Shown here piece after piece: positions 1-64,000 of a stretch of 64,000 nt of DNA; position 1 is the stretch's first letter, and every line of letters starts with the position of its first letter. The position numbers and the translations under genes were made by a program. A model generated the notes under the pieces. The model ran no database searches, was not told the DNA's origin, and saw only the letters and a list, made by a program, of their open reading frames with translations. Source of the DNA: Phoenix dactylifera (Eukaryota; Streptophyta; Magnoliopsida; Arecales; Arecaceae); NCBI RefSeq assembly GCF_009389715.1, contig NC_052396.1, positions 16,825,631 through 16,889,630 on the forward strand, in the 5' to 3' direction.

Positions 1-1512
1 GGAATCAGTGTAATGAAAGTCCTCCTCCACTCCACAGGCATCGCTGTCGACACAAAAAACTGCTGGACTGCCGCAGTCACCTCCTGTCTGACTATGTGCC
101 AATACCTCCTGAAAAAGATAGGGGGGAAGCCATCTGGGCCCGGGGCTCTGTCCTCGCCCAAAGACCAAAGGGCCGCCTGTACCTCATCCCCGGACACTGG
201 ACTGACCAAAGCTGCGTTCTCCTCCACTGACACCTGCCTCCCTGGTACCGGTCCGCATGCACCTCCATCTGTACCTCCAGACTCGGTCCATCTATCACAA
301 AAAAACTGCACCAAGATCCTCCTGACTGTCTCCTGATCCTCAGACACCCGCCCACTGCTATCCCTAATCCGGCCAATTCGGTTCCGATGTCTCCTGATGA
401 TGGTCGACTGGTGAAAGAACCTGGTATTCCGATCCCCCTCCCTAATCCACTGGATCCTGGACTTTTGCCTCCAAAACACCTCCTGCTGCCTCAAAAGGGA
501 AGTGTGTCCAGCCAGTAGTCCCCTGAGCTCCCCCTGATCCACCTCTGAAAGACTACCCCCTCTGTCCTCAAGAGCCTGTAACCTGGTAATGGATGCCTCC
601 GTCTCCTCCACCCTCCTGAAGATATTTCCAACCTCCTCCTTATTCCACCGTTGCAATCGGCGTCTGGTTAGCTCAAGTTTCCGGGTAACCCTATACATCA
701 CATCCCCCCTAACCGGCATCTGCCACGCCTCTCTCACCACCTCCCACGACCGTGGGTAAGACAACCATATCTTCTCAAAGCGAAAAGGACAATGAACTGG
801 AAAGGTATAAGAGGTACTCACCAATACTGGGCAATGGTCAGAAGCAATCCTGGGCAGGTGGCGCACCAAGAAGTCCGAAAATCTCTGAAGCCATCCGGGC
901 GTCGCGTACACTCGATCAATCCGCTCCCAAACACGTGCCATCCCCAGCCTGTTGTTGCACCAAGTGAAGCGCGGACCAGTGAAACCAAGATCAGCCAGCC
1001 CATTGGACTGGATAAAGTCCTGGAACTCTCTGACCTCAATATTGTTGGAGAAGACCTTACCCCCTCTCTTGTCCTCCGGGCTGTCAATGCAATTGAAGTC
1101 CCCTGCCATCATCACAGGGTGGCCAAGCTGAATAAGGCTGGTGGCCTCCTCCCACAAGACTCTCCTCTCCCGATGGTTTGTACTGGCATATGTGGCTAAA
1201 ATGACCCACGGAGGCCCAGCCCCCTCAGAAATAACCAGGATCACCTGTTGGTTGCACTTGTGGAAGACATCAATGCCAACACCCCCCAACCTCCATAACA
1301 CAATGATGCCCCCTGAGAGGCCCCGAGAGTCCACCGCATATGTCCCCCATGATCGCGGGATGGCACGCCTAGCTCGTTCCAAACTAGATCCCGACAGTCG
1401 GGTTTCAAATCAAAACACAAACATCTGGGTCATGCAAACTCACTAACCTACGGAAGGCTGGCCGAAAGGAAGGCTTCCCCGCTCCCCGACAGTTCCAAAG
1501 AAGAACCTTCAT
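1..1512 (-). pseudogene. LINE ORF2, 5' part (endonuclease and start of RT), frameshifted, cut by window edge
   Basis: On the minus strand an ATG at 1512 opens ORF2 with the usual plant L1 start MKVLLWNCRGAGKP. It breaks after about 35 codons near position 1405: the frame hits stops, and the expected continuation (ETRLSGSSLERARRA) lies one base away, so one base has been gained or lost. Further on the endonuclease is clear: the GDFNCIDSPEDKRGG active-site block near 1115-1065 and the SDHCPVL block near 830-810. The part towards position 1 is the linker to reverse transcriptase; the RT itself lies outside the window. An AP-endonuclease of this kind nicks the target for target-primed reverse transcription. 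This copy cannot make the full protein. Confidence 0.88.
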
Positions 1513-3655
1513 AACAACACTTGGGTGTTTTGATGCATGGCCACCCCTTCGGGGTCTTGCAGCCCTCCCTCCTTACTACACGCCGCACCCTCTTCCGGCC
1601 CAGCCATCTCAAGCACCACCTTCAATTGGTGTACCAAGGCTTCATGTGCCGTTCCCCGTGGGTGCCCGGTGCTCACAGTCTCAACTATCACAGGCTTACT
1701 CTGAACTTCCATCTCCCTGGGCTCCTCTGCCGTTCCCCCCTTAGACATCTCACCTAGGGTCTTCTTCCCAAGTGAACAATCCGTGGAAGAGAGCAAGATT
1801 TCATCCCGCACAGTCTCGGCCCCATCACCGTTCCTGGTTCCTCCGCAGACCGACTTGGGAGACGACCCAAGCTCCACTGGCGGGAGGCCACCTCGCCCGA
1901 GTTCATCCACCGCCCGAGCATCCACCCCGCCTGGCGCCACCGGAGGCAGACCCCCATCTCCACCGCCCGCCGCCATACCCCGTCGAGGAACGGGATCCGC
2001 AGAAGATCGCTCCCGGTTAAAACCACCCTTGCCGCCCCCGCCGACAGACCTCCCAACTCGCAGGCCTTCCGCGGTCGCCGGAGACGCGCTCCGACTCCTG
2101 AACCGCCGCCGGTCGCCATTCTTGTTCGCCGCCCCGGCCACCGGCACGCGGAACCCCGGCACGAGGGACCCGGGCACAGGGGGGCCGAGTGGTCTCGGGC
2201 CAGACCTCGCTCCGACCCGAGGGCCCCCCGCCGCTTTGAAGGGCTTCTGGCCCTTTTCATTGGGCTTGGTCCACTGTTCAGACTGGGAGGGCCCAGCCCA
2301 GGCCCCTGATCACAGGCCCCGGTCTGGACCGGGCCCGCTTGGGCTTGGACGACTCCCTGCCGAGTTAGACTCGGAGTCGACTCGGTCCGCTGCACCGGTG
2401 CCGCCGCCACGCCCAAGAATGGCGAAATGCGCCGAGCGACCTTCTTAGGCTTCCGCCAGCCGTCAGAGTCCGGCGATGACTGAGGCTCGCTCGCCCCTCC
2501 CTTGGCCAGACACGGGCCCGAGACGGTATGAACCGGTTCCCGAGTCGGCTCGGTGCGGGAAGTCGTCGTCCCCTTCGGCCTCGCCGGAAACCTAGCCCCA
2601 CCACCTCCTCGCTGTGCCGGAAACCTAGAAGAGGTCATCCATGGGCCGAAGACCCTCGGCCTACTCCCCCCGGGTACGTTTTCCTCCGTAGACGACGAAG
2701 AGCCGCCAGGGACTTCATTGACCATCGGGATCGATCTCCCTTCCGCCTCGCAGAACCGGCACTCCCCCGCCTGATGACCGGTGCGGGCACAGAGGTAGCA
2801 GAGGCTCGGCAGATCTTCGTAAACGAAGGCCTGCCAGAACCTATTCTTCCCCCATTGGACTAGCGTACCAGGAACCAGAGGGAGGCTGGCGTCGATCTCG
2901 ACCTTGGCTCGGGCGTAGCCGACCCTCCGCCTCTCACTTGACACCGCATCGAGCGCCAGTGGCCTCCCCGCCGCCGCCACCATCTCCAGGATGGATGCAT
3001 TGTCCCAATACTCCAACGGCAGCCCCGGTAGCCTAACCCAGACGACTGTCCGGCTAACCGAGTGGAAGCCCGGGGTGAAGTCCGGCCGCCAGTCCTCCAT
3101 CGACATCAGCTGGCCCCCCACCAGCCAAGGGGCCACAGCCATCGCCTTCGCCCGCTCCTCCCCTGACCCGAACCGGATAGTCAGAACACCCTCCGCCATT
3201 GGGAGAACCTCCACCGGTTGCAGGAGCTTAGCCCGTCCTCTGAGTTCACGAGCCACAATCTCTGCCGGAATGCGCTGCCCCAAACTCTTGGCGTGCACAG
3301 CTCTCCCCTCCCAATCACTCCTCGCCTGCATCACCCTCACCGTCGGCAGCGTTACCACCCGGGGAAAACGACGCTCGAGCTCAGCCAGTTCCTCCTCGGT
3401 AAACCGGTGGCAACCCATCTCCGGTTGGGACGGAAGCCCTCGCACCACCCCAACCCACCGTGGAGTGATCTCAGCCCGGCCTGGCAAGGGAACATTCCGT
3501 TTTCCCCGGTCAGAAACCCCCCCGGCGGCTGCCATCCGGCGAGCCCACCAGTTACTCGGTGAAAAGCCAAGTTTCCCTCTCTCTCCTCCCTCTCTCGGAC
3601 TCCAGGACCGCCTTTCTTCAAAAACTAATCGGTTTGGCCAATATTGCAAAAGCAG
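1509..3655 (-). pseudogene. LINE ORF1 (DUF4283 and CCHC zinc-knuckle protein), frameshifted
   Basis: A long minus-strand reading frame (3649-1754) encodes an N-terminal DUF4283-like nucleic-acid-binding region with a WVRLPGLPLEYWD block, followed by a zinc knuckle with the pattern CYLCARTGHQAGEC (C-x2-C-x4-H-x4-C), then a Pro/Ser/Arg-rich tail. This is the ORF1 architecture of plant L1-type LINEs, an RNA chaperone packaging the element RNA. After the knuckle the tail appears to pass into a second frame (2177-1509), so a frameshift near 2180 is likely. That second frame ends in TGA at 1511-1509 and overlaps the ATG of ORF2 by four bases (ATGA). The true start within 3649-3420 is uncertain. The element 5' end lies near 3655, where similarity to coding sequence stops. 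Confidence 0.85.
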
Positions 3656-6600
3656 GTTCCCAGCAGTAGGCCAACCTGCAGTTTCAAATTAAATTTTCAA
3701 TTTTAGAATTTGAATAATGCTTGATGATTGTATAGGGGCATTTTAAATTTCAGATTTTTATTGGATATGTTTGTACGGAGTTTCAGGATATTTTCTAACT
3801 TCTTTGTTTTCTCATGTTGTACTCCTCGTCTTTCTCGTAATCTTCCTTCTTATCTTTAATAAAGTTCAGGTGGGGCTCTCCCTTCCTTTCGCTCTAAAAT
3901 TAAAAGAAAGAGTGATATAAGTGGCCTGCATAAAGTTTTCATTGTATTCTAAAGAATATACAGTAAAATATATTCTAGGTTTGGAGTTTCCATCTTTCCT
4001 TCCAAAAAAACAAAAGAGACAACATACACCATTTGTAATTTTTAGTGACGGCATAGTACGAAAAGAATAAATAAGAAGAACAAAGGTGCCTCACATTGAT
4101 GAGATGCCAACCAAGAGCATGGAGGCTCTTTTATTCTATATAAGTTATAAAAAATATATTAGACTGACATCCTCAAAGTTAGGTACAATTGGCAGTAGAG
4201 TAGCCCATCTGCAATTTCTTAAAACCAATGATATGTTCTACCGTTATTTCTAATATCCAGCAATGATGACTTGGTGAGTCATCGCTTTGGTGTCAAAACA
4301 TACATCTTGCAAGCATGAGCATCCCCTGCAGCCATAATGTTCCCTCGAACGGACGATATAGTTGAATGCTGGGAAAAAAAAAAAAAAAGGAATCATTCAA
4401 GCACTATGAGAGCATAAACATTATAATGGAACGCTAAAATATATCTTAAAACCAGATTTTCCAATTGACCTTATGAGTTATGGCATTATAATCTTAGTAT
4501 CTGCTTGTCAGCCTTCTTTTTATTCAGGTGAAGTGGCAGAAATGTAAATCTTGTGGGGGTGTTTGGGATGGGATGATTGTCCCAAGATCAAGGGTGAAGT
4601 GGGTAGAGGTGATGAGATCACCGCGTTTGGTTGCACCACGGTGATTCTACGTGGCGGTGATCCTAAATCATCTCCACTCCTCAAATCACCCTCAACTCGA
4701 TGATGGGATACTCGTCCTTGAGGTCGGAAATCCAAGATCACCCTAGGGCAGTGATCCTGGGTTGAAAGTTAAAGACAAAAATACCCCTCAATTTAGCAGA
4801 AAAATTGATATATCAATATACCATCAATATATTGTGTCAATGTTATATATATATAATATTATGTTGATATTATATATTATATTAATGATATATATATATA
4901 TATTATAAATATTACCAATCATATTATTATCCTATTATTATTGAAAGATAATTTTAAATTATAGTAGAATTATATTATTATATTTTATATTTATATAATA
5001 AAAATATTTAATATATTATTCCTATTTATCTTATTTTCCTAATCAAAATAATTATTAGTATTAAAAAATCTATTATAAGTATAAATAAAAATATTAATTC
5101 TATAATGAAAAATAACATATTTTTTAAAAGATTAATAATTTATAGGAGCAATAAATATATTTTTATTGAATATATTAATAATTAATATATTGATAAATAT
5201 ATTAATATTTTATTATAATATATTTTATATGATTAATAAATATATGATAAAGGCTACTAAAAGTAGAATATGTGACAAAATTATGGAACTATTATAGGAA
5301 TTAGCATATTAACTTACATTTTTTATTGATGAGAATTAAAAACACATAAAAAAATTATTTAAGATATATCAGGAGTATTTGTGGTATTATATGGTCGGTG
5401 ATCTAAGAATTTTCTTACTTTTATTGATGAATTATTTTGTCACGAATTATATATAAGTTAATAACAACGTTTATTTCATCACAAAATATTCAAATAAATA
5501 TTTTGTGGCGAATTACAATTTTCATCGTAGATAAGTTTCAGCAACGGGGCATTGGCTATGAATACGGTGACAAAAGTTTTTCTGTCACCAAATATTTTAA
5601 GCGATGAAATTTATTTTTTAGGTATCAATACTTTTTTTTATTATAGCTAAACATATAATTTTTTATAATAAAATAAGCTGATTATAGCTTAGTTTAGCAA
5701 CAGTAGCATTGCCAACTAAGAGGCCGATGATTAAGCCAATGGCTTCTCATTTGTATAGTAAGAATAAGTATACAAATGCAAGGCCGACCCAATTATTAGG
5801 CAAATTCTCCTAATATAAGGATTGTTCTAATGGTGTTAAGAAAAATTATATTTATATTAATTAAAAATAAAATAAAATTTTAAAATTCTACTATTGTTCC
5901 TGTCTTTTTTTTTACCATCGGGACCACGATTTATTTGCATGTCTGCTCATTAAGGATATTATAGTTATTTTAATTTAAAACCGTTAATTTTTTAGCGTCG
6001 TTAGATAGTATGGATACATATGAAAAATAAAAATAAAAATAGAATAGAATAGCAAAATAAATATATATATGTAAATATTAATTTTAAAAAAAAATATTCA
6101 TATAAAATTTGATATTTAGAAGGATATTTATATAAAATAATTTTAAATTTTTTTATGAGTTTAACTTAGATCGCCCACTGCAGAAGGTCCTGACAAAATG
6201 GCCTCGGGCCCAACGTCAAATACAAACGGGCTGCTCCCGTACAAATGCTACGGGCATTCATGTGGGCACGTTTATTGCAGCGCCACACGACGCGCCATCA
6301 CGTACGGTACCAATCCGCCATGCACCCCACCCACGTGCCCTCGTTATTAAAGACCTTTAATTTTCTGGGTTTTTTTCCAAATAGATGCTTCCGTAGCACG
6401 TCCTTCGTGGACCCAAGAGATCCGGTCGGTGACCTCCCAGATGGCAGCGTGCAGGATGGGAATCCGAGGCAAGTTATTTGTATCTTTGTGCGCCATTTAA
6501 AGGTCGAAGTCATTTATATCTCAAAATTGACTTCCTTTTTAATTGGTACGGTGAGATGTGCCGCTAGCGAGCTATCATGCAAGTTACGCGAGTGAAGTTT

Positions 6601-6988
6601 CAAGAGTGTTTTTTTTTTTTTTTTTTTTTGAGTTGCCCCCGGATTGCTCTAGCATTATTTATAAAAGGTGGAAGGCTTACATCATGGAAGTTGGGTTTTG
6701 GAATTATCTACTGTTTACGTGTAAAAGGCTTTTATTTGCAAGCATTTGTAGGATTATCCAAGATTAGATATAAGCCGAGCTAGATGGTTACATCATGAAT
6801 GCTTGATCGTTCTGGCTATCTACTTTAATTATATCATGGTTTTTTTTTTAATACAACATCTGTTCATACCATTCTAATATGATTACCGCCAACAAAATCA
6901 AGAAAGAAAAGCTGACATAGTGGTAGAGGAGCGGCTCCCTAATTTGACCAGAGAATCTCTCTAAAATGCTGGGTGGCAAAGAAGGCAA
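3656..6988. other. AT-rich intergenic spacer without a recognisable gene
   Basis: I see no gene. 4547-4760 is a GC-richer block starting with GGGTGTTTGGGATGGGATGA, which resembles the end of a DNA transposon or MITE, but I find no matching inverted end. 4790-5250 and 5850-6140 are strongly AT-rich. A run of about 22 T at 6610-6630 could be the poly(A) of a minus-strand retroinsertion, but no target duplication is evident. 6180-6560 is of mixed composition with no convincing coding sequence. Confidence 0.5.
6978..6988. repeat. Target-site duplication of the split LINE (left copy)
   Basis: AAAGAAGGCAA here recurs at 16618-16628 directly after the LINE poly(A). Three to four of the right-hand As could belong to the tail, so the secure shared part is GAAGGCAA. 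Confidence 0.65.
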
Positions 6989-7197
6989 TCCAGTACATCA
7001 GGGAGAAGGAAGATGCATCTCATGGCTTGGAAGGTGGTCTGTCAGCCAGTACATCATAGGAGTCTAGGGATCCAGTCTTTGGTGATGAGACGGGAGGTTC
7101 TAGCGGTGCAACATGCAGCCAGATTTATACTAGAGCCCGATTGCTTATGGACACTACAAAAGAAGCAGTTTTTCCCGGCGCTTTGCAGAGCTTTTAC

Positions 7198-7452
7198 CGA
7201 CGCTTATACGCGTCGAAAATTTTCCTCCCCACGCGACCAAAAGCGTGACGAAATCGTCGGGCAGGTGGGCGTGGAAGTTTTTCGTTCCGACGCGTGTCGT
7301 CAGCGTCGGCAGATAACCCGACGCTTTTAAACGCGTCGGCAAAGGTAATGTTTCCGACGCTTTTAAGCGTCGGTAGTTCTTGCATTACCGATGCTTTTGT
7401 CCTTCGGTGTACCTGTGCCGGGAGAGTTATTTCCGACGCTTTTAAGCGTCGG
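7198..7452. repeat. Left subterminal palindrome cluster of the CACTA element
   Basis: Five palindromes or near-palindromes built on CGACGC/GCGTCG lie here: 7198-7215, about 7289-7310, 7318-7339, 7354-7373 and 7433-7452. The last two are identical (CCGACGCTTTTAAGCGTCGG). In En/Spm elements, repeated subterminal motifs bind the TnpA protein and bring the ends together; here that role is inferred from position and repetition. Confidence 0.85.
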
Positions 7453-7922
7453 CAATAGCATTTTTTTTTTTTACAAATTCGTAGAAACAAATGTTAAACC
7501 TGTATACAAAATTCTTTGAGCCCTTCTTTGGCTTCTTTTTCGGAACCTGTATACATTAGTTCATAAATGCCCATTTTTTAAGTTCCATATAGCTGCATTG
7601 GAGATCAAAGACTGCAAGGAAAGAAAAGAAAAGCTGTTCATCCATTCCAGCTGAATTGATTTTGGAATCGTTCATGTAAAAATTTGATTCAATTATAAGA
7701 GAGATAACGTCAGTGAGAAGGAATTTTGATACGAATATTACCACAATCAACATAATGCCTTCCCTCTACAAATTCAACAACAACACAACATTGATTTCAT
7801 TTCCTTGGTATTGGTTACAGACAGACAATGTTAGAAGCCTAATAGTCATTAAATATGCCATAACGGCTGCAGCAACGGGTAATCATATGGAGCAAGAGGA
7901 TGCACAGTAGTTGCCAGGTTGC

Positions 7923-8086
7923 TTAACCATAGCTCAAGCGCGAGTCTGAAGGACGCATCTAGGTCTGGCGACGGGGAATCCCAATCTCACATGAATTAAC
8001 CCTTGCAGCAAAACGAAGAGAGCAAATTGACTCCCCGACAGACGATGATTCCGGGGAGATGTTGACCACATATTCATCCAAATATT
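7923..8086 (-). pseudogene. Captured last exon of a kinesin-14 motor gene
   Basis: The minus strand encodes [13 protein letters not shown], then [19 protein letters not shown], the conserved end of a C-terminal motor kinesin (kinesin-14, minus-end-directed microtubule motor). A stop codon TAG (7960-7962) interrupts after RRQT. The frame then continues MRPSDSRLSYG and a natural-looking TAA at 7923-7925. The family usually has Gln at that point, so a CAG-to-TAG change is the simplest reading. The fragment begins at about 8060-8086, directly after CDKB sequence. It is only the tail of the motor domain, so it has no motor activity. The 7500-7920 stretch downstream may be the kinesin 3' UTR; I cannot show this. 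Confidence 0.88.
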
Positions 8087-8583
8087 CATCCAACTGACCA
8101 CATATCAACTCCAGTTGAGTAGTGTGTGGTTCCCAGCAGAACCTCAGGAGCTCTATACCAAAGTGTGACAATCTACAAACAAAAAAGAATCTAATTCAGC
8201 AGAGACCAACTAACAAGCATAAGTAAACAAATGTATCATAGTCAGCCAACGCAGCTAAGAAAAATATCAAAACTAGGTTGAAGTTGATTTCTTGATAAGA
8301 AAAAGTTATAAAGGCTGATAATGCAAGACCTCGTGGGTGTAGCTCTTAAGAGGGATGGTAAAGGTTCTTCCTAGCCCAAGATCAGCAATCTTCAAGATGC
8401 CTTTCTCTTTGTCAACCAAAAGATTTTGAGGTTTCAAATCCCTGTTTTCATGGTATAACATCATATAGCAGATAATTCCTGCTTGACATATTTGGAAACC
8501 GAATCGAGATGAGAATACAACCTGTGAAGCACACCATGGCTATGACAATGGGCAACTCCTTTGGACAAATGATATAGAAAGCT
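8087..8583 (-). pseudogene. CDKB1: Captured three-exon fragment of a B-type cyclin-dependent kinase gene
   Basis: Three exons read on the minus strand with intact splice signals. Exon a (8583-8522) gives SFLYHLSKGVAHCHSHGVLH. Exon b (8441-8330) gives RDLKPQNLLVDKEKGILKI, then ADLGLGRTFTIPLKSYTHE. Exon c (8172-8087) gives [19 protein letters not shown], then TGVDMWSVG. The introns are 8521-8442 and 8329-8173, both GT...AG. The catalytic-loop HRD, the DLG and the activation-loop PLKSYTHE sequence are those of plant CDKB kinases, which drive G2/M entry. N-terminal lobe and C-terminal third are missing. Intron retention shows capture at the DNA level. The B1 rather than B2 assignment rests on the PLKSYTHE sequence and is less sure. 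Confidence 0.9.
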
Positions 8584-8589
8584 CTGCTT

Positions 8590-9290
8590 TGGAAAAAAAA
8601 AAATGAATCAGTCTGACATGCACAGATCCCAGAAGGGAGGAAAAAGAATAAAAAAATATTCATTGAAATTGCTGCAATGGCCGAAAATTAACTGAAACTC
8701 CAAAGAGGAAAACATAACCTTTAAAAGCTAGAATTTGTAAGAATTTCACCGCACATTGTTAAAAGTCATACCATGTTATGGCAGAGAACCAAAAATCTGG
8801 AGAAAAAGTATGCATTCACAAAACCCGGAATAGGGACGGCACCTCAAAGTTATTCCCATAAGAAACACTCATCTTTGTTTTTTTTTCTTTTTTTTTTAAA
8901 GAAAAAAAAATGATTGAATGGATCCCTCGTTTTCTCCTTCACTTGCCAAACTGAACTCATTCAACCACACTAGGAACTGGTGAAGTAAGATTTTGGAAAC
9001 CATGTTCCTGTCAAGTCAACATAGAACATACTAATTAAAGTCCTTTTCAAGATCTATACTTATCAAAGTTCTGGCATAATCGTATTTTGGAAATTGAGGT
9101 AAGTATCAAAAAAAAAAATTTAAAACAATCTAAAAACATTCATCTACGATGTATCAAGAGTCGACGGCATCATCATCTCTACGAGTAGATGAAGTATCAG
9201 CAACCTACAAGAAAAAAATACTTTAGAAACTAAAAATATGAAAGTCATCACGCTCATACAAGAATACATTATAATTATATAAAATATTCA
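8590..9290. other. CACTA internal non-coding stretch
   Basis: No coding region is recognised. It holds a poly(T)/poly(A) inverted pair near 8877-8911. It may include further intron sequence of the captured kinase gene upstream of exon a, but I see no additional CDKB exon. Confidence 0.4.
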
Positions 9291-9295
9291 AATAC

Positions 9296-9900
9296 TTATT
9301 TATGTACCGGAGGAGCAAGTCTCTGCAAAAAAGATGAAATATGGTCAAGCTGATCATGCAAAGATTGTATCTTCAACTCTTGGCTCTGCTTCAACTCCGC
9401 CATATCAGTCATATGACTCTGCCTCATCTCCTCTATCCTTGTCTCATATGACTGCTTTAACTGTGCCATCTCTGTCTTCAAACTACAAACCTCTGCAGTG
9501 CTAGTACCTTGTCTGGCATCTTGGGTATATCGGCTCACTGCAGACAGCTGAGTGGGGGTAACTCCGATACCGTAACCCCTCACGCGTCCATAACGTTCTG
9601 GGCCCATCAATTCTGCATAGACCTGAGCCTCGACGCGACTGGCTGCGTCGGATGATGATGACTCCCCGACGCGCTCTGAAATGAGATTTGTAGCTCTTTC
9701 CTATATCTCTCTCAAAAAAATAAACAGTCACATTAATAATTTAAAGAAAGTAAAATTAATAAAATAATTATGATCAAATAAAAAATGAATACATACAACT
9801 ATATCTCTCGACTCGTCCCGGACAAAGCTGCCATCTCGGTGAGTGTGGGTCATCTTATAAAACTCTACCTCACCAGGCTCCCTTCCATGCTCTACTATCT
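9296..9900 (-). pseudogene. 3' end of a TnpA-like (Transposase_24) gene of the CACTA element
   Basis: Two exons are visible. The upstream exon (about 9900-9796) encodes REPGEVEFYKMTHTHRDGS and FVRDESRDI. It is followed by a GT donor, and the AG acceptor lies near 9699. The second exon encodes ERATNLISERVGESSSSDAA, an MGPERYGRVRGYG block and a coiled-coil tail rich in Gln, Glu and Met, ending at 9296. This order (HTHRDGSFVD-like block, MGPE-R-GRVRGYG block, coiled coil) is typical of the C-terminus of plant En/Spm Transposase_24 proteins, which bind the subterminal repeats. The N-terminal part is absent: the exon abuts the truncated TNP2 frame, which implies an internal deletion. Confidence 0.8.
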
Positions 9901-11905
9901 ACACATACGGAAAGTATATTGCCAAACTATATATCATGATACGTGCTATAAGCTCTTGTCGTATGCTCATATCTTTCAAATCAAGACGCGCTTTCAAGTT
10001 GTCTTTAGTCTTTCCATCAAGATTTAACAATGTTCCAATCAAGTTATCACAAACATTCTTTTCTATGTGCATGACATCAAGATTATGTCGAAGAAGATTA
10101 TACTCCCAATAAGGTAAATCAAAAAAAATACTCCTTTTTTTCCATAACTGTTTATGTGTAGAAGCAACCAATGTGTCATCATCATTTTCCTGTCCATATG
10201 CATTGTCATCATTCTCAAAAAAGTTAGCATCCTCTAAAATCTCTGATATTAACCCTTCATTTAATGAGCTACCAACATCCTCCCTTCCCCTCTTCTTTAA
10301 ACATTTGGAGACCTTACCAGGTATGTAATTTGTGCCATGCATTTGTCTAAGAACTTCGGTACCAGTTGGTGGAATAGGGGCAGAACGCAACTCTGTGGTA
10401 CTATCAAACAGATCATTCTGAAATCGAAATGGATGGTTTGGTTCTAACCATCGACAATGGCCCATATAACAGAACTTTCCTCCATTTTTTAACCAATATG
10501 AATGGGTTGAATCTCCACAAGAAGGACATGCAATACGCCCCTTAGTGCTCCAACCGGATAAATTAGCATATGCAGGAAAATCATTAATAGTCCATATAAG
10601 AGCTGCACGCAATTTGAATGTTTGACCAGTAAAAGCATCAAATGCATCAATACCCTCCCATAACTGTTTCAATTCCTCTATTAAAGGCTGCAAAAAAACA
10701 TCAATATCATTACCTGGGCCCTTATCACCTGGAATAACCATTGACAAAATGAGTGAAGACTTTTTCATACACATCCATGGAGGTAAATTATATGAAACCA
10801 AAACAACCGGCCAAGTGCTGTATGTAGAACTCATAGTTCGAAAGGGATTAAACCCATCAGTAGCCAAACCCAGTCTGACACTGCGAGCATCAGAAGCAAA
10901 TTCGGGATGCCTATCATCAAATGCTTTCCATGCGGGACTATCCGCTGGGTGTCGTAACATTCCATCCTTTGTACGGCCTTCGTCATGCCATCTCATCGAG
11001 GAAGCCGTCTTCGGTGATGCAAACATCCTTTTCAATCTTGGTATAAGAGGAAAATACCTCAAAATTTTAGCCGGTTTTTTCTTAGTCGGTGCAGCATCCA
11101 CTTCAGTCAACGAATCATTCTCGTCATCTTTATGTTTTCCCCAACGTGGGGTTCCACATATTCGGCACGACTCTTGGTTCCTATTTTCACCACGATATAA
11201 AATGCAGTCATTCGGACAACTGTGTATCTTCTCATATCCAAGGTCCAACTCTTTTATCAGTTTTTTGGCTTCGTATGAAGATGATGGCAGAGTAACACCT
11301 TCCGGAAATGCATCTTTTAATAATTGAAGAAGCATGGTAAAAGACTTGCTGGACCACCCATTCAAATATTTCAAATGTAATAAATGCAGAAGAAAAGAAA
11401 TCTTCGTAAAATTCTTACAACCCGGATACAGTTCTTGATCACAATCTTTCACCAAGTTATCATAATGAGCTGTGTCATTAGCATGTATAGATTCCTCAAC
11501 ATGCATGGACTGATCAATAACTGCACGCTCATCTTCTCCTACAGTTCTGATATTATGTCCAAGAGCATCTCTAAGTAGGCCCCTTATATCATCTTCTTCT
11601 ACAGAATTTTGTTCCGTGTCACTACATCCAAAATTGAAGGTGTCTTCTAGATCGGAGGGTTGGTTACATGAAGGTATGAACTCTCCATGGATTACCCATT
11701 CAGTATAACCCTTTAGAAAACCATTCCATACCAAATGTTCTTCAACAATTTTTGGATCAAGAGCAGAACCGTTTACACATTTTTGACATGGACATAAAAT
11801 CTTCCCGTTCATATTAGATTTCTCAAAAGCAAACTTAATGAAATTCTGAACTCCATCCAAATATTCAGTACTAGATCTTAACTTATTTATCCAACTTTTG
11901 TCCAT
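9899..11905 (-). pseudogene. CACTA transposase TNP2 (TnpD-like), C-terminally truncated
   Basis: A 668-residue intronless frame begins MDKSWI. Residues about 1-75 form the transposase-associated domain with the C-x-C-x2-C zinc cluster (CPCQKC). Residues about 160-560 form the TNP2 domain, including the DGFNPF block near residue 349, a GPGNDIDVFLQPL block and the CPSCGDST zinc site. The family continues for several hundred residues past the RLDLKDM block; here the frame drifts into unrelated sequence (MIYSLAIYFPYV) and stops at 9899, exactly where TnpA-like sequence begins. TNP2 cuts the CACTA ends. This copy is probably inactive because the tail is lost, although the upstream frame has no stop, suggesting recent activity. 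Confidence 0.9.
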
Positions 11906-13250
11906 TCTATTAGAATACCGATTGAACTGCAGTTTTTAAAAAAAAGATAAACAAAATTAAGTAAAATGCAACAGAAGAAGTATATTATGCAGCTGAATGG
12001 AATGAGAATGAGAAAGAGAAAGGTTACCACTCAGCAAGAAAATCTTAAGCATTTGTTGAAGGTCTTGCAGAGGTCTCATGATTTTCAACAAGAAAATAAA
12101 CACATTTGCAGCATGGATGTGAGGCAAGACGTGGTGCAACATGGCATGGTGTCATGTGAGATCTGGCACATCTAAAGGCCTCAAGCATGATTTTTGTTTC
12201 TTTTTTCTTTCTTGTTTGTTCATATTGTGCTTTCTCTCACTCAAAAAAGAGTGTTAAGTTTTCATATATAAACTAGCTTTGCATCAATAAGTAAATACAT
12301 GCAGCATCAAGATTTAATCATAGTAAATTATAAATGGGTGTTAAACCTTAAATTTCTTCTTCAACAAGTTCTTGCTCCAAAAATCTCCTTTTGCAAGCTT
12401 GTGCTCCAAAGCTGCTGGTGCTTTCTATGCAATTTCTTGACTCTCAGGTGCCCAAAAAGCTGCTGGCAGTTTTTTCACTAATACCAGTAACCTGTATGTG
12501 CAGTATCAACTTTTCAGCAGCCTAAGATTTTACATGTAATGTGACAGCAAATTGAATTAAAAAAGCTGTTACTGATGATCATGCAATCTATTATTTTCCT
12601 ACACATTACCAAAAGATTTGTACATTAGAACTAAAACAAGCAGGCTGAAAAAGACTGCAAACACATTGATGTCATCGGCATTTCAAGGTCAACATAAAGC
12701 AAAATCAGGTGGTTTCGGATTGCATCTCATACAGAGATATTTAGATCTTTTGCATAACTAACAAAAAAAATCAGGTTATATCCATCTGAACAATCAAGTT
12801 TAGGGAAACTTATTTAACTCAATGATATATGATAAAAAAATAGTAAATTTTAGGTTTAACTTTATCTTAATGAATGAGAATAAAGGAGGAAGAACCACTT
12901 ATGCATTTTATTAATTGTAATTCCAGCATCCGTTGCTTTCTCTATAGATCAGGAATTGGATACTTTCTGATATAGATGGGCATTTTACATTTCCAAAATC
13001 ACATTGGGCACACATATGCATCTGATAAATTCAAGAAAAGACCAAGCTTCAAAAATGATAAACTATAATTTCATCCATATATAATTATGTATACTTTGCA
13101 ACACCTTCAATTGAATATGCCAAGTATTGCAATCTTGAATACAAACCCAGGCAGCATGCTCTTAAGAGAGCAGATTTGCTATAATGACAACTCTAGACAT
13201 TACGCTTTACCAATGCTATGAATTATTTAAAAAACAAAAAAAAAAAAGTC
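11906..13250. other. CACTA internal non-coding stretch upstream of TNP2
   Basis: No gene is recognised. It is the 5' flank of the transposase gene on the minus strand and probably contains 5' UTR or intron sequence. Two imperfect copies of a TGCAGCATCAAGATT-like string occur, without clear meaning. Confidence 0.4.
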
Positions 13251-13289
13251 GAAGCCTTTAGAAGGTCAAAACCAAGTAATATAATTTTA

Positions 13290-13585
13290 CAATATCTACT
13301 GATCTTAATGAGAGCCAGAACAAGCAAAATTTAGACCACATTATAAGCTGATATATAACAGTCCAAGACCAGTGGCAAATAAGAGAGAGATGGGTCATAG
13401 ATTTCATTTTCATGCTTCCATAAAAGAAATCCCACTTAGGATCCCATTTTCCATGCGAGCGTCGAGCGACGACAATAGGTCTTCGGATCATAGGCACCAT
13501 GTCTCCTTCTTTGAACGATCTGGACCTGCTTATCGAAAGCCTGAGCCATGTATGAATGGTAGAACGATTCCATGAGAAATTTACA
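13290..13585 (-). pseudogene. Possible remnant of a Ty3/gypsy integrase C-terminus inside the CACTA element
   Basis: The minus strand encodes MAQAFDKQV, then after a one-base shift SFKEGDMVPMIRRPIVVARR, then KWDPKW. A second shift follows, to a frame with HENEIYD. This matches the order at the end of plant Ty3 polyproteins, where an A(Y/F)(N/D)K-V-R block precedes F-x-EGD-x-V and a KW(D/E)GP block. The expected GP is not preserved. The remnant carries several frame breaks. Confidence 0.45.
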
Positions 13586-14284
13586 GGTCTTTTACACAAG
13601 CAAAAAAAAATCCAATCTTATCATGCAAGTATATGTTCTATAAATTCAACCCTGGATAGTTGGAAAAAAGTTGAAAGATCATGGTTGCAGCTCTCAGGCA
13701 ACTAGGTGATCCATTAACCAATTACATGAAACTTAACTCTCCAAATATTTCTCGTTTTTTACGAAAACAAAGCATAACACAAGCAACAAACTGTAAACAC
13801 ATGAAATAAATATTTCTCGTTTTTTTTCAAAATGCAGAAACGAAGCCAAGATAAAAATTAATCCATCATCAATCAATAGAAAAGTTCGCAAAGACATATT
13901 CTCCAAATAACAACTACTGTAACTCCAAAGGGTTAAAAACAGAAACAAAAAAAACCGGAGAGAGGGAGAGAGAAGGAAACAGATAGAATTACTGATTGGT
14001 GCAAAACGGGGGGAGAAGCCCCTGAGATTAGAACTATCAACGCACATAGAGATCCCAATGCTCCAATAGCAGGGCCTCAAAAGATCAATTACAGAAGATC
14101 CCCCAACCCATTCTCTGTGCTGAGAAGAGGAGTGAGAAGCTCTGATTAACAGAGCATTCCTCAGGAAGAGAGAAAGTGACAGAGAACAGGAAGAGAATGC
14201 AAGCGAAGAGAGCAAACAAAAATATGAGATTGAAAGCATCAAGAATTCACCCCGAACGAGATAGAAAGATAGAACTAGAAGACG

Positions 14285-14475
14285 AAGTCAATTTACCAGG
14301 AAGTAGAGGAGCGCGACCTCGATCGCCCGCCGACGAGCTTTTCTCCGACGGCAAGCTAGCGATCAAGCCGGCGATTAAGACAGCAAGCCGATATCCGATC
14401 GGTAGAAGGAACGGGGACCCGACTAGGGAGACGCCGGCGGAGATCGAGACGGAGATCTCCGGATCGCCGGAGCCC
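14285..14475 (-). other. Possible GC-rich first exon of the CACTA transcript
   Basis: Read on the minus strand, this CpG-rich stretch stays open for about 60 codons after a stop (GSGDPEISVSISAGVSLVG and onward). It ends in a plausible donor (CTTCCTG followed by gtaaattg) near 14301. It has no ATG in that frame and no family resemblance that I recognise. It could be a 5' untranslated exon upstream of TNP2, or captured host sequence. Support is weak. Confidence 0.3.
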
Positions 14476-14810
14476 TAGCCGAGGAGGAGAGCGGTGCGTT
14501 AAAGCGAAAGGGTTCCGATAGCAGGGCACCAGATCGGAAAAGAGCTCTCGAGAGAAAATAACACTTAAATAAGCTCGATCAAGGCTTATACAAAAGAAGA
14601 GGAGAAGGAGCGTGTTGAGGAAGGAGGAGAAGGAGGAGAACAAGCGAGACGGAGGGAGAGAATGGAGTAGGAGAAACTACCTCGGGCGGAGCGCGCGTTG
14701 GGGTCGGTCGGTCGACGCCGGAGAGGAGGTAGGCCTTCTGGAACGTGGCCGTTGGCGTCAAGGAAGTCCGATTCGTGGCTTTCAGCCGCCGGAGAGGAGG
14801 GAGATGGGGG

Positions 14811-14858
14811 CAGCGCCGGAGACGAAGGCAAGGGCAGCGCCGGAGACGAAGGCAAGGG
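14811..14858. repeat. Two-copy 24-bp tandem repeat
   Basis: CAGCGCCGGAGACGAAGGCA plus AGGG occurs twice back to back (14811-14834 and 14835-14858), in the GC-rich right part of the CACTA element. Confidence 0.9.
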
Positions 14859-14925
14859 GTATCGGGAGTAGCTAGGGCAAGAATGCGGGCTTGGGGTCGG
14901 GCGCTGCGTATTAAGGGGGCCTTGG

Positions 14926-15072
14926 CGACGCTTATAAGCGTCGTTTTAGCCTCAAGTCTACGACGACGCGTTTAAGCGTCGTCCAATTCTTCAAATTTCC
15001 CACGCTCCCCAAAAGCGTCGGGAAAGGTTGGCGCGGGAGCAGGAAATGCCGACGCTTTCCCTTAGCGTCGGC
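14926..15072. repeat. Right subterminal palindrome cluster of the CACTA element
   Basis: Three CGACGC...GCGTCG palindromes lie at 14926-14943, 14964-14981 and 15048-15072, with further half-sites (AAGCGTCGG) between them and the terminal CACTA. They match the left cluster in motif but are fewer. Confidence 0.85.
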
Positions 15073-15108
15073 ATTTAAGCGTCGGCTTTTCACACTTTTA
15101 CTGTAGTG

Positions 15109-16543
15109 GGAGTGCCCTGTTGAGGGCTAAGTATGATGCTTATACGATGATGGGGGAGCTCCAAGCTGGTCGGCGATCGTCCTTCGTATGGAGGGAGGTC
15201 TGCACCCACATACCGCTGGTGCAGGCAGCGGTCCGGTGGGCAGTGGGGGATGGGCGTTCTATAGATGTCTTGGAGGACAGTTGGGTGCATGAGCAGGCTC
15301 TTAGCCGCGCGTCGACTTTTTTTGATCCTTTGAGGCTAGAGGGCCATCGGGTTAGCGATCTGATCGTTCCGAGCCAGGGCAGGTGGGATGAGGCATTGAT
15401 TCGGATGGTCTTTGGGAGGCAGTTGGCTGAGATGATCATGGCCATTCCACTTCCCGCGATGGACGTGGTAGATAGGTTGGTATGGGCAGCTACAGGCAGG
15501 CCGAGCGTACGTTTCACAGGCATCCGAGAGGCTATGGGAGGGAAGGCAGTGAGGCAGATGGATGGGAGGTGGATCTGGAGATTGCACATTCATCCCCGGG
15601 TGGCCATGTTTCTTTGGAAAGTGGCCTGGGGCTGCTTACCCATGAGGGGCGTGTTGGCCGGGAGGGGCATGGGGATCAGTCCGAGTTGTGCCTGGTGCTC
15701 GGAATGGGAGGAGTTCATCACTCATGTGCTGCTTAGTTATGATCAGGTAGTACAGATTTGGAGTTGTGCAGGATTGTTTTAGGGGCAGGTCAGCCGATCT
15801 GTGGACGACTTTTTACTTCGGTTGAGGGGAGCGGTGCGGCGACCACAGACGTTGGAGTGGGGGATTTGACTGGCCTATGTAGTATATCATATATGGTTAG
15901 ACAGAAATGCCAGAATTTTCGATGATAGACGGAAACCCCTGTGGCGTATTGTTGAGAGGGCCCACATCCAGACGGCTGAGATCATCAGAGCTACCTCACC
16001 GAGTTCATTTAGGATGGCTAGAGACATCTGGGACCCCCGCTCAGTAGCTTTAGCGTCAGCTTCAGTGCTCAGGTTTCTTCTTATCTCTTGAGAGTCCCCA
16101 CTCTTCGGCTACCTAAAGGTGAATTTCAATGGTAGCAGCCCATGAGTTGGTGGTGGGGCGGTGTAGATTTTATGATCAGAGGCCACGACTCACAGCTGAT
16201 TGCTGATGGTGGGCGACGGATCGATGGGTTCTTAGCTATAGGGATGGAGCTCAGGGCAGCATGGGAGGGGGTCTCCTATGCGAGACGGAGGTTAGGGGCC
16301 GAGCACATTATCTTGGAGGGTGGCTCGGCCACAGTGATCGATTGGATACAGGAGGAGGGATGGAGGGGGGATGGCAGTCCCTTGTTGTGCGACATCAGGT
16401 TGATGCTGAGAGATTGCAGTGCTTTTCAAATAGTGCACGTGTACCGGAAAGCGAATAGGGCCGCAGATTGGGTTGCATCTTACGTTGCGCAGCACTCTGG
16501 AGAGATACTTTGGCCGCACCGGGAGGCCCTCCCTCGCTTCTAA
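15109..16543 (+). pseudogene. LINE ORF2 C-terminal part (zf-RVT and RNase H), degenerate
   Basis: A first frame (15120-15782) encodes the region after reverse transcriptase: LRAKYD, WAVGDGRSIDVLEDSWV and the zf-RVT block HPRVAMFLWKVAWGCLP...CAWC. After a stop at about 15783 the linker continues with stops (WLDRNARIFDD near 15900). A second frame (16142-16543) carries the RNase H domain: GMELRAAWEGVSYA, a remnant of the LEGGSATVI motif (normally with a catalytic Asp, replaced by Gly here), and the conserved end HVYRKANRAADWVASYVAQH. An RNase H domain is found in one lineage of plant L1 elements. Several stops make it non-functional. Confidence 0.85.
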
Positions 16544-16628
16544 GCCAGGTTCTAGTCTCTGGTTCTATTGGCATGTCCTACACTAGAGCAGGATGAGGTG
16601 CTGTTGTACTCAAAAAAAAAGAAGGCAA

Positions 16629-17070
16629 CTCAGTCTGCGGCCCTGTTCATCTCTAAATATACATGTACTGTCTGGAAGGTGTTATAGTTCGCCATCAACC
16701 ATAAGTTGTGCGGGGCAAAGAGTTCTCATCCCCCTTCGCCCTTTCTTCTGTATCCTCTCGATCATTATGATAGAGTTTTTTTTGAAAAAAATATGCGCAA
16801 TTTTAGTACATGTTTTGCATAAGCGATGCCCTCCCATGCTCTGATTCTTTGACGATCCACGTTACCGCGGAGAGTTTATTCTCATGGATAAATTATCGAT
16901 GGTGCAGCGTCGTCGGATGAACCATTTGATTGCGTAGCATTGAGAGGGTGGTCGTATATGAAAAAACACGGAAAATATTATCCAATGCCGGAGAGAGAAG
17001 AGTACTGTAGCGGAACAAAAATCTTATGGGGCACGTACCATACTAGATCGTATGGTACGCGCTCCTACTT
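16629..17070. other. Intergenic spacer between the split LINE and the long-TIR element
   Basis: No gene is seen. A short imperfect palindrome, ACCATACTAGATCGTATGGT, lies at 17038-17057, just outside the left inverted repeat of the next element. Confidence 0.4.
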
Positions 17071-17072
17071 CG

Positions 17073-19095
17073 GCCACGTTAATATTTTATATGAATCTCA
17101 AAAAAGCAGTTTGCGATCTATTTAAGTCGGCAAACCTATCTTATGAGAGTTTGAGTGGGACGCAGCTTGGAGTTTGAGCTATAAGTAATAGCCTGGGAAT
17201 TTTAACGTCAGCAAACCTATTTAGATACCCGACATGTTTGACATTACCACCATGTTCATCTCGTTGGCCTTCCGATGACCACAGCTTTTCTTTTGTTTTT
17301 GGTACAAGATAGCTACAGTTGGTGCCTCGCAAGCTAAATTTTGAGAAAAAGTATGGGTATTTAACTAGAAGTCTTTACTTAACATAATTATTCATATTTC
17401 ATTTTTAAGTTTTAAAAGATATAGTGAACATATCTACTGGAGCTCACTAAGTTTTTATTTGCATTGCAGGTAATTGATTGGAAAGAGGTTGCCGCTTGGA
17501 TTATGCGTACCCTTTTTTGTTCATTAGAAACTTTTAGTTGTAAACATCTCTCCATTTTTGGCATTTGTGTATGCATTAATGTGAGATGAATATACCATTT
17601 TTTCTGCTAGGTGTGTATCATTTGGCCATACAGTGTGTACTGCTGAACACGCATATATTGATATACCTGAAAATATGTATTGAATCGATGCTTAGTATGT
17701 ATTAGTAAAGCTTAAAGTGTGCATCAAGAAGTCGATGAGTGTGCATCACTTAGTCATGTGGTGTGTACTGGTAAACACCAAGTTGTCGAAATTGTGTATC
17801 GATATAATTAAAGGTATGTATTGAAACTTGGATGACCATTCTGCTATGTATGTATCATTTTGCCATGCAGTGTGCACTGCTGAACACCATGATCTAAAAA
17901 GTATGTATTGATATACCTAAAGGTATGTATTGGATCGATGCTTAGTATGTATTAGTAAAGTTTAAAGTGTGTATCAAGAAGCTGATGAGTGTGTATCACT
18001 TAGCAATGTGGTGTGCACTGGTGAACACTAAGTTGTTGAAACTGTGTAACGATATAATTAAAGGTATGTATTAAAACTTAGATGGCCATTTTTCTAATGT
18101 GTATCATTTGGCCATGCAGTGTACACTGCTAAACACCATGATCTCGAAAGTATGTATCGATATGCTTAAAGATATGTATTAGATCGATGCTTAGTATGTA
18201 TTAGTAAAGCTTAAAGTGTGTATCAAGAAGCCGGTGAGTATATATCACTTAGTCATGTATTATGTATCAATTTACTAAAAGATAGATATTGGGATGTTGG
18301 ATGAATATATTACCAAATGTGTATCAACTAGCCGTATAGTGAATACCATATTTTTCAAACTGGTCATATAATGTATTACTTCAAAAGAGATGCAAAAGTT
18401 TTACATTCCTTGAAATAGATAACAAATTCAGTAAAAACCTAAGAAGAGTATTAACCAAATACTAACATTCTATTGTATATTGAAATTTATCCAACTTTAT
18501 AAAAAATTGAGAACCCTCTAATAAAAGGAAAGAAATATATAATAGAATATATGAAAGAAATAGACAGCAACGCAAGATATTTAAACAATGTATCCAAGTC
18601 TGTATCTGTTGTATGAGTTAAACTGCCGGACAATAAGAGATGTTTAGATGTTTGTATAATAATAAAATATAGATAAAATATAAATAACATCCCCCTCCCC
18701 CAACCGTGGAATGTCTCCTCACCCATCCTTGGAACGTCTTCTAAACTTGGTCGTTGCTTCTTTTCCACGTACCAAAAAAAATGTAGCTATCTTGTACCAA
18801 AAAAATAAAAGAAAAGCTATGGTCATCAGAAGCCCATTACTTCTTTTTCTCGTACAAAAAAAAAAGAACTCAAAGTTTAGCTGTGGTCATCGGAAGGCCA
18901 ACAGGATGAACATGGTGGTAATGTCAAACGTGCCAGGTATCTAAATAGATTTGCCGACATTAAAATTCCCAGGCTGTTACTTATATCTTACTCAAACTCC
19001 AAGCCGGGTCCCACTCAAACTCCCATAAAACAGGTTTGCCGACTTAAATACGTCGCAATCTATTTTTTTGACATTCGTGTAAAATATTAACGTGG
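17073..19095. mobile_element. Long-terminal-inverted-repeat element (Mutator-like or foldback type), non-coding
   Basis: The block 17073-17317 recurs inverted at 18782-19095. Shared landmarks, read inward, are CCACGTTAATATTTTA, ATTTAAGTCGGCAAACC, TTTGACATTACCACCATGTT, CCGATGACCACAGCTTT and GGTACAAGATAGCTACA. The right copy is longer because about 65 bp around the GTAC(C)AAAAAA...GCT(A/G)TGGTCATC(A/G)GAAG string is duplicated. Long inverted repeats around non-coding DNA suit a non-autonomous Mutator-like or foldback element. I find no 9-bp target duplication at the ends I can place, so class and exact ends are uncertain. Confidence 0.7.
17611..18290. repeat. Tandem repeat, about 240-249 bp period, under three copies, with ~120-bp internal dimer structure
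   Basis: GTATCATTT(G/T)GCCAT recurs at 17615, 17852 and 18101, and (G/A)GATCGATGCTTAGTATGTATTAG near 17692, 17932 and 18181. Each long unit contains two related halves, one starting GTGTATCATTTGGCCAT and one starting GTGTATCACTTAGTCATG. Both carry (G/A)CTG(C/G)T(G/A)AACAC and end in AAAGGTATGTATT. The array sits inside the long-inverted-repeat element. Confidence 0.9.
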
Positions 19096-19151
19096 CTGAA
19101 ACTCATATGATTTTTGTTTTTGAAAATTAGACAGCTTGGAGCCCACATTGT

Positions 19152-20190
19152 GCTTTTTTTTTTTTTGTTAAAAACATCATTACATATGGTTGTCACATGG
19201 GTACAGCCAGACAAATCAAAAGTAGATCTGCACACCTTTTTTTTTTATGAAGACAGTAATTCATATAGTTCTAACGTGAGCACAACCTGCCAAATCAGAA
19301 GAAAGCAAAAAGTACAAATGGGGCGGAAGCTCTACTGTGGATGTTTAGCGGAACTCTCCGGAATGCTATGCAACATAGGAAGCGACCCAGTCTACTACCC
19401 TGTTTGCCTTTCGGAAAACGTGTACAGCCTGAAACTCATCCATCTCTATAGCCAACCGGCAAGTCTCCCAAATAAGTGGGTGACCATCTCTGTATCTATC
19501 CGCACCCCGGATCCAAGCGATAACAATAGAAGAGTCCCCCTCAAGGTACACCCGTCCGACCCCGAGCACCCGTCTCGCATAAGATATGCCGACCCAGGCT
19601 GCCCACAGCTCTGCTCCAGCAATAGTGAGCCTGGTGGGAAGGCAGCCCCAGGCCATCTTCCAAATAAAGAGCGCCACCCGCGGGTGAATCCGCATCCGCC
19701 AAATCTATCCTCCCTCAATCCATCTAGCTAGCTCCCCACTGAAAAGAGCCTGTAGATCCCTAGCTCGCACCTGTGATCGGCCCGACGGCGCCTAGACCAA
19801 CCTGTCAAACTCCCCCTGCAATGGCACCGGGAGACCCAAAATCATCTCTGCCAACAGTACCCTAAACACCTCTCGAACCAACCCCCTCCCTCCACCTGCT
19901 CTCCTCTGGGTTCAACAGGTCATTGACCCTCTGGCCCACTAAGCGCACCGAGTCCACCATGGTCGGCATACGGCTGATCGGCACTGCGGTCACCCAACAG
20001 TCCTCCAAGACATCAATGGAGCGGCCATCACCAATAGCCCATCTAATCTCCGATAGGACCACCCCTGCTCTGGCACACATGTCCCTCCACACCGGAGAGT
20101 AGTGGCGGGCAGCTCTCACTGGCACCAAATCCCCATACTTGGCCCTCATCAGTGAGGACCACATACTATCCGGCTCCATGACATATCCAG
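19152..20190 (-). mobile_element. Truncated, internally deleted LINE
   Basis: The minus strand encodes YVMEPDSMWSSLMRAKYGDL, WAIGDGRSIDVLEDCWV and NDLLNPEESRW (20190-19870), then HPRVALFIWKMAWGCLPTR joined directly to AGAELWAAWVGISYARRV. So the zf-RVT end and linker are deleted and RNase H follows at once (LEGDSSIVIAWI, HVFRKANRVVDWVASYVA). The 3' end carries an A-tail, seen as T-runs at 19237-19247. A second poly(A)-ended copy of the last ~75 bp follows at 19152-19236. Its right edge lies only about 45 bp before the P450 start codon. Confidence 0.82.
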
Positions 20191-20234
20191 GCACACCTTT
20201 GGCGGACGTCGTCCGGATGAGTTTGAGGCCTAAA

Positions 20235-21752
20235 ATGGAGGTGTCCTTCTACTTCCTCTCCTCCTCCTGCCTCTTCCTCTTCTGCATCCTCGCCTCCGCT
20301 CTTCTCCTCCTCTTCAAAAAACCCTCGTCGCCCACAATCCTCCAGAGCTACCCTCTCATCGGCACCCTCCCTCACTTCATCAAGAACTGCAACCGCGTGC
20401 TCGAGTGGTCGACGGAGCTCCTCGCCGCCTCCCCCACCGCCACCGTCACCGTCGCGCCCATGGTCTTCACGGCCAACCCGTCTAACGTGGAGCACGTGCT
20501 CAAGACCAACTTCGACAACTACCCCAAGGGCGGCAGCATCGTGTCCGCCCTCCACGACTTCCTCGGTCGCGGCATCTTCATCTCCAACGGCGAGCAGTGG
20601 AAGGTCCAGCGCAAGACCGCCAGTTTCGAGTTCAACACCAAGTCCCTCCGCGCCTTCGTCCTCCACGCCGTCCGCCGCGAGGCCGTCGGCCGGCTCGTAC
20701 CCTTGTTAAGACGCGCCAGCCGCAGCGGCGAGGTCGTCGACCTCCAGGACGTCTTCGAGCGCTTCGCCTTCGATAACATCTGCAGCCTGGTGTTCGACCA
20801 GGACCCCAGCTGCCTTCTTGGGGGTAACGAAGAAGGCGAGAGGTTCTTCCACGCCTTCGACGAGGCCGCCCACCTGTGCATCGACAGGGCGAAGCAGGCC
20901 CTGCCGTTGGTCTGGAAGCTCAAGAAATGGCTCGACGTCGGATCGGAGAGGCGGCTACGGGAGTCGATGTCGACCGTCCATGAGTTCGTCGACATGTTCA
21001 TCTATCTGAAACGAAGGCGCGGCGCCGGCGATGGCGGAGATGACGATCTCCTCTCTCGCTTCGTCAAGAACGGCGAACAGTCCGACGAGTTCCTCCGCGA
21101 CTTCCTGATAAGCGTCGTGCTCGCCGGGCGAGACACGACGCCGGCAGCCATCACCTGGTTCTTCTGGGAACTGTCGTCGAGACCGGACGTCGTGGAGGCG
21201 ATCCGGGAGGAGCTCCGGTCAATCCGGTCGAAGCAGGGAGAAAAGCGCACGGACGAGGTGTTCGCGCTGGAGGAGCTGAGGGGCATGCACTATCTCCATG
21301 CGGCAATTTCAGAGTCGCTGCGGCTGCATCCGGCGGTACCGCTGCTGCCGAGGGTGTGCGAGAGGGATGACAAGCTACCGGACGGGACGAAGGTGTGCAA
21401 GGGGTGGACGGTGATGTACAACTCGTACGCGATGGGGAGAGATGAAGGGATATGGGGGGAGGACTGCAAGGAGTTCAGGCCGGAGAGGTGGCTGGAGGAA
21501 GGGGAGTTCCAGGCGGTGAGCGCTTTCCGGTACCCGGTGTTCCATGCTGGCCCGAGGATGTGCCTGGGGAAGGACATGGCGGTGATACAGATGAAGGCAC
21601 TCACGGCGATCATTCTGGAGGGGTTCGAGATGGAGCTGGTGGAGGAGCGGGGGAAGCACCAGCTCTCGGTGTCGATGAGGATGGAAGGAGGGCTGCCCAT
21701 GAGGTTTAGAGAACGGCAAGCGGGAACCAAGGCGTTTAATTTGATCAAATAA
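20235..21752 (+). CDS. Cytochrome P450, CYP94-type fatty-acid/oxylipin omega-hydroxylase
   Basis: An intronless frame gives 505 residues from the ATG at 20235. I chose this start because the protein then opens with a hydrophobic ER anchor (residues 4-27), followed by KKPSSP; an in-frame ATG at 20139 would add LINE-derived residues. Visible motifs: FEFNTKSL at 131-138, characteristic of CYP94; the I-helix AGRDTT at 297-302; ExxR (E360-R363); PERW at 416-419; and the haem loop FHAGPRMCLG with Cys443. CYP94 enzymes are ER-bound mono-oxygenases that hydroxylate the omega end of fatty acids or jasmonoyl-isoleucine. The FRYPVFHAGPRMCLGKDM stretch looks closest to CYP94D, but the subfamily and substrate are not settled. 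The frame is intact with all key residues. It is flanked by a LINE 5' and a copia element 350 bp 3'. Confidence 0.95.
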   Translation: MEVSFYFLSSSCLFLFCILASALLLLFKKPSSPTILQSYPLIGTLPHFIKNCNRVLEWSTELLAASPTATVTVAPMVFTANPSNVEHVLKTNFDNYPKGGSIVSALHDFLGRGIFISNGEQWKVQRKTASFEFNTKSLRAFVLHAVRREAVGRLVPLLRRASRSGEVVDLQDVFERFAFDNICSLVFDQDPSCLLGGNEEGERFFHAFDEAAHLCIDRAKQALPLVWKLKKWLDVGSERRLRESMSTVHEFVDMFIYLKRRRGAGDGGDDDLLSRFVKNGEQSDEFLRDFLISVVLAGRDTTPAAITWFFWELSSRPDVVEAIREELRSIRSKQGEKRTDEVFALEELRGMHYLHAAISESLRLHPAVPLLPRVCERDDKLPDGTKVCKGWTVMYNSYAMGRDEGIWGEDCKEFRPERWLEEGEFQAVSAFRYPVFHAGPRMCLGKDMAVIQMKALTAIILEGFEMELVEERGKHQLSVSMRMEGGLPMRFRERQAGTKAFNLIK

Positions 21753-22095
21753 AATGGACCAAGGCGTATCTCGTCCATTTCATTTCATTTCATCTCTGTC
21801 TCCAAGCGATCGAACCAGTATGGAATCTGATTGTCCTTCACTTTGTTGATTAATTTGAGTTATGTTGCCGACGTTTCCCTGCATTTAATAAGGTCCAATA
21901 TGCTGCTTAGTTCGAATATCAAGCAAAATAGGGTAAGGGGCACCCGCCATCTTCCTCGAATGTCATTTCATTTCCTCGTGAGTGCATCGACGACCGATGT
22001 GGTATAAAACCACAACCTACAACAACGTCCTAAACGAGGTGGGCTCTTTCTTATAAACACCAATAAGGATTTTATCTAGTCATATGCCAAAAAGT
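21753..22095. other. P450 3' flank
   Basis: A likely 3' UTR and spacer of about 340 bp up to the copia target duplication. It contains no second gene. An AATAAAATGG string overlaps the stop codon, and an ATTTAATAAGG string near 21883 could serve as a polyadenylation signal. Confidence 0.4.
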
Positions 22096-22100
22096 CATTC

Positions 22101-22302
22101 TAAAGAAATGAAATTGGAAAAAAGGAATGGGCTCTTCTTATTCATTGCAGTTTTCAAGGATTCTATATATAGATGCCGATGATCCTTCTAGTGACTATCT
22201 TTCCTAACTGTTAACAACAAACTAGCAACAAAAAAAACAAATTTCTGGTGTAACTAATTCTGCCAGCTGCATGCGTAATGTGGAGTTTGTAATTTTCCAA
22301 TA
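22101..22302 (-). repeat. 3' LTR of the copia element
   Basis: A 202-bp direct repeat of 25638-25839. The differences I see are one in the A/G run near the edge and two in the CAGTTTTCAAGG versus CAGTATACAAGG stretch. It contains TATATATAG, a possible TATA box. Confidence 0.95.
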
Positions 22303-22309
22303 TCCCCCC

Positions 22310-25300
22310 TCAAGATGGAGCATGAATATTGAGAATGCCCATCTTGCTAAGGAGTGGATCAAGCTGTGCAGCTCCAAGGGGTTTGGTGAGCACGTCTGCC
22401 AATTGGTCATTGGTTGAGACATGAAGAGTCTTGATGAGGCCAGCAGTGAGTCGTTCTCGGATGAAGTGGCAATCAACCTCGATATGTTTGGTTCGTTCAT
22501 GATATACAGGATTAGAAGCTATATGTATCGCAGCCAAACTATCACAAAATAACAATGCAGGCTGCTGATGGGGAATGGCAAGCTCCTTGAGTAATTGAAG
22601 GAGCCAGACAATTTCTGCAGAAGTAGTGGCCATTGCACGATACTCGGCCTCTGCTGAAGACCGAGAGACAGTGTGTTGCTTCTTGGATTTCCAAGAAATG
22701 AGAGATTCACCAAGGAATATGCATTGCCAGTAACTGAGCGACGGGTATCTGGACATCCAGCCCAGTCAGAATCTGAAAAAGCTTTCAGATGCAGAGGAGA
22801 CTTGCTGGGAAAAAATAAGCCCTGTGTCGGGGCCTTCTTGATGTAGCGTAGCACCCGAGTGACTGCATCTAAGTGGGGCTTACGAGGTTTGTCCATAAAC
22901 TGGCTAAGAGTTTGAGCTGCATAAGATAAATCTGGCCGTGTAGTTGTGAGATATAGCAAACGCCCAATAAGCCTTCTATAATGAGTGACATCCTGAATTT
23001 CTTCTCCGACATCTTTAGAAAGTTTCAGCTTTGGATCAAGAGGGCATGCAGCAGGTTTGGCAGCAAGTAAACCTGTCTCTTCAAGAAGCTCTAAGGCATA
23101 TTTCCGCTGGCAGATGGTGATTCCTTGTGCGGATCGAGCTACTTCAAGGCCTAAAAAATATTTTAGAGGCCCCAAGTCTTTGAGCTTGAACTGCCTATGG
23201 AGGAATGCAACAAATTCATCTACTTGTGCTGCATTGTTGGTGAAAAGAATTATATCATCGACATAAATCAAAAGCCCGACAAAGAAAGTGCCACTATTGC
23301 GAATGAACATAGAACTGTCAGCTGCGGATTGTAAAAAACCATGAGACAGCAATGTTGAGGAAAACTTGGAGAACCATTGCCTTGATGCCTGTTTTAATCC
23401 ATACAGTGATTTATGTAGCTTTAAAACCTGTGAAGGATTTGTGGATTGAAAACCTGGTGGCAAGCTCACGTAAACTTCTTCATCCAACTCCCCGTGAAGA
23501 AAAGCATTGTTCATGTCAAGTTGGTGTAAATGCCAGTTCAAAGATGATGCCAAAGCCAATACAGTTCTGATCGTCACCATTTTGACAACCGGAGAGAATG
23601 TTTCCAAATAGTCCAGCCCTTCCGTTTGAGTGTAGCCTTTAGCTACAAGGCGGGCCTTAAATCTCTCTATGCTCCCATCTGCATGATGCTTCACTTTATA
23701 TACCCATTTACAGCCAACTGTTGATTTTCCAGCTGGTAATTCACTTAATGACCAAGTCTTGTTCTCTTCAAGAGCTTGAATCTCAAGCCTCATTGCCTCT
23801 TGCCACTCGGGTAACTGAGAAGCCTGCGCAAAAGTTTTTGGTTCGAGATGTGTAGAGATAGCAAAGGCATGTGCTTTGTGAGATGCAGAGAGCCTATGAT
23901 ATGAGAGAACTGAATGAAGAGGAAATTTTATACCTGTAGCCGCAGAAAGATCCTTGGAGGAGGTAGCTAAGTGGCAGTGGTAATCAGCAAGATAGCTGGG
24001 TTGTCTTCTGACTCTCTCGGATCGCCTAAGGATTGTGGGAGATGCTGGAGAGTCAGGTAACAAAGAAGATTCAGATGAAAGAGAATCTGCATCTGGGTTT
24101 TCAGTGGAAGTGTGAGTCTGTGTTGAAGTATTTTCTGGAGGAATTGTAGCTGGGGAAGAAGGTACTGATGTATCAACAGTTACAGGGGAAGGCATGATAT
24201 GTGTAGGAGTATGAGAGGTATCGGACATGAAGAACAAGTGAGAGTTATCCGGAGCATATGGAAAGATATGCTCATGGAAGACCACATCTCTAGATACAAA
24301 CACCGAATGATTATGCAGATCATAAAGACGATAACCTTTTGTTCCATATGGATATCCAATGAATATGCAGGTCCGAGCCCTAGCGTCAAATTTTTTCCTG
24401 TCATGAGCTAAGGTGGATGCATAGCAAAGACATCCAAAAACCCGCATGTGATCATAGGTTGGTGGAGATGAAAATAATAGTTCATGCGGTGTTTTGCCGT
24501 TTAAAACTTTGGAAGGAGTTCTGTTGATGATGTATGCTGCGGTTAAAACACAGTCCCCCCAGAATTTTATAGGCAGAGAGGCTTGAAACTTAAGAGCTCT
24601 AGCCACCGTAAGAAGATGTCTATGTTTCCATTCTACGACTGAGTTTTGTTGTGGAGTGGCTACACATGTTAACTGGTGGATTATCCCATGGCTTTGAAAA
24701 AAGTCTTTCATGATGAATTCAGTTCCATTGTCTGTCCTAATGGCCTTTATTTTGCGATTGAATTGTGTCTGCACCAGCATGCTAAAATTGTGAAAGATTT
24801 GTTCTGTTTGGGACTTATGGTTCATTAAATATAACCATGTGCTTCGTGTGAAGTCATCAACAATGGTAAGAAAATAGCATGAACCATCTCTTGCAGGAAT
24901 GGGATATGGTCCCCAAACATCACTGTGAATTAATTCAAATGGGGATTTAGTACATATCATGCTGGAGGAAAAAGGTAACCGAGTGTGTTTAGCCAAAGGA
25001 CATATTGGGCAGACATGTGTAGAACTAAAATTCATAGCAGAATCAATGTTGTGTAACATATGAAGTTTTGGAAAGGATAAATGACCGAGGCGATAATGCC
25101 AAAGGTCTACAGTAGAAAATTTTGTTAGGTAGCTAAAAGAGGGAGGTAAAGCAGAACAATTCTTAGTTAAACTTTGAGAGCCAGGCGCCTGTAGCTGATA
25201 AAGTCCGCCGACTACGCTACCCCGACCAATTATCCTCCTGCTGCATAGGTCCTGAATATGACATGAAGAAGATTCAAATGTAAGTTGGCAATTAAGGTCA

Positions 25301-25608
25301 GAGGCAAGTGTTTGAACGGAGAGTAGATTAAAATGAAAAGTTGGGACACATAAGACATTTTTTAATAAGAGGTGACTTGTTAATCTAACACTGCCTATGT
25401 GTGTCACTTGCACAGTTTGTCCAGTTGGAAGTTGAACTCTGGAATTCAGTTGTGCATTGACATGAGTTAAGAAAGAGACATCTGATACGATATGATCGGA
25501 AGCACCCGTATCAATGATCCAGGCACCATTCGAGAAACCATTTTGTGAAGATAAAACCAAAGGTATGATATGAGAACTCTCAGAAGAGAAAGAAGGAAGA
25601 ACAGCCAC
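22310..25608 (-). pseudogene. Copia pol polyprotein (protease, integrase, RT, RNase H), frameshifted near its end
   Basis: The main frame (25608-22519) encodes, in order: an aspartic protease (WIIDTGASDHIV near residue 35); GAG-pre-integrase with the HHCC zinc site (HLSFPKLHML...CPICPLAKH); the integrase core (DVWGPYPIPA, DDFTRSTWLY, IRTDNGTEF and a downstream Glu in NSVVEW); and copia RT (YGLKQASRQWF and YVDDII). In the RNase H region, after DTRRSVTG, the frame shifts by one base (about 22735). The conserved continuation ([20 protein letters not shown], then the end near 22310) is in the neighbouring frame. The protease-to-integrase order confirms Ty1/copia. With the shift and no gag, it is unlikely to act alone. 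Confidence 0.93.
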
Positions 25609-25637
25609 AGAACGTCCTCAACCTTGCTCTGATACCA

Positions 25638-25839
25638 TAAAGAAATGAAATTGGGAAAAAGGAATGGGCTCTTCTTATTCATTGCAGTATACAAGGATTC
25701 TATATATAGATGCCGATGATCCTTCTAGTGACTATCTTTCCTAACTGTTAACAACAAACTAGCAACAAAAAAAACAAATTTCTGGTGTAACTAATTCTGC
25801 CAGCTGCATGCGTAATGTGGAGTTTGTAATTTTCCAATA
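25638..25839 (-). repeat. 5' LTR of the copia element
   Basis: A 202-bp repeat with TA...TA ends, paired with 22101-22302 and followed outside by CATTC. On the minus strand it precedes the tRNA-Met primer site. Confidence 0.95.
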
Positions 25840-25844
25840 CATTC

Positions 25845-27216
25845 TCATGTAACTCATATAATTTTATTCTGATCAATGGTGCACAATCGTTTTAACTTGA
25901 ATACAACATATTTTTTTCTTTTTTTGGGAAGCGAGGAGGCAAAATAACTTCAGTACAATTATTGGGGCAGTGAAGTTATGATTGCCCTGCATATCCAACC
26001 CCACTGCATGTTTGAACCTTTCCAATGTATTCCAGTTTTCCAACCAAACAAAAATTTCAAACTTTACTCTTTTTTTTTTGGTTGTTGTTGAAAAAGACAT
26101 GATAAAGTAGAATGCATAGGAGTATAAGAAAAGGGGCAACACGTCCGTTAACTTTAGGATCGAGGTGAAAAAGCTAAGCAGGTATTTAATAGCGTAGCCT
26201 GTCAGGGCTTAGGTGCTCGGCATAGGCAGCCATTTGGCACGAGAGAAACTCAAGGACCTTCTTTGGAAAGAAAAAAAAAAAAAGAATCGTCGGCCTACTC
26301 GGTCTTTCATAAAACCTTGAACTTCTTCTCTTGTGGGCAGTTTTTGTAATGCCCAAACATCCGATAGTCACAACTATCTTCCAAGTAAACTGTCTTAAGA
26401 TTGGAGAAGTTCCTCACTTTCTCTATTTTCCATCAAAAGATTAGCTGATCCTAAATAATTGGGACCTCTGTGCATTATTTCTGTGAAATGATTAGTTGAT
26501 AGCAAAAAAATTGGGGCGTTTGATTGCTATACGACTTGCTAAAGAGGATGGCAATTACACGCTGTCTGCTTGCAAACGAAGACCCTACTCCAGCTTTCGC
26601 ACTCCCCGATCTTCTCAATTCAATCTTAAGATGGTCCCAATAATTTGGACAGAACTTGGTTGCTAGCCTCATAGTGGTCGTAGTGGTGCACACACAAATC
26701 AGCTGCCAGCTGTGTTGGTTTGGGCACATGACTTGGCTCTTTGGCTCATGTAGTCCGAGATTTGAATCTTGGCTTACAAGCACTTCTCTTAGCGGAAGAT
26801 TAAGAGCTCGATCGCAAGTCTGTTTTTGACTTTACCTACAAACGAGCATCATAAGACACAAGGGAAAAAAAGGCTTAAAATATTGTGCAATCCATGCGTA
26901 TATATTTTCTTACACTTCCTTCCATATGTGGGTAAACTCGATATGTAAAATTTTTAATAATGAGATTAAAGAGTGTGGAAACAGAGTTCAAACTCAAGAT
27001 CTTTGATCTGATACCATGTTACAATTACTAATTATCCCAAAAACTTAGACTTATAAGATGAGATTAGATATATTTATATATTTTATATTTTCTTAATTTC
27101 GGACCCAAGCCAGGATACAAACCGTTCTACAAACAACTCCACTCAACGCGACCAAACAACTAAAGAAGAAACAAATCAAAGGATCAGGACAACTAGCTCG
27201 CTTAGGATCAGATTGC
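25845..27216. other. Intergenic spacer between the copia element and the aquaporin gene
   Basis: No gene is recognised. Near 26980-27060 is a string with CTGATACCATG followed by CCCAAAAACTTAGACTTATAAGATGAGA. It resembles a widespread retroelement remnant with a tRNA-Met primer site, but no LTR pair was found. Confidence 0.4.
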
Positions 27217-28210
27217 CTAGTAATCTTCTGGAGCTAAGGGCTGGTGAGCATGGGGATGGGGTGTCTCCGTGGGGATAACAAGGTACTCATACATAACCCC
27301 TGCAATTCCAGCACCCACAAAAGGCCCAAGCCAGTACACCCAGTGGCGCCTCCACCGCCAGCCGACGAGCGCCGGACCAAAAGCCCGTGCCGGGTTCATG
27401 GAGGCACCGTCGAACGGACCGCCGGCGAGGATGTTAGCTCCGACGACAAAGCCAATGGCAAGTGGTGCGATGGTGCCGAGATGGCCTCTCTTGGGGTCGA
27501 TCGCCGTGGCATAGACGGTGTAGACAAGCCCGAACGTCATCACGATCTCGAGCAGTACTGCATGCCACTCGCCGATGCCCGATCCCAGCGAGAACCCTAA
27601 CGGCCTCTGCATGGTCCCAAAATACACCACAGGACGTCATTTTAGCTCCGGCACCAACCCGTACAGGATGATACGTAGATAGATGACATTCGCATGCAAT
27701 TAAGTTTGAAGCTGGAAGTCCATTACCATGCCTCCTGTTGCGACCCTTAGTAAGAGTGAAGCTACGATTGCACCGAGGAGCTGGGCCACCCAGTAGCAGA
27801 CGGCATGGATGACGGAGATCCGGCCGCCAACGAGGGCACCGAAGGTGACTGCCGGATTGATGTGGCCGCCGGAGATGTTGAAGGCGATGGAGACCGCAAC
27901 GAAGAGGGCCAACGCATGGGCTATGGCAACCATCACAAGGCCGCTAGCGGTGGAGGTGTCCTTGTACAGCTTCTCTGCAACCAAGTACCTAAAGTTGGCG
28001 ACCATGCATGCGAGTGCAACCATATCTACGTGCAAATGGACATGGATGCAGTTTAGTTAAAAAATTTGGTGTACCGAGAGAGAGGACGGAGCCTTCGCCG
28101 GCGAATACGAAGATGGCGGTGCCGATGAACTCGGAGAGAGCGGCGCGCATGGTGTCAGGTTGGACGGCATCTTCGGTCCGGCCGAAGGCGAATCGAGGGC
28201 GAGGGGGCAT
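27217..28210 (-). CDS. TIP3: Tonoplast intrinsic protein, TIP3 (seed alpha-TIP) type
   Basis: Three exons (28210-28075, 27974-27727, 27606-27217) with GT...AG introns give 257 residues, the normal length. Both half-helix motifs are intact: NPA at 85-87 and NPA at 199-201, the latter followed by Arg202 of the selectivity filter. His65 sits where TIPs carry the helix-2 filter histidine. The start [15 protein letters not shown] and the His/Pro-rich tail ending HQPLAPEDY are marks of TIP3, the aquaporin of seed protein-storage vacuoles, which conducts water and small neutral solutes across the tonoplast. Six hydrophobic helices are evident. Exon GC content is high against an AT-rich intron. TIP3 genes are normally seed-specific and ABA-responsive; I did not identify the cis elements here. 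Confidence 0.96.
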
Positions 28211-28356
28211 GGCTGGACGGACTATTCCTCTCTTCTTCTACCTGTTCCTCAACTGCTTCTTCTTCCTCTTCTTGCTCTTTCTCCTTGGTAGTGTTCTATC
28301 TACTGCTCGGTACGAGGGCTTTGGACGCAAGGATGAGGAGAAAGGAGAGGCGAACG

Positions 28357-28382
28357 GGGGCGGTGGCGGTGGCGGTGGCGGT
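28357..28382. repeat. GGCGGT hexanucleotide microsatellite
   Basis: About four copies of GGTGGC/GGCGGT lie 150 bp upstream of the TIP3 start codon. Confidence 0.8.
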
Positions 28383-28457
28383 GCCCCAGGAAAGGTGATA
28401 GAGAAGTGCGGACACGTGGGAGGGGTGGGGTTGGGAGGAGCGGCACGTAGGGAGAGG

Positions 28458-28660
28458 TTTTTATTTGTTTATTTATTTTTACATCGGGCGGCTCAAACAC
28501 AATGGTCTGGGTGCAGCCCACAATGTCAAAAAGAAGAAAAAAAAGACATGGAAGATGACACCGAGACATGAGAGATGTTGAGCGATGCACGGCGCCGCTT
28601 GCCAGGCGGTTGCTCAATCTTCTCTTCACTGTTCTCATAAGTGATTCGTGGGGGCCATAC
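28458..28660 (-). mobile_element. Probable short LINE 3' fragment upstream of TIP3
   Basis: On the minus strand a TTTTTGACATTGTGGGCTG string is followed by an A-rich run (AAAAATAAATAAACAAATAA). It parallels the TTTTTGACCGTATGGGTTG string at the tail of the LINE at 29290-31080. No coding domain remains, so this call rests on the similar tail only. Confidence 0.35.
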
Positions 28661-29289
28661 GGCAAAGTCTATTTCATCCTCTTTTTTTTCTTCTGATGGT
28701 GCTTGTTCTTTTTCATTTCAAAGCGATCTGTTCAAATAAAGAGGAATATTTACAAGCTAGATGAAGTCATATATGAGCACATGTGATGCAAATGATGCCG
28801 GCTGGTTATGAATTTAATCAGGGAATTTAATTGGTTTCGGACCTTGGATGCCAGCGTGAACCAGACCTATTCGGTTGGAGGGTTCAGGTTAGGGTCTATT
28901 TGCGTTTGAATCGCATGCCTTGCTGGGGACTTGGTGCTATCGGGGCGTGTAAGGGATGGAAGGGTCTGGTCCACGAGCAAATCTTTAGAACCATGTCGGG
29001 TCCAAAAGCGTCCAGCTTGGGAAACCACTTACCATTTCTGATCGAGACTAGACGGGTTGGATTGATTTATTGCCATGAACGTACCATTGGACTTGCTACA
29101 TTTGTCCACATCTTAGAGGCAACATAATGCGTTGTACCTCAGAATGCAGCTATGGCCAAAAACTGCTGAAAGCTACGGCATCCCCAAACAAACCATAAAT
29201 TACACTTTCATATTAACCAACTTGCCTATGCCAAATTAGATCTCCTGAAATCTGAGGTAATTCTCCAATTCATTTCCCGTCGGTGCTTT

Positions 29290-31080
29290 GTGTGAGTACA
29301 ACCCATACGGTCAAAAAGAATAAAGAGAATACAAAGAAGATGCTCTAGAATGCTAAGCCGCAAAGGATGCCACCCAGTGCGCCGCATATGTTTATCTTCC
29401 TGTAGGCATAAGTAGCCCGATGGAAGGCGCACTAACCCAAAAATCTACAAATGTAGTGAATCAACTGCATCCCATCAGCCGCACGATCCGGATCCTAGAT
29501 CACTCGATCACCATAGTCGAGTCTTCCTCAAGAATGATGTGGTCTGCGTCCAGCACTCGCCTCGCGTAGGAGATTCCCTCTTATGCGGCTCTGCCCTCGG
29601 CACCTATGACATTCGCTCAAAGATCCGTCCGTCACAAATCTGGCCTCCTAATCTCTAATGACAAACCCGGCACTACCGCTGCCACCTCCCTCAGTGACGC
29701 CGCCATGGAAGTTCATCTTGAAAACATCAGGGGGTGGGGTCTCCCATGAGACAGGCATAGTCCTGGACGCTATAAAAGCGGAATAAGAGCCCCAAATTTT
29801 CCTAGCCAGCCCAAGAGACGGCGATGCAGTGATATGCTAAGAACCTCCACCGTATGAAGAAGGGCCCTGTCCACCACCAGCCTCGGGTGCACATCTCTAT
29901 CCTCAAAAACTCGGGCATTCCTATCTAGCCAACAGTGATAGGCCAGATAAGCCGCCCTGATCCCTTGCACCACCATGGAGCAGGCCTTCGAGAGGATTTC
30001 CGCAGGAAGCTCAGGAACTCCTCCATCGACGTCCACCTCTGAGTCAGATCGGAGGGAGTCGAGGCGTACTACCAAATCTGAATAGCCCGCTGACAACCAA
30101 ATAGAACATGAAAGATAGACTCCTCCACCTTCTGGCATGCCCAACATCCTGAGGAAATACCAATCCTTCACCTGGCCAGCACACCTCTGGTAGGAGGATA
30201 CCCCCAGACCACCTTCCAAACAAACAGCGCCATCCGAGGATGGATACGTACCCTCCAGATCCAACCCCCTCAATCTACCATGCTAACGCCCTCCTGACCA
30301 ACCCCAATAGATCCTTTGTTCTCACTTTCGTCCTACCAGTCCGACCCCACACCCTCCTGTCCTCAGCATCACCCACTGGTAGCAGCACCGCCAACACTCG
30401 CTCAGCCAGCTGTTCGCCAAAAGCCCGTCTGACAAAACCCTCATCCCAGATCCGCTCTCCTGGTATGATCAGGTCGCCTACCCTACTCTCCTCTAGCCAA
30501 TCAAGGTCGAGTGCAGTAGGCAATCTACAAAGCGGCAAGTCGGCCAACCAGCTATCCCCCAAGGCATCCATCGCTCGCCCGTCTTCAATCTCCCACCGAT
30601 CTTCGGGATCACCAGATGAGCACGAGAGCAGATCTCTCTCCAAACAAAAGAACTGCACCGTCCCATGCGGAAGGCTAACGGATCTGCCAGGTCTCCATAC
30701 TTGGCTCTCATCATGGAACCTAGAGACTCACCGTCTCCAGTATAAATCTGGCTGCCAACCTGGTGGCGAAGAGCTCTCGTCGCTCGAGCAGAGAGTGGAT
30801 TCCCAGCCCCCCTACTGGTCGGCTGGCATATCGTGCCCCACGCCAACAGGTGGACACCACGAATAGGTGGACACGACGACTATCCCCTTATCTTCGCCAG
30901 ATGAAATCTTTAAACAGGCGCTCGATACACTGTAGCGCTCCGGTGGGCATCAGGGTATTAGATATAAGATAGATGGGAATAGAGGTGAGCACTGACCGCC
31001 TAGTCGCACATCATGGACAAGGTGCAAATCTGCCAATGCTCCGAGGGGTAGACAATCCTCCCTACGAAAATGACGGCCTG
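29290..31080 (-). mobile_element. Truncated, degenerate LINE (end of RT, zf-RVT, RNase H)
   Basis: From right to left on the minus strand: the end of RT (SVLTSIPIYLISNTLMPTG, near 31010-30950); RNA-binding and zf-RVT blocks spread over three frames (SMMRAKYGDLADPLAFRM, VWREICSRAHLV, LADLPLCRLPTALD, VCLEGGLGV); the WLDRNARVFEDRDV linker near 29910; then RNase H (KMNFHGGVTEGGGSGSAGFV near 29700, WVASFAA near 29370). Its tail TTGTACTCACACAAAG ends near 29290, matching the TTGTACTC end of the split LINE. Frameshifts and stops are many, so this is an old copy. It was 5'-truncated within the RT. Confidence 0.82.
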
Positions 31081-31549
31081 TGATTGGAACCCCAGTAACA
31101 AAAGGCTGAATAGTATTTCAATTGGGTACAATATAAAAAATGTATAGATTAAACTTCTAAATGAAATAAATCAGTCAGCTTCGCCGTGATTCCAGCATCT
31201 AATTTTTTTGCTAAAAAACAGAACATCGGAGCTTTCCCATATGCTCAGAAACCAAGGAGTTTTCCGTGTACTAGTTGAAAAGAATTTAAAACTCTAAAAG
31301 GAAATACTGACAATATGACCATTCTATTGTACTCAGCAATCCAATGGAAATACAAAACCAACTTCTTTACGGCAATCATTTTCTGTCAAAGATTGAGTAC
31401 GGAAGAAAAGCACTCCTTTATTAGGTGGAATCTTGTGGCTGCAACACAGTTTTAAGTCTAATTCTACATTGTATACATGCAGTGAAAAAGAACACCCGTA
31501 AGAACTAAAGAGAAAAACACCAATGTAATCTGTTTCAAAGTTTTCAAAA

Positions 31550-33797
31550 TCAAATTCTTCCTTCGCTGTTTGGTTCTTTAATCTCTTCAATCCTCTTGAC
31601 CACCTCACTCATTTTGGGGCGTCTCTCTGGCTCCAAGGCTGCACATTCGAGAGCAATCTCCGTAAGCCGCAGCATATCTCCATGGCTCTCTCTCTCTGCC
31701 GATATTTCCAAATCCAATATATCCGTCGACCAATCATTTCTAATAACCAAACTCACCCACTCCGGCAGATCAACCTCATCGTCACCAGGGACTTGCCCAG
31801 TGATCGCTTCAAGGAGCATCAGACCAAAGCAATAGACATCGGTCTTATTGGTCAGTTTCCTTCCTTGAGTGAACTCCGGCGACTTTCCAATGGCCAACTT
31901 GTGAGACTGGTTTGGCGAGAGGAGCAGGGCTTGAAATCCAAAATCTGTGAGCTTGGGCTGGTACTCTGGACGGTGCTTGTTATGGAGGATGAGAACATTG
32001 GAGGATTTCAAGTTACCGTGAGGAACCTTCAGAGAAGGCAGACATTGGTGGAGATAGGCCAAACCTCTCGCTATTCCCTTGACAATATTTAGGCGCGCTG
32101 CCCAGTTCAAAGGCACCCTTCCCTCTCCTCTGTTATCTAACACCAAAAAAACATGCAACGAGAGTGTAAAAATATAGGAAGAAGGCATTACCATACATCA
32201 GCCATTATCTCTTGAATGACATGGAGGAGTTTTTACCATGGAGCAGCTGAAACAAGCTTTCTCCGGGGACATGCTCATATACAATGAGCTTCTCATTCTT
32301 GGAATAGTAGAAGGAGATGATCTCCACAAGGTTCTCATGCCTCAGGCTGCCAAGCAATTGCATCTGCTGGACAAACTCCTTCTTGCTCACCCCATTTATG
32401 TTCTTGGGCCTCTTCACAACGACAACCACGCCCGGTTCCAGAGTCACTCTATATGTGGTCCCTAACTTCCCCTTCCCCAGCACCTCTGCCGAGGATCTCA
32501 GTAAATCATCGAGGCTGAAGAGCTGCCTTTCTTTGTTGAAGAATTCCAACTGTCCAGCTCTCTCTGGCTCTGTGGTACTCTCTGATCCTTTGGAAGCCTT
32601 CTCTACGAATTCAATAGAAGCTGCTCCTGTAATAGAATCAAGTTCTGTATGTTACTTGAGGTCTACTTATGAGATTATAATCTCAGCTTGTTGAATAGTT
32701 TAGTAAGCCACTACTTTTTGGAAAAAAAAAAAATTATTACTTTTTTTTCTTCTTGCAAATCTTTTATAAAAAAATTCTGCAAACTCTTTTTTTTTTTAAT
32801 AGAGTCCGGGTGGCTTTGCCTCCCTCTTTATATATATATATATATATATAAATCAAATCACCAAAGGCAAGAATTCGGTTCCGATTGGAATATTTAAACA
32901 GGCATATACATAAAAAAGAGGTCTGGCACCTGAATGATCTCCTTTCCCTTCTGCCTTCTTATAATACCTCTTGTAGTAGCACAAGACAGAGAAGATTGCC
33001 ATGAAAGAAACCATGGATGCACCTACTGCAATCAAAGCAACACCTCTTGGCCCCAGTCCCTTGGCGCGCGATTGGCTCAAATGGCTAGTGGAATGAGGTG
33101 GCGCACTTCCTTCAGGCTTGGAAGGAGGAACGCCGGCGCCGGGCAAAGCGACTGCGCATGATTTGGCCATCGGTGTTCCACACAATTCCAAGTTATGATC
33201 GAATGAGCTACTTGGAAACCTCTGCAACGCCGAAGTCCCGGGAACTTGGCCTTCAATGAAGTTGTAGGAGACATTGAATGCAGTCAGTGTCCGTTGATCG
33301 AACGGTGGAATCGATCCATTCAGAAGATTATCTTGGAGCTCCAAACGGGATAGATTGGGCAGTGCCACAAAATCTGATGGAATTGATCCAGAAAAGCGAT
33401 TTCTTGAGAATGATACGACTTGGAGATTATCAAGACCTTTGAGGCTGGGAAGATAGCCATGAAGAGCATTGTTGCTCAGACTGAGGGTGGTGAGATATGC
33501 CATGTTCTGGAAAGCCGTGGTCAGAAGCGAGCCTGTGAGCTGAATTCCTTCAAGATCGATGCCAACAACATGAGAGTCGGAGCATGCGATCCCGAGCCAT
33601 CGGCTCTGGTCATTGTGGCAAGGAGGACCCGTCCAATTCGAGTGGAGGTTCACTGTCGAGCTCAGCGAATCGCGAAGCTGAATTAGATCATTCCGTTCGT
33701 TGTGATAGAGCTCTTCAATGGCAAGCTTCGATGCTGCGATCGCAAAAATCTGCGCAAAAACTATAACAAAGACGGATATGCTCATGCCCAACCTCAT
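31550..33797 (-). CDS. LRR receptor-like kinase (LRR-III type), probable pseudokinase
   Basis: Three exons (33797-32930, 32626-32237, 32136-31550) join in phase to 614 residues. I chose the ATG at 33797 because a signal peptide follows at once (MRLGMSISVFVIVFAQIFAI); an ATG at 33854 would add 19 charged residues ahead of it. The extracellular part has an LRRNT with Cys pair and about five leucine-rich repeats (LSLSNNALHGYLP, LELQDNLLNGSIP). One membrane helix (ALIAVGASMVSFMAIFSVLCYY) leads to the kinase with GKGKLGTTY, Lys in VVVVVKRPKN and DFG (TDFGF). The catalytic HRD is HGNLKSSN, so the base Asp is missing, as is common in LRR-III, where kinase output is weak or absent. It is a plasma-membrane receptor; ligand unknown. 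Confidence 0.93.
32827..32850. repeat. (TA)n microsatellite in intron 1 of the LRR kinase
   Basis: About eleven TA units follow a T-rich stretch within the first intron. Confidence 0.9.
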
Positions 33798-33854
33798 GTC
33801 GCACAATCTCCGAGTCAGCCTGCAGGAAACTTGGGGTCTCTTCATCGAAATCAA

Positions 33855-36488
33855 GATCTTATGTGGTGGATTTGGAAAAGATTGAGGCCTCCATTATTTT
33901 CTACTTGGAAGGTTGGAGGTTGGATAGAAATGGTTGCAACTTTGGTGGAAGGCGTAGACCATGGAGTTTTTAAATGACTTGCCGAAGTGTGCAAGGCAAG
34001 GGATCAAAGATTCAAGGGGTTGGAGACGTGGTGGTCGCGGGGGGAGTCAAGGAATGATAAATTTATAGGCCAAGGAACGGCAGATAGAGGCCAGATTGGC
34101 GGAGTTGATTTGTTTTGATGGCCAACAAAGGCAAGAATTGAGCTTTATTGCTTGGGCTTTATGGGAAGCCTTGGCCTTAGGGATGGTGGTTTGGACTGGG
34201 AGGGCGAGAGCCGTTGAGACAACTGAATAAAGTTTCTTCTTTTTCTTTCTTTTTCTTTTCTTTTTTTTTTAATAGAGAAAACAACTGAATAAAGTTGAGG
34301 GGTCATCTCTGCCGTCTGTAGCCAAAACATGGACGGTTGGATTCTGGATAAGAGATAGTGAGGTACTTTAGCTCTTCCTCGAAGCTATTCCTTGATCCAC
34401 ATGTCAGCTGGTGAATAGCTGTAAAGTAGTCAACGAGTCAATAGTCTGTAGCCTTTTGTTTTGGGTTTGGCTTCAGGAATGGGGTTTCGCTGCTTATTAG
34501 CGGTCCAGGTTGTTTGCTACGTTCTATTCTGCTATTTGGATTTGGAGCGTGGGTTGTTCCGGTTTTCTCGCAGAACGGAAGATGTTGCCATCTCATCCCG
34601 GTATTTGGAATATGAAATATCCTAAAACATGCCGATCAAGGTTAGAGGTATAAATGAGTTGATCTGTCCATGAACTACTCGAGCTTCACTCGACTCGGCT
34701 ACTATCAAGCTCAAGTAGCGAGATGCTTAGCTCAAAGAATCACGAGTCTATTCAAACTTATATATAGTACATGAGTAGGTTAAGGTTTAAATTCGAGTTC
34801 GAATATGGCTCGGTTGACATTCGAGTTGGATCGAATCGATCTCAATTATTGTTTTTTTTCATTAAGACGGGTTCGAGCTTGAGATAGCAAGACTCGATCA
34901 ATTTTGAATTAAATTTTAAGCTCAAATATTTTGAATTGAGTCAAGCTTGGATTTCTAGCTACTTGGTTCGGCTCGGTTCGATTGCATTTTTTATTGGAAT
35001 GTTGGAATAATAATGGGATGGTTCTGTTCTAATACTTAGGATGGAATCTTGGTCCAACTCGGGCCCTTGCTTGTAGTTGTATTCATTGTTTTTACTTACC
35101 ATGGAAACTTGGGAGTAGGTTGTGCTCTTAGCAGTCCCTTCAAGCAAACACCACTCAGGTAGATGAGAGAAAATGGCCTATGATTAGTTGGTCAGACGGA
35201 GCAATACGCCATGATTAGTGTAGAGCCTGGACGGTACATGAATGACCAATAAACTAACTGTCTTTTCATTACCAGGTATTGCCAACACCTACCTGATTTT
35301 ATGTTTGAGGAGCCATCATATCCATCTGGATTATTTAATTTAGGAAAAACATGCAAGGTCCAAAGCAGTTTTCCAATCTGATGGAGCTCTGACATGGCAA
35401 TCGAAAAAGATTGCCACGTTCCCTAAATATGTAAATGAAAGGAGTGGCACTCTTGACCCGACCCATTTACCTGACCTGACCCAATGGATTCGTGGGTCGA
35501 GTCTGGGTCAGCCACCCCCAACCATCAACAGGCCGACTCAGATTCAAGTCAATGCTTCAACCTGTCTCATCATAGGATATATATATATATATATATATCC
35601 ACACACATACACACTCATAAACGTATGCACGATACTTTTTGAATATATGTATTATAACTTATGTACGTGAGCTATTAGATATTGATCTAATGTATATGTT
35701 GTTAATGCAACTAGTTGCTAATCGAGATTCCTTTGTTTTTAAATGCATCTAGACCCAACTAAAAATAAAGACATATTTTGCACTTGAGAAATATTTACAC
35801 CATAGTATACTGTGCTCGCATAGTTATACCCTTTTCATTTTTCCTTTTTTTAATTTTTTAATATATCTATAAAAAGAAAAAAAAAAGTAGATGACTATCG
35901 CTCATCTTTTTTTGCATGACATGCATATCTTTCGCAGCCAGATACATCTATTAAGGAGCGAATGGAGCGGCGAATTGAGTAGCTGAAGAGTGCTTGTGGA
36001 CCATAATATCAGCTATTCTGATGGATTATAGACGCTATATTTTATTTTCTGTTTTTGATGGATGCGCTTATATCAGAAATATATTTTATTAAATTGCACC
36101 AAAAAGTTATAATTGTATATATTTACAGCTTTATAATAAACAAAAATATATTTTTTGTAATTGAAAATTTTCACTGCAGTTTGTATTTGAAGCAGAGGCA
36201 GTCGAGGCAGTCGAATCGAAGGCAAACAAATGGTTGAGGGTTCGGTGGCGGGACCATGGGGGCCGTACACTATGGAGGGTCGTCATGGTGGATTCAGCAC
36301 GCACACCTACTCCCCCCACCAACCTCCCGTTGCAGCAGACTTTCGATCTGTCTCGTCTGGAGATCCGCATCCTACAATATTCTATCAAACAAATTGTCCG
36401 GTCGGAAACGAAGGGGGATTGAGACCGGGAACGAGCGGAGGACCACGCCGGAGACATAATTCCTCCTTGTTTTGCTGCCGCTGTTCCG
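33855..36488. other. Intergenic spacer between the LRR kinase and the ADH-like gene
   Basis: 33855-34100 is the 5' flank of the LRR kinase. 34640-34980 carries many CTCGA/CTCGAG-type strings (ACTACTCGAGCTTCACTCGA and onward), common in monocot repeats of unknown class. 35577-35599 is a (TA) run. 36170-36488 is a GC-richer stretch likely to be the 5' UTR and promoter of the ADH-like gene. No gene is recognised. Confidence 0.45.
35577..35599. repeat. (TA)n microsatellite
   Basis: About eleven TA units, followed by a CACACACATACACACTCATA stretch. Confidence 0.9.
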
Positions 36489-39400
36489 ATGTCCTCGCCG
36501 ATCAAACCTCCCGGCGTCATCACCTGCAAAGGTTTTCTTAATTGTTAAGCTCATGATCTTGTATGCTTCTTTTTGTTGTCTTTTATCGATTTTATAGATC
36601 TGCTCTTTTTTTTTCTTTTTTGGGTAGCTGCGGTGGCATGGGGACCAGGGGAGCCTCTGGTGCTGGAGGAGGTAGAGGTGGATCCGCCCAAGCCAATGGA
36701 GATTCGTGTCAAGGTCGTCTGCACTTCTCTCTGTCGGAGCGATGTCACCCAGTGGGAATCGAAGGTTATATACTGCTCTTCTTTCTTCCGTTTCGTTTAA
36801 TTGTTCGCTCGTAAGCCACAAACACTGCCGATAGAAAACCGCCTCCGAAAACCTAGATGAAAAATATGGAGGGCCGACGCTAGATTGATGGCTTCAGCAA
36901 TAACTTAAGAAGAAGAACAGGTACTGTTAATTCGAATTATGGGATAATTAGTCTCCATGTGTTTCTATATTTCATTTCTTCAATCCAATGTCGAAACATA
37001 GGATGGTAATAGCCACCTTCTTGCTCCAAAAGGAAACGAGGAAGTTGGGTGCACAAACCAGACACCAAATAAATGGGATAAGGCTTGATTGTTATGGTTA
37101 GGGTTTCATTGGTCGCCAAATGAGGATTCCATTCTGCATTTAGATCGTCTTCCATAATCTATGAAGTCTGGTGAAATTGCCACACTTTGGAAACAGTGGC
37201 ATCCACTAGCTGACGTTGCTTGCATGTTTAGCATCGAGCTGATTGCATTGGTGAACATGGGTTTATTGTTTATTTCCGATTAGTCGTATGATGATGACTT
37301 GCAACATAACCAAATGGCTTTACCAATTTCAAAATGATGAAGGATTGCTCAATGCCCTCACCATTGTCCTTGTAACGCTTCTTTCATTCAAAATGTGTTC
37401 ATGGGTCGGATTTTTATTTCAAATAAGCAAACTGGTGATGGTTGTTAGTTAGGTTATAAGTTGTTGTTGGATTCTTCTTTTCTAAATGTTGGTGATCCTA
37501 ATTACTCTCCTCTGGTGGTTCTGATCAAGTTTAAATTCAAATTACATAGCAAAGTACAAATTGTATTGCTTTTCTTCATTTTATATAGCTTGGTATATGC
37601 TGTCTGAGACTGCAATGCTTCTTTTGTGCTTTAGAAAGTTTCCATTTATTAAACGAGCCTGTTGATGGTTTTGCTTATCTTGGTACCTATATCACAGGCA
37701 CAACCTGCTCTGTTTCCTCGGATCTTTGGCCATGAAGCATCCGGGTTCGTTCTCCTTCTTGATCTAATCTGGACATGTTATGCTATAATGAATTATAAGA
37801 TATGAACATGCAAACTATATATTTGAAGGTTACCTCAAAAACTCTGCATTCAACAGGATTGTTGAAAGCGTAGGTGAAGGTGTTAGTGAATTTGAAGTGG
37901 GAGATCATGTACTCACAGTGTTCATTGGAGAATGCAAGAGCTGCAAGCATTGCCTTTCTGGAAAGAGTAACATGTGCCAGACTCTGGGTTTGGAGAGGAG
38001 GGGCCTCATGCACAGTGACAACAAGACTCGGTTCTCGATAAAAGGGAGACCTGTTTACCATTATTGTGCAGTGTCAAGCTTCAGTGAATATACGGTGGTC
38101 CACTCTGGTTGTGCTGTTAAAATCAGCCAAACTGCACCTATGGATAGGATATGCCTTTTAAGTTGTGGAGTAGCTGCAGGTAAAGCTTGAGGATTGTCAT
38201 GCTGTTCATTTTCCCCCTTCAGCCAGTAGTAACTTTGGTTCTCATGCATTATTGGATTTGCTTTGGAAAAACTTTGACATTTTAATGATGCACAAAATAA
38301 TCTCAAGACCTGCTTACATCTGATCCATGTTTCTTTACCATATGCATGCTATTTATTTAGCTCTATACTTAGTTGTGCTTCGAGATTTTCTTGTATCTAG
38401 AATGGCTAGTTATGAGGATGGGTAGGCCTATGATAACATGTAAAGGATTTGCAAGAGTTGGCAGTGACAACATATGTATGAATGGCAAAAAAGGATTTAT
38501 AAAGAAAACAACTTGGTTGGTATACATTTTGTTGGTTACAGTTTAATCTACCTGTGTACGAATATATCTGTGCCACCCTATAATCCATAATGAATGAAAC
38601 ATATCTGAGGTTTGTGTTAGCATGATTATTAAAGTTCATTGCACTTCTCACTGGGCCAGTGCTAGTTGTTTAAGAAGATTTATTACAATTCCTTGCTGAA
38701 GGAAGTTTCGTAGCTCAGAACTGCTGTTGTAGATACAATGAATAATTGCTGGATGATTCTCTCTGATATTCATCTTATCTAGTTACCATTATATGCTTCC
38801 TGACTTCATTTTCAAAATCATGTACTTCTATTGTTGTGATCCAACCTGAGGTTCATATACTTTCTGTCACATTTTGTCTTGTTATTCTCAAGTGTCTTGC
38901 TTGCATATACAACATCTATACAATTGATTGGATGGTCAATGTAAGTGTAACTATGCTCATGCTTGTAGGGCTTGGTGCAGCTTGGAAAGTTGCAGACATA
39001 TCTAAAGGGTCAACTGTAGTTATTTTTGGTCTTGGAACTGTAGGCCTTTCAGTAAGTGTTGCAGCCAACTCTATGATTCTAAGGGTCAACTTTAGTTACT
39101 TTTTTGTCTTGGAATTTGAGGCCTTTCAGTAAGCTTTGCATCCAAGTCTGTCATTCTCATCTGCCAGAACACTTAATGCCACTGGGGACCTGTTTCTGTA
39201 AATACATGTCTTTGACTTCTCATGTTGTACAATCAGGTAGCACAAGGTGCTAAATTAAGGGGGGCTTCTCGAATTATCGGAGTGGATACTAATCCTCAAA
39301 AATACGAAATTGGTATGATATAGCTGCAAGCTGATTAGTTGCATTATTTGATACTAATAGGTTGATCTTTAGTTGTTGAATGCCTTTTCTTCATGGCACA

Positions 39401-42400
39401 GGGAAGGCTTTTGGTGTGACAGAATATATCAATCCAGATGAGTGCAATGAACCTGTCCAGCAGGTAGTTCGTATTCCATGAACTTATACAGAAAACAATA
39501 AACTTTACCAAGATGTATCATTTCATGCATGCTAAAAAATGCACACAATACATGTCAATGTGTTTCCTTAAGAGTAAAAAAAAAACGCATGGTCCACATA
39601 TTCTCCACCCCCAGAAAAATAGTAAAATGACAATTGTCAACTAAATTCACCCCTGACCACATTCCAAAAGAATAGCATTCAAGATCAATCTCCAGAACTA
39701 CCTCTGGCCTGACCTTTTGAATCCTATTATATGCGGATCTTGCACCAAGCTGCATGAGAAATGATATGCCTTTCCCCCTTTTTTGCAAACCTTTATTCTT
39801 TTTTGGTGATAGCAAACCTTATTCTTCATTGGATGATTTTTGGCTGTCAGTTAACCTTCAATACTATGAGTTAATGGAAGAACAGGAGTGGCCTTGAAGA
39901 GACTTTTGCACTGAATGTTTCAAGCACACTATGACAGTGGTGTGGTAACCTCGAACACACAAGAGTGCATCTTGGATCCACATTATCTTTGTTATGAATC
40001 TGATGCAGAGAATTGCTTGAATTTTATAATAAACAATTGCCATTTGGTTGACAAAAAATTATTATTCTGTTTCGAATGTGTTCCTCTATCCAGCATTGGA
40101 ATTCAGTATGATGATCTAAAGATAAAATCACCCTCAGACCTCACATCCAGGCTTTCTTGTAATTAGGTTTTCTCGAAGTCACCACCATTTAATCCAAATG
40201 AGAGGAGGCAAACCTTCTTCCAATCCAACATTGAACATGGTTTGTCCATTTTGGATCCCCATGACTCTTCTCCCCTGTAACTGTTTAGACCCTGATAATA
40301 CAATTTTACAGGACACCAAACAAATTATAAGAAAAAGTAAACTCACTCTCCAAGCTGTGCATCCTTTTCAAGATCTAACACCAACTTGAAAGATTGCCTT
40401 TTAACATTGCTTCTTTGGTACTTATATTCTACAAGTAATGGATATGGTGGTGTGATCACAAAAAATTTGCCTTTGTCAGGTCATGAAACATGCAGACATG
40501 CATAATGATGCTCTCATTGTGAGAATGCAGTAACTTTTTAATGAGAAACATATAAGGATTGAGCTATGCTTAAAGTATTGTGATGAGGCCATCTGACTGG
40601 ATATCATTTTTGCTACGACATGGTATTTTTCTAAAGAAATAATTTTTTCTTGTGTGATGCATTCTTCGGCAAACATATATTCCTTACAATCACTTTCTAA
40701 CATTGTTTACTGATAATATATTCTTTCAATAGTGGATAAGGATGAAGTTATTTCTATTTACATTCTTATTTCCTTATTGAAAAATTGAATAGATAAATGA
40801 GAATTGGTATAAGCAGACCACAATTTGCAGGTTATAAAGCGCATGACTGATGGAGGGGCAGACTTCTCTTTTGAATGCGTTGGTGATACTGGAATAGTAT
40901 CGACTGCATTACAATCATGCTGTGATGTAATTCTCATCCTCCCTTCTGTTTAGAGCCGCATATAGGATATATTATATTTTTTTGACATATTTTATCTCTT
41001 TAGGGTTGGGGACTGACTGTGACTTTAGGTGTACCAAAAATGAGGCCTGAAGTATCAGCTCATTATGCATTGCTTCTTTCTGGAAGAACTTTAAAGGGTT
41101 CTTTATTTGGAGGATGGAAACCGAAATCTGACCTGCCACAGTTAGCTGAAAAATATTTGAAAGAGGTAAGTCTCAACGTTATTTTGAAAATATTTGTATA
41201 CTGGATGAGGTAAATTTATTACTTCATAGAAACTATATTCTGTTCTCTGAACTGATTTTGACAATAAAAATGGCAGTTGCAATATTTACAACCTTTGAGC
41301 GAGGTAAATAACATAATTGTTCTTTTCTTATTAAATTGAAATCACTTATATATCGCCAGTGCTTGTTAAATATTTCATGAAATTAAAGTATTTTTGGTTA
41401 GAATATGCTTAAAATTTCTCTATATACAATGCAAACACCCATGAGTTGTATGACCGTGAGTCTATGGATTCCCTTCTAGGTTCACTCCATTTCAAGGTTC
41501 ACCGTACTGGTACTAGAGACCGTACCGGTACCGGACCCCATACCGGTGCCACACTATTATAGCGTCGGTACAGTTTGCGGTACGTCTGGCGTACCAAGTA
41601 TCGGTACGCCACCAGTACCGGTATGCTTGGTACCGTCCGGTACGGTACGATACAGCATACCATGCTCCCTTCTTTAGTAAATATACCCCTCTTGGGACTT
41701 CCTTGCAATTTATGAATATAGACACATGAGAATTTCATCAATCAAAAGTTATAGTGGATGCATGAACTCACATTAAAAATATAATGAAATAAAACCAAGT
41801 CTAAAGGTATACATTGGGGATGAAATGACACCTGTCTTATTCCTTTGACTGGATCATATGCATCACATGTGCTAAGTACCTTTCATTGGTTATCAAGTTC
41901 ATAGTTGTCCATAAAATACTTCTACCATAGATCAATTACATCTTTTTGAATTTCCATGTACCTGGCAATACTTCCCAGGTTAATGTGTTTAAAGCCATTC
42001 ATCAAGTACTATTTTTTCTTATATTAACCATGTTCAACAGATATGTCATGGATAGTTTGTCTATCAAACAACCTCTTTTAATTGGTCATATGCATTTTGC
42101 TGAAAACATTGCATCAAAAGATGGGATTACAATTATCTAGCATGTACAAATTCCATGCATGGCATGCATCGAGTGCTGATGGTCTTTTGATATTAGGATT
42201 CCTAGATGTAAGTCCGCTGTTTACCTGTGTTTTTCCTGGTAATAGAAAACAACCATAGCTGAGAGAAGAAATCGTTAGGCACTCATGTGAGTGTTTGACA
42301 CAATGTATTCGCTGCAAGATGGCAAAACAGTCCTCTTTTGTGTTGGATAATAGTGAAGAAGAGAGAGATAGGTGGCAATCAATAACCCAAACACATGGAT

Positions 42401-45400
42401 TAAAACAATCATTTTTTTTCCTTCTCTCTTTCTTGGCTCATTTTTTCCCACCAAACCCATCCTGACCTGCAATGCTCACTGGCCTCGACTGCCCATCACC
42501 TTCCACCTGTCCTTCCAGACTCCTTCCTCCTTTTGTGTTCTTAGAAGTCAACTTGGCTTCCATCACCATCTGCCTTTTCCTCCCACCTCACATCACCAGA
42601 GACAAAAACAGCAACCCTCGCCCACCAAAAAAATTGGCATGATGAACAATTAAAATATGAACATCAAAGGAGATGGATTTTCTTCCTCTGCAAAAAAGAG
42701 AGATGAATTTCCTTGTTTGAAGGTTTTAAAACCAGAGGTGCTTCTGAGCCTTTTCAAAAACTTGTTCTCCTTAATAACACAAATGTAGGATATAAACAAG
42801 TGCTGGAGATCAAATAGCAAAGTTTCAATGTCATCATAGAGCATTTTAAGATTGTAGAGCGTACTCAAATAAACTGTTATAATTATGTCTCCTCTCTCAA
42901 GCAAATAGAGAAACCATAAACAGATCGAGAAGGTTCAAAATAAAGAAATTTCCATGCTTGTCCGCAAACTTATTTGGGACAAAAAGCTCTGAAAATGCTT
43001 AAGTTTTTGAAGGCTGGCGAGCAGAGATGATTTCTGCCAATAGGTGATGGAGGCCGATGGTGGGAAGAGAAAGACAAAGGAATTAAGAGTTCTGGAAAAG
43101 TAAGAGTTGTACCTAAGAAAAAAGAAAAAGGGGAAATATTCTTTAACTGGTAGTCTTGGCAAGCGGCTTCTCTCATCTCTCTCCGTATTCATTTTTGTCC
43201 AGTGCAAATCCACTATATACGTGGGCATCATCTTGCAGCAAGTGCATTGCAGAGGCAGATGTTATAGTTCTCTATCGGTCAAGGAAATCTTCATGCACTT
43301 GTGTGAGTCCATGATGCCTAACTAGATTATCTCATCCAACAAAACTAGATGAAATATGCATCCAACAAAGATTATCTCATCTATATCCATATTATTATGC
43401 CTAACCTTGGTCTGTTGCATTTCTACTTCCCTAACTAATGGACCCTGTTTCTTATCCCATAGAAGAAGCAATACCTGCAAGTTAGCATATCCACCAAAAG
43501 CTACGTCTATGATTAGTCACTTCCGTTCTTCTTGTAGGTGTCGTATTGATTATTTGTATCCTCTAAGCAGTAGCCTGATTTATTAGCCAGTGCCCCCTTT
43601 CAATTTTTCATTAGGAACTTTGCATGCTTCTCTATTTCGATTTTCACCCTTCAATGTCTTCATTCACCCCAGCGCCTATGATGCAAGTCTAAATTGCTTT
43701 CTTACGAACAAAAGTAAAGTCATAAACATCTTGAATTAAATGAAGCTTTTTTGTTACTATTGGTTTCAGCACATACCTCCAAAGGTGCTGAGCATATGCA
43801 CATGGTAGTTGCCCAAATAAGTAAGTGGCACTCAAGTTCACTGACTTGTTATATGCATGAAAGTTGGTCCTAAATCAAGTCCAACCGCACTATGCTATCA
43901 CAGTTTTAACTAAGAAACTACAATGGATATTACCTATCTCTGAAAACTGTCTAAATCATTAAGAATTAGGGCCTACATGGTATTGCTTTTTTTCCTGTGT
44001 TCTGTTTCTAAAATAAAAGCATGAAAACTGAAATAGAAAACATGTTGGTTCTACTATTTCTATTTTCTATTTTTAGAAATATTCTTCTGATATTTGAAAA
44101 AAAAAGAAAGCAAGAAAATCTTGCTTTCGATTTTCTGAAAAAAGGGTAACCGAAGCTTTTCAAGTGATATTATCCCCTCCTTGATACTCTTTCCAATTTA
44201 CACCACCACTGTCGTCGCCTCTACCATTGCTGCCGCTGCCATCTACATTGGCGCTGCTGCCGCCTCCACTGATGTCGCTGATGCAGCCACTACTGCTATC
44301 TCCACCATTGCTGCTGCTGATACCATCTCCAACATTGCCACTGCCATCACCACCCGCACCATCTCTGCCATCACCACTGCTGCTGTCACCTGCACCGTTG
44401 CTGCCATCTCCATACTTCACTGGGTTATCCTATTTCACATCCTATGTAGAGAAGTGCTACCGCCATGAACTCTACTGCCATCTCCATACTGTCACCTGCA
44501 CCGTTGCTACATTATATTCAGCTGCAGCACTAAAATGGATCATATATGCTGTCCTTTTGTTACTTCATGGAAACATAGAAACAAAATAAAAGGTGCAGTA
44601 CCACTTTCTGCTACATCTCAGGGTACATAGATACACTAGTCTACCCTTCAAATTCTTTGGTTACTTTTCTTAGAGCAAAATATGTGCCCTATTGTGTTTT
44701 AGAACATTGTATGCAGCTTGTGTTTCTGCTAGCGGAAGCCATACCCAAGCGATCTCCATCATCACAAATAACCACCTGAAAGTAACGTATTCATCTTAGT
44801 TCACAGTTTGTACCATCTGCTACAATTTTAACCAGTTCGCTTGTGCACGACCAGAAGTTTTTCTACCAGGGCTGCCAAATATATCCTAGCTTCAATGGTA
44901 TTGGTAGCAGAGTTATGAGTTCATTGTTTTGAATACGGTTAAATTAAAATTCTGATTCAGATTAGAGTAGAATTAAATATATGAAAGGAGGTAAGACATA
45001 ATATGTGCTTGTAGATTCTTGAGTAGGCAAAAATGGATTAATGCTCATTTTTCTTGCTTCTTGTCTGTCAATATGCATTTAAATCTGGTGTTTAGTCATT
45101 ATTTCCAAATTGGCATGATATTCCTTCTTCAGGATCTTGCGATATTGAATTCTTGTAACTTTGACCAATGAACCTGCCTCTTTCTTTGACATCCTTCTAT
45201 ATTGACATTCAAAACTGATTAAAAGATAAGTGACCTTTTCTTTAAAGAATGACTATCTACCTGAATGGAATGGGCTAACCATCATGCTGCATCCATTTAA
45301 AGTTTTTTCTAATATTACTTGTCATTTTCTATCTATTCTCATTTTTCAATATATCCGGTTACTATCCTAGTTATGCATTTCCTACTTAGAGTGAAATTGT

Positions 45401-45585
45401 GCAGGTATAATATAATATCTTTTATTTGTTATTGTTTCAAATAATTGCCAATGTGTTATCAATTACAGGAAATTCAACTTGATGATCTCGTTACACATGA
45501 TTTGCCATTTAATAATATTAATGAAGCTTTGAACCTAATGAAAGAAGGGAAATGTTTGCGCTGTGTGATCCATCTGCCCAAATGA
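36489..45585 (+). CDS. Zinc-dependent alcohol dehydrogenase-like protein
   Basis: Ten coding exons with GT...AG borders: 36489-36531, 36628-36764, 37698-37744, 37857-38179, 38969-39051, 39237-39312, 39402-39463, 40831-40926, 41004-41165 and 45469-45585. They join in phase to 381 residues starting [14 protein letters not shown]. The catalytic zinc ligands are Cys50 (TSLCRSD), His72 (GHEASG) and Cys179 (LLSCGV). The structural zinc lobe has Cys102, 105, 108 and 116. GLGTVG (204-209) is the NAD-binding turn. This is a class-III-like medium-chain dehydrogenase (plant ADH-like group), oxidising an alcohol with NAD in the cytosol; the substrate is unknown. Where classic ADHs have CHTD it has CRSD, which may change substrate handling. 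The last intron is 4.3 kb and holds several repeats. Confidence 0.93.
41494..41672. repeat. Dispersed GGTACCGGTACC-rich repeat (copy 1), in an intron of the ADH-like gene
   Basis: A 180-bp stretch is packed with GTACCG/CGGTAC strings. It shares the block TACCGGACC(C)CATAC(C/T)GGTGCCACACTA with copy 2 at 55203-55385. Confidence 0.85.
44175..44415. repeat. Degenerate trinucleotide (GCY/ACC) tract
   Basis: An imperfect run of GCT, GCC, ACT and ACC triplets gives Ala/Thr-rich or Ser/Gly-rich frames in every reading. It lies inside the last intron of the ADH-like gene and shows no gene. Confidence 0.8.
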
Positions 45586-46753
45586 TTGTAGACTGTGACC
45601 AGATGCACGTAATCCACATGTAACATTCTGTGTATTTGTACTCCTGAGGCTCTTCTGTTTAAAGTGTAGTATGGTCAAAAAGGAAAGTTATAAAAAACTG
45701 TGACATCTGTTGTCTTGAGAGGAGAAAAAAAGGAAATATTTTTGAGGGAAAAACCATGATGTTTGTTGCCATTTAGTTTAGATGGAATGTATTCTCACAA
45801 ACCAATAGTTGGCCATATATTTGAATGGCATTTTCTTTTCTGATGTCCCAGTGATGTTTTATTTTGTTTATCTCACATCATTATGAGATTCAAAATTTTC
45901 CAGTATGCAGTAAAAACATTATTCTGTCATGTTCCCACATCGTTCATTCACCTTCTAAAATTTTGTTGTTTGTTGCTTTTGCCACATCTTGAATTTCGCC
46001 TTGAAAGATAGGACCTGCCTGGAATCTCAACACTTCACTGCAACAAAATAAATAGATAAGTCGGGAGTATTATTAGAGAATACTGTTGGAAGGATTGAAG
46101 TAACTAAGTTTAGTTTGACATGGATTAGCCAGTGTTCATGTGAAGATCAACTCAATATAGGTCTGTGCTATCTTTACTCGTACCACACTTTCTTTTTGAG
46201 AGGTGAGAATTCAGTTGGGATCAGACTAGGCCCTGCTTTTACATAAATGTGGCCTTCTCAGCTTCTTGAGATCACAACTGGACTCAAATTCAGGTCATCC
46301 ATTCAGGGAAAAAAAATGACATGCCTTGATCATATGTCGCAACTTATAGTTGGTGTTTTGCCTTTTAATAAATTGCATCTCAGTGTTAGCAAGTAGAACT
46401 TTAGTGTGGTTGAGGTGTTGGTGGGAAGTCCTTTTAGTTCTTGTTTTAGCATTTGCTTACTTTAAGTGTACCCTGAGGTTCTGTATCACACATGTTCAGA
46501 TACAATGTGAAAAAAGAATGTTGATCAAGAAAAGAATTGAAAAATCTTTTTATCTGTTTGATCAGATGTTGAGCTCATAGTTCTCTGGAGAAACCCATGA
46601 ATTGCACACTAATAATGATGGAGAAACAATGCTGTCTAGAGCTTTATCTGAAACTCTTAGTTTCTTTGTGCTATCAGAGTGAGGAAAAAGAGGGAGGAAT
46701 GATAGCAGAAGGATAGAGGAATAAGAATTTGGGAGTTAGTGAATTAGGTATTT

Positions 46754-46813
46754 AATAGTTGCATTGGTCTTTTCATTAAAAAAAAAAAGAAAAAAAAATA
46801 GTTGCATTGGTCT
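46754..46813. mobile_element. Minimal poly(A) retro-insertion with 17-bp target duplication
   Basis: AATAGTTGCATTGGTCT occurs at 46754-46770 and again at 46797-46813. Between the two copies lie only 26 bp, TTTCATT followed by an A-run with one G. This is what a LINE-machinery insertion of little more than an RNA tail would leave. Confidence 0.75.
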
Positions 46814-46855
46814 GGGATATTTTATGTACAGGTAGGATGTGATCACTTAGGGAAA

Positions 46856-47072
46856 TCCAAGTGTTTATTTGAGGTATCCGATAAAAATCTTAGATTCTGT
46901 AACAGTTCTATTTATTGAATCTTTTGGGCAGTGAGCTTGACAAGGTTTTGATTCTCAAAATCATCCAAGTGTTTATTTGAGGTATCTGATAGAAATCCTA
47001 GATTCTGTAATAATTCTATTTATTGAATCTTTTGGGCAGTGAGCTTGACAAGGTTTTGGTTCTCAAAATTGT
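46856..47072. repeat. Two-copy tandem duplication, 108-bp period
   Basis: TCCAAGTGTTTATTTGAGGT starts at 46856 and 46964. The shared parts GATTCTGTAA, TTCTATTTATTGAATCTTTT and GTGAGCTTGACAAGGTTTTG follow in both, with a few substitutions. Confidence 0.9.
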
Positions 47073-49590
47073 TCACCATCTTGCAGCACTGTTGCTCTCA
47101 CTGATTTCACCTTGGCAGAATGCCAAACCTTGAGGTTTTTAATAGTCTAAACCTTTTTTTTTCATTTTGCATTGTTATTTCTCACTTTAATCTTTTTCTA
47201 AGTAATCCAGACGGTGTTCCATGTCTACTCCTCTGTTCCCAGGTTCTATTTTTGGTCTGAATTCCTATCTGTGATGATACAACATAGCTAGATCTTTTCC
47301 TACGAGAAATCCCTCTCACAACTCCAATTTAAATGAATTCCCTTGATGGCTTTTGTCATTAGTTTTAGAATTAAACAAAAATAAGATAATTTGAGACAGA
47401 TCAACAAACATATAGAAAATGTAAAACGTAATAGTTTAAGAAGTTAAAAAGTAGCTAAACTAGAAGTATAAAATGGGAGAAAAATTTTAAGAATAAAAGT
47501 TTATCAAAACTACAAATGAAAATATGAGCAAGCAAAGCACAGGCCAAATTTGCAGAACATGCAGTTGAGAAGAAATAAAACATGACATAGAAAATTATTT
47601 AAGGGCACAAATTTATATAATTGAAAAATACAGAGTAGATAATAGATGCATATAAGATTAAACTCAAGTCCGAAGCAGAGTTTAGAGGTCACGCATAGAA
47701 GAAATTCTTCCACAAAACCTGTTTTATGAAACTGTAATTAAAAGATGTTCAAAATTTCTATTGACTTTAGATTTCAAATGACAACTTTAAGGAAAGACCT
47801 TGATTTTGGAATTCAGAATTGACATTATGAACGAATCATATGAATTTAGAAATCGTAATGTCTCAGACTATTGGGACAATTTCTTATTTTTGGGGCAGCC
47901 AAACACACCACTACAAGTTATGTATTTCATTTTCAATATATTTATTGAGAAATGATTTCATTTGCAATATTGATTCTGTTATTCAAGTGCATTTTATTTT
48001 CTAATATTTTAGAATATCGTGTGAGGGGGTTAACAACAAGAGCTAAGGGTATTTTGGATAATGAATCTGATAGGTGGAATCTCTTAGAAAAATTCTTCCA
48101 ATTCAAAACTCCTTTTAATATGGGATGCTTTAAGTTGTATATGGACAACAATGTTTGATTTATAGGATCCGTCTACTTAATGCATGAGTGGTCAATGCAG
48201 ACTAAATGGGGAATCATGATATGGAGAAACCGACGTATGATAGCTCTATCCTTCTTTGGAATTAACAGGAGTCTAGTAGGTAGAGAAAGAAATCGAAGAG
48301 AAATTTGTTCCTGAATGAGAAAAGGCAACAAATTGATGATAGGGGTTTACCACGGATGAATTTACCGGGAAATCAATTTCCCACTCAAATTAGAATTTGT
48401 AGGAAAACCGAATTAAGAATCTCATATGATTTTACCGAGAAATTAACTCTAAATACTACATGGGGCCTAAGAAACCTACCTGTGTATGGGATCACAAACC
48501 TTCTTTTAGAAGTAGTCCTCGTTACCTTCTAATTTATGTGCGTCCATGGTTTTCGATAAACTAAAGAATTCGCACTTAATTTCACCATTAAGAAGATACA
48601 TGTAAATATCTGTAAGGTAAAAACCCTAAGATCGTCTTAGTATATACAGATACGATAAATTTCAGATGTTATAGTAGTTATGAGTTGGATGCATTTATAG
48701 GCATGGGGGCTGGTTATCGCAGGGCAAGAGAAAACACAGTTCCAATAGAAAAATAGCAACACATGGATGTGATGTAGGGAAATTTTCACATACACCCTCT
48801 TTATCTTTAAAAATTTTCAAAGTGGCCCTTCATCATTCCCAAATGATCCTACCATCATTTCTCTTAACAGTATGGTATCACTTCACCGTATACCATAATT
48901 CTATTGTTTAATCAAAATGTTCGTATTATCATTTTTTTTGGAAGTCCAGTATTGGTTTAATGAACAAATGGAAAGCAAGATTAGAGTCTCGGATCAACCA
49001 CCATTGGAACAAAGTTTATGTGCGATCACCCACCACACGACCTAAAATATAGAAATTTTGATCTCCGGTAAGCCATGTGCGGAGTCTCCAATTTAGAGTT
49101 CACATTGGTTCAATTTTGATCTAGCTTAGTGTAAATCCGCAGTTGGATCATCGATCGCATACATCTCATTTATTCATCTGCTTGCATAAATCTCAAGGTG
49201 ACCAATGGATGATCCAATGGTGGATTCCACTTTGATTGAAGAGGGCCACGCGAGTCTAGGTGAAGAGATCCACCCTAGCAGCTATTGATGCTGCTCCCTC
49301 CCATGATGGCGACCCCAATAGCGCTAGTTTACTAGATGATCCAATAGCAGATTCCACCCCACTGCCCCTAATAATGCCCCTATTCGTCATAATCCGCCGC
49401 TGGCATCAACAAACGTTCATGGCCACAACCTGCAGCAATAGCCAATCACCATCACAGCCAACAACCTATTGCTGGCAAAAATCATAGCCCTAACCCCAAC
49501 CATAGCCCCTTGATGAAGGATCCCTTTGCATGCAATGGCGGTGGACGATGGTAAGGGCATTAGGGTGGCAGTGCCCACCCTCAAAGAAGG

Positions 49591-49677
49591 TAGAGAGAGA
49601 GAGAGAGAGAGAGATCGAAAGAGAGGGAAGGAGAGAGCAATAGGGAGAGAGAACAAGGGCTTTGACCCTCCATTGGG

Positions 49678-49714
<37 letters not shown>

Positions 49715-49725
49715 AGAGGGAAAGA
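49591..49725. repeat. Two (GA)n microsatellites in a purine-rich stretch
   Basis: GAGAGA runs at about 49591-49613 and 49679-49703 are separated by GA-rich sequence. Reading frames across this region (Arg/Glu-rich or Ser/Leu-rich) are compositional artefacts. Confidence 0.9.
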
Positions 49726-51081
49726 GAGTCGGCACTGTGCCATCCTCAAGGGAGAAAACAAAGAGTGGGAAGGGCCAACTCAGTGCCCACTTATCGATGC
49801 AGGCATTGGCTCAGTTCTAAAGGGGCGTAGCAGAAGAGAGAGAGAGGCGTCGGAGGAAACAACTCAAGAGTTCATATTTTACTCGTATTGTGAACAAGCC
49901 CCAAAAACTTCGCTTCTCTTTTCATCATTTCACAGTTACATCGGTTAGCATCGTATCACAATTGAACATGCTGGCTCCACTGGAACCACCAATGACAATC
50001 TTGGTTCAATGAATCAAGCATGGGACATTTTCACCTTTACAGCAATACTGATCATGTACAGTAATGAACAACAGAGCATCTAAATTGATGAACAAGTAAA
50101 CCATCATTAAGATGCACTAGCTGTTGGTCAAGACAACGGAGACCCCTCGGTCACAACAAACAAGATATCCATCTCGGTGTTACCACTGAAACATAGCGGA
50201 TTTAATTCTTCTCAGTCGACAGAACTGGGAATCCATATGCACCCAAGCAGTTGACGAACTCTGAAAGTGAGGATTTCTCCTGCAGTTTGTGGAGCATCTC
50301 CCTCACTCATTCCTTCCCTCAAATTTAATTTATACTCGGTCCTAGTGTGTATACTTACATTAATGACCATCTCATATTCCATAATTGAGTTTCTAATGCC
50401 CTGCATAGTTTTATATGTATCTCCATTCCGAGCCTTTTTTTATTTGATATAAATAACAAGCAGTATCTCTCTGTCATCTTTTAAGATTACCAAAGTGCAA
50501 GATGGAAATGAGAATAAGATGAAAAACACAGACATTGTCATACATCTTGAAACCAGAAAAGGTCTGTTAAAAATTACTGTTTGTCTAAATTTTATCAATA
50601 TAAGGAAGTGACTTGGCTTTATTTTTAGCAACAGCAGAGCCACACTTCACCCTTACTTGGAGCTTTAATAACTGTTAGCGTTTTCGATTATAAGACGAAC
50701 TTATATAAGTTTTGAAGCACAAGACTGATTATGTATTAAAGTCGTTAAAGTTGAAATCCAGAAAACAATTTGAGCAGGTTGCTCGGAAAATTCAAACCTC
50801 TAGACAGCTACGCAAGTTACTGGATTTTAGGTATCTAATATCTCATGTTTGTTGTCCTTCTTTTCATATTGCCATGGTTCACGACAATGCCACTACCTCC
50901 GCACCTCTGGACTAGTAACAAAGCAAGATTAAGTCAGCCCTCTTTGCATTTTGAATCAAAAGGAACATTGGGAATGGTGTTGAGCTCTATCAAGTGATTT
51001 GCAATCATCGCCAAGGAAATGAAACATATCATATGACTAACGATACAAACTTACCCTCATAAAGCTGTCATTCTAAAGACA
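49726..51081. other. Spacer downstream of the DUF1308 gene
   Basis: No gene is recognised. The stretch next to 51081 is presumably the 3' UTR of the DUF1308-type gene (minus strand). Confidence 0.4.
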
Positions 51082-54000
51082 CTAATCCCCCGTTAGCGCA
51101 CGCGGTCTATGTTCGATGGTCGACAAAGACAAACCAGTTTGTGAAATTGCTCGTACAAAACCCATATTGGCAGTCAAAGTCGGAGAATGCCAATGATCCC
51201 CTGTCCCAAAAACAATCTTGTTCTTCAAGGCTATCTTTCTTGTTGTGGGAAGACCCATCACACGAGCTGAAGGATTGTCTGGCACGACCCTGCTCAGGCA
51301 AACCGATTGGTCAGAGAGAGCATTATCATCGTGCTTAAAAAATAAACATTAATAAGTTAAAGATAGAATCGCAAAATTGGCACTTGTTTGAAAAAAGAAA
51401 AGCTTTGCCTGACAAAATAAAATAGAAGTGGTTAACTTAATCTAATATCATGAAGTGTAATTCTCTACATTCATATGTTTCGTATTTGTATCATATGGAA
51501 GTATATAATATAATGAAAGAACAAAGAAGTCAAAAGAATAAATTAGAAAATAATCTATTTTGTCATGATGTATATATTGACAAATATTTTCTACACATAT
51601 AAGTAATGAAAAAATACAGGAAATGCAAAAAACTCACTTGTTGTATGAACTCTTTGTAGGCCTGCAACTGGGCCTGGACTAAGCCAACGCGCGCATGACA
51701 TGGCCCTAACCTGGTTTTCTTTCAGGTCACAATTTTAGATCTGGAACCAACCCATTAGCTAACAAAGTCAGGGACGTCCAAGGAAAAAATTTTAGACCCA
51801 TCATCATTGGGTCGTGTCAGGTCGAGCAGATGAAACCCAACTAAGTGAATCAGGGTGCAAGTTTGGGTCAGGTTTCTCTAGGTTCCAGGCCAATGCAAAA
51901 TAATAACAAAAGTACAATGTTTATTCTATGTTTATGACAAGATCAGTAATTTAGTTCATACCTGATTTTTGATTTGATTAGTTTATGGCTGTGTTTAATA
52001 TTGAATAATGATAAGCTATGGGACATTCTAGAATCTAAATCAACCCCAAGTGAAATAAAAAATATCACAACGTTCATAAAGGATTAGAGAAAAAATCATC
52101 AAAGGCAACCTTTTCTATTTAAGAGGTAGAATTTCAGCATTCATGTTAGCAAAGGTTAAATTGCTTAGTTGATTTTTAAAATAGAATCAATAATAAGCAC
52201 ACCAATTTTTCTTTTAGGGAATTTAACACCCAGTCCTTTCTTTGACTGGGCTTTAACAGGCAGTCCTTTGACCACTAGCATTTAACTTTTAGTCCTGCAC
52301 ACATTTATGCAAGATTTGCACACACTTGCACTTATGTTGCACACACTTATACTAGTTCTTGTACATAGTTACATTGTCCCTGCACATGATTATACTATTC
52401 CTGCACATACTAATATCTGTGAGTACACAGTTATTTGTAACTGTACATTACCTGATTAAGATGCTTCATGAGACCTAAAATAACTACTCCATAAAACCTC
52501 ATTTGCTTAGAGGAGAAGAGCCCTAAATGTTTCATATTCATGAAATCTCTAGACTAAGACTAATCATACATAGATAGAAACTAAATGTTCATGAATCTAA
52601 AACAATTATTGAATGGATCTTCTGTCAAGAAGTAGAAAGAGAGAGAAACTTACATCAAATTCTAGGTGCCAAATCCAAATATTGCCAAACAACCACTGTC
52701 AAATGACAAGATGTCAATGCCCTAAAAGCTCCTAGGTTCATTGGTATGGATGGGGAGGGGGGGTGCGGAAGGGAAGGAGGGAAAGGGGCAGGAATTGAGG
52801 AAGGGCAAGATCGGACAGTAATTTCTTTTCCTTTTTTTAAGTATTATTATGCAGCCTACAAGGATAAGCATTCATGAGGCACCATAGAAGGGCCATCTTG
52901 GACCCATAACTAATTTGGCTGCTGGTTCGAAACCACATGGCTTTTCTTTTAACTTACTCAAGTTTGGAAGCAGCATTTGGCTAAGTGGGCCCAAAGTCAT
53001 GAAGCCTGGGACATCTGTCAGCAAATAATACAAAATTAACAGGGCCCATGGGGCATTCCATGCGTATAAGCAGTGAAGGGTTGGACACTAAAGCGAGGGA
53101 GGCCTTGGAGGTCTTTACACCACGGGGCACATGCACCCATACACTCTATGACCCTACCCGTTCCTCCACACCCCAACCCCCCAAAAAAGACCTTGCACCG
53201 CACTAGTGCCAGGTGTCTAGGTTTCTTAAAAGCGCTTGGAACTTAAATCTTTGAGAAAGGAAACATTTTCTAGACCGTACAAATATTTCTCGAAGTGTTT
53301 GACTTTTACATTGAGTTAATCATTCACTCATACATTTTCTGTCTTAGACATTGCTCTTATGACATACTATATAAATAAAAAGGAATAAATAATTCTTTAG
53401 TAATTGTCTAATATTTTTGGTCTATTATTTTTAGCACTTGAAATTGTTGAAAATCAACTGCCGTCATTGTCCTCCAATGTCTTTTAACAAGACACTCAAA
53501 AGTCTTGAGAAGTTCTGAAACATATGGTGACCTTGCACATCCTTTTGAATGGAGACATACAAACACCATCAGCCTGGCAACTATGTAATCTTTAAACATT
53601 ATGTAATTACCAGGTCAAATAAGTGTGCTAATATAATAAAAAAACAAAGTGACTCTAACCAATTCCCCATTTAATAAATGAAATAAACCAAGAGTTAAAA
53701 ATAGATAATACTCAGTTCTGGAGCACATAATCTTTTTTCTCTAGCAAGCTTAAGAATAGCTAGCTAGCACAAAAGCACAAGCACAATGGTGAAAGATGAG
53801 GCAACTAAAATCCCACGTGACTGTATCATATAAGTTAGTAATATACTAATACACAAAAAAGCATAGCTAGTTGAGAAACTTACAGGAGACACTTTATTAA
53901 TTGAGCAGCTCTCAACTTTTCATTGGCTCCTCCACACATTGAAACAAGTTCCTTAAACTCTGAATGAACACTTTCACAGATAATACCTTTCTTTCCAGCT

Positions 54001-57000
54001 ACTGCAATTTCTAGTTCTGCTAGAATTTGATTCTGAAGTTCAGACATCACCTGCCAATGGGTAATATGAATGATATAAAGGGTCAACCAAATCAGTAGCA
54101 AGCAACTAATGTTGAAGAAAAGAAAGGCATGTCAAAATTCACACAGAAAGCATGAGATAACATGGCAACCATATATCACCAAATGTTGCTTTGGAACTTT
54201 TCCCTGTTTTTCTTTCTTTTCCTCATTGTCTTCACTTTTGAATCATAAGAGAATAATTTGTCAAAGTATCCATCCGTCGTAGCGAAGGATGATAGGGTGG
54301 CCAAACTAGGTTATTTTTAAGCCTAAGATTGAATTATTCGACTAAAGTATTAATCACTTTCAAGTTTATTACTCCTGGATTAACATGGAACCTTGAAAAT
54401 AAGAATGAAGAAACCATCATCAAACAAATTCCTAACGGCTCTAAGACTCCCTTGACTCAACATATAACTAACATAAGACCTGCTAAGACCACTGCTTTTT
54501 AGAAGTGAACTCAGGAAAAATGTCAAATGATCTCCCAAGGTTTCAATAAATAGGTGGCCTTTAATTTTCTCTAAGAAATCTATTTCACTCCTTAATCCTT
54601 AGTAGAACTAAGTGAACAACTTAAACAAACCCTGATTTGGCTCAAAATACCAAGATGAAAGTTTCTTAAAATAACAAAATAATATATGCAGGGAATGCAA
54701 TCTCAAAGTAGAAAGAACTAGGACTGGTTTTGACTTCGGGACTCATCACAAGACATAAGTCCTATGATGTCCACCGTGAGGCTCTTCTTTCATAGACCGT
54801 TCAAGAATCAACTAGCAATATTTTCTCAGTTTCTCTTGGATGGGAAGAACTCACCATTGAGTATTCAGCATCATAGACCTTAATAGCCCTTTTCTAATGG
54901 TTTTTGAGTCATAACGTAACCTATAAGCACAAATGCAAATACGGGACATGGATAAAACATGATAATGATATTGCAGATACAACTAATCTTGAAAAAAAAA
55001 ATAGACATCGAGAAATACAGCAAATAATATAAATAGATATGCACATGCAAAAATACACACGTGTGATATGAGTATAAACCATATATGTGATAAACAGATA
55101 ATAATATAATGTCTATCATAATAACATAGACCATACTCTCTGTAATAGCAATAAAATCACAAATTCCTATTTATCCATCATGTCGACCATTAAAAAGATA
55201 TTCATTTCAGGGTTCGCTATTTCAGTACCGGACCCATACTGGTGCCACACTAGCATTGTGTCGGTATGGTACAGTATGAAATCTTTTCTGTGTATCAATA
55301 GGCGTACCGAGTATCGATACATCATCCATACCGGATATTGGTACCGAACTGGTATAGTACGGTATGTCCCATACCATTCGATTTGGATTGGTACGCAAAT
55401 CATGATTCATTCTTTTTGGAGGAAAAAAAAAATCCCCTTTTGTTCCCAAACTTATTCAGAAGTATCTCAAAAATAACCACAACTTTTTTCTTGATTTCAA
55501 AAAATAGGCTCGTTAAAATAAATATGCAACACATACAATAGTTGTATCCGATCGATATCAATATCCAATACATATTGGTTTGAAGTATACATGTATCATA
55601 GGCCATAGCCAGTGCAAAAAGACTTCTTAACCAAACAGATTTAAAATAACCTCAAAATACCCCTTTTCTACTGCATGAGAGCTATCCAAGCAGTGAATTC
55701 TATTTACTGGTGATATTCATCCTTCCTTCCTCTGTGCTTTCTTTACTTTCTTTTCTTTAAAATTCATTCTTCACCAGTTTCCAGTCTTATTCTCACTTTT
55801 TGAGATTTTTTTTAAGGTTTTGCACATGTCTCCGATCACTTGGTTGATTTCACTATGATTCAAGTTACCCATTCCATTATTTTGGTGCCCTTTTCTACTC
55901 TTTCATGCGATCAATGCTGATAAATTATGATATAGTCGATGCAGGACTTGGAGAATTAACGGAGCTCCCCAGGTAGAATTTCACTATCTTGGTGCCTAAA
56001 TATTCATCCTAGGATGTTCCTAGAACCTGAATTGTAAGCTTAAAAGGATGGGGGAAACCTACATCCCAAATCATGCAGATCATTGTACAATTGCCCAGCG
56101 AAATACCATCTAATTGTACATGATATTTGGGCTAAAAAAATGTAAAACCCTACGGAATTTTTACTCCTTTAAGCTGCTACCTTGCTAAATGGGGCGATGA
56201 ATCGAGAAACAATATGGCAAAATGCGCCTCACCTGTGCTATCACGAACTCGTAGTTGCTCTTAAATCTCGCTCTCATCTCATCCTCCGGTGCCTTCAGCA
56301 ACCGCTCGCAACCGCCATTGCTGATCCCCGAAACCATCGCAACCAAAGCCGTCGTATCGAAGTTTATCACCTCCACGGGCTCCCCTCGGCTCGGAGGACT
56401 CATCTTCGAAATCAAAGAACCAAAAACGCCATCCCCCGAACCCAATTCCCCTCCATCCTTGACAACTCCCAACGGCACAACTCCATCATCCCCACAGCCC
56501 GAATCAATCTTTATCTCAAACACCTTGCTCTCCTTGGCTCTCACACCCACCCACTCCTCCTCCAACTCCTCGAACAAGTCCGAACCACCGAAAAAGTCGA
56601 TCTCGACGGCGCCGAAGTCGCCCGCCATTCTCGAGGCGGCTTCATCGGCGAGGCCTCTGGAGAAGACGAAGAGGACGGAGGCGGGGGCGAGGGCGCCGGC
56701 GGAGCGGGCGGCACAGAGGACGCGCTCGACGCGGGCGTGGAGGCCCTTGGGGCCGAACCAGGGGAGGTGGTGGGGGTTTCGATCGGAGACGAGGAACCAA
56801 GCGGGGGCGCGGCCGAGGATGGCCGCGACGTCGACGTGGGCCGAGGAGGGGCGGAGGGGCTTGCAGACGCGGGAGACGGCGAGTACGGAGGGGTGGAGGA
56901 GGACGCGGGCGATGGATTCGAGGTAGCCGAGGTTGGTGGGGAGGGGACTGGGGATTGGGTGGGAGGAGGCAGAGGAGGAGAGGCGGGAGAGGAAGCGGAG

Positions 57001-57153
57001 CTCGGCGTCGACGAGGCGGAGGAGGGTGAGGCGGGCGGGAGGGGAGAGCTTCGAGGGAGGAAGGGAGTGGAGGAGGCGGTCGCGGAGGGCGTGGCAGCGG
57101 GCGAGAGCTCGCCGGACTTCGGTGGTGTCGGAGGTGTTTGTGGGCGGATGCAT
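51082..57153 (-). CDS. DUF1308 (C7orf25-like) protein of unknown function
   Basis: Three exons (57153-56233, 54050-53884, 51289-51082) with GT...AG borders join in phase to 431 residues. The first exon is GC-rich and encodes a Leu/Arg/Ala-rich helical N-terminus (ARCHALRDRLLHSL), then the conserved blocks VINFDTTALVAMVSGISNGG and FKSNYEFVIAQ. Exon 2 continues with AGKKGIICESVHSEFKELVS and GGANEKLRAAQLIK. Exon 3 has PTTRKIALKNKIVFGTGDHW, ANMGFVRAISQTG and the end EHRPRALTGD. The blocks and their order are those of the eukaryotic C7orf25/UPF0415 family, whose C-terminal half resembles a PIN-like fold with conserved acidic residues (here the Asp in NFDTT and the Glu in CESV). The biochemical role is not established. 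Introns are 2.2 and 2.6 kb. Confidence 0.9.
52297..52450. repeat. Degenerate ~21-bp minisatellite in an intron of the DUF1308 gene
   Basis: Strings of the type TGCACA(C/T)ACTTATACTA...C repeat about six to seven times at spacings of roughly 18-22 bp (TGCACACACTTATACTAGTT, TGCACATGATTATACTATTC and similar), becoming less alike to the right. Confidence 0.65.
55203..55385. repeat. Dispersed GGTACCGGTACC-rich repeat (copy 2), in an intron of the DUF1308 gene
   Basis: This is homologous in order and composition to 41494-41672, including TACCGGACCCATACTGGTGC, CACACTAGC...GTCGGTA and GCGTACC(G/A)AGTATCG. Confidence 0.85.
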
Positions 57154-57289
57154 CTCTGCCGTGAGGGGTGAAAAGGACCGTACATTATCCTTCCATTTTC
57201 GGATCCGAGTCTATATCTCACACAAATTTCAGCGTCCAAGTCCAACTACTCAATTCATAAAATAAATAAAAAAATAAATTATAAAAATT

Positions 57290-57931
57290 CATATAAATTA
57301 TGCTTACACTTAATAACTCAAAAAAAATTACATTTATCGCTTAAAATTTAATTTTATCCAACGCTTTAACCTATAATTTAACAAAATATTAATTAAATTA
57401 TTTATCTTAAATAAAACCTAAATATCATATTAAACTTTTTTAAAAATGATCACAATAATTTTAAATGTCATAAAAACAGACCCAGAACATAAAAAAATGT
57501 ACGTATAGTCCTCCTCTCTCAAGAATAATTTTAACTTTTTTACATGAGATAAATGATTTCACTAATGCTGTTAATTTAACTAGGTGTAAATATAGATTTT
57601 ATAAACTATTAGATATAAATTTAATAAACATAAATCTCAAGAGAATTTTTGTAATTTATTCTAAATAAAAATATAAATATCCATATTCAAATATCTGATT
57701 TTTAGAATAAATTATAAAAAAAATTTTGAGATTAGGAATAACTTACACTTACATCTATAGTTTGAAAAATCTATACTTAACCCCCCTGAGGTCTATTTTT
57801 ATGCAACACTTTAACCCATAATTTTGCAGAACGTTAATCAAATCATTAACCTTAAATCAGATCTGAATATCATGTCAGAAAAAATTTAGAAATAACCAAA
57901 ATAATCTTAAGTGACATAAAAACTGTCCAAG

Positions 57932-57990
<59 letters not shown>

Positions 57991-58150
57991 TGTATTTCTT
58001 CTCATCCAAAGGCAAGTTCATCTTTTCATATGGGGTCAATGGTGTCACTAGCACCATTAAGTTAGTTCTAGGTATAAGTGCAGATATTACAAACTAATGG
58101 GTGTAAGTATAATAAACGTAAACTTCAAAAAAAAATTATAATTTACTCCT
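57290..58150. repeat. Diverged direct duplication, ~445-bp spacing
   Basis: The copy at about 57290-57660 resembles 57735-58150. Paired strings include CAACGCTTTAACCTATAATT versus CAACACTTTAACCCATAATT, TTAATTAAATTATTTATCTT versus TTAATCAAATCATTAACCTT, and GTCATAAAAACAGACC versus GACATAAAAACTGTCC. The second copy has gained a (TA)~22 array. Confidence 0.8.
57937..57980. repeat. (TA)n microsatellite, about 22 units
   Basis: An uninterrupted TA run followed by GACACACACA. Confidence 0.95.
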
Positions 58151-59813
58151 TTTTATAATATTATCCAATTTTATATAATTTGTATTAAATAAAAAAATAA
58201 ATGACAATATTAATATTTTTAACTTAATTTATTTTTTATCTAGTGATATCTTGATTCATAAAGCTTAACTATACATTTATATTCATATTTATATCATATA
58301 TGGATATCTATACATGTATGTGTATTTATAAATAAAAAAAGGAGGATATACATATATATATACACACACATACATACACAAACACATGAATATACTATTT
58401 ATCCTATCTATATCCAATCCATTTTCGACCCTAGTAAGCTTACATGAATAAATTGCATATAACTTGTATCAAACATCGTGACGTCCTAATAAAAATGGTT
58501 ATTTCATCACATGAGAATACAGTTTGCATGCAATAGTTGCATACACTACTAATGCATGTATATTAAAGTTATTTGCTTTATAATATCAACATAATTGGTG
58601 ACTCATTTTTCATGCAATCTATAATACTCATGCACATCTCAATGTAAAAAGATCGTATTGGATGTATTTCACAAAATTCTCTAAGCATCTTTATTAATAT
58701 ATTTAAAGAGAAATATGATAAAATTATTAAATAATCTTTGAAATGGTAGTAGTAGGTGCAAGTATTTTTAAGCTATAACTAATCCCTTGCTTCGGCACAA
58801 TACAATTGCATAGAAAGGGATTGAGCCGGTCAACTCTCTCTCTTGCCCTATTTTATTTTAACTCCTCTTAATCTAGCCATCTCTTTTCCCCTCAAACATG
58901 TCATTTAGTACTACCGAGGATCCCATCCACTCCTAAATGTTCCCTTTCTTTGTGTTATTTTCCCTCAATTTTTCTTCTTTTCTAGCCTTTCATGTCCTCT
59001 ATTTAAAAAATCATTACATATGCATGTGAACCAAAATATGGGAGTTGAACTTTTGAATGGTTTTTATCTATTTTTATTATTTTCCCTATAAAAAAGATTG
59101 TTAGAAGTTATATTGGACTTATACAAAATAATGTTGTCATCATTGTTTTAAATAACTGTGTTATAAGGACTTAGGAATGAGTTTCAAGGGTTTTAAGATC
59201 CCACAACAATAAATAACCATGTTTTTTTCCATATAAAAAGTTGATTAATAAAGTTGTGAGGTTTTGTTCGAGAGTTTTTCTCTACCAAAATCCATACACA
59301 TCCTATTATACTAATTCCTTAACTGTGAGAGAGGAACTTGATGCTGACTCTTCGTGACAACTAGTTAACCCTTGGATTCAACATTGTTGATTCCAATCCT
59401 TTATCCCTTGCCTAGGTATAAGACTATTCCTTTGGATTCAGTAGATAGAATAGAATCATACCCTCTTTCCTAGTTATCCCTTGTCAAGTTTAAGACTACT
59501 CTACCTGCAGCCAAAAATGGCGTTTGGTAGTAAAAGTACAGAACATGGACTTTACTTCATGAGCATACTACCTACCAAACATTGGTTGATTTACGTATTG
59601 AACATTTTTGGTTGTATAATATAATTTTAAGTAATAGAAATAATTTATTAATTTAATCTCTCTATTTTACAAGTTAAACATAAATTAAGATGATGATGAG
59701 CAAGAGGCATTGATGCTGTTAACAATATCACGTCTTAAGTTTTTACTCTTATTAACTTCTTTGTACCCACTTGTTTATGTTTTGAGTGACAACTTAATTT
59801 GGATATTGGTTTA

Positions 59814-59833
59814 TTTATATATATATATATATA
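59814..59833. repeat. (TA)n microsatellite
   Basis: About nine to ten TA units. Confidence 0.85.
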
Positions 59834-60964
59834 TTCAAATATACAAAGTGAATATGGTAATGAAATTAATAAACTGTTAAAGTTTCTGAAGATGCTTTAA
59901 GATGAAACCCGACTTTTACTTTGCTTGATCTGATTTGGCCTAGTGCATGATCCAATTACGAAATTGTAACTATTGGATTACATTTTATAGTTACCTGTTT
60001 TGTACCTTTTGTTTTGTTGTTAATTCAACTATCATTTTTGGCTAGGCTGACCGTCGACGGGGCCAAAGTGGTGAATCCTTACCCAACCCTGGCTATATGT
60101 CTGTTCCTGGATCTCCGAAATGTAAGAGGTACCACTTGGACTTGATGGCCCTCAAAGTACAATAATTTATATATGTTCGATCCGAGGTCGGAGCACAGCT
60201 CTCACGTCGGTGAAAACCGAACTGAATGAGATGACCGAAGTGAGAAAAAATCGGTCGGCTTCGAAAATGACCTACAAGAAGTTCATTTGCTGAAAAGTTT
60301 CCGGCAGAATGCTCCGATACTTAAGTCAGAATGATAGGGAAACAATGTGGAAGAAAGAAATTTTATAAAGAAAAATCTCCAAATGGACTTACTTGAAGAC
60401 CCTTAGGCTACGTCTTTATATAGGATAGTATGCTGATGCGTTAATTGATTTAGCGTGATATGCTTTAATTAGAAGAAAACAATCTATTGCATGTTTATAA
60501 CGTGGAAATCGTCCCGCGTAATCAGTACGCAGCGGTCATCACGCTGATCGTGCATTTACTCCATGCAGTATTGCCATAACTGCCGGTCTTCATTAGCACT
60601 AGCACAGTGGTTTCTTGGGTTTTACCGAGGTTGTTCACCTTTACTAATATCGAGGCCAAAAAGATCGATCTAATCTGAGATCGAAATGTCTAATATTTTT
60701 TTCAATCATGTTTCATATTAAAAAAAAAAAATCTTTCTTTTATTATTTTTTTGCCGGGTGATGCACCATCCATGACCACATGGAGGGGCATGCGTAGTGC
60801 ACCATAAATGTTTGTTTGCGATGCCATCCATAAAATTGGTTAATAAATGAAGTAATTAAAGGAATGGGAATCATGCCTTCATGTTTAAAAGGATTTTATT
60901 TTTGACGCATAATTTATCTTGGCAGGAGAATGGTGGTGGAAGAACCACCTATTAGAATTATTTA

Positions 60965-62366
60965 GGCCATGTTTGGGGGAGCTTTTGGAGGGCCAGAAAG
61001 CATTTTCTGGCCCTCCAAAAGTACTTTTAGATGAAAAACTGTGTTTGGTAAATTTTTTAAAAAGCTGTTTCAGCTTTTGCGGGAAGCTGAAAACAGCTTT
61101 TAGGAGAAAGCTCCAATTTGAAGCTTTTGGGAGGAAGCTGTTTCAGTTTTTTCGGAAAGCTGTATTTTTGACAAAAATACCCATATTAAAATAACATAAT
61201 TACATAGTTTGTCCTTTTATAAATCTAAAAATCTGCTGTAGCTAAGAACCCTATCCGTCAGACTCCCTTCCATAAGAAAAGGTATTTTTCTTTTCAATTT
61301 TTGTATGCATCTCTTGAACCACATTTTAGAAGAAAAAAATTTTAATCCTTTTCCATACCTTCCAAAATCAATCTATTGTTTTTTTTTTATCATCAACCTC
61401 GCGGCCCGCGCTGAGGTTCTCCTCGAGCGTGGACCACGAAGAAGAGCCCCTGGACAGTGAAAAATTATTTTATGGGAAACTATGGAAAATTATTATAGAA
61501 AATTATTTTATACTAATAATTATAATATTTTATACCTTTATTTTTGTATTATACTATAAATATAATATCATATTATATTATATCATAATACATTAATATG
61601 TTATATTAAATAATTATTATAGAAAATTAATTTATACTAATAGTTATAATATTTTATACCTTTATTATTGTATTATACTATAAATATTATATTATATTAC
61701 ATTACATTATAATACATCAATATGTTATTTTAAATAATTTAATATTATGTTATATTATGGAAAATTAATGTATAATAATAATTATAATATTTTATACCTT
61801 TATTATTGTATTATACTATAAATATTGTATTATATTACATTACATTATAATACATTAATATGTTATTTTAAATAATTTAATATTATGTTATATTATGAAA
61901 AATTAATTTATACTAACAATTATAATAATTTATACTTTTATTATTGTATTATACTATAAATATAATATATATTACATTATATCATAATACATTAATATGT
62001 TATGTTAAATAATTTAATATTATGTTATATTACCAAATATTAATTTACTCTAATAATTATATTACTATTATGCTATATTAACATAATATTATTTTATATT
62101 ACAATAATATTATACTATATCGCATATTTATGTATTAATTTATGTTATGTTTTATTATGTTATGTTGTATAATACTATGCAATGTCCTTTATGGTAATTT
62201 TGTTATACAAAAGTACTTTCTCAGTTTGTTTACCAAACACAAAATAAAGTACCACAGCACTTTACGAATGTAGTTACCAAACAGCAAACAGCTTTTTATA
62301 ACAGCTCTACTTCAGACAGCTCTACTTCCAACAGCTCTACTACCAACAGCTCCCCCAAACAGGGCC
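60965..62366. mobile_element. Tourist-like (PIF/Harbinger) non-autonomous element, 1.4 kb
   Basis: The left end GGCCATGTTTGGGGGAGCTT is the inverse of the right end (AGCTCCCCCAAACAGGGCC). Both are flanked by TTA (60962-60964 and 62367-62369), the 3-bp TTA/TAA duplication typical of PIF/Harbinger elements. Further inward, AGCTTTT/AAAAGCT and ACAGCT/AGCTGT strings recur at both ends. The interior is AT-rich with a tandem array and no transposase, so it would need a helper. A hAT origin is less likely because the duplication is 3 bp rather than 8. Confidence 0.85.
61497..62037. repeat. Four-copy AT-rich tandem repeat (period 124-138 bp) inside the Tourist-like element
   Basis: TATACCTTTATT(A/T)TTGTATTA (one copy TATACTTTTATT) recurs at 61531, 61655, 61793 and 61931. 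Each copy is followed by CTATAAATAT and ATTAATATGTTAT. Copies two to four share the end TTTAATATTATGTTATATTA. Confidence 0.9.
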
Positions 62367-62369
62367 TTA

Positions 62370-63999
62370 GATGAAGACAAATTAAAACGCATAACTTCCT
62401 CGAGTGGAATCAGGACTAGATTATAATGTGTTTTGAGCTATAGCAATCATTTCATCCGTGTTCATCTGCACACTTAATAATTGATTGATTGGGATGGCGA
62501 ATGCTCTGGAATCCAGAGTCGTAGAATTTTCATTTAATATGAATAAGTTTGCGATGAATTGAAAGGTTTCTTTCTTTCTTTCTTTTAAACCGGCCGAGTC
62601 CAAGCTGAACCCAACCGGTCCCATATGCTCGCACGTGTTCCTTCCCCCATTATTTTTGAGGAAACTTCATGGAATCGGCGGTCATAACTCCGGAGATCCC
62701 ACCAAAAATCAAAAAATTTTAGGGCAATTTGGGTTTGACTTGAACTCTAGGATCACGCCTATTTAACCCCTCATCTTCCTCTTTTGAGATCCACCAAAGA
62801 TTAGGCAAAAAATCACTCCAATTTCAAGTTTTTCTTTTCGGGTTCTTTCTCTATTTTTTTCCACTGGGAAGGATAACCGAAGTGCCTTGCCGAACCGAGG
62901 TAAGGCTCCTTCTTTTCCCTCTCTTCTTCTCTGTTGATTCTATCCATGTTCGCCGTGATTAGAGCTGGCGAATTGCTAGGAAGTTGCCAAAATAGGGCAT
63001 CCCTATTTTGGCCTTCATCGTCCTTATTTCGTCATCGCCGACTGCCGATTTGGCTGGGGTTGCGGCCGCCATGGCCACCGTTGAGTGGGGGGCAGGCCAC
63101 CCAGGCTGCCACCCCTTAGACCTACGAAGGAAAAAGGAGAAAGGCTTGGGCCGAACATAAAGAGAGGAGAGAGATGATTTCTCTCTCTTCTTTCCTCTTC
63201 TCTCTCTCCTCTCTCTATTTCTCTCTCTAATTTCTCTCTCTTTCTTCTTCCTCTTTTTCTCTCTCTTGGTGTCTTTCTCTCTCTAGTTGACCCGGGTAGA
63301 TGGTAATAGAGTCTTGGGAGACTTGGTGAATGACACCTAGTAGACACCAGTAGGAAGTTTAGGTTACTAGTCCATTATTTGATTTTCTTTTGATAATCGA
63401 ATTTGATTCTGTGGAGAAAGAATCATCTACGCAAGAAGGTTCTGATCGGAGTACTCTGCAACCCAGCTTATAAACCATAAAGTGGGTCAGTGATTATTGT
63501 GTTTAGTCATTCTTCGGTAAAGGTAAAAATTGGTGTACTCGGTCACTAAATATATATATGTGTGTGTATATGTTTATTGGTTTGTATTGCTAGATTTGCA
63601 TCATGAGATTTACATTGATAAACTTGGTTTGGCATGTAATAATATGTTTTATATGATTTTCAGCACAAATATATTCGTATGGTTATTATATGTATTGGAT
63701 ATTGAGAACATGATTATGTGAACAAAGATACCTTGAATTTGAGAGAAAATCACAATAGAAGTGGTAACTGATTTGAGAAGAGTAACATGTAAATCAGACG
63801 GACAAGATAAGATTTGAACTAACCTCATCATGGCATAGCACCTATGGGCTGACGCATGAGATGGTCTCCAGGAACTTATGCGTAGGTTAGCCTCTACGAG
63901 CTTACACGTGGAATCTTTATAGCGTCACGGGCTGACACATGGGAATAGCCTCCACGAGCTTATGCACACGATAACCACCACGGGCTCATGCTTGGAATC
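62370..63999. other. Right-end region: possible part of an LTR element
   Basis: No gene is supported. 63167-63285 is a long pyrimidine tract (CTCTCTCTCTTC and similar) and 63550-63572 a TA/TG microsatellite. From about 63836 to the edge is a two-motif minisatellite (own entry). A TATTTAACCCCTC string at 62759 could be a promoter-like signal. The mix would fit an LTR and leader of a plant LTR retrotransposon running off the window, but no LTR pair or primer site is visible. Confidence 0.35.
63836..63999. repeat. Alternating two-motif minisatellite
   Basis: The motif GGGCT(G/C)A(C/T)(G/A)C(A/T)TG recurs near 63845, 63930 and 63980. It alternates with (G/A)AGCTTA(T/C)(G/A)C(G/A) strings preceded by CTCCA/CTCTA near 63866, 63892 and 63950. 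It continues past the window edge. Confidence 0.7.
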
Positions 64000-64000
64000 T

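Follow-up and report, generated by a model that had tools for sequence, protein, structure and literature searches.

Host DNA from three loci in a CACTA transposon of Phoenix dactylifera

A CACTA transposon in the genome of the date palm Phoenix dactylifera carries host DNA from three loci: an intron-containing piece of the cyclin-dependent kinase gene CDKB1, the 3' end of a kinesin-14 (KIN-14) gene, and a longer non-coding segment from upstream of a CHCH-like gene. We consider it probable that the element captured these pieces separately and through break repair, the CHCH segment at first, CDKB1 next or at about that time and KIN-14 last, and that they are passenger cargo. The element lies in a window of 64,000 nucleotides (C5:16825631-16889630 of the 773-Mb Phoenix dactylifera assembly that was searched), and bare position numbers refer to this window.

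The element and its copies

The element occupies positions 7152-15108 on the minus strand, as defined by its transposase, and is delimited by CACTACA/TGTAGTG ends and a target site duplication (TSD) GGA at 7149-7151 and 15109-15111. The insertion interrupts a LINE-type reading frame (zf-RVT), which is open across the joined flanks once the element and one GGA are removed. Diagnostic features of CACTA elements are present: ends starting with CACTA together with a 3-bp TSD (GGA in the window copy, ATT in the C208 copy), CGACGCTT-type subterminal short repeats close to both ends, and a tnp2-type transposase (Pfam PF02992, E 1.8e-96; PF13963, E 6.4e-25). The transposase reading frame (11905-9899, minus) belongs to a family-own internal part (8986-12038, minus), which also holds a Transposase_24 remnant (PF03004, E 5.6e-10). 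It is shorter than the frame of the C53 copy, with about 1.07 kb absent at 9950. A six-frame Pfam search of the parts flanking the transposase returned no domain above the cut-off beyond kinase, kinesin and Transposase_24; sub-threshold matches include DUF1106 at E 0.016.

Sequence of the family itself also forms both ends. The 3' end with its subterminal CGACGCTT repeats (7152-7548, minus) is shared with uncaptured copies on C4, C53 and C686 at 89-95% identity, a match that stops at 7545-7548, and the 5' end (14571-15108, minus) is 97.0-97.6% identical to uncaptured copies on C4. The uncaptured relative C53 has about 4.1 kb of family-own DNA in the place of the KIN-14 and CDKB1 pieces.

The junction between CDKB1 and KIN-14 was found by whole-genome search in three elements, the window copy, C208 and C20, which were the only full-length matches among the 13 obtained with the 661-base query (7923-8583); the two donor loci each match their own half of the query only, at 99%. 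The flanks of the three insertions display no mutual similarity. C208 is a complete element of 5450 bp with TSD ATT, lacking a transposase match and any match to window positions 8877-12230. C20 keeps the left end, and its right side stops at the equivalent of position 14307; sequence corresponding to 14308-15108 was absent from the 10 kb containing this copy, and the next 8.5 kb gave only a 23-bp match of chance size. A fourth copy, C67, contains KIN-14 DNA only as far as about window position 7845, and its KIN-14 edge is the same but for one base. Apart from these four loci, no site has the exact 22-base terminus; seven further occurrences with one or two mismatches bring the total to 11, against three for a reversed control pattern. 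No element with CDKB1 alone or with the CHCH segment alone was found among the scored matches (40 of 281 candidates in one search and 40 of 47 in another). In the two family searches, 40 among 650 candidates and 40 among 944 were scored, which falls short of a family count. Changes private to a single copy are few (five in the window copy, nine in C20 and three in C208, of 3316 sites), which suggests a recent spread of the copies.

Pieces of host genes whose parents remain intact elsewhere, together with a junction common to three separate insertions, correspond to a Pack-CACTA or transduplicate element mobilised with its cargo. Under the strict definition of Pack-CACTA, which requires the lack of a transposase, only C208 qualifies, while the window copy retains part of the transposase and is a transduplicating CACTA element. 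The sequence-only reading, which had recognised a CACTA element with captured host genes, is borne out by the ends, the TSD, the tnp2 transposase and the identity of the donors.

Several other features were observed in the window. Long inverted repeats at 17069-19100 (arms of 110-117 nt, 87-89% identity, about 1.6-1.8 kb apart) look like a foldback-type element, and between the arms lies a tandem repeat (17656-18252) with a 250-bp unit, present in 2.4 copies at 88%. An AT-rich satellite-like array with a period of 138 (about four copies, 88%) occupies 61491-62061, and on the minus strand 22522-25608 holds a long open frame for the polyprotein of a Copia-type retrotransposon (RVT_2, rve, Pol_BBD). 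Host-like sequences comprise a cytochrome P450 in a single open frame (20139-21752), a partial aquaporin (27217-27630) and a receptor-like kinase with LRR and kinase parts (31550-33854).

The captured pieces and their donors

The CDKB1 segment (8075-8977, minus) is 97.6% identical to C3:18611247-18612147 and has kept its introns. It includes exon A (8583-8522, minus), preceded by intron sequence, and exon B (8441-8330, minus), both with AG/GT splice edges, followed by the splice-edged exon C (8172-8075, minus), which is truncated by the junction with KIN-14. The splice sites are canonical in C208 and C20 as well, hence in all three copies. The spliced piece matches the Pfam domain Pkinase (E 1.3e-28) and is at most 96% identical to plant CDKB1-1 proteins, a value reached by those of Typha, oil palm and coconut (among the best 120 of 6069 matches). 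Judged by best match, the captured kinase is CDKB1, not CDKB2 or CDKA.

The KIN-14 segment (7554-8066, minus) is 99.2% identical to C12:1379949-1380462. It consists of the end of the last exon, encoding the kinesin-14 C-terminus (8066-7923, minus) with one stop gained inside, and of DNA downstream of the gene (7922-7554, minus). Palm KIN-14H proteins, at 94-96%, are the best among the matches listed for the product of 8066-7923, and Kar3 and Ncd are its best matches among solved structures; for so short a piece, the match to the Pfam kinesin domain is weak (E 0.001) and under the curated cut-off. Both captured stretches extend past 7923-8583 at the DNA level, with introns and 3' flank included, and their DNA identity to the donors excludes a chance resemblance. 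The observation of the sequence-only reading that three CDKB exons run into the last exon of a kinesin-14 on the strand of the transposase (11905-9899, minus) therefore agrees with the coordinates, splice sites and matches, the kinase being more exactly CDKB1. The search of the host genome that it had proposed led to the donors on C3 (97.6%) and C12 (99.2%) and to the same junction in C208 and C20, and neither a better match to another kinase or motor family nor an ordinary host gene with this adjacency was encountered.

In the 10 kb examined around each donor, a gene with conserved exons is found; the part covered is amino acids 1-272 of 303 of CDKB1 and 352-815 of 815 of KIN-14, where the match is to KIN-14H, and within it both genes appear intact. 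Paralogues on C12 (CDKB1) and C3 (KIN-14) are less similar to the captured pieces (80.3% and 83.8%, respectively). The CDKB piece is further tied to the C3 gene by a diagnostic residue, as both share the motif GRTFTIP, in contrast to GRAFTIP in the C12 paralogue. At eight of the 13 differences that the copies share against the C3 donor (L016 4248-5148), the C12 paralogue agrees with the element and the donor departs, so these changes probably occurred on the donor side. Either the present C3 gene or allele would have changed since capture, or the true donor allele differs from it; at these eight positions the element appears to preserve an older state of the CDKB1 gene. A piece of the transposon family at C3:18660952 is separated from the CDKB1 donor by about 49 kb, a distance not beyond chance given the abundance of the family.

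The third host segment, at 12039-14552, was found by a genome search with the C208 copy. It is non-coding, hence missed by the Pfam scan, and derives from upstream of LOC103696699, to which it is about 96% identical. Three parts, all on the minus strand, match C12:1483785-1489268 at 96-97%: part 1 (12039-12193) at 97.4% to L050 2786-2940, equivalent to C12:1483785-1483939, part 2 (12266-13739) at 96.6% to L050 5418-6892 and the GC-rich part 3 (13759-14552) at 96.2% to L050 7481-8269 of the same C12 locus. The capture amounts to about 2.4 kb in the window copy and exceeds the CDKB1 and KIN-14 pieces combined. A GT splice donor in part 3 is kept in the window copy and in C208, and the GC-rich end resembles a 5'UTR exon with the first intron after it; the orientation, exon 1 and intron of the CHCH gene are our inference from the sequence. 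A stretch of about 80 bp (12191-12270) at the internal gap of the capture (12194-12265) matches C2390, C2391, C7, C1, C18 and C55 at 94-100%; it is a short dispersed repeat, and the C20 copy has a corresponding region about 100 bp long.

The product of this third donor gene has 171 amino acids and is 100% identical to LOC103696699 of Phoenix dactylifera, the named relatives of which are a MICOS subunit mic25a-like protein, a copper ion binding protein and a CHCH-domain protein. Its Pfam matches are under the cut-off (DUF1690, E 1.4e-4; CHCH, E 0.68), a six-frame Pfam search of the donor locus gave nothing at E 0.01, and no coding sequence was found within the captured segment. The third cargo is unrelated to mitosis. 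Since it comes from upstream of a CHCH-like gene, the cargo does not follow a cell-division theme, and the earlier description of the element as holding two captured cell-division genes was incomplete, though both of these pieces are real.

Order and route of capture

Substitutions that all three copies share against the donor number 58 of 2005 sites in the CHCH segment, 13 of 799 in CDKB1 and 3 of 512 in KIN-14. The difference between CHCH and KIN-14 (P = 0.001 for all sites) implies that the KIN-14 piece is younger than the CHCH piece, and points to a stepwise capture in which CHCH preceded KIN-14. CDKB1 is intermediate (P = 0.12 against KIN-14 and 0.06 against CHCH, all sites), and its capture, presumably between the other two, cannot be placed firmly relative to either. 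With noncoding sites only, for which the exon limits used are off by a few bases, the values are P = 0.006 for CHCH against KIN-14, 0.044 for CDKB1 against CHCH and 0.32 for CDKB1 against KIN-14.

Filler copied into junctions is a recognised sign of break repair with template switching. At the KIN-14 edge (J1, 7544-7555) the filler is the 12-mer AACCTGTATACA, a copy of 7497-7508 that repeats family sequence 47 bp away. The junction of KIN-14 and CDKB1 (J2, 8063-8093) contains TGACCACATAT at 8063 and 8095 and ATATTCATCCAA at 8070 and 8082, which repeat CDKB1 or junction sequence at distances of 32 and 12 bp. The J1 and J2 fillers are common to all three copies, that of J2 being identical in all. 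Between CDKB1 and family sequence, a short filler (J3, 8978-8985) is identical in the window copy and C20. No template for the J3 and J6 fillers was found in the window, and J4 is a simple join present in one copy only. Exact non-simple 12-mers that recur within 50 bp have, inside the element, only the start positions 7318-7319, 7497, 8070 and 14808-14823; two of these four places are capture edges, and the others lie in subterminal repeats and in one 24-bp tandem repeat. In the whole window, 12-mers repeated within 50 bp start at 51 of 63,938 positions. We interpret the origin of the J1 and J2 fillers from adjacent sequence as an indication of break repair with template switching.

The most probable course of events is that the element took up DNA upstream of the CHCH-like gene on C12, then or about then the 0.9-kb CDKB1 piece from C3, and last the 0.5-kb piece of the KIN-14 gene 3' end from C12. 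The pieces would have been copied in during the repair of breaks inside the element, short template switches leaving copied filler at their edges, and about 4.1 kb of family-own DNA would have been replaced. The element, cargo included, then transposed to at least three sites.

We consider gap repair drawing on ectopic templates the most likely route, and its main rival is the tandem-insertion model described for Pack-CACTA in PMC13317346 and PMC8903248, in which two related elements insert near a donor and complementary terminal deletions yield a hybrid element trapping host DNA. Three such local events would be required here, an account that we regard as rather unlikely without dismissing it. 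It gains from the KIN-14 and CHCH donors being only 103-109 kb apart on C12, as the chance of any donor pair lying this close is 0.0008 for random placement in 773 Mb and 0.003 for an assumed gene space of 200 Mb. Such proximity is unlikely by chance and may speak for local capture, although the test is post hoc, made after seeing the data. The CDKB1 donor, however, is on another chromosome, and none of the 11 matches to the terminus (the exact 22 bases or up to two mismatches) lies near C12:1.38-1.49 Mb. Repaired junctions are predicted by tandem insertion as well, but template switching accounts better for copied fillers lying within 50 bp of the edges, even if the repair of deletions can also leave them. 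The adjacency taken alone might further suggest an ordinary host fusion gene, a retroposed copy or an assembly artefact. Retroposition is ruled out by the retained introns, and the same junction in three copies with dissimilar flanks, two of which have TSDs of their own, is not expected from local misassembly, so that this group of explanations deserves practically no credence.

Coding potential and relation to known elements

For the chimera described by the sequence-only reading, a fusion protein of CDKB and kinesin is excluded in the expected frame by the sequence of the copies. In each of the three copies, the spliced CDKB frame meets a TGA three codons before the end of the CDKB piece, and the frame of the kinesin is shifted by one relative to it. 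The kinesin part is also interrupted by another stop in the window copy and C20, and by a frameshift in C208. An open stretch does run across the junction, in the frame of the kinesin and not in that of CDKB, and CDKB1 and kinesin are thus not readable as one protein. The chimera is most likely a decaying passenger that yields at most a non-coding or spliced chimeric RNA, and a spliced non-coding RNA is possible given the intact splice sites and the precedent of the soybean element Tgm-Express1, in which exons captured by a CACTA element enter spliced transcripts.

An effect on the donors through small RNAs, as proposed by the sequence-only reading, is possible by sequence only, as many perfect 21-mers are shared between the window copy and the donor genes: 102 of 123 in the KIN-14 exon, 66 of 87 in exon B, 36 of 77 in exon C and 16 of 47 in exon A. 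A functional chimera, in which spliced RNA lowers CDKB1 and KIN-14 expression via small RNAs and the mitotic pair is kept by selection, would agree with these 21-mers, with the retention of splice sites in all three copies and with the sense orientation of all three pieces relative to the transposase. We nevertheless find it very unlikely in view of the stops and frame offset that preclude a CDKB-kinesin protein, the third cargo without a link to mitosis, and the ongoing decay evident from window-only changes in exon A and the frameshift in C208.

The earlier reading had regarded two functionally related genes side by side in one CACTA element as unusual, a view not upheld by reports of multi-locus capture in soybean, with a CDC2 fragment included (PMC1947982), and maize (PMC8903248). 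According to PMC1947982, the soybean CACTA element Tgm-Express1 holds pieces of five host genes, among them CDC2, and its captured exons are seen in spliced transcripts. The palm element resembles it in superfamily, in bearing pieces of several host genes, exons and introns alike, with usable splice sites, and in a CDK-family piece, here CDKB1. The plant and the cargo differ, and Tgm-Express1 is located in a flower-colour gene while the palm element is in a LINE; in contrast to the five genes and observed transcripts of Tgm-Express1, the palm element has three loci and a truncated transposase and is known here from DNA alone. For Pack-CACTA of Arabidopsis and maize, PMC8903248 likewise describes host DNA between CACTA termini, several loci and remobilised copies, with several distinct loci per element reported for most maize Pack-CACTA. 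Its Pack-TYPE definition relies on hits to coding genes and assigns transposase hits to autonomous elements, from which the window copy departs by its partial transposase, unlike C208. Multi-gene capture and chimeric cargo are also shared with Pack-MULE elements (PMC13317346 and PMC8903248), which belong to another superfamily, whereas the termini and transposase of the palm element are those of CACTA. Searches on oil palm and date palm CACTA, on CACTA with kinesin, CDK or gene fragments and on Phoenix gene capture, a scope outside which most subscription papers fall, found no published report of the palm element or its cargo.

The palm element is a well-resolved example of known transposon gene shuffling and not a working fusion gene. 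Annotation should accordingly not name the CDKB1/KIN-14 chimera a kinase-kinesin gene, and the case cautions against assuming a functional reason wherever mitotic genes lie next to each other in an element. How host DNA enters CACTA elements is a matter of continuing debate, and this case offers intact donors, uncaptured relatives, identical junctions across copies, readable filler and three unequal divergences in one lineage. A bolder view, which we think unlikely, is that the element may be a dated travel record, with age-ordered pieces from its chromosomal neighbourhood and the C12 donors marking a former residence, and at the same time a composite transcription unit built from host start and stop regions (5' upstream DNA, 3' terminal exon and downstream DNA, all in sense). 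Should the locality of the two donors extend to other elements, the places where an element once lived could be traced from how old its captured pieces are and where they come from.
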